This document shows, in pieces, positions 1 through 64,000 of a DNA stretch of 64,000 nucleotides; the stretch's first letter is position 1, and each line of letters opens with the position of its first letter. The stretch comes from Candidatus Dadabacteria bacterium (lineage in GTDB: Bacteria > Desulfobacterota_D > UBA1144 > Nemesobacterales > Nemesobacteraceae). Position numbers and translations under genes: made by a program. The notes under the pieces are model-generated. The model saw only the letters and a list, made by a program, of their open reading frames with translations, was not told the DNA's origin and searched no databases. The stretch is taken from contig JAPPAR010000013.1 in assembly GCA_026705445.1 (NCBI GenBank), positions 1-64,000 of the forward strand, in the 5' to 3' direction.

Positions 1-55
1 CATGGCTGCTGACCCTAAAAACCCTTCCATATCCCTATGCGGTGAGAAATGCGGG

Positions 56-802
56 TTAGTTGGAATTTCCCGTAATAACCGTAAGGCGACCATAGCTAGC
101 TACGGTGAAATCCGGATAGTCTTGGCGAATCTGCGAATGTACATCCTTGTTGTCTTCAACAAAATACACGAATTGGTCAGAGAGGTAAGGAACAACACAT
201 TTCATAGTGCTCATGATAGCCTCGGAATCATGAATACCATCATCGATAAAAATATCGATCCTGTCATCTCCCAGAATGTTTCTCAAATATTCGTGATTGT
301 TTTTATACTGATCAAAATAATACAGCTCCGGGTAGTTGTGTATAAAAGCACCTAAGCGCCTTAAGTTGCCGACATTTCCCCTGAAATATTCCAGATCAAT
401 ATCAAGACCTATCACCCGTCCATTTTTAAACAGGTCACACCAGATAGCAAGCCCTGTACCCCTTAAGATACCAAGTTCTATAAGGGTGACAGTGTGGGAA
501 AGACAGCCGGAAACAAAGGGGGCTAAATGCTCTGCATACTTCTTTCCGTAACCATGATACAACATACGATCCCCACCCTGCAGAAATCGCCGAAAGAGCT
601 TAGCCCTTTCATGTGAATCATGGTGGTCACTTATAACTTTACGTTGCAAACCTCGTATGTATCCCCCATATTTTGCCTCGGTTTCGATCAGCCATTCTAC
701 TTGCCCGGGTTGTCCAATGTTCTTTTTGGAAAAATATCTCCGCCTTTTTGCCCAAATCCTAGCAAAGTAAATTTTACGTTTAACAAAACTTTTAAGACCC
801 AA
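56..802 (-). CDS. class I SAM-dependent methyltransferase-like protein
   Basis: A 248-residue protein with a Rossmann-type methyltransferase core. The SAM-binding motif I region reads ELGILRGTG (about residues 110-118), followed by the acidic strand end VIGLDID and an IDDGIHD motif near residue 187, as in the Methyltransf_24/cephalosporin hydroxylase-like group. No membrane segment or signal peptide is visible, so it should be cytoplasmic. The basic N-terminus (KRKIYFARIWAKRRR) is typical of enzymes that methylate sugars or glycolipids, but the substrate cannot be read from the sequence. There is no ATG near the N-terminus. The start chosen is TTG at 802, with a G-rich ribosome-binding stretch just upstream. 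The next gene on the same strand also encodes a methyltransferase, which suggests a shared small-molecule or glycan modification role (inference). Confidence 0.72.
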   Translation of the reverse strand: MGLKSFVKRKIYFARIWAKRRRYFSKKNIGQPGQVEWLIETEAKYGGYIRGLQRKVISDHHDSHERAKLFRRFLQGGDRMLYHGYGKKYAEHLAPFVSGCLSHTVTLIELGILRGTGLAIWCDLFKNGRVIGLDIDLEYFRGNVGNLRRLGAFIHNYPELYYFDQYKNNHEYLRNILGDDRIDIFIDDGIHDSEAIMSTMKCVVPYLSDQFVYFVEDNKDVHSQIRQDYPDFTVASYGRLTVITGNSN

Positions 803-841
803 AAAATAGTTCCCCCCTTGAAGTTAAATAAAAACGCCAAT

Positions 842-855
842 CTTAGTCGACTAAG
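842..855. promoter_or_regulatory. 14-bp perfect palindrome between two methyltransferase genes
   Basis: CTTAGTCGACTAAG is its own reverse complement. It lies about 40 bases upstream of the TTG start of the first methyltransferase gene (minus strand), in the 200-base gap between the two methyltransferase genes. It could be a dimeric operator or a chance palindrome. No promoter hexamers could be tied to it. Confidence 0.25.
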
Positions 856-1002
856 TCAGGCAGGTACATCGGCGAGAAAACAGACCCTGTTGTTCCGAGA
901 GGTTACGGGCAGAAACCTCTTCTTTCTATTTGATTAATTCCCTTATAATTCATGTCGCAAAAATTACCTGACAAGGAAAAATACTTATGAGGAAGAATAA
1001 AA

Positions 1003-1761
1003 CTACTGATTGACGTAAAGCCTGCAACTCTTACTGACACGGTGTAGCCATACAAATCCGTATCCCTCGAAGAATTCGTCAACAGCTTTCTTGGATCCCG
1101 CCCAGCGCCCATAATCATCGATTATAAGCACACCTCCTTTTTGAAGACGAGGAAACAGAACTTCAAGCTCTACTTTCGTACTTTCATACCAATCCGTATC
1201 CAACCTCAAAATTGAGATTTTCTCAGGAAGATTGCTTTCTACTGTGAGAGTATCTTCAACCTTGCCACTGATTAATTTGAAGTTGTTTGTACCAACTTCC
1301 TTGCTAAAATTACTCGCGACTTTATCTTTTGTCACATAATTCCAGTCCGTTATTCCCTGCGGCTTCTGTTTAGCCAACCATTTATCTCTTACGAGCGAAG
1401 AGTTCTTTAACTCGGGGTTTTTTTCTATCAGGTAGTCGTCCTCGGTTGGTTCACTCATCCCGGCAAAAGTGTCATACCCCCATATTAACCTATCAAGATT
1501 AAACGCTTTCAGCATCAGACCACAAAGTATCAGGTTTCCCCCTCTCCATACCCCGCATTCAACTATGTCACCCTCTATGTTTTTTTTTGCTATCCATTCG
1601 ACCGACTGTATTAAGGCCCACTGACGACTCCTTGAAGTCATAGTGTATTTTGAGCACGTGGCCATAATATCAAGGTGTTCGTTCGTCGCTTCCGGTGTAA
1701 ATTCACTTTTTGGTGTACCGAAAAGATGTTCCTTGAGCATTTTTTTGACTTTCTTTAACAT
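1003..1761 (-). CDS. TylF/MycF-family O-methyltransferase
   Basis: A 252-residue SAM-dependent O-methyltransferase of the TylF/MycF (macrocin O-methyltransferase) family. Family hallmarks are visible: GDIVECGVWRGG (about residues 64-75, SAM-binding motif I), WGYDTFAGMSEP (about 94-105), the metal-site-like segment LRLDTDWYEST (about 185-195) and GGVLIIDDYG (about 208-217). Known members methylate sugar hydroxyls on macrolides or surface glycans; the substrate here is unknown. It starts with ATG at 1761, only 11 bases after the stop of the HARE-HTH nuclease gene on the same strand, so the two may be co-transcribed. No other antibiotic or glycan genes are visible in the window, so the pathway cannot be assigned. 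Confidence 0.85.
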   Translation of the reverse strand: MLKKVKKMLKEHLFGTPKSEFTPEATNEHLDIMATCSKYTMTSRSRQWALIQSVEWIAKKNIEGDIVECGVWRGGNLILCGLMLKAFNLDRLIWGYDTFAGMSEPTEDDYLIEKNPELKNSSLVRDKWLAKQKPQGITDWNYVTKDKVASNFSKEVGTNNFKLISGKVEDTLTVESNLPEKISILRLDTDWYESTKVELEVLFPRLQKGGVLIIDDYGRWAGSKKAVDEFFEGYGFVWLHRVSKSCRLYVNQ

Positions 1762-1772
1762 ACTTTATGTGA

Positions 1773-2822
1773 TCACCCTCCATGCTCATGCACAGAAAAA
1801 TTTCCATCTTCAAGTTCAATAAGATCGTGCGACCTACGCCGGACCCATATTCCATTTTCCACCAGAAGAACGACCAACTGATCGCCGTTCATTAATGCCA
1901 CGGGCGTGGCGTCTTTTCTGTCCGCATCTTCTCGCGCCCCTTTGGCGAAATCACTGGTCGTAATAATGAGCCCCTGTTCATGGACCGCAAGGCTTCCTCT
2001 GACCTCCCGAACTACATGCACCGGAACATTGTTTTTCCACCTCTTTACCTGAACTGCCATTCGTGTACGAATAACTCCACCCACAAGCAGCGTCCCACGA
2101 ACATCAATGCCACCGTCCCCAGTCTTGTTTGTAACCTCGATCTCCTCAAAACCCATTTCCCCAAGTAGTCTTGCGACCAGTTTCTCAAACGCCTCCCATT
2201 CCATTTTAAGGAGCTTTTCATGCAGTTCCTTCCGTACCTTCTTATTATGCCTTTCTATTTTAAGAGGAAGACTCGTGGACATCCATTTTGAAAGTCCAAC
2301 CAGCCCACTTCCGTGTTGTGTGAACCGAGGCTGCTCACCTCTACGCCTAGACCGCTTTATTGAAGTCAATATCTGCGCATTCATGGATAACTCGGGAGTT
2401 TTTCCCTTGCTCGACAGCCAACCCATTTCAACGGCCTTATCGGTTATTTCCCGGTAATGCATCGGCTGGCGGTCGGCGAAGCGCTCAAGAACCATCTGCG
2501 CAGAGTCCATAAAGGAAAAAGAAGTTTCTCTTTGTGTCTCTGCAACCTGGTCACCAGCAGTCTCAGTTATGGTTTCTGGCCTAGTTTCGCTTGAATAATC
2601 CGCTTTCCTCAGTCCGAAGGTTGCAGGCGCATGGAGAACAAACGGGGATGTATCTCCATTTTTCTTGATATGCGAATAAATTGTAGCACCTACTGTTGCC
2701 TCCGGGGTTTTCCCCGAGATCTTCCAGAGTTTTCTTGAGAGGATGCGCTTCGTTATCTCTTTCACATGGAGCGGCGTGCTCGAGTTTTCCAGTACAGCTA
2801 TGATTGCTTCACGTATGCTCAT
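1773..2822 (-). CDS. HARE-HTH domain restriction endonuclease (Mrr-type)
   Basis: A 349-residue protein with two winged-helix-like HARE-HTH repeats (about residues 1-70 and 103-175) followed by an Mrr_cat nuclease domain (about 205-345). The first repeat begins with SIREAIIAVLEN and has the typical KTPEATVGATIYS segment; the second has KTPELSMNAQI. The nuclease core is visible as WEAFEKLVARLL, then TGDGGIDVRG and AVQVKRWKN, the D...QxK catalytic signature of Mrr-like enzymes. Such proteins cleave DNA, often in a modification-dependent manner, and act in defence. The start is ATG at 2822. Neighbours are a small unknown gene upstream and a TylF methyltransferase downstream on the same strand. 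Confidence 0.85.
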   Translation of the reverse strand: MSIREAIIAVLENSSTPLHVKEITKRILSRKLWKISGKTPEATVGATIYSHIKKNGDTSPFVLHAPATFGLRKADYSSETRPETITETAGDQVAETQRETSFSFMDSAQMVLERFADRQPMHYREITDKAVEMGWLSSKGKTPELSMNAQILTSIKRSRRRGEQPRFTQHGSGLVGLSKWMSTSLPLKIERHNKKVRKELHEKLLKMEWEAFEKLVARLLGEMGFEEIEVTNKTGDGGIDVRGTLLVGGVIRTRMAVQVKRWKNNVPVHVVREVRGSLAVHEQGLIITTSDFAKGAREDADRKDATPVALMNGDQLVVLLVENGIWVRRRSHDLIELEDGNFSVHEHGG

Positions 2823-2925
2823 CGTCTTGGATCATCTTTCACAATGCACCCGTTACCAGTGACCACGTTAAACACAACCCCTTTTAAGCCAGACATTAAT
2901 CCTTGCACCCTTGCCTGCCCGCCCC

Positions 2926-3231
2926 TCAGTTGCTATCCAGCAGTATGTCTCTATTGTCCAAACGCCACTTGGCCGCTTCAACAACGCCTTTGGAAAAGAA
3001 ATGTGAATATTTTACTGTCAAGGCTTCAAAACTATATTCAAGCTTTCCGCAGTCACGGAGAATTTTGAATCCTTTTTGGAGTTCTGAACTGCAAACCAGC
3101 TTAGATAATGCCTTTATGTAACCTTCCCGTTCAATCATCTGCCGGGTCCGCACAGCAAAAGACCCGATGCATTTTTCATAAACCTCTATTGTCTCATCAA
3201 CTTCCCGAAGAAATTGTTTCTGTGATAACAT
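2926..3231 (-). CDS. hypothetical protein (101 aa)
   Basis: A 101-residue, probably all-alpha cytoplasmic protein with no recognised domain. Features seen: an N-terminal helix (REVDETIEVYEKCIGSF), a central basic/amphipathic helix and a C-terminal segment FSKGVVEAAKWRLDN. It starts with ATG at 3231. It lies 103 bases upstream of the HARE-HTH nuclease gene on the same strand and divergent from the RecD-like helicase gene, with a 149-base shared upstream region. Position suggests an accessory factor of the nuclease, but nothing in the sequence proves it. It is kept as a gene because it fills its interval cleanly and its amino-acid composition looks protein-like. Confidence 0.5.
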   Translation of the reverse strand: MLSQKQFLREVDETIEVYEKCIGSFAVRTRQMIEREGYIKALSKLVCSSELQKGFKILRDCGKLEYSFEALTVKYSHFFSKGVVEAAKWRLDNRDILLDSN

Positions 3232-3380
3232 CGCACTGCAAAGTTTACCTTATTCGGCAGTGATGAGTGAATATCAGCGGACATGTGATTGCATGTCAGC
3301 CTAGCAATCAGTATCATTCTTGCCAGTTTGCCTCCGGACATACGTGGAAAAAGACACTCTGTAGACAATCCTAAAAACTG

Positions 3381-6300
3381 ATGGGCCATCCATTAAAACA
3401 CATATCCATCCGGGTTCCTTGGCATGATTCCGGGTGGGACGGTAGTGTCTGCTCCGCGCCAAAACTAAACGGTTCCTGTCTCAAACTGAAGCAAATCGCT
3501 GAAAAACGAAACGACGATGCAGAAGAATCAATAGCAGGAAAAAGCATAAATGATATGCCGGAGAAAGACTGGCCACCGTGCATCGCCGAGCGTGCGGGAT
3601 TTATGGCGCCATTTGAATATGCTTCCTCTCGCAACCATCCTTACAACTCCGGCCCCGAAAGCAGCCACGGGCACTTCAGGCCGACTCAGTTGCGTCATCC
3701 GCCCTACTCAGCAGCGACCGTTCCCTTCAAGTGGATGCTTGCCGAGGAAATGGAGTCTATCGGAAAAATCTACGAAATTGATGTCCGAGAAGACCGCGAA
3801 CCCGATTTAGGCTTTAAGACTCCGTGGGTTCAGAATCACCTGAACCAGACTGCCCTGCTTGACTGTTTCGCCGACCATGTAAAACCCGAACGCTCACTCT
3901 GCTTTTTCTACGCCAAGCAGGTGCCTTTTCTGGAAAGTCAGGCAAATGGACGCATTCTGATCGGTCTCGGGCGAGTGCTGCACGTAGGCGACGTGCGGGA
4001 GTATGACTACTCTACCAAGAAACTTCAAGGTAAATTACGCTCGGTTATATGGGAACGCATGGTGCAGCACTCGATCCGCCCGGACTTTAAAGACGGGTTT
4101 TTGCTTCCATACCACGCGGCCATAAAAAAAGCGGCTGAAGACCCGGAATTTGATCCTGCCGAAATAGTCGCTCTCTCGCCCGCCGACCGGATTTCCGAGT
4201 TCTCATACGCCTCAGAGATTGTAAGCCATGACGGCGCCATAGCTTCACTTCTTTCATGTACCGAGTCGCTCAGGAAGGCGAAAGACGTTTTGCCGGGACC
4301 GTGGGAGCAGTGCCTGCGGTGGATTGACGCGAGGCTCGGGGAACTATGGAAAGCAAGAGGCCCCTGTCCAGGCCTCGGTTCTGCACTGACCGCGTTCGGA
4401 CTGGAGCTTGGCACTTTTGTTGCCCGTGCCGTAGCGGAAAAAGCGGGTGACAACGCCGACCCCTGGCCGTTGATTGAAAAGACATTCGCCGAACCCGAAA
4501 AACATCTGCCGAAAAAACTGGCGAAAAACATCGGAGAAACTCTGCAGAAAAAATGGTTTCGCCTGCCTGACGAACGCCGCGCCCTGCTCAAACTCGTAAG
4601 CCGCTTCGAGATCAGTTCGGAGCAGGCTACGAGGCTCTATGTTCAGGAAGAGCGCTCCAAATCCGGGATAGATGTTTCGGACGCGACGATCCTTGCTAAC
4701 CCCTACCTGCTCTACGAACTGACGCGCCTGACCCCTGAACCCGTAAGCGTCTACACGGTCGACCGGGGTATCTTTCCTGATGACGTAGTACGCAAGGAAC
4801 ACCCGCTCCCGAAACCGTCGGCCCTGGATGCCGGAACGGATGCCCGTCGCGTGCGCGCTTTCGCGATCAAGGTTCTTGAAGACGCGGCCGCCACGGGCAG
4901 CACGCTGTTACCAAGGGATCAGATCGTTCTCGGTATCCGCGGACTCGCTCTCCAGCCATCTTGCGATGTGGACGCCGACCTCATGAATGTCGCCAAAGAT
5001 GATTTCGGAGACGCGATAAGCGAATTCACCATGGCTGACGGAGCTCCCGCTCTCCAGCTGGGCAGGCTGACTGAGGTAGGAAGAACCATCAGAACGGCTA
5101 TAGAAAAGCGCATCAAGGGTAAACGCCTCACCGTAACAGCAGATTGGAGAAAGATGCTCGATGAAGCCCTCGAAAACCAGTCGGACGCAGGCACCGGCGA
5201 ACCTGATGAGCCGGAAGAACTTGCCCGGAAAGAGAAGACGAAAGCACTTGAAGAACTTGCTCAATCCCGTTTTTCCGTGCTGATCGGCCCCGCGGGGACC
5301 GGCAAGACCACATTGCTTTCAGTCCTCTGCTCCCATCGGGAAATAAAAAACGGCGGCGTCCTTCTTCTCGCTCCTACGGGAAAAGCGCGAGTGCGGATGG
5401 AGCAGTTTACTAAAGTTCTTGATCTTAAGGGATACACAATCGCCCAGTTCCTGAGTCCACACCGCTACGACAGCGCGACCGGTCGCTATCGTCTTTCGGA
5501 TAAACCAACCGATGTCGGCGCGCACACGGTAATTATTGACGAAGCATCCATGCTTACCGAAGAAATGCTCGCCGCGCTCATCCAGGCACTGAAGGGCGTT
5601 CATCGGCTCATCCTGATCGGCGACCCTCGCCAGCTCCCGCCTATCGGAGCAGGTCGCCCGTTTGTTGACATCGTCAAGCATCTCGCGCCGGAAAACGTCT
5701 CCAGAGAGTTCCCCCGCACAGGCCCCGGTTACGCAGAATTGATCATTCGCCGCCGCCAAACAAGCGAAGAGCGCGAGGATACGCAGTTTGCCGAGTGGTT
5801 CAGCGGTTCACCGATTGCGGCAGGTGAGGATGATGTTTTTGACAAAGTGACAGGAAACGTCCAGAACCCCTATATCAGGTTCGTTCAGTGGGAAACGGCG
5901 GACGATATGCGCTCACGGTTAATCGACATACTGGTAAGTGAACTTAAACTCCCTGGCGGCTCTCAGGCACTGAAAGGAGCCGATGACATCGCAGGCTTTG
6001 ACGCCACCCTTGGAGGCAAGGACTGGAACGGCATGCGATTCTTTAATCCCCGAAGAAACAATAACCCCGGCGCTGCGGAGACTGCGGAGAGCTGGCAGAT
6101 ACTCTCGCCGGTACGATCGGCGACCCACGGTGTGCCCGATCTGAACCGCTTCATTCACAAGCAGTTTCGTCATGCCATGATCAATGAATCACGCAAAAAA
6201 GGATGGCAACGGAAGTACCCTGAGCCCAAGGGGGAGGAGGAAATAGTTTACGGAGACAAGGTAATAAACCTTGTGAATACTGACCCTGGGCTCCCGTGGA

Positions 6301-7148
6301 ACAAACATCGCGGGATTTACCCGAGAAAGGATGATCCTTATATAGCCAACGGCGAAATCGGCATGGTTGTCGGTTTCTTCAGAAAAAAGGGAGCTCCTGA
6401 TTTCCGCTGGAAACTGGAAGTGGAATTTTCTTCGCAGCCCGGATTCAAATATGATTTCACCAGTCGCGACTTTGACGAAGAAGGGAATCCGGTACTTGAG
6501 CTTGCCTACGCGCTGACTGTACACAAATCCCAGGGAAGCGAATTCGGCACCGTCATTCTCGTGTTGCCGAACCCCTGTCGCCTGCTTTCACGCGAGCTGC
6601 TCTATACAGCGCTTACGCGCCAGAAGGAACGGATTATCATCCTTCACCAAGGCCAGAGATCAGAATTGCGAAAGTATTCCTCGGATGACCGGTCCGAAAC
6701 AGCGCAACGCCTTACCAATCTTTTTGTCTCTCCATCGCCGGTCGAGATTGACGGTCGTTTCTTTGAAAATCACCTTATTCACCGCACCACCCGGGGGGAA
6801 ATGGTACGTTCCAAGTCCGAGGTGATTATCGCCGATCATCTTGCCAACAAAGGCATTGAATATGCCTATGAACAGCCCCTTACAATAGACGGGATCACCA
6901 AATACCCGGATTTCACCATTGAGGACATGGAATCAGGCTTGACATTTTACTGGGAACACTGCGGAATGCTGCATGTGCCAAGGTACCGTCTCAGATGGGA
7001 AGAAAAACTCAAATGGTACCGAAACCACGGCATTTTACCGCAGGAAGAGGGGGGCGGTCCGAATGGCACGCTGATCATTACCGACGAAGAAGATGGAAGC
7101 ATTGACTCGGCGAAAATTGCTGCCATTGTCATGGATATGCTCTATTAG
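3381..7148 (+). CDS. RecD-like SF1 DNA helicase with C-terminal nuclease-like domain
   Basis: A 1255-residue helicase. The N-terminus carries ISIRVPWHDSGWDG (about residues 9-22). A long helical region follows, then a SF1B helicase core: Walker A GPAGTGKTTL at about 634-643, Walker B VIIDEAS at about 717-723, the Q/R-rich motif IGDPRQLPP, and late motifs TVHKSQGSEF (about 1046) and LLYTALTRQKER (about 1075). The last 130 residues contain SKSEVIIADHL, YPDF and WEHCG, a PD-(D/E)XK-like arrangement of E, PDF and WEH. It is much larger than RecD itself and no RecB/RecC partner is present, so a defence role beside the downstream SNF2 and methylase genes is more likely than RecBCD recombination (inference). 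ATG 3381 keeps the N-terminal motif. Codon use (ATC, CGC) differs from the core genes to the right. Confidence 0.85.
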   Translation: MGHPLKHISIRVPWHDSGWDGSVCSAPKLNGSCLKLKQIAEKRNDDAEESIAGKSINDMPEKDWPPCIAERAGFMAPFEYASSRNHPYNSGPESSHGHFRPTQLRHPPYSAATVPFKWMLAEEMESIGKIYEIDVREDREPDLGFKTPWVQNHLNQTALLDCFADHVKPERSLCFFYAKQVPFLESQANGRILIGLGRVLHVGDVREYDYSTKKLQGKLRSVIWERMVQHSIRPDFKDGFLLPYHAAIKKAAEDPEFDPAEIVALSPADRISEFSYASEIVSHDGAIASLLSCTESLRKAKDVLPGPWEQCLRWIDARLGELWKARGPCPGLGSALTAFGLELGTFVARAVAEKAGDNADPWPLIEKTFAEPEKHLPKKLAKNIGETLQKKWFRLPDERRALLKLVSRFEISSEQATRLYVQEERSKSGIDVSDATILANPYLLYELTRLTPEPVSVYTVDRGIFPDDVVRKEHPLPKPSALDAGTDARRVRAFAIKVLEDAAATGSTLLPRDQIVLGIRGLALQPSCDVDADLMNVAKDDFGDAISEFTMADGAPALQLGRLTEVGRTIRTAIEKRIKGKRLTVTADWRKMLDEALENQSDAGTGEPDEPEELARKEKTKALEELAQSRFSVLIGPAGTGKTTLLSVLCSHREIKNGGVLLLAPTGKARVRMEQFTKVLDLKGYTIAQFLSPHRYDSATGRYRLSDKPTDVGAHTVIIDEASMLTEEMLAALIQALKGVHRLILIGDPRQLPPIGAGRPFVDIVKHLAPENVSREFPRTGPGYAELIIRRRQTSEEREDTQFAEWFSGSPIAAGEDDVFDKVTGNVQNPYIRFVQWETADDMRSRLIDILVSELKLPGGSQALKGADDIAGFDATLGGKDWNGMRFFNPRRNNNPGAAETAESWQILSPVRSATHGVPDLNRFIHKQFRHAMINESRKKGWQRKYPEPKGEEEIVYGDKVINLVNTDPGLPWNKHRGIYPRKDDPYIANGEIGMVVGFFRKKGAPDFRWKLEVEFSSQPGFKYDFTSRDFDEEGNPVLELAYALTVHKSQGSEFGTVILVLPNPCRLLSRELLYTALTRQKERIIILHQGQRSELRKYSSDDRSETAQRLTNLFVSPSPVEIDGRFFENHLIHRTTRGEMVRSKSEVIIADHLANKGIEYAYEQPLTIDGITKYPDFTIEDMESGLTFYWEHCGMLHVPRYRLRWEEKLKWYRNHGILPQEEGGGPNGTLIITDEEDGSIDSAKIAAIVMDMLY

Positions 7149-7261
7149 CCCCCTGAACGAAAAAGATGCATCTTCAGTACGTTTTTACTCTGCGTTATCA
7201 GGTCTGGAATCCAGCATAGGAGGAAAGCTCAGACTTTTAAACTGCGAACGGTTACATTTTG

Positions 7262-7267
7262 TATAAT
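7262..7267 (+). promoter_or_regulatory. possible -10 box before the PLD-SNF2 gene
   Basis: A perfect TATAAT lies about 45 bases upstream of the ATG at 7313, in the 164-base gap after the RecD-like gene. No good -35 hexamer stands 16-18 bases upstream, so this is a weak call. If real, the helicase and methylase genes could be transcribed independently of the RecD-like gene. Confidence 0.3.
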
Positions 7268-7312
7268 CCAACTGAGGATTTATGTGAAAGCAGCTACCTT
7301 TAAGACCGCCTG

Positions 7313-8962
7313 ATGCCACGTATCTTCGACAATATTAAGCAAAATCTCCACCCGGCGCTGGCCGAAACCATGGAAGTTTCCGACCGCGCAGACTTCTGCG
7401 TAGGGTACTTCAACCTGCGTGGCTGGCGAACGATTGATCAGCACGTCGAAAAATGGAAGGGGGGAGAAGGTAACTGCTGCCGTCTCCTGGTCGGAATGCA
7501 GCGCCTCCCCCAGGAAGAACTGCACATCGCAAAAAGCCTCTCGGCAGAAGAAGGACAAATGGACAACCAGACCGCATCCCGGCTTAAAACGAAGCTTGCG
7601 GAGGAATTCAGGGAACAGCTTACTATAGGCGCTCCGAGCAACCAGGACGAGGCGGGGCTCAGAAGACTGGCCAGACAGATAAAAGAGAAAAAGGTGATCG
7701 TCAAGCTGTTCCTCCAGTACCCTCTTCACGCCAAGCTCTATCTGCTGTTCCGCCCGGACCCCGTAAACCCGGCGGTCGGCTATCTCGGTAGCAGCAACCT
7801 TACCCTGCCGGGTCTCTGCAACCAGGGCGAGCTGAATGTCGACGTCATGGACCACGATGCCTGCCAGAAGCTCGCCAAGTGGTTCGAAGACCGCTGGAAT
7901 GACCGGTGGTGCGTGGATATTTCGGAGGAGCTTGTCAAAGTCATCAACGAGAGCTGGGCGAGGGAAGAATTGATTCCGCCGTTTCACATCTACGTGAAAA
8001 TCGCCTACCACCTCTCGCAGGAGGCGAGAACCGGCCTGAGCGAATTTCGCATTCCCAGAGATTTCGGCGGCAGACTCCTTGATTTCCAGACGGCGGCCGT
8101 GAAGATCGCGGCGCATCATCTGAACCGCCGCGGCGGGGTCATTATCGGCGATGTCGTGGGGCTCGGAAAGACGCTCATGGCAACTGCCCTTGCCCGCATT
8201 TTCGAGGATGATTACGGACTTGAGACGCTGATCATCTGCCCGAAGAATCTGGTCCCGATGTGGGAAAGTTACCGGGAGGAATACCGGATGCGCGCCCGCG
8301 TTCTTTCAATCAGCCGCGTGATCAGGGAACTGCCCGACACACGTCGCTACAGGCTCCTCATTATAGACGAAAGTCACAACCTCAGGAACCGCGAAGGCAA
8401 AACGTACAGGGTTCTGCATGAATATATAAGGAAAAACGACAGCAAGTGCATCCTGCTCTCGGCGACTCCTTACAATAAAACATACTTGGACCTCTCAAGC
8501 CAGCTCCGCCTGTTCGTACCGGAAGATGAAGAGCTGGGCATCCGGCCCGAGAGACTGCTGCAGGAAATAGGAGAGACCGAGTTCCTTCGCCGACACCAGG
8601 CACCCGTCCGCTCTCTGGCGGCATTCGACAAATCGGAATACGCCGACGACTGGCGGGAACTCATGCGTCTCTACCTGGTGCGCCGAACCCGAAGCTTTGT
8701 TCGGGACAACTACGCGATGACCGACCCTGAAGACGGGCGGAAGTACCTCACGTTCGCAGACGGCACCCGCTCCTACTTTCCGACACGCGCTCCAAAGACA
8801 GTACACTTTGACACAGACGAGCAGTATTCCCGGCTTTTCGCCGACGACACTGTGGACACGATAAACGGACTGGAGCTGCCGCGCTACGGATTGGGTAATT
8901 TTATAAATAATGTAATACCCCCCCCCGTAGCGGTCCGGGGCCGGATGAGTCGAGAGTTCTAG
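7313..8962 (+). CDS. PLD-SNF2 helicase, N-terminal part (frame-broken gene)
   Basis: The first 549 codons of a SNF2-family helicase. The N-terminal third is phospholipase-D-like: HAKLYLL (about residue 139) and GSSNLTLPG (about 158) match the HxK...GSxN PLD signature. The SF2 helicase core begins near residue 250, with Walker A GDVVGLGKTLM (about 280) and the DEAH-equivalent IIDESHN (about 350), then motif III LLSATPYN. The reading frame runs into nine consecutive C (8918-8926) and ends 12 codons later at a stop. One extra C would fuse it to the second half (to 10689), giving one protein of about 1125 residues. It starts with ATG 7313; the family-like start MPRIFDNIKQNL supports this, although no clear ribosome-binding site is present. 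Role by family: ATP-driven DNA translocation in restriction-type defence. Confidence 0.8.
   Translation: MPRIFDNIKQNLHPALAETMEVSDRADFCVGYFNLRGWRTIDQHVEKWKGGEGNCCRLLVGMQRLPQEELHIAKSLSAEEGQMDNQTASRLKTKLAEEFREQLTIGAPSNQDEAGLRRLARQIKEKKVIVKLFLQYPLHAKLYLLFRPDPVNPAVGYLGSSNLTLPGLCNQGELNVDVMDHDACQKLAKWFEDRWNDRWCVDISEELVKVINESWAREELIPPFHIYVKIAYHLSQEARTGLSEFRIPRDFGGRLLDFQTAAVKIAAHHLNRRGGVIIGDVVGLGKTLMATALARIFEDDYGLETLIICPKNLVPMWESYREEYRMRARVLSISRVIRELPDTRRYRLLIIDESHNLRNREGKTYRVLHEYIRKNDSKCILLSATPYNKTYLDLSSQLRLFVPEDEELGIRPERLLQEIGETEFLRRHQAPVRSLAAFDKSEYADDWRELMRLYLVRRTRSFVRDNYAMTDPEDGRKYLTFADGTRSYFPTRAPKTVHFDTDEQYSRLFADDTVDTINGLELPRYGLGNFINNVIPPPVAVRGRMSREF
8918..8926 (+). repeat. homopolymer tract of nine C at the frame break of the SNF2 gene
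   Basis: Nine consecutive C interrupt the helicase gene. Upstream codons are in the frame of 7313. The downstream conserved helicase sequence is in the frame one base earlier. A tract of ten C joins the two halves without a stop (VIPPPRSGPGPDE across the join). The tract is therefore either a slipped-strand phase switch now in the OFF state, a recent inactivating deletion, or a homopolymer sequencing error. Confidence 0.8.
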
Positions 8963-8991
8963 ATGACCTCTCGCGCGCAGGAAAGCGCCTC

Positions 8992-10689
8992 ATGGGGTTC
9001 TGCCGCACCAACCTCTTCAAACGGCTTGAAAGCAGTGGCCACTCGTTTTTGCTTTCGGTAGAGCGCCACCTGCTCCGCAACTTCATCTACATCCACGCCA
9101 TTGAAAACAAAAAGCCGCTTCCGATCGGAGCGACCGACGCGGGACTCCTTGACTCCCTCTCTTTTGACGGGGATGCGGAAAGTGTCAGTGGCGGTCTTTT
9201 TGACGACGGGGAAGGAGAAGTATCCTCTGAACTGAATGCAGCGGAGATGCCACGGACGGAGGAGGAGTTCCGAAAACATTCTGCCAAGGTTTACGAAGTA
9301 TACTCCGACCGGTACAAGGGGCGGTTCCGATGGCTGGGTTCCCATTACTTCACGGAAGACCTGGAAAAGGATCTCAAGGCCGATTCCGCGGCCCTGCTCA
9401 AACTGCTGAAGCGATCCGGCAACTGGGACCCATCCTCAGACGCCAAGCTGGACGCACTTCACAAGCTGCTCGCCAGCAAACATCCCGACGAAAAGATATT
9501 GGTCTTCACCCAGTTCGCCGATACGGTCCGTTACCTTGAGGATCAGCTAAACGCCCGAGGCATGGAAGGGTTAGCCGCCGTCACGGGGGACTCGGCAGAC
9601 CCGACAAAGCTTGCCTGGCAGTTCAGCCCCAGAAGCAACGAGAAAGAGGGAAGCGTCTCACCCGAAGACGAACTGCGTGTGCTGGTGGCCACGGATGTGC
9701 TGAGCGAAGGGCAGAACCTGCAGGACTGCGCCATTGTCGTAAACTACGACCTGCCGTGGGCCATTATCCGCCTGATTCAGAGAGCCGGGCGCGTCGACCG
9801 CATCGGACAGCGAGCCCCTGAGATATTGTGCTATTCCTTTCTCCCGGCCGAGGGAATCGAGCGCCTGATCCGGCTTCGGGCGCGCGTGCGGAGCCGTCTT
9901 GACGAAAACGCCGAAGTCGTGGGAACAGACGAGGCTTTTTTCGAGGACGAGGGACACCGTGTAGTTTCCGACCTCTACAGCGAACAGGCCGGAATTCTAG
10001 ACGGCGACGACGATACCGAGGTCGATCTCTGTTCCTATGCCTACCAGGTATGGCAAAACGCGATAACGGCCGACCCGTCCCTAAGGAAAAAGATCGAGGA
10101 TATGCCGTCCGTCGTCTACTCATCGAAGCACTACAAACCGAAACCCGACCGGCCAGACGGCGTTCTGGTTTACATGCGGACCACCAGGGGATACGACGCT
10201 CTCGCCTGGGTTGACCGCCATGGCAGAAGCGTTACCGAGAGCCAGTTCGAAATCCTGCGGGCGGCCCGGTGTCCGCGCGACGCACAGGCACTTAACCGCA
10301 GCGACAGGCACCACGAACTCGTGCGGAAAGCGGCGGAACACATCTCAAGTGAGGAAAGTCAGGTAGGCGGCCAGCTCGGACGCCCTTCCGGCGTACGGTT
10401 CCGCGTTTACGAACGCCTAAAGAACTACTCGGAAACCGTCAGAGGAACGCTGTTTGACACCAAGCCGCTGCGAAGAGCGATACAGGATATCTATCGCTAT
10501 CCCCCGCTTCCGACCGCGATAACCACGCTTAACCGGCAGCTGCAAAGCGCCATCTCCGATGAAGACCTGGCCAAGCTGGTCATCGCCCTGAGAGAGGAAG
10601 AGCGGCTTTGCGTAGTACATGAAGAAGACGAAAGCCGGGAACCGCAGATCATCTGCTCCCTCGGGCTGGTTAACCGGGAGGAGGGTTGA
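8992..10689 (+). CDS. PLD-SNF2 helicase, C-terminal part (frame-broken gene)
   Basis: The second half of the split SNF2 helicase. The open frame extends back through the C-tract at 8917, so conserved sequence (DDLSRAGKRLMGFCRTNLFK) begins before the ATG at 8992; that ATG is simply the first Met in the fragment. The helicase C-terminal lobe is complete: ILVFTQFADTVRYLED (motif IV region), VATDVLSEGQNLQ (motif V) and IQRAGRVDRIGQ (motif VI, arginine fingers). About 250 further residues of unassigned sequence follow. The stop codon lies two bases before the ATG of the methylase gene, so the two should be translationally coupled. On its own this piece lacks the ATP-binding lobe and would not work as a motor; function depends on correction at the C-tract. 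Confidence 0.75.
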   Translation: MGFCRTNLFKRLESSGHSFLLSVERHLLRNFIYIHAIENKKPLPIGATDAGLLDSLSFDGDAESVSGGLFDDGEGEVSSELNAAEMPRTEEEFRKHSAKVYEVYSDRYKGRFRWLGSHYFTEDLEKDLKADSAALLKLLKRSGNWDPSSDAKLDALHKLLASKHPDEKILVFTQFADTVRYLEDQLNARGMEGLAAVTGDSADPTKLAWQFSPRSNEKEGSVSPEDELRVLVATDVLSEGQNLQDCAIVVNYDLPWAIIRLIQRAGRVDRIGQRAPEILCYSFLPAEGIERLIRLRARVRSRLDENAEVVGTDEAFFEDEGHRVVSDLYSEQAGILDGDDDTEVDLCSYAYQVWQNAITADPSLRKKIEDMPSVVYSSKHYKPKPDRPDGVLVYMRTTRGYDALAWVDRHGRSVTESQFEILRAARCPRDAQALNRSDRHHELVRKAAEHISSEESQVGGQLGRPSGVRFRVYERLKNYSETVRGTLFDTKPLRRAIQDIYRYPPLPTAITTLNRQLQSAISDEDLAKLVIALREEERLCVVHEEDESREPQIICSLGLVNREEG

Positions 10690-10691
10690 AG

Positions 10692-13600
10692 ATGCCGATC
10701 ACCCTCGACAGAGACAAGGCCAGAGAGCATCTTGAGAATTTCAATCTCCGGGCACTTTTCATTGAGGAGCTTGGCTGGGACCACAGACGCGGAGACATGG
10801 AAGTCCGAATAGACGACCGCTCTTTTACCCTTGAGAAGGTCGCCCACAAGCGAGGCATGGTCGCCTACCAGTACACCACCGAATCGGACGAGAAGTTTCC
10901 AGATTACTCCACCCGACGGAAAATTGAGAGGTTTGTCGCCAGAACAGTCCGAGAACATTTAATAGTCTACGCTACCCAAGAAAGAGACGCACAGTACTGG
11001 CAGTGGGTAAAACGCGAGCCGGGGAGACCGGATCAGAACCGCCTTCACATCTACAGCAGAAACCAGTCGGGAGAAGCCCTGATCCAGAAGCTTGAACATA
11101 TAGCCTTCACGCTTGATGAGGAAGAAGATCTCACCATAGTGGATGTCTCCGGCCGGGTGCGTGCGGCATTCGATACGGAGAAAGTCACCAAGAAATTCTA
11201 CGACCGCTTCAGGGAAGAACACAAGACCTTTCTGGGATTGATCGACGGCTTCAAGGCATCGGACGACCGGGAATGGTACGCTTCGCTGATGCTTAACCGG
11301 ATGATGTTCATCTACTTCATCCAGAAGCGCGGATTCCTGGATGATGACCGGGACTATCTGCAAAATCGCCTGAACCGCATGAGGGCATCCCGCGGCAAAA
11401 ACCGATTCCAGACTTTCTATCGCTTTTTCTTGTTACGCCTGTTCCATGAGGGACTTAATCAGCCGGAGACTGCTCGTGACTCCGAACTTGCGGAGCTTCT
11501 GGGGAAGATTCCATACCTTAACGGCGGTCTTTTTGATTTGCATGAACTGGAACGTGACAACAAAAACATCGATATTCCAGACGAGGCGTTTGAAGGGATA
11601 TTCAAGTTTTTCGACGCTTATCAATGGCATCTTGACGACAGACCGCTCCGTGACGACAGAGAGATCAACCCGGATGTGCTGGGCTATATTTTCGAGAGGT
11701 ACATCAACCAGAAGCAGATGGGCGCTTACTACACCAAAGAAGATATCACCGGATACATCTGCCGCAACACCATAATCCCATTCCTGTTTGATCAGGCCAA
11801 AAAAGAATGCCCCATAGCTTTTGAACCTGGCGGCGGTGTCTGGCGCCTTCTGACTTACGATCCGGACCGCTATTTCTACGAATCGGCACGCCACGGGATA
11901 ACTCATGACATTAACGAAAACCGGGATCTCGCTAAAACGCGCGAACTTCCGGATGATATCGCTGCCGGTCTGAATGATATATCGAAACGCACAGAATGGA
12001 ACAACACGGCTCCTAGAGACTACGCGCTACATACCGAGACCTGGCGCGAACACATCGCCCGCCGAGAGCACTACAATGAAATCCGAGCTAAGATCGTTGC
12101 CGGGGAAATCGTATCTATAAACGATCTCATCACTTACAATCTCGACATCGAAAAATTCACCCAGGATGTTATCGCAGGAAGCGAAGGACCGGAGCTGGTC
12201 CGGGCCTTCTGGAAAGCTATTTCGGAAGTTTCCGTTCTTGACCCGGCTTGCGGTTCCGGAGCGTTTCTGTTTGCGGCACTCAATATTCTGGAACCCGTTT
12301 ACATCGCCTTACTAGAAGCCATGCGGGGCTTTCTAGATGATCTGGAGCATTCCAGACGCAAGCACCATCCCGAGACTCTGAGCGATTTCCGCAAACTGCT
12401 TGAGCGCATCGATACGCATGCGAATGAACGCTATTTCATCCTGAAGTCTATAATCGTTGGTAATCTCTACGGCGTTGATATCATGGAAGAGGCCATAGAA
12501 ATCTGCAAACTGCGTCTGTTCCTGAAGCTGGTCGCACAATTAGAAGACTATGACCAGATCGAACCACTGCCAGACATTGATTTCAATATCCGCCCTGGCA
12601 ACACCTTAGTCGGCTTCACCTCCCTTAAAGAAGTAAAACGGAATCTATCCGCCGATATGATCAATCAGTTATCGCTTCCTGAGATCGAGCAGCGGGCCGA
12701 AATCGCCGGACAAACATACCAAGATTTCCGCAGAATGCAGACTGATTGTGACATGGATGTCCTTGCGCTTGCCAATACGAAGTTAAGACTGCGAGAACAA
12801 CTCGAGGGCTTGCAAACGAAACTGGACAATTATCTGGCGCGCATATACGGCATAGACACCGAAGACGAGGCCGCCTACGTGCAATGGCGCTCCAGTCATC
12901 AATCCTTCCACTGGTTTGTTGAATTCTACGACATTATGCAAGATGGGGGTTTTGACGTGGTAATTGGGAATCCTCCTTACGTTTCCGTCAGAAAAATTCC
13001 CTACGAAATTCTTGGTCCCTTAGCGCAAAAATTTTCCGATATTTATGGCCATTTCCTATCAAGGTCTCTGGTTCTTACTGTTCCCGAAGGACGATGCGGA
13101 ATGATCGTCCCGTTGTCCATAACCTTCAGTCGAGACTTCAAGGCACTTCGAGAAAATCTTTCCAATTGGGGAGCCGCTTGGTTCTCATCCTATGATAATA
13201 TACCGGCAGCACTATTCGCAGGAGTCAGTCAACGTTGCACGATCTGGATCGGACATAACTCGGGCACCGAGATTTTTGCTGCTCCAATGTACCGATGGCG
13301 TACATTCTGCCGTCCACACCTTCTGACAAATTTATCCTATGTTCCCGTGAAAAACCTAAATATTGAGGAATTGGGGTTACCAAAAGTCGCGGAATTGTCG
13401 CATACATCTGTACTGAGCGCAATATCATCGACAAAACTAAGAAAGTATCGGGCAGCTATCTCCGAAGGCAGCGGGAATAAGGCGTATCTTAGTTTTTCAC
13501 AGTCAGGAAGGAATTTTATCTCTGTGTTTCTTGAAGATCCACCGTGTGTTGATGCTGTTTCGCTTAACAACATCACCCCATCGAAAATAGGGCGGTTAAC

Positions 13601-14177
13601 TTTTGCAGATGATGAGCCAACATACGCTGCATTGGCCGCCACAGCCGGGGAATTTTATTTCTGGTATTGGCTTGTGCGAGGTGATGGTTTTGACGTCACT
13701 AACTGGGTAATTAGTGACTTTCTCAGAGTTCTAGATTTCCTTCCGCCCGAGAATTATGAATTCCTGATCGAATTGGGGCACATGCTTCACTTTGAGCGCA
13801 ACGAGTGGTTAGTGTTCAAGAAAAACGCCGGGCGATACGTAGGAAACTTTAACTACAGAAGGGCGTTCAAGATCACGAGGCGAGCAGACTTGTTAATCTT
13901 CGACGCCTTGTCCTGCAACCGGAAAGAAGCACTTGCAATTTTCGGCTATGTGCAACGGATACTGGCAATAAATGAATACGCTGGAGAAAAAGGAATACCC
14001 GGAACAGTGAAAGCGCGGTTTACTGCTAGCAAGAGAAAAGCGGTGGAAAACGATCAGCTGTTCTCAAAAATTGATTCTCACTTGGCAGAAAATTTTTCCT
14101 TCACAGAAAAAGAAATGGAGTTCCTTATCAATCATGATGTGAATTTGAGTGCCTATTACGAACCAAAAGGACGGTAA
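10692..14177 (+). CDS. Eco57I-type DNA adenine methylase (restriction-modification)
   Basis: A 1161-residue N6-adenine DNA methyltransferase of the large Eco57I/COG1002 type. Motif I is DPACGSGAFLFAAL (about residues 517-530) and the catalytic motif IV is NPPY (about 760-763). The N-terminal 300 residues and the region between motifs are helical. The C-terminal third (after about 770) probably holds target recognition: this part has lower GC and different codon use from the first two thirds, as expected for exchangeable recognition domains. A strong GGGAGGAGGG stretch sits 7-16 bases before ATG 10692; an alternative TTG at 10686 lies inside the upstream stop. Overlapping context with the PLD-SNF2 helicase indicates one restriction-modification unit. 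No separate classical nuclease gene is seen; cleavage would come from the PLD or RecD-like partners (inference). Confidence 0.88.
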   Translation: MPITLDRDKAREHLENFNLRALFIEELGWDHRRGDMEVRIDDRSFTLEKVAHKRGMVAYQYTTESDEKFPDYSTRRKIERFVARTVREHLIVYATQERDAQYWQWVKREPGRPDQNRLHIYSRNQSGEALIQKLEHIAFTLDEEEDLTIVDVSGRVRAAFDTEKVTKKFYDRFREEHKTFLGLIDGFKASDDREWYASLMLNRMMFIYFIQKRGFLDDDRDYLQNRLNRMRASRGKNRFQTFYRFFLLRLFHEGLNQPETARDSELAELLGKIPYLNGGLFDLHELERDNKNIDIPDEAFEGIFKFFDAYQWHLDDRPLRDDREINPDVLGYIFERYINQKQMGAYYTKEDITGYICRNTIIPFLFDQAKKECPIAFEPGGGVWRLLTYDPDRYFYESARHGITHDINENRDLAKTRELPDDIAAGLNDISKRTEWNNTAPRDYALHTETWREHIARREHYNEIRAKIVAGEIVSINDLITYNLDIEKFTQDVIAGSEGPELVRAFWKAISEVSVLDPACGSGAFLFAALNILEPVYIALLEAMRGFLDDLEHSRRKHHPETLSDFRKLLERIDTHANERYFILKSIIVGNLYGVDIMEEAIEICKLRLFLKLVAQLEDYDQIEPLPDIDFNIRPGNTLVGFTSLKEVKRNLSADMINQLSLPEIEQRAEIAGQTYQDFRRMQTDCDMDVLALANTKLRLREQLEGLQTKLDNYLARIYGIDTEDEAAYVQWRSSHQSFHWFVEFYDIMQDGGFDVVIGNPPYVSVRKIPYEILGPLAQKFSDIYGHFLSRSLVLTVPEGRCGMIVPLSITFSRDFKALRENLSNWGAAWFSSYDNIPAALFAGVSQRCTIWIGHNSGTEIFAAPMYRWRTFCRPHLLTNLSYVPVKNLNIEELGLPKVAELSHTSVLSAISSTKLRKYRAAISEGSGNKAYLSFSQSGRNFISVFLEDPPCVDAVSLNNITPSKIGRLTFADDEPTYAALAATAGEFYFWYWLVRGDGFDVTNWVISDFLRVLDFLPPENYEFLIELGHMLHFERNEWLVFKKNAGRYVGNFNYRRAFKITRRADLLIFDALSCNRKEALAIFGYVQRILAINEYAGEKGIPGTVKARFTASKRKAVENDQLFSKIDSHLAENFSFTEKEMEFLINHDVNLSAYYEPKGR

Positions 14178-14295
14178 TTCCGAACGAAAAGGGGCGAATT
14201 CAGTCGTAATATGCACCAGATAAAAAGTTGGACAACTTACACTCTTTCAGCCTCGGTACCAACGAAAATGGAAACTTAACTCACACGCAATCGGT

Positions 14296-14841
14296 TTATT
14301 CCTGCATCCACTCTACAGCACACTTTTTGCGACCTTCCTGATAAAACTCGTCTTTTGCCTTTTTCATTGCGCACACAATGGTCAGGTTTTCTTGTTGTCT
14401 CGAAACCGCTTCTTCCCAAGACTGCACCTTCTTCTCGTAAGGAACCTGATCTTCCTTATCTAAAATACTTCTGGCTTTTTCCAATTCCCTTTCGGCAAGT
14501 TCCAGCGTATATCTATAGTCTTTCAAACGCTTTCCTACACTATACAAATGGAATTCGGCAACTGTCCATGACTCGGACCTGAAGGGGAAAGCTTTCTCGG
14601 TTCCAGTCATTTCTTTTACTTCTTCGCAAAACCTCTCTATGCCTCTGGGAGTAGATGTATCTTTAGCTTTAACTCTCTCTTTTCTTTTAGACCACCTATT
14701 TAGCTCGCTGCCTAACTCTTTCTTCCCCTTTTCAGATAAGACTTCTGCCTTAAACCCGCAAGGGGAGACAAACTCGTTGGAAGCAAAAGCCGTATGGGGA
14801 AAAATCACTCCTGCCAGTACCAGCGCAAGTATTGTTCTCAT
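14296..14841 (-). CDS. secreted hypothetical protein
   Basis: A 181-residue protein with a clear Sec signal peptide: MRTILALVLAGVIF followed by an AFAS cleavage region at about residues 18-21. The mature part is charged and mostly helical, with a possible coiled coil (ELAERELEKARSILDKEDQ, about 110-130) and three to four Cys residues (SPCGF, RFCEEV, VCAMK, KKCAVEW) that could form disulfides in the periplasm. No family is recognised. The start is ATG 14841, preceded by AGAGGTG at a suitable distance. It sits alone between the methylase (opposite strand) and the decayed AbiE pair, and shows no sign of being in either unit. Function unknown. Confidence 0.65.
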   Translation of the reverse strand: MRTILALVLAGVIFPHTAFASNEFVSPCGFKAEVLSEKGKKELGSELNRWSKRKERVKAKDTSTPRGIERFCEEVKEMTGTEKAFPFRSESWTVAEFHLYSVGKRLKDYRYTLELAERELEKARSILDKEDQVPYEKKVQSWEEAVSRQQENLTIVCAMKKAKDEFYQEGRKKCAVEWMQE

Positions 14842-14970
14842 ATGTTCACCTCTTTCGGGATGCTACCCGATAGGCCTCCCTTCATTCTGTAATATGCAAC
14901 CAAGATAAAATTTGTGTACTCCAATACTACCAAGAAAGATAGCAAGTAAACCAGCTACAGTTTTTACTCC

Positions 14971-15255
14971 TCACCACTTGAATTTCAGGCATAACACAAA
15001 CGAAATCGAATTACTCTCCTTTAAAAGCTTCATTTCAGCCTTGATTGCTTCCATCTTCTCGCGGATATCCCGAAATGCCTGATCACGTTCACTCACCGGC
15101 AGATAACACAAATCAATGTCCACGGAAAATCTCGGACAGTCATGAAAGAAAAAATTAATAGCCGTGCCGCCCTTCAATGCAAACACCTCCTTTGTCGCGG
15201 CAATTCGCAGCGTCTCAAGCAGCAAAGCAGATTGCTTTTCATAGCCTCGCATCAT
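14971..15255 (-). pseudogene. truncated AbiEii nucleotidyltransferase toxin
   Basis: The first 94 residues of an AbiEii/AbiGii-type toxin. The nucleotidyltransferase signature is intact: FALKGGTAINFFF and FSVDIDLCYLP (GG(T/S) and DxD motifs). Family members are about 300 residues; the intact copy at 36937-37857 has 306. Here the similarity stops near residue 85 and the frame ends after an unrelated tail (VLCLKFKW), so the C-terminal two thirds are gone. The start is ATG 15255, which overlaps the stop of the abiEi gene in an ATGA arrangement, as expected for translationally coupled AbiE pairs. It is likely inactive as a toxin. Confidence 0.8.
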
Positions 15256-16049
15256 GGATTCACCCAGGTCTCGGGAACTGTTATCTTGAATCTTGAGTTC
15301 CAAAGCCCGCCGTTTACGACGTGACGGCCTCCCGAACCAAGTTCAATGGACTCCAGATTCAATTCGCCATACCATTGGTAATCGACAATTTCGGCAAGCG
15401 CGAGGAACAATCGCTTTGCCTTTACCGAACGACATGCGCGCAGAACGCTTTGCAGAAGCCCGGGACGCAGCGTGGACAAACCTTCCATAAGCTGCCTGGC
15501 CTCTTCAAAATCCGCACAGTTCGGCAGCAGATAGCAATACTCAAGCATGGCCCGTTCGGGCGCACTCGTCCTAAGCGAAAACTCTCCGACACGCAAATCT
15601 TCCAGACCCTCGGAAACCGGATCAAATAATGCGGGGGCATTGAAAACCTGCAGATTCCTGGCAAACCGTTGCTGCCTGAACCACCGGGGCAGACTAGTGT
15701 TCTGTCCGATGCCGAGATACAGGACAGGACTCTCTCCAAGCGGCAGGTAATGCAGGCGCCCATAATACCCAAGCGCCGTGCACGCCGCCGGATAAACCTC
15801 TCCGGGCCGTTCCCGCTGCAGGGCGTAGAGCGACCCTGACAAGGTAGGTTCCGTGCCCGCCCTTACCCAGGCTCCCCGCCCAAGGGAACTAAGCCAGCCG
15901 CTGCTTTTATATCCCTGAAGCAGCTGCGGAGAAACCCGTCGTGAGGACAGCCACTTGCTGGTCATGGGAACACCCGCAGGATTCTCAGCGAGAATGCGGT
16001 TGATTCTTGTTCCCCTGAGTGTATCTTCACCTGTTTTTAAGTAATCCAT
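15252..16049 (-). CDS. AbiEi-type antitoxin
   Basis: A 265-residue AbiEi family antitoxin/transcriptional regulator. The N-terminal winged-helix region (about residues 1-75, with LLQGYKSSGWLSSLGRGAWVR) recognises DNA in known AbiEi proteins. The C-terminal domain (about 80-265) contains the conserved APERAMLEYCYLLP and a SVKAKRLFLALAE segment near the end. In type IV AbiE systems this protein represses the operon and neutralises the AbiEii nucleotidyltransferase. Here the protein is full length while the coupled toxin gene is truncated, so it may persist as a free regulator or as protection against other AbiEii toxins (inference). It is distantly similar to the second AbiEi at 36081-36944, sharing the YKSSGW/YVKRGW and SVK(A/V)KRLF landmarks. 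Confidence 0.85.
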   Translation of the reverse strand: MDYLKTGEDTLRGTRINRILAENPAGVPMTSKWLSSRRVSPQLLQGYKSSGWLSSLGRGAWVRAGTEPTLSGSLYALQRERPGEVYPAACTALGYYGRLHYLPLGESPVLYLGIGQNTSLPRWFRQQRFARNLQVFNAPALFDPVSEGLEDLRVGEFSLRTSAPERAMLEYCYLLPNCADFEEARQLMEGLSTLRPGLLQSVLRACRSVKAKRLFLALAEIVDYQWYGELNLESIELGSGGRHVVNGGLWNSRFKITVPETWVNP

Positions 16050-16151
16050 ATCAATGACGCTGCAATTAGTGTAGCCCCGTGAACTAAACCATCGTAATTT
16101 AAAATCTGGAATACAGATAAAATTATATTTTATTTAAAAAGAACATTCTGG

Positions 16152-18563
16152 TCAAATGTCTTCACTTCCAAGTACTGCCTTTCCAGTATTCAATCTGAAT
16201 GAATCGTAGTCTTTACGGTAATCACAACCCGGACAGAACACCTCGCGTTTTTGCGAATCTTCGTTTAACCGCACATCTAATCTGACAGTTTCACCCTTTG
16301 TCAGACATGTGGGACAGGGCGCTTCTCTTTCCGTGTAGCTACAAAGCCCTTTTCCGAAGTTCGTGCACCCAAGAAATATGGAATACGGCGGAGGATTGCT
16401 CCTTACCCTTCTTACAAGACCTCCCATCCATCTCCCCTGAACAAGTCCCTTGCTGAAACACTCAGGACACGGTCCGACAACATCCTCCCTCAAAACAGCA
16501 TCATTGAACCTGACATCAAGACACCCGCATATCTCTTTTATCTCCGCTGTAAAGGATGACGGCTGAACAGACTGGTTAACCAGAAAGACTTTCTCTCTGG
16601 CCCTGGTCATGGCCACGTACATAACCCGCCTCTCCTCCGAATTCGGGTAGCCGTCTCCCGGAGGCAGAAAGACCGAGAGCAAGGGATCCTCCTCTCCGCA
16701 GCCCGGAAAGCCCTTCATGCCCGAATCCATTCCCAGCACGATAACGATATCATCCTCAAGACCTTTTGACCTGTGGATCGTCCTCCTGGATATCCTGAGA
16801 TCGTCCCTGAAGGCCATAAGTTCTCTGTGGCTAAGGGGTTCAATTTCCCTGTTCTTCCGCCCCAGGATAAAAACCCCTTTTCTTTTGTCCGACCTTGGAA
16901 TCAGGTTAAGAACCCTTTTCAGGTTATCGCTGTCATAACGGTCAACGGAACATATGTTGACGGCGGGAAAGTCGTCATCCGGCGGGCGGGAGCGAACGGA
17001 TTTTCTGATCTGGGCCGGGTTTTTCTGGATAAACTCAGAAGCAACGTCGGATACCGGTCTGCACGTACGGAATGTCTCCTGAATCCTGTAAGTCTGCGGC
17101 TTAAACAGACGGACATCCCGCCCCGACATCCCGTCTTCCGCAACCAGAGGGCTTTCAGATTCGGAAAACTCTTTCATCGCCATGCTGTCTGAGCCGGTAA
17201 ACCTGTAGACCGACTGCCAGTCATCTCCCACAGCGAAGAGACGGGAATCCGCAGCAAGTATGCGGGCGAGGAAATTCTTTCTGGCTTCCGAGATGTCTTG
17301 GAACTCATCCACAAGGACATACTTGTACCGATCCGGAAGCGCGCCATCCATCTCGGCGCCGCTTAAGTGGCGGACAGGCCCAAGGATCATGTCCTCAAAA
17401 TCTATGGTGCCGTTTTCACGAAGAATCTCCTCGTAGGTCTCAAGTACCGGAAGGAAAAATCTTTTGAAAAGGCCGCTTCTGAACTTGTCGCGAAGGGAGT
17501 CAAGCCGCACGGAAAGACCCCCCGGCGAAAGATCGTTCGCCTTGGCAAGCTTTATGCATCTTGCGATCAGGCTGTACGTATCGTCCGAGTAAAGGGACTC
17601 AAGGCGTTTCTCTGTATATTCTTTTGAGGGAGGGTCATAGGAGATGCCCTTTTCCTCAAGCTCCCGGAAAATTTTCTCAATCACGGTGCCCTCGTAATAT
17701 TCGTAGCTATAGGTAAAAAGAAAATCCCCTCCCCGCTCCTCATAGAATTTCTTTTTCTGTCGCACTGTCTCCGCGTAGCCTTCAAAGGGGGAGCTGCCGT
17801 CCCTCTGGATCGCGAAATGTTCATGCCAGAGATCTATTTCCGGATAATAGAAATCCGGGGTCATTTCTCCGTCGGGATGCGGCCTTTCATACTCGACTTT
17901 CACTCCCCTTATTATCAGGCTGTTTATGATAGCAAGCTCCTGCTGGGACCTGACCCAGTATCTTGCGTCAAGACTCGGTATGCGCTGCGCTCTCAGTTCC
18001 CCACCGAGCCGGAATGATTCTCTTTTGTAGGGATAGCTTGTAACAGTTTCGTTGTATTCCCTTTCATCCCGGACAAATTCTTCTATCTGGTGGTACGGAC
18101 ACTCGGCCCTGAACTCAGAAATCCATTTCCCGATCTCAGGATGCTTGACCTTTGCCCTCTCGATTATCCCAAGTACGTTTGCCGTGTCGAGAAGACCGTC
18201 TGAAGAGGATTCCGCAAGGGGGTCAAGCTTTCTTCTCCCCCCTATCCTCTTAAGCAGTTCAAGACCGAACCCGTGGAATGTGTAGACTTCGGGGCGGCCG
18301 ACTCCGGGGACAAGCTTTTTTATCTTTTCTCCAAGCTCCTGCTCTATCGACTTGTTAAAGGCGAGAACCAGAATCTCCCGCGGGGCAGCGAGTTCTTCTC
18401 TTATCAGAAAGACATACTTGCCAAGTAGCGTTGTTGTCTTCCCTGAACCGGCTGACGCTATTACAAGCGTCCTGTAGGAATCATCGACTATGCAGAGTCT
18501 CTGCTCCTGGGTAAGGGGATGGGCAAACAGGGAGTCAAAAAGTTCTTTGTGCTTAAGCAACAT
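16152..18563 (-). CDS. UvrD-type SF1A helicase with inserted nuclease-like module and zinc ribbons
   Basis: About 803 residues. Counting from the chosen start, Walker A ASAGSGKTTT lies at about residues 36-45. A nuclease-like insert follows at about 205-285 (E of VRSQQE, then TPDF and WHEHF). Walker B YVLVDEFQD is at about 415-423, DDWQSVYRF at about 447-455, and motif VI YVAMTRAREK near 625. The last 130 residues hold paired Cys motifs (CPEC, CPTC, CPGC and others) resembling topoisomerase-type zinc ribbons. This layout resembles HelD/helicase IV more than UvrD itself. ATG 18563 is chosen because AGAGGGG precedes it; an in-frame ATG at 18581 overlaps the upstream stop. Either way it is coupled to the NACHT-like NTPase gene. 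Likely role: DNA translocase/nuclease of a defence operon (inference). Confidence 0.85.
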   Translation of the reverse strand: MLLKHKELFDSLFAHPLTQEQRLCIVDDSYRTLVIASAGSGKTTTLLGKYVFLIREELAAPREILVLAFNKSIEQELGEKIKKLVPGVGRPEVYTFHGFGLELLKRIGGRRKLDPLAESSSDGLLDTANVLGIIERAKVKHPEIGKWISEFRAECPYHQIEEFVRDEREYNETVTSYPYKRESFRLGGELRAQRIPSLDARYWVRSQQELAIINSLIIRGVKVEYERPHPDGEMTPDFYYPEIDLWHEHFAIQRDGSSPFEGYAETVRQKKKFYEERGGDFLFTYSYEYYEGTVIEKIFRELEEKGISYDPPSKEYTEKRLESLYSDDTYSLIARCIKLAKANDLSPGGLSVRLDSLRDKFRSGLFKRFFLPVLETYEEILRENGTIDFEDMILGPVRHLSGAEMDGALPDRYKYVLVDEFQDISEARKNFLARILAADSRLFAVGDDWQSVYRFTGSDSMAMKEFSESESPLVAEDGMSGRDVRLFKPQTYRIQETFRTCRPVSDVASEFIQKNPAQIRKSVRSRPPDDDFPAVNICSVDRYDSDNLKRVLNLIPRSDKRKGVFILGRKNREIEPLSHRELMAFRDDLRISRRTIHRSKGLEDDIVIVLGMDSGMKGFPGCGEEDPLLSVFLPPGDGYPNSEERRVMYVAMTRAREKVFLVNQSVQPSSFTAEIKEICGCLDVRFNDAVLREDVVGPCPECFSKGLVQGRWMGGLVRRVRSNPPPYSIFLGCTNFGKGLCSYTEREAPCPTCLTKGETVRLDVRLNEDSQKREVFCPGCDYRKDYDSFRLNTGKAVLGSEDI

Positions 18564-18573
18564 AATCCCCTCT

Positions 18574-21500
18574 TTACTCATCAGTACTGACATCAATCAC
18601 GCAGACTGATATTTTGCGGGATTCATCTTCTGACAGGACGGATTCTATGCTTTTTTTCAGTTCCTGAAAATCGCACGGCCGCATACCGGAAGGCAACGGG
18701 CTAGAGTACTTTTCGCCAAACCAGAACACCAGATAAATACCGTATCCCCCGGTGGCCGGGTCTCTCGTGTACAGGGCGATCAGCTGATTCCTTAGGGAAC
18801 TCAGCAAATCCCTGCTTCCGTTCTTTTTAATCTCTATGGGAACACGAAAATCCCCGCATGAAGAAACCAGTATATCGGTTCTCCTGTCATTGACATACTG
18901 ACCTTCGGGCTGGGCATCGATCCCCTTCGGAAGAAATCCTCGCAGATCCGAAAGCAGAATATCGCGACAGGAATTTTCATGCCTTGGGTTGTGCGGTCTC
19001 CCATGGGAATCTTCGTTCCAGTACTTGCGCCACTCATCCGTATTGTCCGTTCGAACTCTTTTGGCGATCTCGTTCAGCCTGTCCACCAGAAGAGCCGCAA
19101 GGTCAGCGACGTTGGCTGGCGCTTCGTTACTGAATGTCCGGCAGACCCGCTCGATGTCAGGATGCCGGTAACCGGCATCATTGCGGGTTGTCCGATGGAC
19201 TTCCGACATCCTGGCCAGAACGTGATGACAACGTTCCAGAATCGGGTCGGCTTGAAGTCTCCTGAGCGCATCGCCTGATCCCTCATCGGCGGCAAGGTGT
19301 TCTATCAGGTCGTAAACAAGGCCTGAGAACTGCTTTTCAGGCGTAGTGACCCCGGGCTCAGGACTCAAAGCAGGTTCAAAGTAACTTCCGATAAGGCGGA
19401 TCAGCAACTCCAGTTCGGGAATTTCAAGTTCATTCAGCAGGAACCGCCGAGGATTTCCAAGCGCCAAAAAGGCCGCCAGATGCCGAACCCTGGCTTCCCG
19501 ACCCTGCGTAAAATTCTCTAACCGGTCTTTATATATTTCCGGGCTGACAATCAGACCCGCAGCGAGCCAGCGCGAGCGCAGGGCGACGTTCAGGCTCCCA
19601 AGCTTGAGCTTCCTGGCGACAAGCTCCCCAAGGGCATCCCTGTCGGCATACTTAAGGGCCGCCCAGAGCAGATAATCCATATTCCGAATCTGCTTCAGAT
19701 TGCACTGAACCGGAAAGGATTGAAGCAGGGGCAGGCTTACAATGCGGCTGACCTGAGCATGGCTGTTATTTCGGGCGAGTTCCCGAAGCTTGCGAATATC
19801 CTCCATGCCGCTTCGAAAACCGGAAACGGCAAATCGTGCCTGAGTTTCGGCCACGATCTCAGGACGCGTCCTGACAAGCCGCAGGTACCATCTGGGTTCA
19901 TAATTTCTGACGCGCGCGAGATAATAAAAAAGAAGCGCCCTGCTAATACAGTCTTCTCCCCATAGTGAGGAGTCTTGCGGCTCCGTTCTTTCGACTTCCG
20001 CCAGACCCGCGAGCAAAGGCAGTCCGACAGGGTGCGTTCTGCCTTTGCTCAGAAGATCGAAAATCTCATCGGCGCAGGGGATATCCTCCCGTTCAGTTGT
20101 GCCGCGAAGTCCCGCAAGCGCAGCCCTGGCCAGATCGCCGTGGCCGGGAAACCGTTTCCTGATATTCTCCGGACCGTAGCAATCCTTCCAGAAGTAATAG
20201 TTTTCAAAATATATCTCAGCGATTTCGTGAAGCAGTCCAGGGTGAGCGACGTTTGCGCGCAAGGCATCCCTGTTGGCATAAACATGGTCTATCCACCGGC
20301 TGTCTTCATTTTCTTCTTTTTCCACATGACTCCCCCCATCTTCTCTCCACGGAAGCCTGTTCTCCTCCCCCGTTTCCGCAAACAGACACCTCAGGACGTC
20401 AGATAAATTTTCACTGTTTCTCGTGGTTTCCCGGAGAACTTCAAGGGACAGTCCTTCGTTGCCGTTTTCATACTTGTGCGCCTGGGCGGCCTGCATGAGC
20501 AGAAACCGGGATGCTTGCGGGCGGCTCTCCTGCATTGCAAGAGCTCTTTTCAGGCACCAGAGACCAAAATCGGGTGGAGGAGTCGCCCCATACAGCCGCC
20601 CTTGCATATTGAGCGCGTGATAACTGAATTCAGCGGATTCGGGGCATCGGCGAAGACCTTCTTCAAAAACAGTCTTTTGAATATCAGGGGACTGTTCAAG
20701 CCAGGCACGTATCTGACTAGCCGGTTCCAGACAATATTCATCATGCTTTACATTCTCGGACAATCCGACACCGAGCCAGTCATAAAGACGCCCTCGGCCT
20801 ATTCGGTTTCCATGCATCTGCAGGCCGCAAACCAGAAGCCTGAGGGGAAGATCATTGAGGAGCCAGGCGTCAAAAGCGGTTCGCAAACCGGAAATCCGCC
20901 GCCACAGACTGTCTAAAAGTTCCTCCACCTCAAGTTCATCCACCTCTGGATTCTCTAAAAATCTGTCACAAAAAGCAGATTGCCAGAACTGCCAGTATGT
21001 GCCTTCTGACTCCCGGCCTGTCGGCTCGTAAAGGTAATCCCAAATCTCAGATGGAGACAATTGCCGGGGGTAGAGTTTCAAAAGCAGCGTCCCGAGGAGT
21101 TCGTTGTCAGGGTCGGAGATGCTTCCGTCGTGAATATCCGCCAGCAATGCTTTGAGTCCACCCGTAATCTCCGAATCTCTCTGATAGCTGGAGATATATG
21201 CGTCAAGGGCTGATTTGTTAATGTAAGGCAGCCAGGTGTTGTCACGGACGATTTCCAGCAGAATCTCGGAGGAATCCGGCATGAATTCATATTGTTTCAA
21301 AACGTCTAATACGAACTCGGTTAATGCCTGATGCCGTTCGCTGCGGCGTGGGCTGGTCAGAACATCTCTGAAAACAGACTCCATTTCAGGAGTGGTAAGC
21401 GTCCTGTACACATTGACCACCGTGAACGCGGAACCTGGTCGGTACCTCTCACGGCACAGGGCTTCGAGAAGCGCCATATTCTCTTCATTCGACAATGCGC

Positions 21501-22635
21501 TGATATCTCCGTAGAGAAAGATGCCGACAGGATTGCGCTTGATGAGTTCCGCACGGATTTTCTCGCAATGGACCGCGAGCCACGCGCAAAGACCTCTCAT
21601 CTGCGAGACCACGATTCCGTATTCTCCGGTAACCAGAGCGAGTATCCGCCGGGGTGGAACTCCTTTGTCAATCAGGCGGGCGAGGCAGCGCGCGCCGAGA
21701 AATTCGGCAATGCATTGATGAACGGGAACAAAACGACTATTATCGGATTCCGCCTCAAACAGCCCGGTTGAAAGCGCAGCACCGAGCGCCTCATCGTGGT
21801 AGTAGCTGAAACGGTCAAGATCCAGATAATATTCATCCGCGGAATCACAGCCCCGCGCGAATCCGGCGGACCCGCAAACCAGCGAAACGGCGCAGAGATA
21901 CCCAGCGGCGTCAAGAAGCTGGCAAGTGGTAAACTGTTGTCCCTCCCTGTGTTCTTCATTATGCTCCCGGATCATCTGTGAACAGGCCTTCTCAAAAGTC
22001 TCAAGAAGATTTTCCGGCCACCCGCCATCTTTGACAACACTGCTGATCAGCAAGTTAAGATTCTGCGGGTTTGCCAGCAGTCCTCTCACTCCCCGTTTCC
22101 AGGCCGACGCGATGAATTCCCGGGCGTCGCGGATGTCCGGATGCCCGTCCAGGATACTGACGACATCCGAGTCCGTCAGGGGATCAAGGAGCAGGACAGT
22201 TGCTGCGGAATCTTTCGACACGCGCGCCAGGTGTTTCAGGTCGTTTTCCCCCAGCCAGTCCGCGCCTCGGCACGAAATACGAAAGCGTGGCCTTCCAAGC
22301 TTGTCAATGCGGCTGCGGATTTTATCAAGAGCAGTACGCGTGTTGTACGCGCCGGCGCGAATTTCATCAAGTCCGTCAATAAAAAGAGCCCTGTCCCGCC
22401 ACTCGGGATGACTGTCCGGGTCAAGAGCGAGGAAATCGCGCGCAGTGATAAAGCACGCGTCGTCTCCGAGTGCTCCACATTCGGTCTTAAACGCAGTCGT
22501 TTTGCCGGAACCGGGGTTGCCCAGCAGCACATAGGCCGCGACGGAGCGAAACTCTTCCAGGGGCAGGGAGCCATTATTCCGGTCCGAATCCGGCGGCAGT
22601 ATCTCCTTGCACGTGCGTGGGACGATCTTGTTCAT
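18574..22635 (-). CDS. NACHT-like STAND NTPase with C-terminal PD-(D/E)XK motif
   Basis: A 1353-residue protein. The N-terminal NTPase has Walker A GNPGSGKT (residues 39-46), a NACHT-style Walker B LFIDGLDEIR (84-93) and a sensor-1 segment RFRISCRG (117-124). About 900 residues of helical, repeat-like sequence follow and could form a sensor superstructure. Near the C-terminus, RRTDIL (D at 1254) and PIEIKK (E1268, K1270/1271) form a PD-(D/E)XK nuclease pattern. STAND NTPases of this plan are known immune sensors in bacteria (Avs, bNACHT), but the usual order there is effector first; here the nuclease-like effector is last. It starts with ATG 22635, overlapping the stop of the AAA_14 gene by ATGA with GAGGAAAG upstream. 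It ends just before the helicase start. Function in defence is inference. Confidence 0.8.
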   Translation of the reverse strand: MNKIVPRTCKEILPPDSDRNNGSLPLEEFRSVAAYVLLGNPGSGKTTAFKTECGALGDDACFITARDFLALDPDSHPEWRDRALFIDGLDEIRAGAYNTRTALDKIRSRIDKLGRPRFRISCRGADWLGENDLKHLARVSKDSAATVLLLDPLTDSDVVSILDGHPDIRDAREFIASAWKRGVRGLLANPQNLNLLISSVVKDGGWPENLLETFEKACSQMIREHNEEHREGQQFTTCQLLDAAGYLCAVSLVCGSAGFARGCDSADEYYLDLDRFSYYHDEALGAALSTGLFEAESDNSRFVPVHQCIAEFLGARCLARLIDKGVPPRRILALVTGEYGIVVSQMRGLCAWLAVHCEKIRAELIKRNPVGIFLYGDISALSNEENMALLEALCRERYRPGSAFTVVNVYRTLTTPEMESVFRDVLTSPRRSERHQALTEFVLDVLKQYEFMPDSSEILLEIVRDNTWLPYINKSALDAYISSYQRDSEITGGLKALLADIHDGSISDPDNELLGTLLLKLYPRQLSPSEIWDYLYEPTGRESEGTYWQFWQSAFCDRFLENPEVDELEVEELLDSLWRRISGLRTAFDAWLLNDLPLRLLVCGLQMHGNRIGRGRLYDWLGVGLSENVKHDEYCLEPASQIRAWLEQSPDIQKTVFEEGLRRCPESAEFSYHALNMQGRLYGATPPPDFGLWCLKRALAMQESRPQASRFLLMQAAQAHKYENGNEGLSLEVLRETTRNSENLSDVLRCLFAETGEENRLPWREDGGSHVEKEENEDSRWIDHVYANRDALRANVAHPGLLHEIAEIYFENYYFWKDCYGPENIRKRFPGHGDLARAALAGLRGTTEREDIPCADEIFDLLSKGRTHPVGLPLLAGLAEVERTEPQDSSLWGEDCISRALLFYYLARVRNYEPRWYLRLVRTRPEIVAETQARFAVSGFRSGMEDIRKLRELARNNSHAQVSRIVSLPLLQSFPVQCNLKQIRNMDYLLWAALKYADRDALGELVARKLKLGSLNVALRSRWLAAGLIVSPEIYKDRLENFTQGREARVRHLAAFLALGNPRRFLLNELEIPELELLIRLIGSYFEPALSPEPGVTTPEKQFSGLVYDLIEHLAADEGSGDALRRLQADPILERCHHVLARMSEVHRTTRNDAGYRHPDIERVCRTFSNEAPANVADLAALLVDRLNEIAKRVRTDNTDEWRKYWNEDSHGRPHNPRHENSCRDILLSDLRGFLPKGIDAQPEGQYVNDRRTDILVSSCGDFRVPIEIKKNGSRDLLSSLRNQLIALYTRDPATGGYGIYLVFWFGEKYSSPLPSGMRPCDFQELKKSIESVLSEDESRKISVCVIDVSTDE

Positions 22636-23885
22636 CTTTCCTCAAACCACTGATTCACGGGCACCGTCAGAAACTCATGAAGCGGTACGCCGCCTTCTCC
22701 GACAAGAAGCGAACGATGGACACCGAAATTCCGCTTAAACGCTTCAATTCCCCCGAGACGCGCGGACTTCCGGCCGCTTTTCACTTCAACGGGAATAAGA
22801 TGGGGGCCGCGCCTGAGGACGAAGTCGACCTCAAGCGATTTGTCCCGCCAGTAATGGACGCTGATATCGGGTGTCGCGGTGTTTGACATGTGAGCACCGA
22901 CCGCACTTTCAACAATGCGTCCCCTGAATGTCCGGTCCGCCATGGCTTCTTCAAAGGAATACCCGGAACCGACAGTCATCAAAGCGGTGTTGAGCACGTT
23001 TAGTTTGGGGCTTGATCCCTTGCGAAGATGAGGTTTGTTATGATACTTCCCGAAACCTGCGAGGAGACCCACGTCCGACAGCAGGTCAAGGTAGCGCGCC
23101 AAGGTGGTCGTGTTGCCGGCATCCACAAGTTGGCCCAGCATTTTGGTGTACGAAAGAATTTGCCCTGAATAATCCGCTCCGTGTTCGAAAAGCCGTTTGA
23201 GAAGTTCCGGCTTGTCCACCCGCGTCATGGAGAGAATATCCCGGCCGATACTGGAACTGACGATAGCCTGGAGAATATGAGCGCGCCACCGGTCCATGTC
23301 CTGAACGAACCTGGCTGAGCCCGGGTAGCCGCCGAAATACAGGTACTCGTCCAGACTGAAACCGAAGGCTTTGGACATTTCCTCGAAGGACCAGTGCGCG
23401 ACGCGCACAGGTTCAAAACGCCCGGCAAGACTCTCGTTAAGTCCTGACTGCATGAGCAGAGGCGCCGAACCCAGAATAACTGCGTGCAGAGGGCAATCCC
23501 TGGCGCGGTCGGCATCCCAGAGACCCTTCAAGGTCTGTGACCACTGGGGAATTCTCTGAATTTCATCCAGCGCCAGAACGAATCCCCGCCCGGATCGCTG
23601 TGCTTCGCGACGGGCCTCCTCCCAGTTCCGCACCAGCCAGTCTGTGCCGCGCTCATATGAAAAAACCGGAATTGTTTCTGATTCATCGTACGAACCACGC
23701 GGCCCCGGAGGCCGAGGTTCGTCAACCGCCAGGTAACGGCTCCCGAGATCTATCTGTCGAAGCGCCTGGCGCACTATGGTGGTTTTTCCGGTCTGGCGAG
23801 GCCCGAAAATGGTAATGATGTGATGGGGATGTTCGGCCAGTCGATCGCAAAGCGTGGCAACCTGAGAACGCTGAAAAGATTTCAT
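22632..23885 (-). CDS. AAA_14/DUF4143 family ATPase
   Basis: A 417-residue ATPase. Walker A is FGPRQTGKTTIV (about residues 28-39), Walker B FVLALDEIQ (about 101-109), and the C-terminal DUF4143 domain contains LEVDFVLRRG and PVEVKSGR, a PD-(D/E)XK-like D...ExK arrangement near the end. This is the usual length for the family, which is widespread, often in variable genomic regions, and biochemically poorly defined. Normally these genes stand alone; here the stop codon overlaps the start of the NACHT-like NTPase gene (ATGA), making it the first gene of a three-gene operon. The start is ATG 23885. There is no ribosome-binding site, and a -10 box lies 10 bases upstream, so translation is probably leaderless. 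Confidence 0.87.
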   Translation of the reverse strand: MKSFQRSQVATLCDRLAEHPHHIITIFGPRQTGKTTIVRQALRQIDLGSRYLAVDEPRPPGPRGSYDESETIPVFSYERGTDWLVRNWEEARREAQRSGRGFVLALDEIQRIPQWSQTLKGLWDADRARDCPLHAVILGSAPLLMQSGLNESLAGRFEPVRVAHWSFEEMSKAFGFSLDEYLYFGGYPGSARFVQDMDRWRAHILQAIVSSSIGRDILSMTRVDKPELLKRLFEHGADYSGQILSYTKMLGQLVDAGNTTTLARYLDLLSDVGLLAGFGKYHNKPHLRKGSSPKLNVLNTALMTVGSGYSFEEAMADRTFRGRIVESAVGAHMSNTATPDISVHYWRDKSLEVDFVLRRGPHLIPVEVKSGRKSARLGGIEAFKRNFGVHRSLLVGEGGVPLHEFLTVPVNQWFEER

Positions 23886-24413
23886 ACAGATAAAATTATA
23901 CTATTGAGTAAAAGTAGTCAAGAGGACATTTCATTAAAGAAGAACAATATTCCATCAGGAGAGCGCCGTATCTCCCTGATCTCTGCATACCACTATGATG
24001 ATGTCCTCAATGACCACTCTGTGGACAATTCAGTTAAAGCAGTAACTGATATGATAGAATAGAATAGTTCCCCGAAAAAAAGCGAACATGGAAAACATCG
24101 AAAAACAGACAAGGCAATCCTTTCAAAAAACAAAAAAACGGAAAACATACCTGCTGACGAAAACCTGTGTCGCCTTGACCCGGAGAACACGCTTGCCCGC
24201 GAAACCAGGGCGACGTCCAGGAAGGTTCATCAACAGGAACAAAGAAGCAGACGATGATCTTGCAAGCGTAACCAGCTTTCTACTCGGGATTTCGCGCCGA
24301 AATACGGTCCATCAGCCAGTACCGCCGAACACAGCAGCAACCGGGGATTTGCGGAGCCGGACCTTATGGTGTATGAAGGAGCGGTAAGTGAAAAACGAAG
24401 AGACGGGGGTGTC
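23886..24413. other. 528-base gap without a supported gene
   Basis: Apart from the promoter at its left edge, nothing convincing is visible. Short open frames exist on both strands (for example a 99-codon plus-strand frame from 24088), but they lack a ribosome-binding site and protein-like composition. The left 200 bases are AT-rich. No tRNA-like or strong hairpin structure was noticed. Confidence 0.4.
23895..23921 (-). promoter_or_regulatory. promoter of the AAA_14-NACHT-helicase operon
   Basis: On the minus strand TTGACT (23921-23916) and TATAAT (23900-23895) are separated by 15 bases, slightly short of the optimum. Transcription would start about 3 bases before the ATG at 23885, giving a leaderless mRNA. 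No Shine-Dalgarno sequence is present, which agrees with that. Confidence 0.5.
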
Positions 24414-24596
24414 ATGAAAACGGAGGAGAAAGGGGCGAAAAACGGGGCTGTCTTAACGGCCCTCGTGATCCTGAGCATTTTGTTTTTTCTGCAGGTTGCG
24501 GGCTGTGACCTGGAAGAGGACTGCCCGGTAAACTGCACGACCAAGGTTACGGACACAAGCGGGAACGTTATAGAATGCCATTGTCCTAACAACTGA
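24414..24596 (+). CDS. small Cys-rich lipoprotein, hypothetical
   Basis: A 60-residue protein with a lipoprotein signal: a charged N-terminus (KTEEKGAK), the hydrophobic core GAVLTALVILSILFFL and the lipobox LQVAGC, predicting acylation at about Cys-34. The 27-residue mature part carries four further Cys (EDCPVNC, ECHCPNN), suggesting two disulfides or metal binding. ATG 24414 is chosen because the signal then begins directly; a longer frame opens upstream. A GGGGGT stretch precedes the start by a few bases. It lies 100 bases before the DMT exporter gene on the same strand. No family is recognised. Confidence 0.5.
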   Translation: MKTEEKGAKNGAVLTALVILSILFFLQVAGCDLEEDCPVNCTTKVTDTSGNVIECHCPNN

Positions 24597-24702
24597 GAGA
24601 ATCCCTGTCACGGAAACCAGCATTGTGGCCGGAGCAGTATCCCGAGAGGCGGCAGAGACAAGCGAGGAGTGGAAAAAACCGGGCAATGGAAAAAAACATC
24701 TG

Positions 24703-25581
24703 ATGCAGGCGACGCTGATCGGATTTAGCGCAATCCTTATGTGGTCGCTTCTGGCCCTGCTGACGGCCCTGTCAGGAGAGGTACCACCCTTTCAGCTCGC
24801 CGCCATGTGTTTTTCGGTCGCCACCGCCGTCGGGCTGGTCTCGCTTGCCGCGAAGCCGTCGGGTTTTCGAAACCTGCGCCAGCCCCTGCATATATGGTGT
24901 CTCGGAGTCGGAGGGCTGTTCGGTTATCATTTTTTCTACTTCACAGCTCTTCGCAACGCGCCGGCTGTCGAAGCGAGCCTGATCGGCTACCTCTGGCCCC
25001 TGCTGATCGTTGTCGGCTCAGCGCTCCTTCCCGGAGAGCGGCTAGACTGGCATCACGTAACAGGCGCACTCGCGGGTCTTGGAGGAACAGTGCTTATCGT
25101 CTCGAAAAACGGCCTTTCCTTTGATGACAGCTTTGCCCTTGGGTATGGCGCGGCCCTGCTTTCCGCCTTTACCTGGGCCGCCTACTCGCTTCTGTCGCGG
25201 CGCTTCGGCACGGTTCCGACCGATACCGTCACCGGGTTCTGCGCGGTAACCGCCGTTTTTTCACTCGTCTGTCATCTGGCTCTTGAACAGACTGTCTGGC
25301 CGCACGGGGCCGGACAGTGGCTCGCCGTCTCGGGCCTCGGCCTGCTGCCGGTGGGCGCAGCTTTTTACGCATGGGACTTCGGCGTAAAACACGGCGATAT
25401 AAGAGTACTGGGCACCGCGAGCTACGCGGCGCCGCTTCTCTCAACCCTGATCCTTGTCGCATCAGGCGTCGGCCAGGCCGACTGGCGCATAGCTTGCGCC
25501 TGCGTCCTGATAACCGGGGGCGCGGTGCTTGCCGCAAAGGATATGCTGTCTTTACGAACTCGCCGGGGACAGGCCTCTTGA
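24703..25581 (+). CDS. DMT-superfamily exporter (EamA/YddG-like)
   Basis: About 292 residues and some ten predicted membrane segments in two EamA halves, an inner-membrane drug/metabolite transporter. The N-terminal ATLIGFSAILMWS and the central YLWPLLIVVGSALL resemble YddG-type aromatic amino-acid exporters, and the C-terminal half keeps the FGVKHGDIRVLGTASYAAPLLS pattern. Substrate is therefore probably an amino acid or related metabolite leaving the cell (inference by family). The open frame extends up to GTG 24625, but the extra residues are hydrophilic and unlike the family, so ATG 24703 is preferred. It is followed by the TPR protein gene 60 bases later on the same strand. Confidence 0.85.
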   Translation: MQATLIGFSAILMWSLLALLTALSGEVPPFQLAAMCFSVATAVGLVSLAAKPSGFRNLRQPLHIWCLGVGGLFGYHFFYFTALRNAPAVEASLIGYLWPLLIVVGSALLPGERLDWHHVTGALAGLGGTVLIVSKNGLSFDDSFALGYGAALLSAFTWAAYSLLSRRFGTVPTDTVTGFCAVTAVFSLVCHLALEQTVWPHGAGQWLAVSGLGLLPVGAAFYAWDFGVKHGDIRVLGTASYAAPLLSTLILVASGVGQADWRIACACVLITGGAVLAAKDMLSLRTRRGQAS

Positions 25582-25641
25582 CACTACATGCCTGTCATGG
25601 ATACTGGCATGCAGCGCATCTCTTGGCAAAAGGAGGCGGAA

Positions 25642-27000
25642 ATGAAGAAAAAATCCTCAAAGAGAAAAAACCGGAAAAAAAAGAATAACCCCGCCGGGAA
25701 AAAGCCGGCAGGATCATCAGTCAGCCGGGAGCAGACAGCCGAAGAGTCTTCCCGAAAACCCGACATCACAGATATCGACCTGCTTGAAGAAACAGACCCT
25801 GAGTACCACGCAAAAGCTCTCTTGATACTTAACGAGACAATCAGGGCTGAGCCTGAGAATTCTGACGCCCTGTATGACCGGGCGATAATCAACTCGGAAA
25901 TGGGGCGTTACGAAGAAGCCTTTGAGGATTTTGACAGGGTAATACTCCTTGACCCTGAAAACGATCTTGCGTTTCTGGGGCGCGGAACCGTCAAAAGATG
26001 CCTCGGTCCCGACGAGGACGCACTCGAGGATTTTGACAGGGCCGTGAGACTTGATCCGCAAAACCCGGTCGCCTACCACGGCCGGGCACTCCTAAAAGAC
26101 GGTCTCGAGCGTTACGAGGAAGCCATCGAGGATTTCGACGAGGTGCTGCGCCTTGACCCCGGATCCCCGTTTGTGCATCTTGACAGGGGCAGAACGAAAT
26201 TCGGCCTCGATCGGTACGAAGAAGCAATTGCCGATTTTGATGAGGCGCTGCTCCTTGATCCCGAAGACGCGGAAGTCTACGCATCTAGAGCCCTTGCCAA
26301 AAGCAGGCTCGGACGCGATGAGGAAGCCATCGAGGATTTTGACGAGGCGATACGTCTTGACCCGGGTCTGCCTTGTATCTACAACGACCGCGGACTCTCA
26401 AAGCACAATCTCAAGCGGAGTGAAGAAGCTATAGCCGACTATGACAAGGCCATACGCCTCGACCCCGAAGATACGGAGGCCTACACCAACCGCGGGGTCG
26501 CGAGAACGGACTTGGGCCTCTACGAAGAAGCTCTGCCCGACCTTGAAAAAGCGGTGCTTTTTGAGCCCGCTTCCGCAGAAGTTTATTACAATCGGGGATT
26601 CGCCAGACTGGGGCTCATGCGGTTTGAGGAAGCGGTGGATGATTTCACGGCCGCGATCGATATCGACCCCGGGTTTGTAGAGGCTCACCGCGGACGCGGA
26701 TACGCAAACGTTTCTCTTATGCGCTTCAAAGAGGCTGCCGGGGATCTGGATTATGTAATCGACGCAGACGGCGGAGAGGTCATGGATTACGCCCACCGCG
26801 GAGCGGCGAGAATCTGGCTTGAGATGAACGAGGAAGCCATAGCCGATTTTGATCTGGCAATAGGTCTTGACCCGGAAAATGCGTTTGCATACAGAATGAG
26901 AGCGGAGGCCAAAAAGCGGGTCGGCAGGAAAGAAGAAGCGGACGAGGACCTTGCGCGGGTTATGAGCCTTGATCCCGGCTTCCTCGACGAGGACACCTGA
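25642..27000 (+). CDS. tetratricopeptide-repeat protein
   Basis: A 452-residue protein built almost entirely of TPR units. After a very basic, low-complexity N-terminus (KKKSSKRKNRKKKN), about eleven 34-residue repeats run from residue 60 to the end. They show the recurring pattern of a Tyr/Asn-containing first helix and (Y/F)EEAIEDFDEAIRLDP at the end of each unit. Such scaffolds mediate protein-protein contacts. No catalytic domain, signal peptide or membrane segment is visible. ATG 25642 is chosen because a strong AGGAGGCGG lies 3-11 bases upstream; the frame is open 18 codons further. Repeat-to-repeat nucleotide similarity is high, so copy number may vary between strains. Partner unknown. 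Confidence 0.85.
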   Translation: MKKKSSKRKNRKKKNNPAGKKPAGSSVSREQTAEESSRKPDITDIDLLEETDPEYHAKALLILNETIRAEPENSDALYDRAIINSEMGRYEEAFEDFDRVILLDPENDLAFLGRGTVKRCLGPDEDALEDFDRAVRLDPQNPVAYHGRALLKDGLERYEEAIEDFDEVLRLDPGSPFVHLDRGRTKFGLDRYEEAIADFDEALLLDPEDAEVYASRALAKSRLGRDEEAIEDFDEAIRLDPGLPCIYNDRGLSKHNLKRSEEAIADYDKAIRLDPEDTEAYTNRGVARTDLGLYEEALPDLEKAVLFEPASAEVYYNRGFARLGLMRFEEAVDDFTAAIDIDPGFVEAHRGRGYANVSLMRFKEAAGDLDYVIDADGGEVMDYAHRGAARIWLEMNEEAIADFDLAIGLDPENAFAYRMRAEAKKRVGRKEEADEDLARVMSLDPGFLDEDT

Positions 27001-27233
27001 TCCCTGCGTGTTCAGGACGGATTTTCCAATGTTCCGCACAGAACCATTTTCTCAGGTACGGCACAAGAAACAATGCCATAGGCAAAAGCATATGACTGTC
27101 TGCTCCCTGCGTTGTGTGACTTTCAGTGCTGTGGTATGGTTGACGTAACGTGTACATATGACGGAATCAAAACCGGTGACTGCCTATGTGATGCCAGGTT
27201 CCGGCGATGCCAGATTTCGATGGGAGGATCAAG

Positions 27234-28283
27234 ATGCAATCTGCAATCCGTCTGCTCGCAACAGCGGGCTTGATGTGCAACCTTCTAGCCGCACTTGCAA
27301 GCGGATGCGGCACGACTCCCGCCTCGCCCGAGAGAACCGGTGATCTTGTAGCGGGCCTGATTACCAAGACCGACACCAACCCGTTTTTCGTGACGATTAA
27401 AGAGGGAGCTCTCAGGCGGGCTAAGCAACTCGGTATCGAATTGCGAACCTTCGCTGGAGAGTACGACGGAGATTCGCAAACACAAATTCAGGCAGTCGAG
27501 AGCCTGATCGCTGCGGGAGCGAAAGGCATTCTGATCACCCCTTCGGACCCTGTCGCACTTGGCGAGGCAGTCAGAAAAGCGCGAGATGCCGGAGTGCTGG
27601 TCATCGCGCTTGATACCCCTTTTCCTTCGGCGGATTCAGCAGACGCCACATTCGCCACCGACAACTTCCGGGCCGGGGAACTGATCGGCAGGTGGGCGCG
27701 GGCAATAATGGATGCTTCGGCAAAAGACGCGAGTATTGCGACGCTTGACGGGGCCGCCCGGCAGATAACGGTGGAAGTGTCGCGAAACCAGGGCTTTCTC
27801 AAGGGCTTCGGCATCGATATCAAAAACCCGAAAGAAATGTATGACGAGGACGACCCACGTATCGTCGGCAGTGGTGCAACCATGGGAACAGAATCAGGCG
27901 GACGCAAAGCCATGGAGAGCCTGATACAGAAGGATCCGAATCTGGTGTATGCAATCAACGAACCGGCTGCGGCAGGTGCCTATTCGGCACTCAGAGAGCT
28001 GGGGCTGGAAGAGAATGTTCTCATTGTTTCCATAGATGGCAGCTGCTCAGGGGTAAAAAGCGTCGCCAGAGGCGAGATCGGGGCCACTTCCATGCAGTAT
28101 CCCCTAAAAATGGCGTCACTCGGGATCGAGGCGGTGGCTGAATACTCAAAGACGGGCAGGAAGCCGGAGAACACTCCCGGTCTCGACTTTCATGACACGG
28201 GAGTGTCCCTTGTAACGAAGCAACCGGTTCCGGGGATTCGTTCCCTCGACATCGATCAAGGCTTAGCGGAGTGCTGGGAATAA
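27234..28283 (+). CDS. sugar ABC transporter substrate-binding lipoprotein (orphan)
   Basis: A 349-residue periplasmic-binding protein of the ribose/fructose type (Peripla_BP_4). The N-terminus is a lipoprotein signal ending in LAALASGC. The mature domain begins VAGLITKTDTNPFFVTIKEG and shows the two-lobe landmarks GILITPSDPVA and IALDTPF (about residues 100-130), then TFATDNFRAGE, YAINEPAAAGAYSAL and IVSIDGSCSGVK. It should bind a sugar in the periplasm. ATG 27234 has GGGAGG seven bases upstream. No permease or ATPase gene is adjacent, which is unusual: the partners must lie elsewhere, or the protein serves another sensor. The preceding TPR gene and following hipB gene are unrelated in function. 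Confidence 0.87.
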   Translation: MQSAIRLLATAGLMCNLLAALASGCGTTPASPERTGDLVAGLITKTDTNPFFVTIKEGALRRAKQLGIELRTFAGEYDGDSQTQIQAVESLIAAGAKGILITPSDPVALGEAVRKARDAGVLVIALDTPFPSADSADATFATDNFRAGELIGRWARAIMDASAKDASIATLDGAARQITVEVSRNQGFLKGFGIDIKNPKEMYDEDDPRIVGSGATMGTESGGRKAMESLIQKDPNLVYAINEPAAAGAYSALRELGLEENVLIVSIDGSCSGVKSVARGEIGATSMQYPLKMASLGIEAVAEYSKTGRKPENTPGLDFHDTGVSLVTKQPVPGIRSLDIDQGLAECWE

Positions 28284-28414
28284 CGAAGCTTTCGGAGCTC
28301 GAGGAAAACAGGTAAAAGCTTGGGACTGCCGTCAGCAGAACCCGTTAAAGTGAAGCCCCAAGAGGCGTCTTTTCCATGTTCTTCACAGTATCCGAGAAAA
28401 ATCTCTGCCGTCAC

Positions 28415-28443
28415 TTGAAGACCATCAGAAATAATACTATAAT
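28415..28443 (+). promoter_or_regulatory. hipBA promoter
   Basis: TTGAAG (28415-28420) and a perfect TATAAT (28438-28443) are separated by 17 bases, an ideal sigma-70-type arrangement. Transcription would start near 28450, about 30 bases before the hipB start and just upstream of, or within, the inverted repeat described separately. Confidence 0.65.
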
Positions 28444-28455
28444 ATTGATAAATAT

Positions 28456-28472
28456 AAAAACAGGCTGTTTTT
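28456..28472 (+). promoter_or_regulatory. inverted-repeat operator for HipB
   Basis: AAAAACAG-G-CTGTTTTT is a perfect 8-bp inverted repeat with a one-base centre; the similarity extends outward (AATAT on the left, AATATT on the right) with a one-base slip. It lies between the -10 box and the hipB start codon, where binding of a dimeric HTH repressor would block transcription. HipB-type antitoxins autoregulate through such sites (established for HipBA). Confidence 0.6.
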
Positions 28473-28478
28473 AATATT

Positions 28479-28790
28479 GTGGTATTACTTTTTACGCTTT
28501 CAAAAGCACAGGAAACAATCGCGGCGAACATGCGCAACCGACGTCTCGCAACGGGGCTCACCCAGCAGGGTCTTGCAAAACGCTCGGGGGTCAGTCTCGC
28601 GACCCTGCGAAAATTCGAGCAGAAAGGAGTTGTTTCCCTTGAATCCTTCCTTAAGCTTGCCATGGTTCTTGACGCACTTGAGGACATTGTAAAGGCGAGC
28701 GAATCGCCCACCCCCGCGTATTCATCCATCAATGAAGTGATTGAGGAGAAAAGCAGGAAGCCGCGCCGCAAGAGAGGATGGCGCGAATGA
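28479..28790 (+). CDS. hipB: HipB-like HTH antitoxin/repressor
   Basis: A 103-residue helix-turn-helix protein of the Xre/HipB type. The HTH core spans residues 18-72: MRNRRLATGLTQQGLAKRSG, then VSLATLRKFEQKG and a C-terminal dimer helix. The tail is basic (RKPRRKRGW). It is the expected antitoxin and autorepressor of the adjacent HipA-like kinase. GTG 28479 is taken as start although no ribosome-binding site precedes it; ATG 28530 is an alternative that would still keep the HTH. The stop TGA overlaps the ATG of hipA at 28787. A good promoter and a palindromic operator lie immediately upstream. Confidence 0.8.
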   Translation: MVLLFTLSKAQETIAANMRNRRLATGLTQQGLAKRSGVSLATLRKFEQKGVVSLESFLKLAMVLDALEDIVKASESPTPAYSSINEVIEEKSRKPRRKRGWRE

Positions 28791-30043
28791 ACTATTCTCC
28801 CGTTTCCGAGATAACGGTAAGCCTTGATTTCGGGCGGGAGCCTGTCCACGCAGGAACGCTCGCACTCTCCGCCGAGGGCAGAATCTATTTTGAACACGCT
28901 CCGACTCTCCCCCGCAGCCTTGAGATTTCGCCGCTGCGTCTTCCGCGGAAGCCCGAGCTCATCACGTTTGATCCCATGCTGTTCGAAGGTCTCCCCGGTG
29001 TTTTTCATGATAGTCTTCCAGACGGATGGGGGCGCCTACTGGTAGACCGTCTCGCAAGATCAAGGGGAGTAGAACCCGGTCGCCTTACTCCTCTCGACAG
29101 GCTGGCTCATGTCGGACACAGAGGCATGGGAGCTCTTGTCTACGAACCCGACCTCAGCAGCCGAAGGCTTTCCGGCGCTCTTAATATTGATGATCTCGCG
29201 TTAAAAACGCAGCTGGTACTTAGAGGTTCCGCTGAGGACGTGCTTGAAGAACTGGTGGCGCTAAACGGGTCCTCTGCGGGAGCGCGTCCCAAGGCGATGG
29301 TGAGCATCAATCAGAGCGGCAGTCAAATCATCCATGGTGCGACCGGTAAAACATTCAGAAACTACGCTCACTGGCTTGTTAAGTTCCCGAACACCCAAGA
29401 CGGCCCGGATGCCGGCGCCATTGAATACGTTTACTCCCTTATGGCCAGGGAAGCGGAAGTATTTATGAGCGAAACGCGCCTTCTCCCGGCAAAGAACGGG
29501 CCTGGGTATTTCACCACCAGGAGATTTGACCGCAAAGAATCTGAAGGTGGAATGACCCGGCTTCATGTCCATACCGCAGGCGGTCTGCTTCATTCGGATT
29601 TCCGTACGCCGTCTCTTGACTATGAAGACCTGCTTGCGTTAACGGAAATAATGACCCGCGACATGCGGGAAGTCGAAAAAATGTACCGCCACGCGGTTTT
29701 TAACGTCATGTCGCACAACCGCGACGACCACGCGAAGAATTTCTCATTTGTTATGGATTTTAAAGGCGGGTGGAAACTGTCCCCCGCCTATGACATTACT
29801 TTTTCTTCCGGTCCGGGCGGCCAGCAGAGCACGACGGTGCTTGGCGAAGAGAAAGATCCCTCATCCGCGCATCTTGTGGCTCTCGGGCAAAAAGCCAAGC
29901 TTGATGATAAAACGATCACGGAGACCATCGAGCGCACACGACATTCCCTCGCGGGATGGGAGACGCTTGCGATAAAGTACGGGGTCGGTATAAGCAATAT
30001 AAAACTAATTAGCGACGCTATCGAACGGCTTAACCGGAGTTAA
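28787..30043 (+). CDS. hipA: HipA-like serine/threonine kinase toxin
   Basis: A 418-residue HipA family protein. The N-subdomain 1 (about residues 5-100) includes EGLPGVFHDSLPDGWGR. The kinase-like C-terminal domain has a glycine-rich segment near residue 160 (SSAGARPKAM), the LVKFP lysine region, and the catalytic and metal loops SHNRDDHAKNFSF (about 308-320) and LSPAYDITFS (about 333-342). Known HipA kinases phosphorylate aminoacyl-tRNA synthetases and arrest growth; HipB blocks this. Catalytic residues look intact, so the toxin should be active. ATG 28787 overlaps the hipB stop (ATGA) and has GAGAGGA at good spacing; ATG 28778 is an alternative without usable spacing. Confidence 0.88.
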   Translation: MNYSPVSEITVSLDFGREPVHAGTLALSAEGRIYFEHAPTLPRSLEISPLRLPRKPELITFDPMLFEGLPGVFHDSLPDGWGRLLVDRLARSRGVEPGRLTPLDRLAHVGHRGMGALVYEPDLSSRRLSGALNIDDLALKTQLVLRGSAEDVLEELVALNGSSAGARPKAMVSINQSGSQIIHGATGKTFRNYAHWLVKFPNTQDGPDAGAIEYVYSLMAREAEVFMSETRLLPAKNGPGYFTTRRFDRKESEGGMTRLHVHTAGGLLHSDFRTPSLDYEDLLALTEIMTRDMREVEKMYRHAVFNVMSHNRDDHAKNFSFVMDFKGGWKLSPAYDITFSSGPGGQQSTTVLGEEKDPSSAHLVALGQKAKLDDKTITETIERTRHSLAGWETLAIKYGVGISNIKLISDAIERLNRS

Positions 30044-30141
30044 CCGGAGAACTGCGCAAGCCGACGGAACAAGAACGAATAGCCGGCAGAGCCTCCGGGG
30101 TAACGCAACGAATCTTCCCGAAGGATCTGACATGTCTTCAG

Positions 30142-31383
30142 CTACTGCCAGAGGGCGGAGAGAGGAACGGCAAGGAACCTCTCGCCGAAAGGAACCACAT
30201 CCTCTCCCGGGTAAAGAACGACTCCGCAGACAAAATCATCTTTTGCCAGGTCCCGAAGCGCTTCCATGCCTTTAAAATCGGATGAAACAACCCGTTTCGA
30301 AGCCTTTACCTCGATACCGGCAACCGAACCGTCCGGGCGCTCCAGAACGAAATCCACCTCCTTGCCGTCAGCAGTACGAAAATGAAAGAGTTCCGCCCGC
30401 ATATCGGAGAAGGAAAGCAGCTTTCGAAGCTCGGAGGCGACGAAGTTCTCGACCGCGTGACCGTAAAAATCGCTCCATCGGCCGCTCGGGCCCTCAAGGC
30501 TCCGGCCAAGCAGATGACAAAGAAGAAGAGTATCGACGATATAACCTTTGGATGACTTCACGAGCCGTTTTCCGACGTTTCGGTACCATGGCCTGACGTC
30601 AAAGCTGAGGAACATAGCCTGAAGAATCCCGCGATAGCTTTTGCCGGTAACCTGGTTAAGTCCCACGTCGCGCGCAATCTCGGCATCATTCATAAGTTTG
30701 CCGGCGCGGGCCGCCAGAACCCTGAGCAGTCTCGGCAGAATGCCGATTTTCTCAAGCTCGGTAATCGTGCGCACATCACGCTGCAGTATGGTTGCAAGAT
30801 AGCCGTCAAACCACTCCTCTCGTTCGTGTGCGGGTTTTCCCGATACTTCAGGAAACGTGGCTGACTCAATAGCTTCGCTAAGCGCATATTCCTTTCCCAT
30901 GTCGGCAAAATCGGCTGAAAAAAGTCTCTCTGGAAAATTTCCTTCCGCAGAGAAAACCTCGCAGGCTGAAAACGGATAAAGGGTTCTTACGCTCATACGT
31001 CCGACAAGGGAATCGGAGAGCTTCGGCAAAACCATTATATTCGCCGAACCCGTAAGCAGGAACATGCCGTTGCTCCTCCCCTCCCCGAGGCGCGCTTCGT
31101 CAACAACAATCTTCAGGGCGCGGAACAGGTCGGGAACCAGCTGAACCTCGTCAATAATCACCGGTCCCCCGCGACGGCCGAGAAAACTCTCGGGAGAGGC
31201 GTAGGCGGCCTCCATATGAGTAACGTTGTCAAAAGATACGTACTCGGCGGGATACTCATTGCGGGCAAGCTCCCGCACAAGCGTGGTTTTGCCCGACTGA
31301 CGCGGGCCATTGAGAAACACCACGGGATTCTGCTTCAGGGAAAACAGAACCTTCCCGGACAATTTCCGTGCCTTGTAATTCAT
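30142..31383 (-). CDS. AAA_14/DUF4143 family ATPase (second copy)
   Basis: A 413-residue ATPase of the same family as the one at 22632-23885 but clearly a different subgroup. Walker A is NGPRQSGKTTLV (about residues 25-36), Walker B GPVIIDEVQLVP (about 91-102), and the C-terminal DUF4143 part carries KEVDFVLERPDG and GIEVKASKR, a D...ExK nuclease-like pattern. It stands alone, in contrast to the operonic copy. ATG 31383 has AAGGAGC upstream. An AT-rich region (31384-31440) supplies several possible -10 boxes. Function of solitary members is not established; they are common in variable regions next to toxin-antitoxin genes. Confidence 0.87.
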   Translation of the reverse strand: MNYKARKLSGKVLFSLKQNPVVFLNGPRQSGKTTLVRELARNEYPAEYVSFDNVTHMEAAYASPESFLGRRGGPVIIDEVQLVPDLFRALKIVVDEARLGEGRSNGMFLLTGSANIMVLPKLSDSLVGRMSVRTLYPFSACEVFSAEGNFPERLFSADFADMGKEYALSEAIESATFPEVSGKPAHEREEWFDGYLATILQRDVRTITELEKIGILPRLLRVLAARAGKLMNDAEIARDVGLNQVTGKSYRGILQAMFLSFDVRPWYRNVGKRLVKSSKGYIVDTLLLCHLLGRSLEGPSGRWSDFYGHAVENFVASELRKLLSFSDMRAELFHFRTADGKEVDFVLERPDGSVAGIEVKASKRVVSSDFKGMEALRDLAKDDFVCGVVLYPGEDVVPFGERFLAVPLSALWQ

Positions 31384-31608
31384 ACCTGCTCCTTTTGATA
31401 TATAAATTTAATCTTTATGATTTCTAAAGGCAAGCTTTATTTTTACAAAATTTGTTCATTACGTTTGAACGAATTTTTCCTTGCTCTTGTCCAGTAACCG
31501 GGACGATCGGATGAAGAACCTTTCGTTTCCTATTCGGGAGAGGACCCGAGTATTTCCCCCTGTCGGCATCACCCAAAAAACACGAAAGCGCAAGATTCAA
31601 AATCCGGT

Positions 31609-32715
31609 TTAAATCCGTAAATCGATATTCAGATGGTAGCGCGTGGACTTGCGCTCTCCTGTTCTTGCAAGCGCACCTTTAGCAACCAGATCCGAAAGAT
31701 CCCGAGTGGCGGTCGGTCGCGTGGCCTTTGTGATGCTTATATAATTCTCCGCGCTGAGACCACCTGCAAAACCCTCAGGGCCCTCCTCGAACATCCGAAG
31801 CAGGCATTTTTCCTGCCGCGGATTCATTTTTCCCCGCATACGCTCAAGCAACTTGGCCTTTTTTATAAGAAATTCCACGTAGATCCGCGTATACGAAAGC
31901 GCATCTAGCACGGTACGGGCAAAATAGCAAAGCCAGCCAGTTATCTCGTTTTTCGTGTTCGCCTCCCCTAGAGCCCCGTAATAAGCTTTCCTGTTCCTGC
32001 TGATCACTGTGGCGAGCGCAATCAGCGTAGGGTGGCCCAGAGACTGGGCAAGCGCTTTCTCGGACACCGCACGGCCTATGCGACCGTTTCCGTCCTCAAA
32101 CGGGTGAATGCACTCGAAATAAAGATGCGCAGTGCCGGCGCGGGTAAGTGCCGGAAGTGGCGTCGCAGCGCCCGGAGCGCTTCGGTTAAACCAACGGACA
32201 AATCCGTCCATCTCCCGCTTTACTCTCTGTTGCGGAGGCGCTTCGAAATGAATCCTGCGTCTGTGAAGAGGCCCCGAGACCACCTCAACACCGTGCTCAC
32301 GGTAACAGCCTACGCACCTCAGGTCAGTGCGCCCGAGCGTGAGCATCCTGTGCCAGCGGTAAAGCGTTTCGTGGGAAAGCGTACCTTCGTAAGTGCCGTA
32401 AAGGTCAACCATGAGGTCAGTGATCCCGGCTTCGGCCGAACTCACTTTCCGGTCGTCTGTCTGCAGGCCGAAATGCCGGCGAAGAGACGACTGTAAGCTT
32501 TCGCGGTCAAGATACTCTCCCTCGATTTCAGAAGTCTTAAGGGCTTCATCGCCTATAATCTCCACCCTGAGCAGGTCCCGCTCCTGTTCGTCAAGATGCA
32601 TGTAAGCTCCGAAAAGCAGGCCCGTCCCTCGCAGGAAATCATGCTCCGAACCCTCGAGAAGTTCCGGTTCGTAGGTAAAATCAGGCCACTCGGGCCGTTG
32701 CCAGTTCCATCGCAT
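31609..32715 (-). CDS. Fic-domain protein (AMPylase-type) with N-terminal inhibitory motif
   Basis: A 368-residue Fic protein. The N-terminal DUF4172-like region begins WNWQRPEWPDF. The inhibitory helix contains KTSEIEGEYL, matching the [S/T]xxxE[G/N] motif whose Glu occludes the ATP site in class II Fic proteins. The catalytic motif HPFEDGNGRIGR is complete (about residues 208-219), preceded by a flap region. A C-terminal winged-helix-like segment (SAENYISITKATRPTATRDLSDL) probably gives DNA or protein contacts. By family the enzyme transfers AMP to Ser/Thr/Tyr hydroxyls of a target protein; the target is unknown. ATG 32715 is preferred over an upstream in-frame ATG because the family motif starts directly there. 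Divergent to xerC. Confidence 0.88.
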   Translation of the reverse strand: MRWNWQRPEWPDFTYEPELLEGSEHDFLRGTGLLFGAYMHLDEQERDLLRVEIIGDEALKTSEIEGEYLDRESLQSSLRRHFGLQTDDRKVSSAEAGITDLMVDLYGTYEGTLSHETLYRWHRMLTLGRTDLRCVGCYREHGVEVVSGPLHRRRIHFEAPPQQRVKREMDGFVRWFNRSAPGAATPLPALTRAGTAHLYFECIHPFEDGNGRIGRAVSEKALAQSLGHPTLIALATVISRNRKAYYGALGEANTKNEITGWLCYFARTVLDALSYTRIYVEFLIKKAKLLERMRGKMNPRQEKCLLRMFEEGPEGFAGGLSAENYISITKATRPTATRDLSDLVAKGALARTGERKSTRYHLNIDLRI

Positions 32716-32990
32716 GAGGCATAAGCATACCATTTATAAATCATTTTACACCTGTTTTATGATTAATAATGTGCCGTTAAAATGGAGACCCAGGTAAGGA
32801 AAAGTCATGGAAGGAAAACATTTTCCGGGTAAGGCAGCAGTGACTCCGCCTGAAGTCCGGAGTACTGCCGTTTATGGATTTGAAAAGCTCTCCCTGCCTT
32901 CCGTATCAAAAAACTGCCGGCTCACCTGCCCTTAACAATATTTGCCTTATCCCTTGTCCAAAGCAAATGAGCGTATATATTTCAAAATAG
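32716..32990. other. divergent intergenic region fic/xerC with hairpin and tiny frame
   Basis: This 275-base gap holds the xerC promoter and AT-rich fic upstream sequence. A two-part hairpin is possible at 32833-32869 (GGCAG...CTGCC outside, ACTCC...GGAGT inside). A 42-codon open frame (32807-32935) starts at an ATG with AAGGAAAA before it; its composition is not convincing and it is not called as a gene. Confidence 0.3.
32954..32981 (+). promoter_or_regulatory. xerC-hslV-hslU promoter
   Basis: TTGTCC (32954-32959) and TATATT (32976-32981) stand 16 bases apart. Transcription would begin about 3 bases before the xerC ATG at 32991. No Shine-Dalgarno sequence precedes that ATG, which fits a leaderless start. 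Confidence 0.5.
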
Positions 32991-33866
32991 ATGAACGAAC
33001 TGACCGAAAGCTTCATAAAGCACCTCTCGTACGAAAGAAACTACTCGGAACACACGGTAAAGGCCTACAGGGGCGATCTTGAGAACTTCCGCGATTTTCT
33101 CGTAAGGGAAGAAAAAAAGATCGAGGACACAGACATCGCGACCATAAACGCGTACGTCTCAACCCTCTACGGAAAAAATTCCCCATCCTCTGTAGAGAGA
33201 AAGGTATCGGCGATAAGATCCTTTTTCTCGTATCTGGTAAGAAAAGGCCTCGTGGCGCAGAACCCCGCAAAACTCGTGCGCACCCCTAGAAAGGAAAAAC
33301 GCCTGCCCATATTTTTAAGCGTGGACGAGGTGTTTAATCTTGTTGACGTAAAGGATTCCGGGAAAAATCCGCTCCGCGTGCGCGACAGGGCGATTCTCGA
33401 GCTTCTTTACTCAAGCGGCCTGCGGGCAAGCGAACTCGCGGGAGCCACGCTTGCCGATCTCAGCATGGGAGAGGCTGTAATAAGGGTTCGCGGAAAGGGG
33501 AACAAGGAGAGGATAGTTCCCGTGGGATCAAAGGCGCTTTTCGCCCTGGGTGAGTATCTCGACATAAGGGGAAAGCTTAAACCCTCATCCAGCCATGTAT
33601 TCCTTAACTCCCGGGGAGGCGGGATAACCACGAGAAGCCTTGCGCGGATAATAAAGAAGTACGGCCTTGTATCGGGAATATCGAAAAACGTGAGCCCCCA
33701 CGTGCTCAGGCACTCGTTTGCCACCCACCTGCTTGCGGGCGGCGCGGACCTTCGGGCAATCCAGGAGATGCTCGGTCACGCGAGCCTCTCGACGACCCAG
33801 AGATACACACACCTTTCGGTCGAGAGGATAATGGAAGTGTACGACAAGACCCACCCGAACGCCTAG
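32991..33866 (+). CDS. xerC: tyrosine recombinase XerC
   Basis: A 291-residue tyrosine recombinase. The N-terminal SAM-like core-binding domain (about residues 1-90, SFIKHLSYERNYSEHTVKAY) is followed by the catalytic domain with Arg in LLYSSGLRASELAG, the HVLRHSFATHLLAGG box (HxxR), the LGHASLSTTQRYTH block and its nucleophilic Tyr. XerC with XerD resolves chromosome dimers at dif during cell division. The gene heads an xerC-hslV-hslU cluster, a gene order also known from Firmicutes (codV-clpQ-clpY) and other phyla. The tight spacing to hslV (18 bases) supports an operon. Codon use is typical of the core genes in this window. Distinction from XerD rests mainly on the context. Confidence 0.9.
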   Translation: MNELTESFIKHLSYERNYSEHTVKAYRGDLENFRDFLVREEKKIEDTDIATINAYVSTLYGKNSPSSVERKVSAIRSFFSYLVRKGLVAQNPAKLVRTPRKEKRLPIFLSVDEVFNLVDVKDSGKNPLRVRDRAILELLYSSGLRASELAGATLADLSMGEAVIRVRGKGNKERIVPVGSKALFALGEYLDIRGKLKPSSSHVFLNSRGGGITTRSLARIIKKYGLVSGISKNVSPHVLRHSFATHLLAGGADLRAIQEMLGHASLSTTQRYTHLSVERIMEVYDKTHPNA

Positions 33867-33884
33867 CGGCATCGGAAGGAAAAG

Positions 33885-34424
33885 ATGATGAGCCAGTTTC
33901 ACGGAACCACGATACTCTGCGTTAAAAAAGACGACCGGGTGGCCCTTGGGGGCGACGGCCAGGTGACCATGGGAGCAACCGCGGTAAAACATAACGCGAA
34001 CAAGATAAGGAAAATGTACGGCGGGAAGATCTGTGCCGGATTCGCGGGCTCTACAGCAGACGCGATGACCCTTTTTGACAAGTTCGAGGGAAAGCTTGAG
34101 GAGTTCCGGGGAAGCCTTGAGCGTGCCGCGGTAGAGCTTGCGAAAGAATGGAGAACGGACAGGATACTCAGAAGGCTTGAGGCCCTGCTCATAGTCGCAA
34201 ACTCCGAAACCATGCTCATAATTTCCGGAAGCGGAGACGTGATAGAGCCGGATGAGAGCGTGATAGCAATAGGCTCGGGAGGCCCCTTCGCCCAGGCGGC
34301 CGCTTTGGCACTTGCCAGGCACTCGGAGCTCTCCGCCCCGGAGATAGTCGAGCGCTCACTTGAGATCGCGGCCGGAATCTGCATTTACACAAACACCCAC
34401 ATATCAATAGAGGAAATAGATTAA
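33885..34424 (+). CDS. hslV: HslV (ClpQ) protease subunit
   Basis: A 179-residue proteasome-beta-like peptidase. A short propeptide (MMSQFHG) precedes the catalytic N-terminal Thr of [19 protein letters not shown], the Lys of [14 protein letters not shown] and [10 protein letters not shown] are all conserved. HslV forms the double-hexamer proteolytic chamber of HslUV and acts in the cytoplasm on unfolded or regulatory proteins. GGAAGGAAAAG lies before the start; two consecutive ATG codons (33885, 33888) are possible. The stop TAA overlaps the hslU start (TAATG), indicating translational coupling. A related but distinct Anbu peptidase is encoded 7 kb downstream. Confidence 0.95.
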
Positions 34425-35773
34425 TGTCCCAGGAATCCTATCTCACCCCGAGGGAAATAGTATCGGAGCTAGACAAGTACATAGTCGGGCAGAACATGGC
34501 CAAAAGGGCCGTGGGCGTGGCGCTTCGAAACAGATGGAGAAGGCAGAAAGTATCGCCCGAGCTTCGCGACGAGATATCCCCGAAGAACATACTTATGATG
34601 GGACCCACCGGCGTGGGGAAAACAGAGATAGCCAGACGCCTGGCAAAACTCGCCCAGGCCCCCTTTGTAAAGGTTGAGGCGTCGAAGTTCACCGAAGTCG
34701 GCTACGTGGGCCGGGACGTTGAGTCAATGATACGGGACCTCACGGAGATAGCCGTCAACATGGTAACAGAGGAAGAGACCCTTTCTGTTAACACGAGGGC
34801 AAGGGAGCTTGCTGAGGACAAGCTCATTGACCTGCTCGTCCCGACTCGCCCCGTCACCGGGACGGAGGAAGATATGGAAGAAGCCAGGAAAAAAATGAGC
34901 GAGACCAAAAAGAAGATGAGAAAGCTTCTTTGGGACGGAAAGCTTGACGACAGGGAAGTCGAGATAGAGATAACGGCTAGGTCTCTTCCCATACAGGTGT
35001 TCAGCCAAGCGGGGGTCGAGGAGATGGACCCCGGAATCTCGGAGATGATCGGCAGCCTCATGCCCAAGAAATCGAAGGTGAGAAAGGTCAAGGTTCCCGA
35101 GGCTATGGACATCCTCACCGAGGAGGAAGCCCGAAAGCTGATAGACATGGACAAGGTCACCCATCTGGCTCTCGAGAGAACCGAGAACTCGGGGATAATC
35201 TTCATAGACGAGATAGACAAGGTCGCCGGAAAAAACGGCGTCTCGGGCCCCGATGTTTCAAGGGAAGGGGTGCAGAGGGACCTTCTCCCCATAATCGAGG
35301 GAAGCAGCGTCACCACGAAGCACGGGATGGTGAGAACCGACCATATACTCTTTATTGGAGCCGGAGCGTTTCACGTCTCAAAGCCGTCCGATCTCATACC
35401 CGAGCTCCAGGGGCGCTTTCCGATAAGGGTTGAGCTTGAGGCGCTCACCAAAGACGATTTCATACGAATCCTCACCGAGCCCAAAAACGCTCTTATAAAA
35501 CAGTACACCGAGCTTATGAGGACCGAGGACATAAAGCTCTCTTTCACCAGCGAGGCGATAGAGAAAATAGCCGAGACCGCGGCTGAAGTTAACAGCTCTA
35601 CCGAGAACATAGGGGCAAGGAGACTTCACACCGTTCTTGAGAAGCTGCTTGACGAGATATCCTTTAACGCTCCCGACATGAAGGAGAAGAAATTCGCCAT
35701 AGACAAGAACTACGTTGAGGAGAAAATAGCCGACATTGTCAAGGACAGGGATCTCAGCAGGTACATACTCTAA
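34424..35773 (+). CDS. hslU: HslU (ClpY) ATPase subunit
   Basis: A 449-residue AAA+ unfoldase, normal length for the family. Walker [15 protein letters not shown] is at about residues 61-74, Walker [10 protein letters not shown] at about 257-265 and sensor/arginine-finger regions follow ([20 protein letters not shown]). The intermediate I-domain lies between about 110 and 240, with charged helices ([20 protein letters not shown]). The C-terminal residues SRYIL should insert into HslV pockets and activate the protease. It uses ATP to unfold substrates and feed them to HslV. The ATG overlaps the hslV stop. Confidence 0.96.
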
Positions 35774-35777
35774 GAAA

Positions 35778-35903
35778 ATGCTTGGGAGCCACACCCCGTC
35801 TGTGTCCCGCCTCCAATTTAACCCCGAATACGCCCTTGTCATGAAAGAGGCCGTTAGAGTATCAAATATCGATTCTTCGGAATTTCTAAAGAGCCTCAGG
35901 TAA
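35778..35903 (+). CDS. possible 41-aa protein directly after hslU
   Basis: A short open frame starts four bases after the hslU stop (ATG 35778) and encodes 41 residues ending in EFLKSLR. The first half is polar, the second half could form an amphipathic helix (YALVMKEAVRVSN). No ribosome-binding site separate from the hslU end is visible, but reinitiation after hslU is possible. It might be a small operon member or a chance frame; there is no recognised family. Confidence 0.25.
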   Translation: MLGSHTPSVSRLQFNPEYALVMKEAVRVSNIDSSEFLKSLR

Positions 35904-36080
35904 AAAAAGGAGCGCGGGCGGTCACGCCAGAAAATTCCTTTTCAAGCTGCGCACTTGTCCGAGAATCGTTATACAAACCAAAAAATCTTTTAAAATACTC
36001 TTATTTGAAGGGTGAAAAATATCTTTATTTAGATGAATTCAAAATTAACCTTGCTAAAATTTTAAAAATATATAATATAT

Positions 36081-36944
36081 ATGGTTATGAATAGTCAAAA
36101 GAAACCAAGATTAAAAAACCTTATAGACAATGTTCCGCCTGGTTTCATAGTCGATGCCGTATGGCTTCGCGACCATGGCATAGATTCAAAGTCAATACAC
36201 GGCTACGTAAAGCGAGGGTGGCTTGAAAAACTGACCCGGGGAGTCTATCGCCGCCCCTTGTCGGCACTTTCCGTTCCGACGCCTTGGGAGTGGCAAATGC
36301 CACTCATATCCATCCAGAGCATCATGGGCTATGGCGTTCATCTTGGAGGACTCAGCGCGCTTGAATTTCACGGTTACTCCCATTACCTGCGGCTGGGCGG
36401 CAGCACCGGCATATATCTGTACGGGAAGGTTCCGTCCTGGTTCGGGCGTCTGCCGTTCAAAACCCGATTCATTGTTCAATCGCGCTCCCTGTTCGGCAAC
36501 GACACCACGGGCATTGAGAACGAGGACGATGAGCTTGCCGCCGAAACGGACAGCGACGGCGGGCCAACGGTAAGTCCCTGGCGATGGCCGATCAAAGTAT
36601 CTTCTCCCGAGCGCGCCATACTTGAAGCACTGCACGATCTGCGTGGCGAAGCAGGCTTTGACAATCTGAATATGGTTTTTCAGGGACTTACGACATTGCG
36701 ACCTGGGAATCTGGCATCTCTGCTGCGCCTTTGCCGAAGCGTAAAGGTAAAACGTCTGTTTTTCGTGTTCGCCGAAAGACATTCTCACTCCTGGCTCAAA
36801 TACCTGGACAAGTCCGCAGTCAATTTCGGCTCAGGACCGCGCGCCTTGGTCAAAGGAGGCAAGCTACATCCGGTTTACAGAATTTACGTGACAGAGGAAC
36901 TCCTGCCTTCGTCCGAAAGTGTCGAAGGAGCACGCCATGTGTAA
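36081..36944 (+). CDS. AbiEi-type antitoxin (second, intact AbiE pair)
   Basis: A 287-residue AbiEi family protein. The N-terminal winged helix covers about residues 10-70 (GFIVDAVWLRDHGI, IHGYVKRGWLEKLTRGVYRRP). The conserved SSPERAILEALHDL and SVKVKRLFFVFAERHSHSWL landmarks follow in the C-terminal domain. It should repress its own operon and counter the coupled AbiEii nucleotidyltransferase. The region upstream is very AT-rich; TATAAT at 36071-36076 is only 5 bases from ATG 36081 and no Shine-Dalgarno is seen, so the mRNA may be leaderless or the true start slightly downstream (ATG 36087). The stop codon lies 8 bases inside the toxin gene. The 3' end is duplicated at 38931-39066. Confidence 0.87.
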   Translation: MVMNSQKKPRLKNLIDNVPPGFIVDAVWLRDHGIDSKSIHGYVKRGWLEKLTRGVYRRPLSALSVPTPWEWQMPLISIQSIMGYGVHLGGLSALEFHGYSHYLRLGGSTGIYLYGKVPSWFGRLPFKTRFIVQSRSLFGNDTTGIENEDDELAAETDSDGGPTVSPWRWPIKVSSPERAILEALHDLRGEAGFDNLNMVFQGLTTLRPGNLASLLRLCRSVKVKRLFFVFAERHSHSWLKYLDKSAVNFGSGPRALVKGGKLHPVYRIYVTEELLPSSESVEGARHV

Positions 36945-36993
36945 CTACAAACATTACGCTGAACAGGTTCGTCTGCTGGTCCGCCTGCTGCCC
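36858..36993 (+). repeat. direct repeat, copy 1 (abiEi/abiEii junction)
   Basis: 136 bases spanning the 3' end of abiEi and the 5' end of abiEii. The same stretch recurs at 38931-39066 without gaps and with 8 differences by manual count (about 94% identity), all transitions. This copy lies in the intact genes. Confidence 0.85.
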
Positions 36994-37857
36994 ACTATTG
37001 CTGCAGAAAAAGTATTCGCACTGAAAGGCGGTTCCGCAATCAATCTCTTTTACCGAGACATGCCGCGCCTCTCCGTTGATATCGATCTTGTCTATTTACC
37101 CGTGGAAAGCCGGCCTATATCTCTGGGCAATATCGACTTAGCACTGAAGCGAGCAATGAACTTCTTCGCCCGTAGCAATAGGAATGTACAGTTTCAACGC
37201 ATCGCAGGTGGAGGAAATCTCGACACTCGTATCATGGCCATAAGCGGTAACGCAAAAGTGAAAATCGAGATATCTCCTGTCATGCGGGGAACGGTTTTAC
37301 CACCCGGACTGCTCAAGGTTACAGATACCGTTGAGGAAACTTTCGGTTTCGCCGAAGCCCAGGTTGTCTCTTTTGAAGACCTGTATGGAGGTAAATTGCA
37401 TGCAGCGCTTGACCGACAGCACCCACGTGATCTTTATGACATAAGACTGCTCTACGAAAACGAAGGTATAAGTGACGATTTGTTCCGTGTTTTTATGGCT
37501 TATGTCTCTTCTTCCAACAGGCCACCTCATGAATTGCTGTCGCCACTTCCTTTACCGATCAAGAAGCTGTACATGGAGGAATTTTCAGGGATGACGCGCG
37601 AAAGAATCACGCAACCCGAGCTCGAAGCGGTGAGAACACATCTCTTTACCGATATTAGAAAACGCCTTACGGGTGATATAGCAGCGTTTTTGTTTTCCCT
37701 TCACGATACGGAACCCGACTTTGAACTGATCGGCCTACCTGAAGCCTTATATCTTCCCGCAGTCCAGTGGAAACTGCTAAATCTGCGGAAGCTCAGAGCC
37801 GAAAATCCGAAGAAACACGCACAGCAACGGGCAATGCTTGAAACACTCTTCATATGA
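36937..37857 (+). CDS. AbiEii nucleotidyltransferase toxin
   Basis: A 306-residue AbiEii/AbiGii family toxin, full length. The nucleotidyltransferase active-site region shows FALKGGSAINLFYRD (about residues 29-43) and LSVDIDLVYLP (about 47-57). The downstream acidic residue is in KVKIEIS, and the family box FEDLYGGKLHAALDRQHPRDLYDI follows (about 147-170). AbiE toxins add nucleotides to RNA targets (shown for homologues such as MenT on tRNA) and cause growth arrest, including abortive infection. ATG 36937 is chosen because GAAGGAG lies 7 bases upstream; the gene overlaps the antitoxin by 8 bases. Compared with the copy at 14971-15255 it has the complete C-terminal domain. Confidence 0.88.
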   Translation: MCNYKHYAEQVRLLVRLLPTIAAEKVFALKGGSAINLFYRDMPRLSVDIDLVYLPVESRPISLGNIDLALKRAMNFFARSNRNVQFQRIAGGGNLDTRIMAISGNAKVKIEISPVMRGTVLPPGLLKVTDTVEETFGFAEAQVVSFEDLYGGKLHAALDRQHPRDLYDIRLLYENEGISDDLFRVFMAYVSSSNRPPHELLSPLPLPIKKLYMEEFSGMTRERITQPELEAVRTHLFTDIRKRLTGDIAAFLFSLHDTEPDFELIGLPEALYLPAVQWKLLNLRKLRAENPKKHAQQRAMLETLFI

Positions 37858-37938
37858 AGTTGAGAAGCGCCTTTCTGCGTCCTTATTCCCGGCACAGATT
37901 AAGACAACCTATCAAAGAAAACGTTTTTTTCCTAGAGG

Positions 37939-38868
37939 TCAATCAAGTTCAGCCAAGAGTTCCTCAATAGGCTCATCCCCGGGCCACGCGCCTGCGAGAC
38001 TTTTGGGATCAGCTATCTTGCCAGAGGTTTTTATAACTCTCTCCATATCCTGATTTCCAGATGGCATTTCTTCAAAAACATCGTCACCTTCAACGCGAGC
38101 ACTTATCTTGCGAGCTTCAATCAATCTGGGCTGTCCGTTGACTTTGAAGTGAACCATTCCTTCCACGGTCGTCGGCTTACCCCAGAGAAAACGTAAAGTT
38201 TCAACGTCCAGAAAATCAGTGTTCAGCCGTCCGAGAATGTATGAATTTTTCTCAAGCAGAAGACGGAAGCGTCCCCCACCGTGTTTGATTTCGTCAAGCA
38301 TACCTGCCACTACAAACGCTTTGGGATGGGGGATGTTTTTGACCTGTTCTTTAACCCGTGCACTCATCTGGTCATCAAGCGTGAAACGACCCCTAGCCGA
38401 ATCGCGGGGAATTAACTCGTAACTAACTCCAGAAGCTCCCCCAGAGCTGCTGAGCTTGAGAATCGAATCGAGAACGGAACTGTCGAACCGATCGCCCTCG
38501 GGACAGTCGGTTCCGGCTTCTTCAATGGCAAGTGCCGCAAGATCAAGTGCTGTGTCGTCAAGGCTTGGTTGCTCACGCCAAAAATCAAGCTGAGCAAACA
38601 CGTCATAGGCAGTATCACCAAGACTTGGAGCTTCAAGGTCGATAACCGTAGAACCCGTTTTCAAACCCGTTATTGTAAAATCGACGGTTGCATTCAACCA
38701 TCCAGGCTTTGACCCTCTGCTCTTGCCCTCCCCGGTAGCTGACAGCCGCGTAGTTCTCTCCGCCGTTTCAACAAGGGCTTCCACAACGCGCAAGAGCCTC
38801 TTGGCCTTAATCTGCCCCTTGTTTTCCGGAAGGCCGCTGAGTTTTAACTGGTAGCGTTTCATGCTCAT
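37939..38868 (-). CDS. hypothetical protein (309 aa) between AbiE-derived repeats
   Basis: A 309-residue soluble protein of unknown family. It begins MSMKRYQLKLSGLPENKGQIKAKRLLRVVEALVETAE, suggesting a beta strand and a long helix, then has mixed alpha/beta sequence, with a central RDSARGRFTLDDQM segment, a LRFLWGKPTTVEGMVHFK strand pair and an acidic C-terminus (GDEPIEELLAELD). No catalytic motif, signal peptide or membrane segment was recognised. ATG 38868 is chosen because GGAGT lies 7 bases upstream; GTG 38877 and ATG 38862 are alternatives. It is convergent with the AbiEii gene and enclosed by the 136-bp repeats, so it may have arrived with, or moved with, the AbiE cassette. Confidence 0.6.
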   Translation of the reverse strand: MSMKRYQLKLSGLPENKGQIKAKRLLRVVEALVETAERTTRLSATGEGKSRGSKPGWLNATVDFTITGLKTGSTVIDLEAPSLGDTAYDVFAQLDFWREQPSLDDTALDLAALAIEEAGTDCPEGDRFDSSVLDSILKLSSSGGASGVSYELIPRDSARGRFTLDDQMSARVKEQVKNIPHPKAFVVAGMLDEIKHGGGRFRLLLEKNSYILGRLNTDFLDVETLRFLWGKPTTVEGMVHFKVNGQPRLIEARKISARVEGDDVFEEMPSGNQDMERVIKTSGKIADPKSLAGAWPGDEPIEELLAELD

Positions 38869-38930
38869 TGCAATCACTCCTATTACAAAACCTTTAGACG
38901 ATAAAAATTCTGAACAATCCAGACTGTTTT

Positions 38931-39066
38931 GGCAAACTGCATCCGGTTTACAGAATTTACGTGATAGAGGAACTCCTGCCTTCGTCCGAAAGTGTCAAAG
39001 GAGCACGCCGTGTGTAACTACAAACATTATGCCGAGCAGGTTCGTCTGCTGGTCCGCCTGCTGCCC
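38931..39066 (+). repeat. direct repeat, copy 2 (remnant of a further abiEi/abiEii pair)
   Basis: 136 bases matching 36858-36993 with 8 transitions and no gaps. It contains the coding end of an abiEi and the first about 20 codons of an abiEii, but the sequences on either side are unrelated, and the abiEii ATG reads GTG here. The ribosome-binding GGAG is kept. It is a non-functional remnant that marks a duplication/deletion or insertion event. Confidence 0.85.
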
Positions 39067-39089
39067 GCTCGTTTTTTTCTTAAGAAGTC

Positions 39090-39122
39090 AGCGGGGAAGC
39101 CTTTGTTATGATCCCCGCTTTT
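39090..39122 (+). terminator. rho-independent-type terminator before the Anbu operon
   Basis: AGCGGGGA (39090-39097) pairs perfectly with TCCCCGCT (39112-39119), with a 14-base loop and then TTT. It would stop plus-strand transcription coming from the AbiE region before the ATP-grasp gene at 39159. The T-run is short, so efficiency is uncertain. Confidence 0.5.
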
Positions 39123-39158
39123 AGTTAGATTCTTCAGGAGAAAGGCATTGGAGCCGAG

Positions 39159-40634
39159 ATGAATTTCACAAACTACGATACGGAAGGCTTTTACGACGAG
39201 GTATTTAAGGACAACTCCACCCCGCATGAATGGACCCGCTTTTTAACCGACAGGATAGAAAGTCTCTCTGACGGAGAGCTGATCGAGAGGCAGAAAGCAG
39301 CCGAGATGAACCTGTTCGAGATGGGGGTCACCTTCACACTTTACTCGGAAAAAAAGAAAAGTTCCGAGGAGAACATTTTCCCCTTCGACATAATTCCGAG
39401 GATAGTGTCTGCCGAGGACTGGGAGCTCATAGAAAGGGGTCTCAAGCAGAGAATCCACGCGCTTAACCTCTTCATAGACGACATATACAACGACCGGAAG
39501 ATCCTTAGGGACAAGGTGGTTCCCAAGGAACTCATCCTCTCAAGCAGGGAGTTTCGCCTTGACTGCGTCGGCTTTTCCCCTCCGAAGAACATCTGGTGCC
39601 ACATCACGGGAACGGACCTGATAAGACATTCGGACGGAAACTTCTACATCCTCGAAGACAACCTTCGCTCGCCCTCGGGCGTCTCCTACGTGCTTGAGAA
39701 CCGCGAGCTTCTAAAGCGCACGTTTCCCAAGGTATTCGGCACCGTAGAGATAATGCCCATAAGCGATTACGGACTCCACCTCCATGACACCCTCCAGTAC
39801 CTTCTCTCCGACAGAACAGCCAACCCGAAGGTGGTGCTTCTCACCCCGGGGATCTACAACTCGGCCTACTTCGAGCACTCGTTTCTGGCAAAGGAGATGG
39901 GAATAGAGCTTGTCGAGGGCAGGGATCTCGTCGTGGTAGAGAATTTCGTTTACCTAAAAACCACAAAGGGACTTGAAAAAGTGGATGTCATATACAGAAG
40001 GATAGACGACAACTTCCTCGACCCTCAGGTGTTCCGCCCGGATTCAGTGCTCGGAGTTCCGGGGCTTTTCAGCGCGTACAAGGCAGGAAACGTCGCCATA
40101 GCCAATGCCCCCGGAGGAGGGGTGGCCGACGACAAGATAATATACGCCTACGTAGAGAAGATAATAAAGTACTATCTGGGAGAAGAGCCCGTAATCCCGA
40201 ACGTGCCGACGTATATATGCGAGGAGGATGAGGCCAGAAAATATGTGCTCGACAATATAGAGAAGCTGGTCGTAAAGCCCGCGAATGAATCCGGAGGATA
40301 CGGGATAGTGTTCGGGCCCAAGGCGACAAAAGAGGAACTCGCCCAGGCAAAAAGAAACATAAAGGCGGACCCCAGAAACTACATAGCCCAGAAGACCATG
40401 TCCCTCTCCCGGGCCCCCGTGATAGCGGGTGATCACTTCGAGGGACGCCATGTCGATCTTAGGCCCTTCATTCTCTACGGAAAAGAAATATTCGTCCTGC
40501 CCGGAGGCCTGACCAGGGTGGCCCTGCGCAAAGGTTCGATGATAGTCAATTCGTCCCAGGGCGGGGGAAGCAAGGACACCTGGGTGCTTGCTCCCGCAAA
40601 GAACACCAAGGGCAAAGGAGGCGGAAAATCCTAA
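39159..40634 (+). CDS. circularly permuted ATP-grasp protein (DUF404/DUF407)
   Basis: A 491-residue protein of the circularly permuted ATP-grasp type 2 family. Landmarks are the N-terminal YDTEGFYDEVFKDN, the LFIDDIYNDRKIL segment, the ITGTDLIRHSDGNFYILEDNLRSPSGVSYVLENR block (about residues 148-180), VKPANESGGYGIVFG (nucleotide-binding loop, about 370-384) and a C-terminal SRAPVIAGDHFEGRHVDLRPF. ATP-grasp enzymes form amide bonds through acyl-phosphate intermediates; for this subgroup a peptide-ligase role has been proposed but the product is not known. It is the first of four genes (alpha-E, Anbu peptidase, transglutaminase-like) that recur together in bacteria. A terminator and an abiE remnant lie upstream. 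Codon use is core-like (many ATA and AGG). Confidence 0.9.
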   Translation: MNFTNYDTEGFYDEVFKDNSTPHEWTRFLTDRIESLSDGELIERQKAAEMNLFEMGVTFTLYSEKKKSSEENIFPFDIIPRIVSAEDWELIERGLKQRIHALNLFIDDIYNDRKILRDKVVPKELILSSREFRLDCVGFSPPKNIWCHITGTDLIRHSDGNFYILEDNLRSPSGVSYVLENRELLKRTFPKVFGTVEIMPISDYGLHLHDTLQYLLSDRTANPKVVLLTPGIYNSAYFEHSFLAKEMGIELVEGRDLVVVENFVYLKTTKGLEKVDVIYRRIDDNFLDPQVFRPDSVLGVPGLFSAYKAGNVAIANAPGGGVADDKIIYAYVEKIIKYYLGEEPVIPNVPTYICEEDEARKYVLDNIEKLVVKPANESGGYGIVFGPKATKEELAQAKRNIKADPRNYIAQKTMSLSRAPVIAGDHFEGRHVDLRPFILYGKEIFVLPGGLTRVALRKGSMIVNSSQGGGSKDTWVLAPAKNTKGKGGGKS

Positions 40635-41608
40635 GCCGCGTCGCAGAATCTATATACTGGATGAGCCGCTATGCAGAGCGCGCCGGCAATACAGCGAGGC
40701 TTATAAGCGTAAACCTGAGCCTTGCCATTGACACCCACGACTCCGTTGAGCAGGAGTGGGACCCCATAGTGAAGGTGACGGGAGACATGGAGCTTTTCAG
40801 AAGCCTTTATGACAGCACAACCCGGGAGAACGTCATAAACTTCATGGTCCTTGACCGCAACAACCCGAACTCCATCATCTCCTGCGTTAACTGCGCCCGT
40901 GAGAACGCAAGTTCCGTAAGGGAAATAATCTCCTCTGAAATGTGGCTTCTAATAAACCGCTTCTACCACAAGCTAAACAACGAGGATGCCAGACAGAAGC
41001 TGCTTGACAACCCCGGCAAATTCTGCGAAGTGGCAAAGGTGCAGAGCCTTCTTTTCCACGGTTCCGGGTACATAAGCATATCCCACGGCGAGGCATGGCA
41101 TTTCTCGGAACTCGGAAAGCAGATGGAACGGGCCGACAACACTTCAAGAATCCTCGACGTCAAGTACTACACCCTGCTTCCCAAGGCGGAACTCGTGGGA
41201 ACGTCTATAGACAACATGCAGTGGATAGCGCTTCTTAAGTCAACAAGCGCCCTTGAGACATACAAGGCGAAGCACCAGCAGATATCCATAGGCAACGTGA
41301 TCGATTTCCTCATCCTTGATAACCAGTTTCCCCGTTCAATAATTTACTGCATTGCGCAGGCCGACGAGTCTCTTCACTGCATATCCAACAGCCCTGCGGG
41401 CTGCTACAATAACGAAACCGAAAAAGAAATGGGAAGGCTTCTGTCTGACCTTCGGTTCATAAGCGTCGGGGAGATAGTACAGCACGGAATGCACGAGTAC
41501 CTAAGCGGTTTCCAGTCCCAAATAAACGAGGTCGGAAACCGCATATACGACGATTACTTCAGCTACGGGATAACAGACAGCGTCCTTCAGGACTTTGACG
41601 ATATCTGA
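40628..41608 (+). CDS. alpha-E domain protein (DUF403), probable non-AUG start
   Basis: An all-helical alpha-E protein, normally encoded beside the circularly permuted ATP-grasp enzyme. The first ATG is at 40661 (giving 315 residues: MSRYAERAGNTARL). However, the reading frame is open upstream and codes LSRVAESIYW right before that Met, which is the usual family N-terminus (MLSRVAES(I/L)YWMSRY). No ATG, GTG or TTG lies there: the codon in place of the family's first Met is ATC at 40628, preceded by AGGAGG (40616-40621) with 6 bases spacing. The start is therefore given at 40628 (326 residues), with 40661 as the conservative alternative. It overlaps the ATP-grasp stop by 7 bases. Function: presumed partner in amide/peptide formation; not established. 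Confidence 0.8.
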   Translation: MLSRVAESIYWMSRYAERAGNTARLISVNLSLAIDTHDSVEQEWDPIVKVTGDMELFRSLYDSTTRENVINFMVLDRNNPNSIISCVNCARENASSVREIISSEMWLLINRFYHKLNNEDARQKLLDNPGKFCEVAKVQSLLFHGSGYISISHGEAWHFSELGKQMERADNTSRILDVKYYTLLPKAELVGTSIDNMQWIALLKSTSALETYKAKHQQISIGNVIDFLILDNQFPRSIIYCIAQADESLHCISNSPAGCYNNETEKEMGRLLSDLRFISVGEIVQHGMHEYLSGFQSQINEVGNRIYDDYFSYGITDSVLQDFDDI

Positions 41609-41622
41609 GAAGGAGAAAACAG

Positions 41623-42360
41623 ATGACTTTCTGCGTGGGAATGAGACTCAAGGAAGGAATAATCGGGCTAGCCGACAACCTCATAATAACGGGAAATGAA
41701 GCCATACGGGCAAAGAAGGTCACCACCCACAGGGCCGGGGACAACTCGTTTTTCCTTATGACGTCGGGGCTTCGCTCCGCGAGAGACAAGGCTATTACCT
41801 ATCTTGACGAGGCGCTCGAACAATCCCAGGAATCGTTTGACCGCCTCTACAAGGCCGTGAATCTTTTCTCAAGGGAGCTTCGCAGGGTGAAAAAAGAAGA
41901 TGGAGAGGATCTTTCCGAATCGGGATTTCCCTTCAACATATACTCCATAATAGGAGGGCAGTTCGAAAACGACGCCGAGCCCCAGCTTTTCCTCGTTTAT
42001 CCCCAGGGAAACTGGATCAACGTGGGGACCACTTCCCCCTACGTTATAATAGGCGAGTCGAAATACGGAAAACCGATAATAAAAAGAACGCTTACCTACG
42101 ACACGAACCTTGATACGGCGCTTCGCATCGCATACCTCGCGTTTGATTCAAGCCGCATAAACGCCATAGACGTCGATTTTCCGATAGACATCGTAGTCTA
42201 CAGAAGCAATTCATTTTCCCTTGAGCAGTACAGATTCAACGAAAACGAACTGGCGGACATATCGGAGTGGTGGCAGGAGAGGCTCAGGAAATCAGCCGAG
42301 GAAATGCCCGCTGAATGGGTAAGAAAAATCCTTAACAGAAGCCCGAAAAGTGCTGCTTAG
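41623..42360 (+). CDS. Anbu-type proteasome-like peptidase
   Basis: A 245-residue peptidase of the Anbu (ancestral beta subunit) family, an Ntn-hydrolase related to HslV and proteasome beta subunits. The N-terminus MTFCVGMRLKEGIIGLADN leaves Thr-2 as nucleophile after Met removal, without a propeptide. AKKVTTHR supplies the active-site Lys, and FNIYSIIGGQ and the C-terminal VDFPIDIVVY strand follow the fold. Anbu proteins assemble into large helical or ring-like particles in the cytoplasm; substrates are unknown. The gene has GAGAAGGAGAAAAC upstream, starts 14 bases after the alpha-E stop and overlaps the transglutaminase gene by 11 bases. Together with HslUV this gives two proteasome-like peptidases in one window. 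Confidence 0.92.
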   Translation: MTFCVGMRLKEGIIGLADNLIITGNEAIRAKKVTTHRAGDNSFFLMTSGLRSARDKAITYLDEALEQSQESFDRLYKAVNLFSRELRRVKKEDGEDLSESGFPFNIYSIIGGQFENDAEPQLFLVYPQGNWINVGTTSPYVIIGESKYGKPIIKRTLTYDTNLDTALRIAYLAFDSSRINAIDVDFPIDIVVYRSNSFSLEQYRFNENELADISEWWQERLRKSAEEMPAEWVRKILNRSPKSAA

Positions 42361-43231
42361 CATAGATCACAACACGACTTACTCTTACGGAAAAAAAGTG
42401 GTCCTGGCCCCACACACCGTGAGGCTTCGCCCCAGAGACGGCGGGGGGCAGATGACCCATATGTTCTCGCTCAGGACGGATCCCCCCGAAGCGGGAAGAA
42501 GCGTGAACTCGGATCTCGACGGAAACACTACCGTTACCCTTTGGTTTACGGGCGAGTTCGAGAGCCTCACAATTGGTACCAGCTGTGTCGTCGAGACGCT
42601 TCGGGAAAACCCTTTTGACTTCATAGTCTCAGACGTAAGGTTCCTTGACCTGCCGATGCAATACCCGCGCGAGCAGAAGATGGCCCTTCGCCCGTACCTC
42701 GCGGTAAGCAAAAGAACTGCCCTGGCGGTCTCGCCGCTTCGCGAAACGATTCTCTCGCAAACCATGGGAAGAACCACGGACTTTGTTCTCTCGCTCTGTG
42801 AGCACATACACGATAACTTTCCTCACGTCGCCAGGGAGCAGGGCGGCCCCTGGTCCGCGGAGAGAACTCTCAGGGAAAAAAGAGGGTCCTGCAGGGACCT
42901 CGTGGAACTTTTCTCAGCCGTCTGCCGCTCGGTCGGCCTTGCGTGCAGACACGTAAGCGGCTATGCACTCAGCGCAAGAAGAAAAAAAGGAGACGAGCTT
43001 CACGCCTGGGCCGAGGTCTACATACCGGGCGGAGGGTGGAGAGGCTACGATCCCTCCTCGGGTCTTGCGGTCTCGGACCGCCACGTGGCTGTCGCGGGGG
43101 GCGCCACCCACGGGCTCATCGCCCCCGTGTCGGGAAGCTTCTACGGGGACGGAGCCGGAGTCGAACTCCGGTTTCGCGTAAGGGTAAGAAAGACGGGGAA
43201 ACGCCAGAAAAAAGCCCTGGGACTTCTCTGA
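42350..43231 (+). CDS. transglutaminase-like cysteine protease
   Basis: A 293-residue protein with an N-terminal bacterial transglutaminase-like beta domain (about residues 1-85, SIDHNTTYSYGKKV and HTVRLRPRDGG) and a papain-like transglutaminase core. The catalytic triad is visible: Cys in RGSCRDLVELF (about residue 183), His in ELHAWAEVY (about 218) and Asp in GYDPSSGL (about 233). Such proteins hydrolyse or transfer amide bonds. In this four-gene set it may make or cleave the product of the ATP-grasp/alpha-E pair, with Anbu degrading it (inference). It starts at GTG 42350, inside the Anbu gene. No signal peptide is seen. Confidence 0.88.
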   Translation: MLLSIDHNTTYSYGKKVVLAPHTVRLRPRDGGGQMTHMFSLRTDPPEAGRSVNSDLDGNTTVTLWFTGEFESLTIGTSCVVETLRENPFDFIVSDVRFLDLPMQYPREQKMALRPYLAVSKRTALAVSPLRETILSQTMGRTTDFVLSLCEHIHDNFPHVAREQGGPWSAERTLREKRGSCRDLVELFSAVCRSVGLACRHVSGYALSARRKKGDELHAWAEVYIPGGGWRGYDPSSGLAVSDRHVAVAGGATHGLIAPVSGSFYGDGAGVELRFRVRVRKTGKRQKKALGLL

Positions 43232-43289
43232 GCAACGAAAACCCCACGGTAAACACTTCTTAAAAGTCGTGCAATCGCGATTTAACTCA

Positions 43290-43298
43290 TGCTATAAT
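43290..43298 (+). promoter_or_regulatory. extended -10 promoter element of the TonB receptor gene
   Basis: TGCTATAAT matches the extended -10 consensus TGnTATAAT. No clear -35 box is present, as is common for extended -10 promoters. Transcription would start near 43305, giving an 80-base leader before ATG 43385. Confidence 0.5.
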
Positions 43299-43384
43299 TG
43301 ATTCTTAGAGGAAGGCCAAGAAAATCAACGGGCCGCAACGGAAAATTACAGGTCATGTTATCGAAAAAAGGGGAGGGTATCCAT

Positions 43385-45691
43385 ATGGTTCGCGGGAAAT
43401 TTAAATCCAGATTAAAGGCGCTCTTAGGCACTTTCGTAGTGGGCGCGCTTTTTACCCTTGTAAGCGGCGTCGCGGCAAACGCCCAGGAAGCATTCGGCGT
43501 AAGCAGCGTCCTGCTTGAGAAGATCACGGTCACGGCGCGAAAACGGGAGGAGCCGATTCAGAACATCCCGCTCTCCGTAACGCACTTCAGTTCCGAAGAG
43601 ATTGACGCCCTTAAGGTAAGAGACCTTGAGAGTCTCGCCGTAAAGATGCCCAACGTCGCGCTCGACGACATCGGCACAGTAGGAGGGATCGCCAACTTTT
43701 CCATTCGCGGACTAGGGGTAAACAGTTCAATACCGTCTGTCGACCCGACTGTGGGAGTGTTCGTCGACGGCGTTTACTTCGGGGCAACAAACGGCGCCCT
43801 GTTCGATACGTTCGATATCGAGAGCATCGAGGTGCTCAGGGGCCCGCAGGGAACGCTTTTCGGCCGCAACGTGACCGGGGGCGCAATACTCGTTAACACG
43901 AAAAAGCCCGGAGATAGTCTGGAGACAGCCTTTCGCACCTCTTTTGAGGGGGGAGGAGAGGGTCTTAACAGTTACTACATGGGCACGGTGGGAGGACCTC
44001 TCGGCGAGACTGTACGCGCCAGGGTGACCGCGTACACAAACCAGGATAACGGCTGGTTTGAGAATCTTCACACCGGCGAAGCTTTCGGCGAACTGGACGT
44101 CCGGATGGTGCGGCCCGTGATTATCTGGGACCCCACAGACGACCTGAGCCTTGTGCTCCGATACCAGTACGACAGCGTTGAGGGTGACGGCCCCGCAGCG
44201 CAGAGCCACACAAACGGGTTCGGCGCCACGAACCAAGCGGCTGACTTTGACCGAGACAGCCACGACTTCAGCATTAATGAGGAAGGCAAAAGAGAAAACG
44301 AAGCTCATTTTTTCACCGCCCGGGCGGACTGGGACGTGGATTTCGGCGACGGCACGATTACAAACATTTTCGGCTGGCGTGATTCAGAAACCTTCTCGGC
44401 TCTTGACCTTGATTCCTCGCCGCTTGACCTGATGAGCGGGCAGGCATGGACCAAGTACAGGCAGTGGAGCAACGAACTTCGCTACGCGGGCAGGGTTCTC
44501 GAAAGCCTCCACGCAACCACGGGAGTCTACTATTTCAGCAATGAAATCAACTATCACGAGCGCCGCTCTCTTCTTGCCGGCGTTCTAGCGGCATCCGGTC
44601 AGCCGCTGCCTCCCGGAGCGGATGTTTCCCAGTCTGGAGGCGGAAACTACGACATCGAGACCCTGGGCCTGTTTCTGTCTCTTGATTACGACCTTACAAA
44701 CCAGATTGTCCTTACCGCCGGCACGCGCTACACGCGCGAGAAAAGAGACGCCGAAATAGCACTGATTGCTACCAAGACTCCCCCCGCTTCATTAGCGCCG
44801 TCATGCAATATCGTCGAAGGTCCCGACTGCGAGTTTGACTTTACGGGCGGGGAAACCTGGCACAGCTGGTCTCCGAAACTCGGCGCTGCCTACTACATAA
44901 GCGACAGGGCCAACGTTTACGGACACTGGACCAGGGGATTTCGCTCGGGAGGCTTCAATCTCCGCAACGTCTCGCCCGTCCATCCCCCGGGACCGTATGA
45001 TGAAGAAACGGTCGACAGTTTCGAGGCCGGATTCAAGGTCGCAAACAATCGCGGCCGCCTCTACGGAGCGGTTTTCTACAACATGATTGATGACCTGCAA
45101 AGGGAGATCAACTTCCCCGTTGAAGGACTCGGCATAGTCCAGCTGATCGACAACACCGCCGACGTCGAGACCTACGGTTTTGAACTAGACGGACTGTTCG
45201 CCGTCGCGGAGAACGTGCTTCTGGTCGGTTCGGTAGGGTATGTAAACCCGGAGTACACCAAGGTCAAGCATGATCTTAATCTTGACGGCAGCGTGGATGG
45301 AAACGACGAGACCCTTGATCTTCCCCGGGCCGCGAAGTGGACCTACAGCGTGGGACTTACCCACGACACGGGAGCAACCAGCTGGGGCCGGGTAACGTCC
45401 CGCATAAGCTACTCTTACCGCGACAAATCATACTTCAGCGACGACAACAGGGGCTACATACTGGAGCAGAACATACTTGACGCCGGAGTTGACATCATCC
45501 CCGGAAACGGCCGGTTCTCAATTGGCCTCTACGGCAAGAACCTGCTTGACGAAGTCAAGCATGGAGGGGACAGCCAGCTGCCCAGCATGCTGGGCACGCC
45601 GCCGCTTGCGGCTCCTCTTGGCGGCACGTTCTCCCCTCTTGCCAAAGGCAGGGTCTTCGGAGTTCAACTGACTTACAGGCACAGGAGCTGA
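43385..45691 (+). CDS. TonB-dependent outer-membrane receptor
   Basis: A 768-residue receptor. A Sec signal peptide (SRLKALLGTFVVGALF, cleavage around ANAQ) is followed by the TonB box-like EKITVTARKREE, the plug domain (about residues 45-160: NIPLSVTHFSSEEI, FSIRGLGVNSS, GVFVDGVYFG, IEVLRGPQGTLFGRN) and a 22-stranded barrel with the C-terminal QLTYRHRS ending in a polar Ser. The best match by pattern is to iron-siderophore or other small-molecule receptors of the group common in marine alpha-proteobacteria; the ligand is not readable. ATG 43385 has GGGGAGGG upstream. It follows the transglutaminase gene by 150 bases but has its own promoter. No TonB/ExbBD genes are in the window. Confidence 0.92.
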   Translation: MVRGKFKSRLKALLGTFVVGALFTLVSGVAANAQEAFGVSSVLLEKITVTARKREEPIQNIPLSVTHFSSEEIDALKVRDLESLAVKMPNVALDDIGTVGGIANFSIRGLGVNSSIPSVDPTVGVFVDGVYFGATNGALFDTFDIESIEVLRGPQGTLFGRNVTGGAILVNTKKPGDSLETAFRTSFEGGGEGLNSYYMGTVGGPLGETVRARVTAYTNQDNGWFENLHTGEAFGELDVRMVRPVIIWDPTDDLSLVLRYQYDSVEGDGPAAQSHTNGFGATNQAADFDRDSHDFSINEEGKRENEAHFFTARADWDVDFGDGTITNIFGWRDSETFSALDLDSSPLDLMSGQAWTKYRQWSNELRYAGRVLESLHATTGVYYFSNEINYHERRSLLAGVLAASGQPLPPGADVSQSGGGNYDIETLGLFLSLDYDLTNQIVLTAGTRYTREKRDAEIALIATKTPPASLAPSCNIVEGPDCEFDFTGGETWHSWSPKLGAAYYISDRANVYGHWTRGFRSGGFNLRNVSPVHPPGPYDEETVDSFEAGFKVANNRGRLYGAVFYNMIDDLQREINFPVEGLGIVQLIDNTADVETYGFELDGLFAVAENVLLVGSVGYVNPEYTKVKHDLNLDGSVDGNDETLDLPRAAKWTYSVGLTHDTGATSWGRVTSRISYSYRDKSYFSDDNRGYILEQNILDAGVDIIPGNGRFSIGLYGKNLLDEVKHGGDSQLPSMLGTPPLAAPLGGTFSPLAKGRVFGVQLTYRHRS

Positions 45692-45840
45692 CAGGCAGGC
45701 AGGCGAGGATTTCCAGGCGGAAATCACTTCTTTACCCCTGAGGTGTTTTTGCACCTTTAGAAGATTTCTCAATCCCGGGAACTGCCATTTTCCTTTCGAC
45801 CACCTGAAATCCAAATCCTCATACATGATTATTTCGGGTG

Positions 45841-45870
45841 TTGTAATAAAACCCTTGGTTGCTATATAAT
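45841..45870 (+). promoter_or_regulatory. argBDF promoter
   Basis: TTGTAA (45841-45846) and TATAAT (45865-45870) are 18 bases apart, followed by a 20-base leader with AAAGGAG before ATG 45898. No ArgR box could be recognised by eye. Confidence 0.55.
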
Positions 45871-45897
45871 GTTTTTCTTCGCAGAAAGGAGTTTTTT

Positions 45898-46779
45898 ATG
45901 AGCAGTTCAGCCCAGAGGGCGGAAATACTGGTCGAAGCCCTCCCCTACATAGAGGCGTTTCACGGCAAAACCGTCGTTGTCAAATACGGCGGAAGTGTAG
46001 CAAGCGCAGATCTTTCGAATTTCGTGCGCGACCTCATACTGATGAAGTACGTCGGGATAAAACCGGTAGTAGTCCACGGAGGAGGGCCCCAGATCCAGGA
46101 GCATCTCGACACTATGGGAATAAAATCCGACTTCATAGCCGGACTCCGAGTTACCAGCAGGCAGGTAATGGAAGTGGTAGAAATGGTGCTTGCAGGAAAG
46201 ATAAACCAGCAGATCGTGACGTCGATAAACCGCCACCAGATGGAAACGGTGGGACTCTCGGGCAAGGAAGGGGGGCTTATAAAGGCTAAGAAGTTCGACC
46301 TTCACACCTTCGCCGCCAAACACAGTATAGATATTCCCGAGAACGCAGACCTCGGCTACGTGGGCGAAGTTCAGGAAATAAACCCCGAGGTAATCAGGGC
46401 GCTTGAAAGCAAAAATATCATTCCGATTATAGCTCCCATAGGGTTGGGGGAAGACGGAACCACCTACAACATAAACGCGGATCACGTGGCGGGTAAAGTA
46501 GCGGGAGCGCTTCGCGCTGCAAAGTTCATACTGCTGACCAATGTTGACGGCATCCTGGACAAAAAAGGAGAACTCATATCCTCCGTGACTAAAAAGCAGG
46601 CCGAGAGGCTTATCAGGAACGAGACAATAAACAGCGGAATGATTCCCAAGGTAATGTGCGCGCTTGAGGCTCTTGAAGAAGGGGTAAGCAAGGTGCACAT
46701 AATAAACGGGGGAGTAAAAAGGGCTCTCATACTCGAGCTTCTTACCGATTCCGGAATAGGGACGGAGATAACCCTCTGA
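45898..46779 (+). CDS. argB: acetylglutamate kinase ArgB
   Basis: A 293-residue amino-acid kinase that phosphorylates N-acetylglutamate in arginine synthesis. Conserved landmarks: VVVKYGGSVAS (ATP/phosphate-binding, about residues 27-37), VVHGGGPQIQEHL (about 61-73), the AGLRVTSRQVMEVVEMVLAGK block, NINADHVAGKVAGAL and LLTNVDGILD. The length is normal. ATG 45898 has a good AAAGGAG ribosome-binding site. It is the first gene of an argB-argD-argF operon, with 11 bases between it and argD. The N-terminal helix implies the hexameric, arginine-inhibited form, but that is not certain from sequence alone. Confidence 0.95.
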   Translation: MSSSAQRAEILVEALPYIEAFHGKTVVVKYGGSVASADLSNFVRDLILMKYVGIKPVVVHGGGPQIQEHLDTMGIKSDFIAGLRVTSRQVMEVVEMVLAGKINQQIVTSINRHQMETVGLSGKEGGLIKAKKFDLHTFAAKHSIDIPENADLGYVGEVQEINPEVIRALESKNIIPIIAPIGLGEDGTTYNINADHVAGKVAGALRAAKFILLTNVDGILDKKGELISSVTKKQAERLIRNETINSGMIPKVMCALEALEEGVSKVHIINGGVKRALILELLTDSGIGTEITL

Positions 46780-46790
46780 GGTAAGGGAAA

Positions 46791-47984
46791 ATGGAAGATC
46801 CACGGGGAAAATACCTGATGAAGACCTACAGCCGTCTCCCCATAACGATGCGGAAGGGAAGCGGTTCGTGGCTTTGGGATACGGAGGGGAAAAAGTATCT
46901 TGACTACACAAGCGGGATAGCCGTTAACAACCTCGGGCACTGTCACCCAAGTATCACAGACGCCATAAAGTCCCAGACCGCCACCCTGATTCACACCTCA
47001 AACCTCTTTAACATAGAAAACCAGAGTGCGCTCTCCGAAATGCTCGTTTCAAACTCGTTTGCGGACAAGGTGTTTTTCTGTAACAGCGGAACCGAAGCCG
47101 TTGAAGCCTCGATAAAGCTCGCCAGGAAGTGGGGAGCGGAAAACGGCGAGAAATTCGCGGTCATCTCAACCGAAGGGGCTTTTCACGGAAGGACTTTCGG
47201 GGCACTCAGCGCCACGGGATCTGAAAAATACAAAGAAGGGTTTTCCCCTTTTCTTGAAGGATTCCACTTCGCTCCCTACGCAGACCCCGAGGCAATAGCC
47301 CGCCTGGCCGCCGAGATAAAACCCTGCGCGGTCATTCTTGAGCCGGTGCAGGGAGAAAACGGAGTTATAGTTCCACCCCCAGGGTATCTAGGGCAGGTAG
47401 AGGAGATCTGCAGGAAAAACGACATGCTGCTCATACTTGATGAGATCCAGGTCGGGATGGGAAGGACGGGAAAACTTTTTGCCTACGAGCATGAGGATGT
47501 AATGCCCGACATAGTGGCTCTCGCAAAGGCTCTTGGCGGCGGGGTGCCGTGCGGAGCGGTTCTGGCTACGGAGCATGTGGCAAAACATTTCACTCCCGGG
47601 GCGCACGGAAGCACTTTCGGCGGAAACCCTCTGGCCGCGGGGGCGGCCTGTGCCGCTATCGAAACGATACTTCGGGAAAACCTGCCCGAAAGGGCGGAAG
47701 AACTCGGATACTACTTTCTCGGCAAGCTTGAAGATGTCCGGGAAAAATATCCCGAGCATATAATGGAGGTAAGGGGAAAGGGGCTTATAATCGGAGTTGA
47801 GTTCTCAGAAAGCACCTTCGCGCGGAACTGTTTTTCGGCCTCGGTTAAAAACGGACTTCTGGTAATACTTACTGTTGAGCGGGTTTTTCGGATTCTTCCC
47901 CCGCTTAACACGAACAAAGAAGAGATTGACATTGCCGTCGCCCTAATAACGAAATCGATTGAGGAGGTAGCTTCAAGTGGGTAG
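46791..47984 (+). CDS. argD: acetylornithine aminotransferase ArgD
   Basis: A 397-residue class III PLP-dependent aminotransferase converting N-acetylglutamate semialdehyde to N-acetylornithine. Landmarks: LDYTSGIAVNNLGHCHP, FFCNSGTEAVEASIKLARKW (about residues 93-112, phosphate-binding), the LILDEIQVGMGRTGKLFAYEH block with the PLP-contacting Asp, and the Schiff-base Lys in ALAKALGGG (about 244-252). The length fits ArgD. It starts with ATG 46791 shortly after the argB stop and overlaps argF by 8 bases, so all three enzymes are made together. It could also act as succinyldiaminopimelate aminotransferase, as in some bacteria. Confidence 0.94.
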   Translation: MEDPRGKYLMKTYSRLPITMRKGSGSWLWDTEGKKYLDYTSGIAVNNLGHCHPSITDAIKSQTATLIHTSNLFNIENQSALSEMLVSNSFADKVFFCNSGTEAVEASIKLARKWGAENGEKFAVISTEGAFHGRTFGALSATGSEKYKEGFSPFLEGFHFAPYADPEAIARLAAEIKPCAVILEPVQGENGVIVPPPGYLGQVEEICRKNDMLLILDEIQVGMGRTGKLFAYEHEDVMPDIVALAKALGGGVPCGAVLATEHVAKHFTPGAHGSTFGGNPLAAGAACAAIETILRENLPERAEELGYYFLGKLEDVREKYPEHIMEVRGKGLIIGVEFSESTFARNCFSASVKNGLLVILTVERVFRILPPLNTNKEEIDIAVALITKSIEEVASSG

Positions 47985-48882
47985 GAATCTTCTTGCCGTC
48001 AGAGATCTTGAGAAAGACGAGATTAGGGAAATAATCCGTCGCGCCGGCGAACTCAAGGAACTGAAAAAACGGGGCGAGAGCCCAAAAAGCCTCAAGGGCA
48101 TGTCGGTGGGTCTTCTTTTTGAAAAACAGTCGACCAGAACGAGGCTTTCCTTCGAAGCAGGCCTTTTCGACCTGGGCGCCCAGGCGATTTACATGAATCC
48201 GTCGGATACACAGCTCGGAAGGGGGGAGACCATAGCTGATACGGCGAAGATTCTCTCCTCCTACCTTGACGGGATAATAATAAGAACCTACGGACAGGAA
48301 AAAGCCCTCGAGCTCGCGGAGAACTCTACAGTCCCCGTGATAAACGCTCTTACCGACCTTGAGCATCCAACACAGATAATCTCCGATCTGTTTTCAATTT
48401 CGGAGCAGGGAATAAACCCCGAGAAGTTCAAGCTTGCTTTTCTCGGCGACGGAAACAATATTGCCAATTCCTTCGTAGCCGTCTCCGCGATAATGGGTTT
48501 TGACCTTTCGGTGGCGGTTCCCGAGGGATATGAGCCAAGCCCGACAATTATAGACGAGGCCACGGAACTCGGAAACTCGGAAATTGAAGTCATCCACGAC
48601 CCCGTATCCGCAGTAAGGGAAGCTGACGTGATCTACACCGACGTCTGGGTAAGCATGGGGGAGGAGGGAAAAGGCACCGAGATTTTCAAGGGCTTTCAGG
48701 TAAACGAGAAACTTGTTTCGTCCTGCCGCAAAAAGCCCCTGATAATGCACTGTCTTCCGGCTCACAGGGGAGAAGAGATAACCGCGGAGATAATGGACAG
48801 TCCGAACTGCATCGCCTTTACGCAGGCCGAGAACAAGCTTCACGCGGGAAAAGCCATACTTGAATTCTGTCTTCTTGATTAG
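47977..48882 (+). CDS. argF: ornithine carbamoyltransferase ArgF
   Basis: A 301-residue carbamoyltransferase that makes citrulline from ornithine and carbamoyl phosphate. Motifs: EKQSTRTRLSFE (carbamoyl-phosphate loop, STRTR), LEHPTQIISDLFSI, FLGDGNNIANSF, VYTDVW-type segment IYTDVWVSMGEE and MHCLPAHRGEEI with the ornithine-binding Cys. The start is GTG 47977, overlapping argD by 8 bases with TTGAGGAGG nearby as ribosome-binding site. It is last in argBDF; argG, argH and argC are not in this window. Confidence 0.95.
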   Translation: MGRNLLAVRDLEKDEIREIIRRAGELKELKKRGESPKSLKGMSVGLLFEKQSTRTRLSFEAGLFDLGAQAIYMNPSDTQLGRGETIADTAKILSSYLDGIIIRTYGQEKALELAENSTVPVINALTDLEHPTQIISDLFSISEQGINPEKFKLAFLGDGNNIANSFVAVSAIMGFDLSVAVPEGYEPSPTIIDEATELGNSEIEVIHDPVSAVREADVIYTDVWVSMGEEGKGTEIFKGFQVNEKLVSSCRKKPLIMHCLPAHRGEEITAEIMDSPNCIAFTQAENKLHAGKAILEFCLLD

Positions 48883-48946
48883 CCGGTAAGAATTCCCAAA
48901 TGGAGTACTGTTTTAGAACAGAGAAAAAACGGGCCCTAACGTCCGG

Positions 48947-50758
48947 TCAGCGCAGAAATTCCTTTACGTTGCGTGCGGCCTGTTTCGTCATACCCTTTAT
49001 AGATGCGAGCTCTTCGGCCGTGGCCCCCTTTATTTTCTCCACGCTTCCGAAGTGGTTAAGAAGCAGAAGTTTTCTTTTCTTTCCTATGCCCGGAACGCCG
49101 TCCATCTGTGAAGTCAGAGCCTTGCCCTTCCTCAGTTCCCTGTGATAGGTGACTGCGAAGCGGTGAGCCTCGTCCCTTACCCTCATCAGAAAGTAGACGC
49201 CTTTTTTGTTTGACGAAAAATCGCAGGGCTCGCCCTTTCCATGCAGGTAAATCCTGTCAATGCCCGCCCGTCCCTCGGTTTTCGCTATCGAGGCAAGATC
49301 GACCTCGTTTTCCACTCCGCAGTCCCGAAGAGCGAAGTGGGCGGCGTTCAGCTGCCCCTTCCCTCCGTCTATAAGAATGAGGTCCGGAAGGTCCCAGTCC
49401 TTTTCCTCGGCCCGGCGAGCCCTTCTGTAAACTACCTCGTACATCGACCGGAAATCATCCGGGCCCGATGGGGTAGTAATTCGGTATCTTCTGTACCTGT
49501 CCCTTTCCACCCGGGCGTTTCGAAACCTGACCAGCGACGCGACCGTATGCTGTCCCTGGATATTCGATATGTCGAAACATTCTATCGTATAGGGAACCCG
49601 CTTTATCCCGGCTGATTTTCTTATGCTTCGAAGAAGCGTGCCCTGTCTGGCTTTTTCCTCGGCTTTTCTCGAAAAACTCTCCCGCGCGTTTTTCATCGCG
49701 AAGCGCACAAGTTCGCTTTTAGGCCCCCTAACAGGCACCTCGACGTAAACCCTCTTCCCCCTTTTGCCGGTGAGCCACTCCGAGTATCCCTCGCGGTCTC
49801 TTATGGAAGCAGGAAGCAGAACTCTCTTCGGGACGTAATGATCAGAGAAGTAAAATCTGCCGAGAAACTCCCTCACGCATTCCGCCTCATCGCCGTGGGG
49901 GCTCTTTACTGAAAAATCAAGCTTGTCGACCACCGAGCCGCCCCTTGAGAGCAGAACGGTAAACTCATAGTTCTCGGAGTCTCTGTAAAAACCCACTACG
50001 TCCATGTCTTCGAATCTTGAAGATGTAGACCTTTCGATCTCGGCATTTTCCTTAAGGCTCACGAGCTGGTCCCGGTAATAGGCAGCGTTCTCGTATCTGC
50101 CCTCCTCAGATGCTCTCTCCATCATCTCCCTGATCATCCTCACAAGTTTGCTTTTCTCCCCACGTAGAAACGATGTTGCCTGTTTCACAAGCTCCCCGTA
50201 GTCCTCGTCCGAAATCCTGCCCGCGCAGGGGCCCGAGCAAAGCTTCATGAAATAATTGAGACAGGGCCGGGTGCTGTGCCTTTCGAACTTGCTCTGGGTG
50301 CAGTCCCTGAGAGGAAAAAGCCTGTGGACGAGGTTCACCGTGCTCTTAAGAAACTTGCCCGAGGCAAACGGACCGAAATAAAGCGCACCGTCGTCCCGTA
50401 TTCTCCTCGTGCGCGAAAGCCTGGGGAACTTCTCTCCCACCGAAAGGCGAAGAGAAGAAAACGTCTTGTCGTCCTTAAGGCGTATGTTGTACTTCGGCTT
50501 GTGACGCTTTATAAGGGAGTTCTCGATGAAGAGGGCTTCGCTTTCCCCCTCGGTCACCACGTAGTCGATCGAGTCGACTTCCCTTACCAAGTACGGTATC
50601 TGTCCCCTGTCGCTTTCCCCCTGGAAATAGGACATCACCCGAGTGCGCAGGTTCTTGGCCTTGCCTATGTAGACCGGGGTGCCACCCGCCCCTTTCATTA
50701 TGTAAACCCCGGTTGTAGAGGGAAAAGATTCGGAAAGCTCGAGGATTTTTTCGCGCAT
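48947..50758 (-). CDS. uvrC: UvrABC system protein C (excinuclease)
   Basis: A 603-residue excinuclease subunit. The N-terminal GIY-YIG domain (TTGVYIMKGAGGTPVYIGKAKNLR, about residues 16-39) makes the 3' incision. Next come a Cys-containing region (CLNYFMKLCSGPCAGRI), the UVR motif (about 200-235) that binds UvrB, the RNase H-like domain making the 5' incision (ECFDISNIQGQHTVAS and DLILIDGGKGQ), and two C-terminal helix-hairpin-helix motifs (GVPGIGKKRKLLL, SIKGMTKQAARNV). It acts in nucleotide excision repair with UvrA and UvrB, which are not in the window. It is convergent with argF (64 bases between) and starts at ATG 50758. Confidence 0.96.
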   Translation of the reverse strand: MREKILELSESFPSTTGVYIMKGAGGTPVYIGKAKNLRTRVMSYFQGESDRGQIPYLVREVDSIDYVVTEGESEALFIENSLIKRHKPKYNIRLKDDKTFSSLRLSVGEKFPRLSRTRRIRDDGALYFGPFASGKFLKSTVNLVHRLFPLRDCTQSKFERHSTRPCLNYFMKLCSGPCAGRISDEDYGELVKQATSFLRGEKSKLVRMIREMMERASEEGRYENAAYYRDQLVSLKENAEIERSTSSRFEDMDVVGFYRDSENYEFTVLLSRGGSVVDKLDFSVKSPHGDEAECVREFLGRFYFSDHYVPKRVLLPASIRDREGYSEWLTGKRGKRVYVEVPVRGPKSELVRFAMKNARESFSRKAEEKARQGTLLRSIRKSAGIKRVPYTIECFDISNIQGQHTVASLVRFRNARVERDRYRRYRITTPSGPDDFRSMYEVVYRRARRAEEKDWDLPDLILIDGGKGQLNAAHFALRDCGVENEVDLASIAKTEGRAGIDRIYLHGKGEPCDFSSNKKGVYFLMRVRDEAHRFAVTYHRELRKGKALTSQMDGVPGIGKKRKLLLLNHFGSVEKIKGATAEELASIKGMTKQAARNVKEFLR

Positions 50759-50883
50759 AAGATGCAGAAAATCAAAAGCCGTTATAAAAACAGGACTGAT
50801 CCAGCGGGGGAATTGTCGGAGATCTGCGTTGAAAGGAGAAATTCAGGCGGGACAGTTTTTTGATAATTCTCGGTTTCAAGACA

Positions 50884-52320
50884 TTACTGGAATGTTCTGT
50901 TGTTTTTCCTCGGTTCGATCAGGACCACCAAAATCGTAATCAGCGCATTTATGGCGAGCAGAATAAGATCTATGCGTAACCCCATCATCATTTTCGGTAC
51001 GAGTCCGAAAAGCGACATTAAAAACACAATCAGGCTTACAACCGTAACAACCGGGATTACGGAATTGAAGGTTCTTCCCTTGCACAGAATTGCGGTAAGA
51101 ACCATAGGTGCCATGAGAGCAGTGCCCATGAATCCCGACACGGCAAGAGATATAATTCCCTGAGAACTCTTCATGGCAACAATGAAAGAAGCTATGCAAA
51201 ATACCAGTATAACCAGCTTCACAAAAACAACAGGAGATACTTTTAACTTTCTGCTAAACCTTCCAAGGGCATTGTTAATCTCAGATCCGAGAGCGAAAAA
51301 CTGGGAGTCAGATGTGGACATGGCTGCCGCCAGAATGCCTATCAGGGCAACGGCACCTATAACAGGATTCTGCTCAAGTATCAGTTTGCCAATGAACTCC
51401 GGACCCGTTTTAGCCGGTATTGCGATCGCACCGTACAAGCCAATTATAAGCCCCGCTATCAGAAGCAGAAAGGTGAAAGACGCATGCAGAACCGGGATTT
51501 TGCGCCTCTCGTTCAGACCCTTCAGAATGCTGAGCCTCGAAGTCAACTGAGGCTGCGACACAGGCAGAAGCACAATTGACAGAAACCCGGCAATAAGCCA
51601 CTGAACGGACAACAGTCCCTTGGGACCAGGAGCAGACAGAAGCGCAGGCTCCTCCGCCGCCACGGCCTGAACCAACTTTCCAATGCCTCCAAAGTTATCC
51701 AGGACAATAAATGCCATTATCCATATAACGGTAAACAGCACAATCCCCTGAAGTGAATCACAATACATAATGCCTCTGAGCCCCCCTATGGAAGAGTACA
51801 GGTACATAAGAAACAGTATGGTGACAGCCCAGCCCCACTGGGGAACCTCATAGGGAACAATGTGGGCCAGAATGCCCGACGCTCCTTTTATCTGAATTGC
51901 TATGTAGGGAACGAGGAATATGGCAAGACCCAGAACATATACGAAAACTCCATGGGAACGAAAAGTTTCACGCAGCAGATCCGATATGCTGCGAAAATCC
52001 GTTGAAGAGATCCTTTCCCTTAATCTAAGCGAGAGCCAAAGCGTGAAAACGGCTAAAGCCATATCGGTAACGCCAAGGAATATCCACGTTCCCACGCCGT
52101 GTACGCGGAAGAAGTTGGGCATCCCTATCAATATGAATGTACTGTAGAGGGTAGCGAAAAAGGTTAAGAATCCAATTATAGTCCCAAGACTGCCGCCCGC
52201 AAGAAGGAACTGGTATTCATCCCCCTTGTTTTTCCGGTTTCCTATGACAGCAAGGGATATCAGCACTGCAAGATACACTAGTGCGACTGCAATAAATGCT
52301 GTTCCCCTGTTTGTGTCCAT
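50884..52320 (-). CDS. sodium:solute symporter family transporter
   Basis: A 478-residue inner-membrane protein with about 13 hydrophobic segments, of the SSS (LeuT-fold) family. The N-terminus YLAVLISLAVIGNRKNKGDEYQFLLAGGSLG carries the family's 'FLAGG' landmark. Later segments include ASTSDSQFFALGSEINN, with the conserved small/polar residues of the Na2 site (AAAMSTSDS), and the QGIVLFTVIW helix. Substrate is unknown; relatives carry monocarboxylates, amino acids or sugars with Na+. It starts with ATG 52320 and lies 22 bases behind a small membrane protein gene, a common partner arrangement for such symporters. Confidence 0.9.
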   Translation of the reverse strand: MDTNRGTAFIAVALVYLAVLISLAVIGNRKNKGDEYQFLLAGGSLGTIIGFLTFFATLYSTFILIGMPNFFRVHGVGTWIFLGVTDMALAVFTLWLSLRLRERISSTDFRSISDLLRETFRSHGVFVYVLGLAIFLVPYIAIQIKGASGILAHIVPYEVPQWGWAVTILFLMYLYSSIGGLRGIMYCDSLQGIVLFTVIWIMAFIVLDNFGGIGKLVQAVAAEEPALLSAPGPKGLLSVQWLIAGFLSIVLLPVSQPQLTSRLSILKGLNERRKIPVLHASFTFLLLIAGLIIGLYGAIAIPAKTGPEFIGKLILEQNPVIGAVALIGILAAAMSTSDSQFFALGSEINNALGRFSRKLKVSPVVFVKLVILVFCIASFIVAMKSSQGIISLAVSGFMGTALMAPMVLTAILCKGRTFNSVIPVVTVVSLIVFLMSLFGLVPKMMMGLRIDLILLAINALITILVVLIEPRKNNRTFQ

Positions 52321-52342
52321 TTCTTCCTCTTATATAAGCAGA

Positions 52343-52549
52343 CTACCCTTGGTCACCGGACTTAAACATTGCCCAGACAAGCAACACGTATATAGCGAGT
52401 GATATTCCCAGTCCGGCCCACAGGGTCCTGGGAAGTCCCAGAAAATATGGCTCCGCCACCCCATATGGGATTACCAGGGGAGTGAAAGACAGCGCCGCCA
52501 GAACAGATACCGCCACCCCAAAGAATATCCAAAGATTCTTGTTATTCAT
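52343..52549 (-). CDS. small membrane protein, symporter partner
   Basis: A 68-residue protein with two predicted membrane helices (LWIFFGVAVSVLAALSF and TLWAGLGISLAIYVLLVWAMF) separated by a short polar loop containing PLVIPYG and EPYFLGLPRTL. Small two-helix proteins of this kind (DUF3311/DUF997-like) often precede SSS symporter genes and are thought to be subunits. ATG 52549 is preferred because the hydrophobic segment begins right after it; an ATG at 52570 would add seven residues. It lies 22 bases before the symporter start on the same strand. Confidence 0.7.
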   Translation of the reverse strand: MNNKNLWIFFGVAVSVLAALSFTPLVIPYGVAEPYFLGLPRTLWAGLGISLAIYVLLVWAMFKSGDQG

Positions 52550-52725
52550 GCCAAAAACACAACTGCCCACTAACGTTAGAACTTCTGAAAAAGCTAACCA
52601 AATCCACAGGAAAGTGTCAAACAGGCTGAGATCAACCGTAGTTTTTTCGCTCCAATGGGTTCACAGGAGAAATCCAAACCCGGCTGTTCCTTCCACTCCC
52701 CCAAGAATCCTTCCTTCGACCTAAC

Positions 52726-52754
52726 TTGATACTTATGTCACCATGCGTTACGAT
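52726..52754 (+). promoter_or_regulatory. miaB promoter
   Basis: TTGATA (52726-52731) and TACGAT (52749-52754) are 17 bases apart. Transcription would start about 5 bases before ATG 52766, and no ribosome-binding site is present, so the mRNA should be leaderless or nearly so. Confidence 0.5.
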
Positions 52755-52765
52755 TCCCAACTGTC

Positions 52766-54076
52766 ATGAAAACCGACACCCTTTACCTTGAGACCTACGG
52801 CTGCCAGATGAACGAGTACGACTCGGACAGGATACAAAACGCTCTCGGAGCCGGTATCACCGAAGACCCGAAAGAGGCCGACATAGTGATCGTAAACACT
52901 TGCGCCATAAGGGAAAAGGCCGACCAGAAAGCCCTCAGCAGCCTTGGGCGCTTCAAGCATCTGAAGGCGAAAAACCCAGAGCTTATAGTCGGGGTGTCAG
53001 GGTGCGTAGCGCAGCTCTACGGAGAGGATCTCATCCGCAGGATCCCGCATCTTGATTTCGTGCTCGGACCCCGCGCGATTCCGGAACTTCCGCGTCTTAT
53101 AGAAGAAATAAAGGAGAAAAAATCAAGGCCTGTCGAGACGTCTTTTGACGTCCAGGAACCCTTCGACGTTCTCCCCTACCACCAGGAGGGAAAACCCACG
53201 GCGTTTGTCTCCATACAGCAGGGATGCAACAAGAAGTGCGCTTACTGCATAGTGCCCACGGTAAGGGGCTCCGAGGTTAACAGGCCCCTTGAGGACATAA
53301 TCACAGAAGCCCGCCACCTTATCGCTAAGGGAGTAAAGGAAATAACCCTAATAGGACAGACGGTTAACTCGTGGAAGCTCGGCGGGCTTAAGTTCGGAGA
53401 CCTGCTTCGGGTACTCGAAGAGCTTGACGGTCTTCAGAGAATAAGGTTCACGACCTCTTACCCGAGAGACATAACGAAAAAAATGGTGGAGGCAATGGCA
53501 GACATACCCAAGGTATGCCGTCATATTCATCTGCCCGTGCAGTCGGGCTCTGACAAAGTGCTCAGGCTCATGAACAGAACCTACACAAGGAGCTGGTACT
53601 TAGATTCGGTTAACAAGCTCAGGGACGCCATGCCGGACATAGCCGTGTCTTCTGATATAATAGTAGGGTTCCCTGGAGAAACAGAAGATGATTTCGAGGA
53701 GACAATAAGCCTCGTCGAGGAGGTCGGGTTTGACAGCTCTTTTTCGTTTAAGTACTCGCCACGCCCCGGAACGGTGGGAGAGGAGCTTTGGAGATCGGGA
53801 GAAAGGGTGGAAGATTCGACTGCAGGCAAGAGGCTCGCGCGCCTTCAGGAATACCAGCGGGCAATCACTCTTTCGAAAAACGCGCAGAGAATAGGCAGAT
53901 CCGAGCAGGTGCTGGTTGAGGACGCAAGCAGAAACAACTCCTCATGGCTTTCCGGGAGAACTGAGCACAACAGGATAGTAAATTTCCCCGGAGGAAAAGA
54001 GCTTATCGGAAAAATGGTGGACGTGAAGATAACCGAAGGGCTTGCGAATTCGCTTAGAGGACAATACCTGAATTAA
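52766..54076 (+). CDS. miaB: tRNA-2-methylthio-N6-dimethylallyladenosine synthase MiaB
   Basis: A 436-residue radical-SAM methylthiotransferase. The N-terminal UPF0004 domain supplies three Cys for the auxiliary iron-sulfur cluster (TYGCQMNE, NTCAIRE, VSGCVAQ). The radical-SAM domain has CNKKCAYC (CxxxCxxC, about residues 154-161), and a C-terminal TRAM domain follows (about 375-436, EQVLVEDASR...GKMVDVKI). MiaB adds the methylthio group to i6A37 of tRNAs reading codons that start with U. The gene opens with ATG 52766 and is followed 18 bases later by the bifunctional nuclease gene, probably as one operon. Confidence 0.93.
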   Translation: MKTDTLYLETYGCQMNEYDSDRIQNALGAGITEDPKEADIVIVNTCAIREKADQKALSSLGRFKHLKAKNPELIVGVSGCVAQLYGEDLIRRIPHLDFVLGPRAIPELPRLIEEIKEKKSRPVETSFDVQEPFDVLPYHQEGKPTAFVSIQQGCNKKCAYCIVPTVRGSEVNRPLEDIITEARHLIAKGVKEITLIGQTVNSWKLGGLKFGDLLRVLEELDGLQRIRFTTSYPRDITKKMVEAMADIPKVCRHIHLPVQSGSDKVLRLMNRTYTRSWYLDSVNKLRDAMPDIAVSSDIIVGFPGETEDDFEETISLVEEVGFDSSFSFKYSPRPGTVGEELWRSGERVEDSTAGKRLARLQEYQRAITLSKNAQRIGRSEQVLVEDASRNNSSWLSGRTEHNRIVNFPGGKELIGKMVDVKITEGLANSLRGQYLN

Positions 54077-54094
54077 CACAGGGAGGGAGAAAAA

Positions 54095-54571
54095 ATGTTT
54101 CTTGAGATGAAGGTTTCCTGCATAGTAGCCGACCCGTTTACCGATATGCCTGTCGTCATTCTGAATGAAGAGGAAGGGGAAAAGAGTCTTCCGCTTTGGG
54201 TAGGATTCGAGGAGGCAAGTGCAATAGCAATGGAGATCAAAAAAACTCCGAGACCGAGACCTCTCACCCACGATCTTCTGAAAAACGTAATCGCCGCCAC
54301 CGGTTACGAGGTTATTGAAATAGAGATCACGGAACTTCGGGAAAACACTTTTTACGCCCGCCTTCGCATCAGAAAAGACGGAGAGGAGCTGCTGGTGGAT
54401 TCCCGCCCGAGCGACGCTATAGCGATAGCGCTGAGGACCGGGTGCCGAATCATGGTCAATGAAGACGTTATAAAAGCCGCTCTCAGCGTAAAAGTCGGTG
54501 ATAAAGGCCAAAGCGCGGGCGACGTGCTGGAAGAAATGCCGGATGAGGATTTCGGCAAGTACAAGATGTGA
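54095..54571 (+). CDS. bifunctional nuclease family protein (DUF151)
   Basis: A 158-residue BFN/DUF151 protein. The family core is seen as LEMKVSCIVADPFTDMPVVIL (N-terminus), LPLWVGFEEASAIAMEI (about residues 45-61), RPLTHDLL, and the SRPSDAIAIALRTGCRI block (about 105-121). The family is named from plant proteins with DNase and RNase activity, while the bacterial members, widespread and often next to miaB, have no settled function. A strong GGGAGGGAGAAAA precedes ATG 54095. It is convergent with a small Cys-containing gene, the two stop codons being directly adjacent. Confidence 0.88.
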   Translation: MFLEMKVSCIVADPFTDMPVVILNEEEGEKSLPLWVGFEEASAIAMEIKKTPRPRPLTHDLLKNVIAATGYEVIEIEITELRENTFYARLRIRKDGEELLVDSRPSDAIAIALRTGCRIMVNEDVIKAALSVKVGDKGQSAGDVLEEMPDEDFGKYKM

Positions 54572-54802
54572 TCAGCGGTTTCGGAGTATATACTCCTCAA
54601 GGAATTTCCTGTCTCCCTCGATCACATCGAAAACCTCCCCGCAACGGTCACACTCTATGTTGATCCGCTTCGGCGGGTAGCTTATCCCGCAACTCATCAC
54701 GAACCAGCCAAAAAGAGAGTATCTCTGCCTCGGAACCACCCACGGATCTCCGACGGAGTACCCGCAGGCACAGACCCTTGAGTCCCGAGTGTGAGTGCTC
54801 AT
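54572..54802 (-). CDS. small Cys-motif protein, hypothetical
   Basis: A 76-residue protein with possible zinc-binding cysteines: VCACG near the N-terminus, SCG in the middle and ECDRCGEVF (CxxC) toward the C-terminus, followed by a charged helix (EGDRKFLEEYIL). This arrangement suggests a degenerate zinc ribbon. It starts at ATG 54802 and its stop abuts the stop of the bifunctional nuclease gene on the other strand. No family is recognised and no operon partner is close by. Confidence 0.5.
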   Translation of the reverse strand: MSTHTRDSRVCACGYSVGDPWVVPRQRYSLFGWFVMSCGISYPPKRINIECDRCGEVFDVIEGDRKFLEEYILRNR

Positions 54803-54838
54803 GCGTAAACCATGCGTGCGCAGACCTCCACCCGCACT

Positions 54839-56164
54839 CTAGACGTCGTGGTAACCCTTTTCCCCGTGGTCCGTTATGTCAAGACCCTGGCTCTCTTCAT
54901 CCTCATTCACCCTGAGCCCGACGAGCATGTCGACAATCTTGAGCACTATATAGCTTACTACGGCGGTGTATACGATCGTGAATATTCCCCCATAGAGCTG
55001 AACGCCGAGCTGCGCGCTTATGTCGAGATCCACAATCGAACCGCCGTAAGCGGTTGAAGCGAATATCCCGGCAAGCACGATTCCCACAAACCCGCCGACC
55101 CCGTGAACCCCTACGACATCAAGCGCGTCGTCATACCTGAAACGGAACTTGATATAGGTCGCCGCTATGTAGGCAAGAATCGAAGACGCGCATCCTATCG
55201 CTATGGCTCCAATCGGTCCCACGGTGCCCGAAGCGGGGGTTATGGCCGCGAGACCAGCGATAGCTCCAGTCGCGAAACCCAGAGCACTGGGCTTGCCCGA
55301 CCTCACGTTTTCAATGAATATCCAGGTGAGAGCGGCAACGCAGGGAGAAATCTGGGTTACTACAACCGCCATGGCCGCCTGCCCTCCGGCCGCAAGGGCG
55401 CTTCCCCCGTTAAATCCGAACCATCCGACCCAGAGCATCGCGGTACCTATCATGGTAAGAGTGAGATTGTGCGGAAGCGGAAGCTGTCTGGGGTAACCTC
55501 TCCTGACCCCGATCATTATCGCTGCCACCAAGGCCGCGGTACCCGCCGTGATATGAACGACTATTCCGCCCGCAAAGTCAATCACTCCCATGTCTCCGAG
55601 ATAGGAGCCCTCTCCTCCCCAGACCATGTGCGCGATCGGGAAGTAGCAGAATATCACCCAAAGGGCGGTAAACAGAAGCATAGCTGAGAATTTCATTCTC
55701 TCGGCGAACGCCCCGATTATAAGTCCCGGGGTAATAATCGCGAAGGTAAGCTGGAAGACGAAGAACAGAAGCTCGGGGATCGTTCCCGAAAGAGTGTCGA
55801 TTCCCACCCCATGCAGAAAGGCCTTCGAGAAGCCTCCCACAAAGGCGTTCATCCCAAGTTCTCCAGCTGCCATGCCGGTGGTATCGAAAGCCATGCTGTA
55901 ACCGAAAAATGTCCATATAACCGTTACGACTGCGGTAATCGAAAAGCACTGCATCAATACTGAAAGAACGTTTTTCTTGCCGACCAGTCCCCCGTAGAAA
56001 AGCGCAAGCCCGGGAATCATCATGAAAAGAACAAGCCCGGTTGAAATCAGTATCCAGGCGGTATCGCCTGTATCAAGCTCACTCGCCGACGCGGGGTCGG
56101 TAAAAGAAAAGAAAGCCAAAACAAAAAAGAAAGCCAAAAGTGAAAGCGTTTTTTTTAAACTCAT
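54839..56164 (-). CDS. amt: ammonium transporter (Amt family)
   Basis: A 441-residue ammonium channel. A signal peptide-like N-terminus (KTLSLLAFFFVLAFF, ending ASA) precedes 11 membrane segments. Conserved Amt residues are visible: the FMMIPGLALFYGGLVGKKN start of TM1, AHMVWG and the His-containing GGIVVHITAGTAALV (first pore His), GWFGFNGGS, and DVVGVHGVGGFVG (second pore His). It brings ammonium across the inner membrane. ATG 56164 is selected over GTG 56167; GGAGGAGGGGAG lies at good distance. No glnK/glnB gene is adjacent, which is atypical, and no sigma-54 promoter was recognised. Confidence 0.93.
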   Translation of the reverse strand: MSLKKTLSLLAFFFVLAFFSFTDPASASELDTGDTAWILISTGLVLFMMIPGLALFYGGLVGKKNVLSVLMQCFSITAVVTVIWTFFGYSMAFDTTGMAAGELGMNAFVGGFSKAFLHGVGIDTLSGTIPELLFFVFQLTFAIITPGLIIGAFAERMKFSAMLLFTALWVIFCYFPIAHMVWGGEGSYLGDMGVIDFAGGIVVHITAGTAALVAAIMIGVRRGYPRQLPLPHNLTLTMIGTAMLWVGWFGFNGGSALAAGGQAAMAVVVTQISPCVAALTWIFIENVRSGKPSALGFATGAIAGLAAITPASGTVGPIGAIAIGCASSILAYIAATYIKFRFRYDDALDVVGVHGVGGFVGIVLAGIFASTAYGGSIVDLDISAQLGVQLYGGIFTIVYTAVVSYIVLKIVDMLVGLRVNEDEESQGLDITDHGEKGYHDV

Positions 56165-56237
56165 CACGTACTCCCCTCCTCCTATTCCGTATTCAACTTT
56201 CCAAGTATATCACATAATGGGACCGTAAAACGAAGTT

Positions 56238-57017
56238 TCAGAAGGCCTCATTAAGCATGCGTAACTGCTCGGGGGAAAGTCTCCATCCCGAGGCCCCGCA
56301 GTTCTCGACCGTTTTCGCCACCGAATCCGCCTTCGGAATTACGATGACATTCTCCTTGCAAACACACCAGTTAAGGGCGACTTGGGCCTCCGTCTTCCCG
56401 GTCTCAGCGGCTATCCGGGACAAATTTCCGCCCCCGGGGCGACAGAGCCTCCCGGCGTCAAGCGGAGTGTACGCCATTATTGTCACGTCCTTATCCAGGC
56501 AGTAGGGAAGCAACTCTTTTTCTATCTTCCTTGATCTGAGGTTGTAGAGCACCTGGTTTGAGACTATGGGGTAGTTGGGAAAACAGTGCTGAGCCTCGCG
56601 CATCTGACTCACGGAAAAATTGCTCACCCCCACGTAGCTAACGCATCCGCGGTCAACCAGCTTCTCAAGCGCCCTCATTGTTCCTTTTATAGGATAGTCG
56701 GGATTGGGCCAGTGTATCTGGTAAAGGTCTATGCAGTCCATGCCAAGCTTCTCGAGGCTTGCCTCGCAGGATGCAAGCACGCTGTCGTGGGCAAGATTCC
56801 TTCCCGAAACCTTTGTGGCTATGATGACCTCGTCCCTGAAGGACCGCACGGCTTCTCCTACTATATTCTCCGTGTAGTACCCCTCGGCGGTGTCTATAAG
56901 CGAGGCCCCAAGTTCGATTCCCGCCCTCAGAGGTTCCACTCCTCCCTTGTAACTCCAAGTGCCGAGCCCGATCTCGGGAACGAGAACTTCCGTGTTTCCA
57001 AGCTTTTTAAAATTCAT
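56238..57017 (-). CDS. aldo/keto reductase
   Basis: A 259-residue NADPH-dependent oxidoreductase of the aldo/keto reductase superfamily, with the (beta/alpha)8 barrel. The catalytic tetrad is visible: Asp and Tyr in LIDTAEGYY (about residues 41-49), Lys in VIIATKVSG (about 70-78) and His in LYQIHWPNP (about 102-110). The NADPH site includes IPKADSVAKTVEN near the C-terminus. Substrate is unknown; aldehydes are likely. It starts with ATG 57017 and lies 70 bases behind the Amt start region on the same strand. Confidence 0.9.
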   Translation of the reverse strand: MNFKKLGNTEVLVPEIGLGTWSYKGGVEPLRAGIELGASLIDTAEGYYTENIVGEAVRSFRDEVIIATKVSGRNLAHDSVLASCEASLEKLGMDCIDLYQIHWPNPDYPIKGTMRALEKLVDRGCVSYVGVSNFSVSQMREAQHCFPNYPIVSNQVLYNLRSRKIEKELLPYCLDKDVTIMAYTPLDAGRLCRPGGGNLSRIAAETGKTEAQVALNWCVCKENVIVIPKADSVAKTVENCGASGWRLSPEQLRMLNEAF

Positions 57018-57170
57018 GCCGCGCAGTCCTTACGCTTTATGCCAACAAGTTATTCGTCCAAGTGGATGAACCTGCAGACAAGGAAAAAGGTTTCTCTGAA
57101 TTCGACAAGATATTTTTATCTTCCGTCAGTACGCTTTTTAATCCGTCACGTGAAAAGTCCCACAAGCCTC

Positions 57171-57683
57171 TTATCCCGGAATTCTTTTTCCGTAACCGTC
57201 CAGATGAAAAACCTCTTCCTGACTTTTCCTCAACTTCCCGGTAGCAATCTGTCTTTTGTCGAAGTAACCGAACGGAAGCACGGTAAGGACGTCTAGATCT
57301 TCCGGCACTCCAAGATACCTTTTAAGCTCATCCTTCTCTATTCTTCCTATCCAGCAGGACCCTAATCCGTGGCTCCACGCCACTAAAACCATGTTCTGCG
57401 CAGCCCTAGTGCCGTCAATCTGGTGCCACTTGCTTGTCGGATCCACCAGAAGCACCACCGCGAAAGCCACCTGCACGATGAAGCTGCCGCTTGTACAGTA
57501 TTTTCCCATTTCCCGGAGCATTGCGCGGTCCTTTATAAGCACGAATTCCCACGGTTGATTGTTGTGGGCACTCGGCGAGAGCCTCCCCGATTCCATGACC
57601 TCCATGATGACTTCGTCCGGAACTTCCCCATCGAGGTAACTCCTTACGGAACTAAGCGATCTTACGCACTCGTAAACGTTCAT
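57171..57683 (-). CDS. nitroreductase-family flavoprotein
   Basis: A 170-residue FMN-dependent nitroreductase-like protein. The family's N-terminal R-S-V-R-S-Y block is present (SLSSVRSYLDGEVPDE), followed by the FMN-contact segment SGRLSPSAHNNQPWEFVLI (about residues 32-50) and GLGSCWIGRIE near 115. Such enzymes reduce nitro compounds or quinones, or act as dehydrogenases, with NAD(P)H. It is of usual short-form length. Start ATG 57683. Neighbours on the minus strand are the aldo/keto reductase and the YigZ-family gene; the three may be unrelated. Confidence 0.87.
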   Translation of the reverse strand: MNVYECVRSLSSVRSYLDGEVPDEVIMEVMESGRLSPSAHNNQPWEFVLIKDRAMLREMGKYCTSGSFIVQVAFAVVLLVDPTSKWHQIDGTRAAQNMVLVAWSHGLGSCWIGRIEKDELKRYLGVPEDLDVLTVLPFGYFDKRQIATGKLRKSQEEVFHLDGYGKRIPG

Positions 57684-57771
57684 AACTCCTCCACCTGCGA
57701 AATTGGTTGAAGGTTAGTATACCGGCTTTGACCGTACGGCAGAACAGGGAATATCCACCTTCGACGAGCCC

Positions 57772-58392
57772 TCAGTCTGCCTGTTTCCAGACAAGCCTGG
57801 ATTTCCCTCTGGTCAAGGAAGCAACCTTCTCTTCAAGGCTCGCAGCGACACCGAGAGGTGCTGTGAGATCGAAGTGAACATTCTCCCCGCGCTTGACGCT
57901 CGTTATCGTAACGCCTGACTTCTCAAACAGAATCCGTATGGAATTTTCATGGGCGTAGGAAAAAACAAGGTGCCCCGCCCGCACCGGGACATGGTCTTCA
58001 AGCTCAAGCTCCCCCAAGGCCGCCCTCAGGGAATCCGTGTATGCCCTCAGAAGCCCGCCGGGACCGAGCTTTATCCCTCCGAAATACCGGGTTACCACGG
58101 CCGCTATCTCCCCTATGCCGCTGTGTTCCAGAAGAGTCATCATGGGCCGCCCGGCGGTTCCCGAGACCTCCCCGTCATCGCCGAAACCGATGTCCGTTCC
58201 CCCCGGGGCGCAGGCCAAAAACGCATAGCAGTTATGGCTTGCCGTGGGGTGAAGAGCCCTTACGCTCCCTATGAAATCTTCGGCCTCACCTCTAGTGCCC
58301 GCACGCCCGACAGTGGCTATGAATCTGCTTTTCTTTATAATCCGCTGCGCCGTCGAGACTCCCGCAGGAACCTGGTAGAAAACATCCTCCAC
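57772..58392 (-). CDS. YigZ/IMPACT-family protein (UPF0029)
   Basis: A 206-residue YigZ-type protein with the N-terminal IMPACT domain: IIKKSRFIATVGRAGTRGEAEDFI, then HPTASHNCYAFL (conserved His/Asn/Cys), DDGEVSGTAGRPMM and RYFGGIKLGPGGLLRAY. A smaller C-terminal ferredoxin-like domain (DUF1949) follows. Function in bacteria is not settled; a ribosome/translation link is suspected from the eukaryotic homologue. GTG 58392 is chosen because CCTCC on the plus strand (GGAGG on the coding strand) lies 8 bases upstream; a TTG at 58443 would add 17 residues without support. Confidence 0.87.
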   Translation of the reverse strand: MEDVFYQVPAGVSTAQRIIKKSRFIATVGRAGTRGEAEDFIGSVRALHPTASHNCYAFLACAPGGTDIGFGDDGEVSGTAGRPMMTLLEHSGIGEIAAVVTRYFGGIKLGPGGLLRAYTDSLRAALGELELEDHVPVRAGHLVFSYAHENSIRILFEKSGVTITSVKRGENVHFDLTAPLGVAASLEEKVASLTRGKSRLVWKQAD

Positions 58393-58468
58393 GCTATCTG
58401 CCTCCGGTCGAGAAAAATACCCTATTCTCGACCATCTGGGCAAAAACCGCTCCCACGGATACAGCGGA

Positions 58469-58498
58469 TTACCTTCTGCGGGTTTTTCACTGTATAAT
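58469..58498 (+). promoter_or_regulatory. promoter of the ABC exporter pair
   Basis: TTACCT (58469-58474) and TATAAT (58493-58498) are 18 bases apart on the plus strand, about 40 bases before ATG 58541. The region between the YigZ and exporter genes is otherwise unremarkable. Confidence 0.45.
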
Positions 58499-58540
58499 GG
58501 TTTAGCGGTCGCGCGCCGCCTGAAATTTGCTTTTTATCCG

Positions 58541-60319
58541 ATGGGATCAAGGCTTGGCAGCCGCTTGGTTTTTCGGTCCCGTAAAATATTTGCTCGTATA
58601 CCATTGGTCAAAAAAACAAGCATTTTCTCCCTTATTTTACGGTACAGATACTCGTTTCTAACCGGTCTTGTCTCTCTTACGCTGGTGGATATGGCGCAGC
58701 TATCGGTTCCCATAGTAATCCAGTGGATAATAGATGAGCTAACCTTGGAGAGCGCAGATTTTTCCCTCATAACCAAGTACTCCCTCTACATCCTCGGGCT
58801 CGGGCTACTAATGGCGTTTTTCCGCCTCGGCTGGCGGTACTTCATAATGGGCGGGGCGAGAAAAATAGAGTACTCGCTCAGAAACGATTTCTTCGAGCAC
58901 CTCCAGAAGCTTAACTTCGATTTCTTCTCGGGAAGAAAGGTTGGCGACTTGATGGCGCACACGGTAAACGACATAGAGACTCTCAAGTTCTCCTGCGGCC
59001 TGGGCCTGCTCATAGCGTATGACGGAGTATTCCTGTTTTTCTTCATCTTCGCAGCGATGATCTACATTTCTCCCGAGATGGCCTTCTACGCGTTTTTGCC
59101 GTTCCCCGCACTCGCCGTCTTCGTATACAAGTTCGGAAACATGATAGAGAAGAGGTTCCAGCGCTCCCAGGATTCCTTCTCAGAGCTCACCGAAAGCGCA
59201 AGGAAGCCGGTCTCGGGAATCAAGGTAGTAAAAGCGTTCGGACTTGAGCGGGCCGAGGGGCGGGATTTTGAACGTGCAAGCGAAGACTACCTTGAAAAAA
59301 ACGTACGCCTAGTGAAAATCCGCGCAGGCTTCCAGCCGTTTATATATTTCGTGCCCTCATTAGCGATGGCCCTGTTTCTTTTCTTCGGCGGAGCGGGCGC
59401 AATCGGTACCGAAATAACCCTCGGAGAGTTCTCCGCCATACTCATCTACCTAATGATGCTCGCCTGGCCGATGATGGCCATGGGATGGGCGATCGATCTT
59501 CTAAAAAGGGGGAACGCCTCGATAAACAGGCTGAACGACATTTTCGCGGTTGAACAAAAAGACGACACCCGGGCAGGGGAGAAGGACTACGAACTCAAGG
59601 GAGACATAAGGTTCTCCGGGGTTTCCTTTTCCTACGGCTCCGCTCCGGCTCTGCGCGAAGTCAACCTCCGCATACCCTGCGGGACGACTCTGGGAATAAC
59701 GGGGCTCGTGGGCTCCGGGAAGACCACGTTGATGAAGCTGCTCATGAAAATCCACGAGACCGAACCGGGCGCAATAACGGTCGACGGGATCGACATAAGG
59801 GAAATATCAAGAAAAAGCCTTCAGGAGACCATCGTCTACGTGCCGCAGGAAATAACCGTGTTCAGCGGAACGGTCTATGACAACATAACCTTCATAAACC
59901 CAAGCATAACCCGCGAGCAGGTGGAGAGAGCCGCCAAGACGGCGGGGATATACGAACAGATAATGGAGTTTCAGCAGGGATTCGACACCGTGGTGGGAGA
60001 GCGGGGACTCAGCCTCTCGGGAGGACAGCGACAACGCCTGGCCATAGCAAGGGCCCTGGTGCTCAATCCCGAAGTCCTGATACTTGATGACGTGCTTTCG
60101 TCCCTTGATCCGCAGACAGAGAACACCGTGATAACAAACGTGATAGAGGCAATGCGCGGGCGCACGGTGGTGATAATCTCAAACAGAATATCCTCCGTAG
60201 GCGGGCTCTCGCGGATCGCGGTCATGAAAAACGGAGAGATAATCGAAAGCGGGGAGCGCAGGGAACTGGTGGAGCGACGCGGAGTTTACTACGCGCTTGA
60301 AAGACTGCAGTCTGTCTAA
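58541..60319 (+). CDS. heterodimeric ABC exporter, degenerate-ATPase subunit
   Basis: A 592-residue type IV ABC half-transporter: six membrane helices (about residues 30-310) and an ATPase domain. Walker A is GLVGSGKTTL (about 387-396), the Q loop VPQEIT, the signature LSLSGGQRQRLAIA is canonical (about 486-499), but the Walker B end reads LILDDVLSSLDP: Asp replaces the catalytic Glu. This is the pattern of the degenerate subunit in heterodimeric exporters (TM287/288, BmrCD type). It exports lipids, peptides or drugs from the inner leaflet or cytoplasm; the substrate is unknown. No ribosome-binding site is obvious at ATG 58541; a TTG start further in is possible. The partner gene starts 9 bases after the stop. 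Confidence 0.9.
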   Translation: MGSRLGSRLVFRSRKIFARIPLVKKTSIFSLILRYRYSFLTGLVSLTLVDMAQLSVPIVIQWIIDELTLESADFSLITKYSLYILGLGLLMAFFRLGWRYFIMGGARKIEYSLRNDFFEHLQKLNFDFFSGRKVGDLMAHTVNDIETLKFSCGLGLLIAYDGVFLFFFIFAAMIYISPEMAFYAFLPFPALAVFVYKFGNMIEKRFQRSQDSFSELTESARKPVSGIKVVKAFGLERAEGRDFERASEDYLEKNVRLVKIRAGFQPFIYFVPSLAMALFLFFGGAGAIGTEITLGEFSAILIYLMMLAWPMMAMGWAIDLLKRGNASINRLNDIFAVEQKDDTRAGEKDYELKGDIRFSGVSFSYGSAPALREVNLRIPCGTTLGITGLVGSGKTTLMKLLMKIHETEPGAITVDGIDIREISRKSLQETIVYVPQEITVFSGTVYDNITFINPSITREQVERAAKTAGIYEQIMEFQQGFDTVVGERGLSLSGGQRQRLAIARALVLNPEVLILDDVLSSLDPQTENTVITNVIEAMRGRTVVIISNRISSVGGLSRIAVMKNGEIIESGERRELVERRGVYYALERLQSV

Positions 60320-60328
60320 GGTGTATAA

Positions 60329-62356
60329 ATGAGCGACTTGGAGAGAAACAGGAAATCAACTTACGATCTTAAGATCATGGGGTGGATTCTGGGCTTTTTG
60401 GGAAAGTACAGAGGTTACTTTGCCCTGTCCCTTCTTCTGATGATGGCCACCGCGGCGCTTGAGATCACGGTTCCCTACCTCATCAAAGTCGCGGTCGATG
60501 ACCATATTTATCCCACATGGAGCAAGGCCGAGGGAGGGGAAGAAGCGGAGCGGGCACTCTCGGGACTCGGGACAGAATCCACGCTTGCCCTTGCGGACGG
60601 AGGATTTCTGGTCGATTTCTCAAAGCTCTCCTCCTCGGAGAAAGACAGAATCGAGCGCTCGGGCGCCCTGTTCTCCGAGACAAAATATATCGTGGTCAGC
60701 CCCGGGGAATTTGAGGGAGATGAAAAGCAGGAGGTTTTGGGAATAATAGCCAGAAACGCTTCCCTGTTTGAAGAAACCGAAGGGGTCGCGTTTCTGGCTC
60801 ACTCAGACCTTGGATCACTCGCCAAAGAGGAAGTGTCGCTTCTTCGCTCAAAACAGATAAAAAGGCTCAAAACCCTCGCTTTATACGTGGTTTTATCGGT
60901 GGTTGGAATTTTCATCTTCACCTCTTCTTTTACCTACATTCTTCACTACTCGGGCCAGAAAATAATGCACGACATGCGAAACCACACCCTCTCCCATATA
61001 CTCTCACTTCCCCAGCAGTACTTCGACCGAAATCCCGTGGGCAGGATAACCACACGCGTCACAAACGACGTTAACGCCATAAACGAGATGTACACCTCCG
61101 TTCTCATACACTTCATAAAGGACATCATAATCATAATCGGCACTCTGGTGATCATGTTCAAGATGAACGTCGGGCTCACGCTTATAATCGTCGCGCTTAC
61201 GGCGTTCCTTACTTTCACGGTATCTATCTTCCGAATGAGGCTTCGACTGGTGTACAGGGAAATCCGAAGAACCATAGGCAAGCTTAACGCCTTTGTCGCA
61301 GAAAGCATGAGGGGAATAGTGCTCCTTAAGCTTTACGGAAAGGAGAAAACAAACTTCGAGAAATTCTGGGAGGTAAACACGGAAAACTACAGGGCCAATA
61401 TACAGCAGCTCTGGGTCTACGTGATTTTCCGCCCTTCCATAGAGTACGTAGGCATAGCGGCAACCGGGATAATCCTGTGGTACGGGGCGATCGGGGTCAT
61501 GAACCTTGACCTGTCCCTAGGAGCCCTGCTCGCGTTTCTTTACTACGTAAGGATGATATTCAAGCCCATCCAAGAACTTTCAGAAAAATTCAATGTCTTC
61601 CAGTCCGCCGTTGCAGCCTCCGAGAACCTCTACGACACTCTGGCGGAAAAATCTGAGGTAAGCGGATCTCTGGTGCCCGCGACAACCGAAGGATCTCTTG
61701 AGTTCCGGGGCGTGTGGTTTTCGTATAACGAGCGGGAATGGGTGCTCAAGAACGCATCCTTTACAGTAAGACCTGGAGAGAGTGCCGCCCTTGTGGGAAT
61801 CACGGGAGCGGGGAAGACGACCATCGTGAACCTGCTCCTTAAATTCTATAAACCCCAGAGGGGCCAGATTCTCTTTAACGGCACAGATATCGAGGAACTG
61901 TCAAACAGGTACCTGCGCTCTAACATAACCGCCATCTTCCAAGACCTGTTTCTGTTCGAAAAGGACATATCCGACGAAAGGGACGAGCGGGATGGTCCGG
62001 CAGCCGAACCCGTAAAGCTTTCTTCGGGAGAAACCCAGGCCCGGTCGATCGAAAAAGCGGTCAGGAAAAATTCGAAACTTCTTATAATGGACGAGGCAAC
62101 TTCCCATCTGGACGCGGAAACTGAAAAAAGAATACAGGAAGTGATAAGAAGCACCGCCGGCTCTCAGACAAGGTTGGTCATAACCCACAAGCTCTCAACC
62201 CTAAAGGACGTTGATAACGTAATAGTGATCCATAAGGGGGAAGTAGTGGAGCAGGGAACTCACGAGAAGCTGATTCAGAACAAAAACATCTACCACACTC
62301 TGTACGAATTTCTGAGAAAAACCGCGGCGGATCCCCTCCCGGGCTCCGGCGCATAA
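60329..62356 (+). CDS. heterodimeric ABC exporter, catalytic subunit with periplasmic insert
   Basis: A 675-residue half-transporter. It has an unusual 110-residue hydrophilic, acidic insert after the first membrane helix (about residues 60-175), predicted periplasmic. The ATPase domain has Walker A GITGAGKTTIV (about 489-499), a shortened helical subdomain, a degenerate signature KLSSGETQARS and a canonical Walker B LLIMDEATSHLD with catalytic Glu. Its composite site therefore uses the canonical signature of the first subunit, while the first subunit's Asp-containing site uses this degenerate signature. Q loop to signature is only about 26 residues, against 56 in the partner. ATG 60329 follows the partner stop by 9 bases. 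Confidence 0.9.
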   Translation: MSDLERNRKSTYDLKIMGWILGFLGKYRGYFALSLLLMMATAALEITVPYLIKVAVDDHIYPTWSKAEGGEEAERALSGLGTESTLALADGGFLVDFSKLSSSEKDRIERSGALFSETKYIVVSPGEFEGDEKQEVLGIIARNASLFEETEGVAFLAHSDLGSLAKEEVSLLRSKQIKRLKTLALYVVLSVVGIFIFTSSFTYILHYSGQKIMHDMRNHTLSHILSLPQQYFDRNPVGRITTRVTNDVNAINEMYTSVLIHFIKDIIIIIGTLVIMFKMNVGLTLIIVALTAFLTFTVSIFRMRLRLVYREIRRTIGKLNAFVAESMRGIVLLKLYGKEKTNFEKFWEVNTENYRANIQQLWVYVIFRPSIEYVGIAATGIILWYGAIGVMNLDLSLGALLAFLYYVRMIFKPIQELSEKFNVFQSAVAASENLYDTLAEKSEVSGSLVPATTEGSLEFRGVWFSYNEREWVLKNASFTVRPGESAALVGITGAGKTTIVNLLLKFYKPQRGQILFNGTDIEELSNRYLRSNITAIFQDLFLFEKDISDERDERDGPAAEPVKLSSGETQARSIEKAVRKNSKLLIMDEATSHLDAETEKRIQEVIRSTAGSQTRLVITHKLSTLKDVDNVIVIHKGEVVEQGTHEKLIQNKNIYHTLYEFLRKTAADPLPGSGA

Positions 62357-62370
62357 CACCTGCCCGGCGC

Positions 62371-63129
62371 CTAAAATACCCGGAGAAGCTTAAGGGCCAT
62401 AAGCCCGACGGCAACGACAAGAGCCATCCTTATGTATTTTCCGCCGCCCCTTACGGAAAACGTGGCGCCGAACCATCCGCCGACCGAATTTCCCGCGGCG
62501 AGACAGATGCCTATGAACCAGCTTATGTTGCCGCTTAGAAAAAATATGAGGATCGCTGGAATCGTGTAGATAAGCACCACAATCACCTTGTGCGCGTTTA
62601 CCTTGGCTAGGGATGCTCCCATAAGATGATAAAGAGCCGCCATTATGAAAAGTCCCACGCCGACCTGGATAAAACCTCCGTAAAAACCTATAAGCACAAG
62701 TGCCGGGTAAAGAACCCACCCCCGCCCTGTTTCGCCGCCGCCGAGCAGCTTGCCGAAAGAATCAACTTTAAGGAAAAAGGATGCGCAGACGAAGATAAGC
62801 ACGACGGCCAAGATTTTTTCGAAAAGCTCATCTCCCACCCGCACCGCCGCAAAAGCTCCCACCAAAACGCCGGGGAGGGTGAAGGCCGCGAGCCTGACGC
62901 TGGTTTTAATGTCGGCAACGCCCTCTTTTCTGAAGGAAAGAGCCGCAAAGAAATTCTGAAACAAAATCGCCACCCTGTTTGTTCCGTTTGCGACTGTGGG
63001 ATCAATCCCAAGAAATATGAGCACGGGAAGAACGATGCTGCTTCCTCCACCCGCCATCACGTTTATCACTCCCGCCAGAACGCCCGTGAAAAAAAGCAGA
63101 ACTAAAGAAAAAAGATCGTATTCTTGCAT
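62371..63129 (-). CDS. TauE/SafE-family sulfite/anion exporter
   Basis: A 252-residue inner-membrane permease with about eight membrane segments in two TauE repeats. The N-terminal repeat contains GVLAGVINVMAGGGSSIVLPVL and GTNRVAILFQNFFAALSF; the second has GFYGGFIQVGVGLFIMAAL and NAHKVIVVLIYTIPAI. Family members export sulfite or organosulfur anions; the substrate here is not known. ATG 63129 is preferred because the membrane segment starts soon after; the open frame extends to 63192 with a non-family extension. It is convergent with the ABC exporter pair, the two genes being 14 bases apart. Confidence 0.88.
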   Translation of the reverse strand: MQEYDLFSLVLLFFTGVLAGVINVMAGGGSSIVLPVLIFLGIDPTVANGTNRVAILFQNFFAALSFRKEGVADIKTSVRLAAFTLPGVLVGAFAAVRVGDELFEKILAVVLIFVCASFFLKVDSFGKLLGGGETGRGWVLYPALVLIGFYGGFIQVGVGLFIMAALYHLMGASLAKVNAHKVIVVLIYTIPAILIFFLSGNISWFIGICLAAGNSVGGWFGATFSVRGGGKYIRMALVVAVGLMALKLLRVF

Positions 63130-63630
63130 GTTATTCGGACTCCGGCCACGACAGAGGTCAGGAGAAAATTTTTTGCCGCCGCCAACCCGCACCGAACCCC
63201 TTTCCGTGAACTGAAAACAAGATTAGAGAGAATCGGCATCCGCCGTGGCCGGTTCTCTTGGTTTTTCCCAATCCCCTCGAATGTCATTTAAATGATAACC
63301 GAAACTCATGGCATTAGCCTCCAGTGCCTCTTAATTGGCAGGTGGTATGCCAAAAGGCTGTGGGAAATTCGGGTCTCTTGGCACACCTCGGCAGTTGTTC
63401 ATCTCCCAAGGGAGTGAACAACAGGGAAGCAAAACAGAGGTGATTACCGGATTCTTGTCCGTGATTCCATAAAAGATTCCAGATGTGTTAGAATTTTAAG
63501 GAAGAAAAAAGAATCTGGTTGTCTGGAGGACTGCGAAATTACTGTCCGAACATGCGGCTGTGAAATTATTAAGAGCAGGCAGGGCAAAGCGTAATGTCGG
63601 CAAATCAGAAATTGCGGTATCAGGAGGAAG
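63130..63630. other. 500-base gap with a structured leader region
   Basis: No gene is supported here. The left part is GC-rich upstream sequence of the TauE gene. The right part (63300-63440) holds two good hairpins described separately, lying 200-300 bases upstream of a secreted-protein gene. The rest shows AT-rich sequence without clear promoter hexamers. Confidence 0.4.
63335..63422 (+). ncRNA. structured leader or small RNA candidate
   Basis: TTGGCA (63335-63340) pairs with TGCCAA (63348-63353). Forty bases on, GTTGTTCA (63394-63401) pairs with TGAACAAC (63415-63422) and the interior CTCC (63403-63406) pairs with GGAG (63411-63414) around a CAAG loop with one bulged T. The second hairpin has about 12 pairs and no T-run after it, so it is not a simple terminator. 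It resembles a structured 5' leader or small RNA; no known riboswitch class could be matched. Confidence 0.35.
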
Positions 63631-64000
63631 ATGATGAAAGTTAAAACACATGGAATGCTTCTGGGCTTGTTTTTCTCGTTAGTGCTTGTTTTTTCGTTCA
63701 GCATTGAAGCTTCGGCTCATGAGGGAAGTCAGGGCAACAAGATAGCGGAAGGTGTCAGTATCGCAAGCGAAGCGGAGGTGGGGGAGTTTCTTTCCCACAT
63801 AATTGAACATTTTAATCCGTTATTAAGAGTCAACAACCCCAACCCCACTCTGGAAGAACAAAAAGAACTGGTAAGCCTCTGGGTGATATTTTTCGAGGAA
63901 CTAAGAAAGCAAGGAGTTTTTAACGATGGCGACGACATGTACTCCATCATAATAAATTCCGCTAATATCATAGACAATCACCCGGGACATCCCGAATTGT
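63631..64000 (+). CDS. secreted hypothetical protein (runs off the window)
   Basis: The first 123 codons of a secreted protein; the end is outside the window. A Sec signal peptide is clear: MMKVKTHGMLLGLFFSLVLVFSF, cleavage around EASA-HEG. The mature N-terminus is acidic and helical (GVSIASEAEVGEFLSHIIEHF), then LVSLWVIFFEELRKQG and an EDxx-like acidic stretch NDGDDMYS. No heme, lipobox or known domain is visible so far. Two ATG codons (63631, 63634) follow CAGGAGGAAG, a good ribosome-binding site. A structured region lies upstream, so expression may be regulated at RNA level (inference). Confidence 0.65.
   Translation, partial: MMKVKTHGMLLGLFFSLVLVFSFSIEASAHEGSQGNKIAEGVSIASEAEVGEFLSHIIEHFNPLLRVNNPNPTLEEQKELVSLWVIFFEELRKQGVFNDGDDMYSIIINSANIIDNHPGHPEL

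Follow-up and report, generated by a model that had tools for sequence, protein, structure and literature searches.

Genes and features of the locus

The window, meaning the whole stretch of DNA that was analysed, comprises 64,000 nucleotides and forms the first part of contig 13 of a 1.78 Mb genome of Candidatus Dadabacteria, an uncultured bacterium. The genomes compared with it were MAGs, of which G001-G013 belong to the same genus as the window genome; sampling covered part of GTDB (1599 genome searches), and one scan of genome contigs relied on six short peptide patterns. Three minus-strand open reading frames lie at 22632-23885, 18574-22635 and 16152-18596, where a preliminary description of this DNA had placed them. 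The features considered here are the following:

23895..23921, minus strand: promoter-like element, TTGACT-15-TATAAT, separated by 9 nt from the ATPase ATG (kept in L011 and L012)
22632..23885, minus strand: AAA_14/DUF4143 ATPase of the PDC-S01 type, 417 aa (Pfam, PADLOC PDLC04791, 17-row alignment, dN/dS ~0.11)
18574..22635, minus strand: EruA-like STAND protein, 1353 aa (NCBIfam NF058535.1, family alignments, dN/dS ~0.23)
21661..22551, minus strand: NACHT module and winged-helix motif of this protein, residues ~29-325 (Walker A/B motifs, H....E(F/Y)L, NLRP14 match)
18577..19053, minus strand: predicted C-terminal PD-(D/E)XK-type nuclease region, residues ~1195-1353 (conserved residues, AlphaFold2 topology, weak PDB fold matches)
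18562..18574, no strand: junction at which the two-gene cassette meets the resident helicase and homology ends
16152..18563, minus strand: gene resembling UvrD/helicase IV, encoding 803 aa if read from the likely ATG (absent at 5/5 other pair loci)

The ATPase and NACHT genes do overlap in an ATGA at 22632-22635, and the helicase gene begins close to the stop codon of the NACHT gene, both as previously described. Its likely start is the ATG at 18563, about 10 nt past that stop, the TTG at 18596 being merely the first mechanical start.

All three genes had also been ascribed to a single promoter. What stands of this claim is a promoter-like element before the ATPase gene, kept at two other loci, which makes a shared promoter plausible. 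The window, L011 and L012 have TTGACT-15-T(A/G)TAAT in common, 9 nt ahead of the ATG, so that the transcript would be almost leaderless. A simple promoter scan did not pick up this element because its spacer measures 15 nt. Judged from its conservation, it is plausible that the pair of ATPase and EruA-like genes carries its own promoter.

The spacer contains a candidate operator, the 12-mer TTTTACTCAATA (23902-23913). The genome contains it only twice, here and at G000:C19:184220-184231, and each copy lies shortly before a PDC-S01-type ATPase gene. A related motif, in either orientation, precedes all ten Dadabacteria ATPase genes that were inspected, and it forms an inverted repeat in several loci. 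With a motif this short and ATPase genes that share ancestry, the operator reading is only suggestive, and autoregulation of the ATPase through a motif of this type is possible.

Other candidate defence genes occur in the window. A full-length PADLOC candidate, PDC-S68, lies at 3381-7148 (1641.8 bits). Two adjacent open reading frames at 7313-10689 resemble the halves of one HKD+SNF2 helicase (PADLOC C3a139), perhaps through a frameshift or a split gene.

The ATPase and the EruA-like protein

Pfam matches bear out the AAA_14 and UvrD assignments made previously for the first and third proteins. The ATPase displays the Walker A motif GPRQTGKTT and a nuclease-like DUF4143 site (E326, E352-x-D354, E367-x-K369). 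The PD-(D/E)XK-like residues reported for it are indeed conserved, with E352, D354 and E367 invariant and K369 nearly so across 17 relatives. PADLOC family PDC-S01 (PDLC04791) covers residues 4-414, the full length of the protein (E=5e-153). The fold search returned AAA+ matches only, and residues 209-295 were modelled poorly. ATPase genes showed dN/dS values of 0.09-0.12, equal with and without an EruA-like partner. The window encodes a second, different ATPase of the PDC-S01 type at 30142-31383 (PDLC04790, E=3e-133).

The second gene matched the NCBIfam model NF058535.1, "NACHT domain-containing antiphage protein EruA", in one stretch running from residues 16-1350 of the protein to positions 7-1318 of the 1318-position model (E=2.3e-251, 837.7 bits). 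The equivalog cut-off of this model is 1000 bits, and all six Dadabacteria copies score below it (778-943 bits, best 942.5); hence, we call the protein EruA-like and not a curated equivalog. No Pfam or PADLOC family matched it. The NACHT assignment of the preliminary description is upheld by a profile built from 22 relatives, which matches the NACHT domain of NLRP14 in the PDB (E ~3e-6). Walker A (GxPGxGKT), Walker B (hhhDxxDE) and the winged-helix motif H....E(F/Y)L are conserved across 24 relatives, which makes the STAND/NACHT motif set of the EruA-like protein complete.

Nuclease-like residues had been noted in this protein as well, and they were found at the C-terminus: E1220, D1254, E1268-x-K1270 and Q1284 are kept in about 22 of 24 relatives, the exceptions being one truncated and one divergent sequence. 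The structure prediction that had been suggested as a check was run on this C-terminus. An AlphaFold2 model of the last 234 residues (12 sequences, pLDDT 73.7) displayed the helix-strand-strand-strand-helix-strand order of PD-(D/E)XK enzymes. Foldseek placed SfsA, NucS/EndoMS, Can2, R.BspD6I and SduA among the top matches of the nuclease model, none of them significant (best E 0.04).

Identity to the nearest relatives outside Dadabacteria is about 22-36% in the NACHT part and 33-38% in the nuclease, and falls to 13-19% in the middle (residues ~451-975). This pattern fits a fast-changing sensor flanked by a switch and an effector that are themselves conserved. The EruA-like genes are under purifying selection, with dN/dS of 0.22-0.30 (about 0.23 for the window copy). 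Judging by its sequence, the second gene is a divergent relative of EruA in which a NACHT module, a variable helical middle and a predicted C-terminal nuclease follow one another.

A search of IMG/VR viral contigs recovered no relative of the NACHT protein, and phages yielded one fragmentary match. None was found in E. coli genomes by a comparison at the DNA level, a weak test because it uses nucleotides alone. In the literature searched, we found no paper on EruA or HyoA as antiphage proteins (an unrelated E. coli regulator bears the same name), and the main text of DefensePredictor holds no link to either name.

These matches refine two earlier proposals. The defence role has good support in the case of the NACHT protein, through the antiphage EruA family, and reaches candidate level for the ATPase, through PDC-S01. 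It counts against a new three-gene system that the ATPase and the NACHT protein both match catalogued families.

Distribution of the pair and the helicase junction

The EruA-like gene is found at six Dadabacteria loci, each time directly behind an ATPase gene. Relative to the window, the other pairs are L011 (the same as L009, 85% identical), L012 (the same as L010, 63%), L013 (38%), L015 (39%) and L014 (63%), the last being a second copy in the window genome, on contig 42 (positions 2639-7689 of L014). The two genes overlap by 4 nt in the window, L011, L012, L014 and L015, and by 1 nt in L013. The L014 ATPase has lost its NTPase half and kept DUF4143; its EruA-like frame is intact, with a branch length of 0.12 against 0.11 for its sister.

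In the phylogenetic trees, the paired EruA-like proteins formed one clade (SH-aLRT 100), and the five intact paired ATPases formed another together with the solo ATPases L097 and L098 (100/99). These solo ATPases share their chromosomal site, beside rpiB/asd/dapA, with L013 and L015, and the flanks are collinear at mostly 85-92% identity. At this orthologous site two species carry the ATPase alone and two others the ATPase with the EruA-like gene, which accounts for 4158 bp in L013 where L097 has 139 bp. The most parsimonious account is that the two genes were paired once and moved together to several places, and that the EruA-like gene was lost once.

Outside Dadabacteria, on plasmids and in other genomes, EruA relatives have no such ATPase adjoining them, one Paracoccus plasmid aside (plasmid-derived rows were left out of one alignment). 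The Paracoccus DUF4143 gene was considered as a further pairing and rejected: it lies downstream of the EruA relative and is only distantly similar, and since DUF4143 genes are common we judge the adjacency a coincidence. The neighbouring genes are often defence genes, among them Ppl, AbiE, Abi, pAgo and Avs2.

The closest relative of the window pair, L011, is flanked on one side by a long pAgo-type protein that has AlbA_2/HATPase domains and on the other by one resembling Avs2 (3852-7238 and 14134-18294), and a radical SAM gene follows 12 nt past its EruA-like gene.

The helicase displays a different distribution. All five other pair loci lack it, and its orthologues occur in G007, G008, G011 and G013 at 74-93% identity, four genomes from which the EruA-like gene is absent. 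In G011 (L093) and G013 (L094) the helicase is found at the chromosomal position that corresponds to the window, next to an EamA gene and without the pair; in L094, a type IIG restriction enzyme also lies beside it, as at the window place. The interval that the pair fills in the window is only about 0.6 kb long in L093 and contains a DUF4062/HATPase gene in L094. The window is homologous to the pair loci as far as 18575-18587 and to the helicase loci as far as 18557-18562, which puts the junction at the gene boundary itself. The helicase orthologues start with a membrane-anchor-like stretch (in L093, MEIFLLLFLIAAFIFFVAFQKK...), whereas the window copy is without it, the loss falling exactly at the junction. 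The insertion thus removed the helicase's own 5′ end, and the near-contiguity of the three genes is a by-product of that insertion.

The closest NCBIfam model to the helicase is DNA helicase IV, at 264.7 bits and below the cut-off of 543. The PDF..HEH motif described for it is present and shared with a plasmid relative at ~32% identity. The orthologues in L094 and L095 are broken by frame breaks, and that of L093 has a stop near its end, through either assembly error or decay. An AbiE module adjoins the helicase at 14971-16049, with an intact AbiEi and an AbiEii reduced to a 110-aa fragment, and helicase relatives on two plasmids are also near AbiE genes.

We conclude that the pair was inserted ahead of a resident helicase gene to which it is unrelated. 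It is the ATPase and EruA-like genes that make up the conserved unit, and the helicase is a neighbour outside it. The test of co-occurrence thus separates the genes that had been proposed together: the three of them recur at 0/5 other pair loci, and the ATPase and NACHT genes are conserved together within Dadabacteria. Transcription may now run on from the pair into the helicase, and a local dependence may have newly evolved.

Proposed function and comparison with known systems

Our preferred interpretation, to which we give a probability of about 0.62, is that the pair is a two-gene defence cassette: an autonomous EruA-like STAND nuclease that would destroy DNA upon infection, accompanied by an ATPase that is an accessory with a function of its own. 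The mechanism is drawn from the EruA family and from general STAND biology. By analogy, the variable middle of the EruA-like protein would sense an infection signal, the ATP-bound NACHT modules would oligomerise, and the clustered C-terminal nuclease would cut DNA, so that phage growth is stopped or the cell is killed. The ATPase gene forms the promoter end of the operon and would be translated in step with the EruA-like gene; contact between the two proteins is conjectural. The accessory role is favoured because the ATPase is conserved independently and EruA relatives stand alone elsewhere.

The same pair could be an obligate two-component system, in which the ATPase is a sensor, licensing factor or restraint that the Dadabacteria nuclease needs, a reading we regard as possible but doubtful. 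All six Dadabacteria EruA-like genes lie directly behind an ATPase gene with overlaps of 1-4 nt, one pairing event was kept through movement to several chromosomal places, and every Dadabacteria EruA-like gene is accompanied by the ATPase gene, whole or in part, which fits an obligate pair too. Given this strict one-way association, the ATPase may gate the nuclease. However, EruA relatives elsewhere do without the ATPase, the ATPase is conserved alone under equal constraint, and in L014, where the ATPase has no NTPase half, the branch of the EruA-like protein does not exceed that of its sister in length.

Participation of the helicase as a functional third component, the new three-gene system that the preliminary description had put forward, is very improbable. 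The helicase start about 10 nt past the NACHT stop and its purifying selection (dN/dS ~0.1) would agree with it, but the helicase is missing from every other pair locus, occupies the corresponding chromosomal position in the sister species G011 and G013, which have no pair there, lost its own 5′ end at a junction that coincides with the gene boundary, and has outside relatives that are not adjacent to EruA-like genes. We also find it improbable, if somewhat more conceivable, that the pair serves the maintenance of the chromosome or of a mobile element, with the nuclease acting in repair or plasmid competition. Many EruA relatives are plasmid-borne, and ATPase relatives on Thermus and Bacteroides plasmids lie among ordinary metabolic genes; against this, the closest named family is an antiphage protein, and the neighbours are often defence genes.

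The two-gene defence cassette with an accessory ATPase would extend EruA-type immunity to a little-studied phylum, and presents a STAND nuclease whose partner gene is inherited along with it. Because species with and without the EruA-like gene next to the ATPase occur naturally at a single orthologous site, the role of the ATPase partner can be tested. The locus is also a clean example of a cassette insertion that mimics a three-gene operon. A further and tentative proposal, which we consider unlikely as a whole, is that a STAND nuclease that is solo elsewhere once gained a dedicated ATPase, itself a catalogued candidate, in a near-leaderless operon with a gene-specific operator, and that this ATPase gates the nuclease.

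Among known systems, the helicase shares a UvrD-family core with Gabija GajB and DNA helicase IV, and Pfam and PADLOC detected no GajA-like family among the scanned neighbours at the locus. The bacterial NACHT proteins bNACHT25 and bNACHT32 combine a NACHT module with a PD-(D/E)XK nuclease at the N-terminus, within a tripartite layout of N-terminal effector and C-terminal sensor (PMC12169576). The EruA-like protein departs from this layout, as its NACHT module begins at about residue 29 and its putative nuclease is C-terminal. HyoA, another NACHT domain-containing antiphage protein (NF058534.1), gave a partial match of 163.7 bits, far weaker than that of EruA. The resemblance to EruA itself is full-length and colinear, although the score falls short of the 1000-bit cut-off. 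The ATPase matches PDC-S01 end to end; PADLOC lists this family as a single-gene candidate, whereas here it is found in an operon with an EruA-like gene. EruA relatives outside Dadabacteria have no PDC-S01 ATPase adjoining them.
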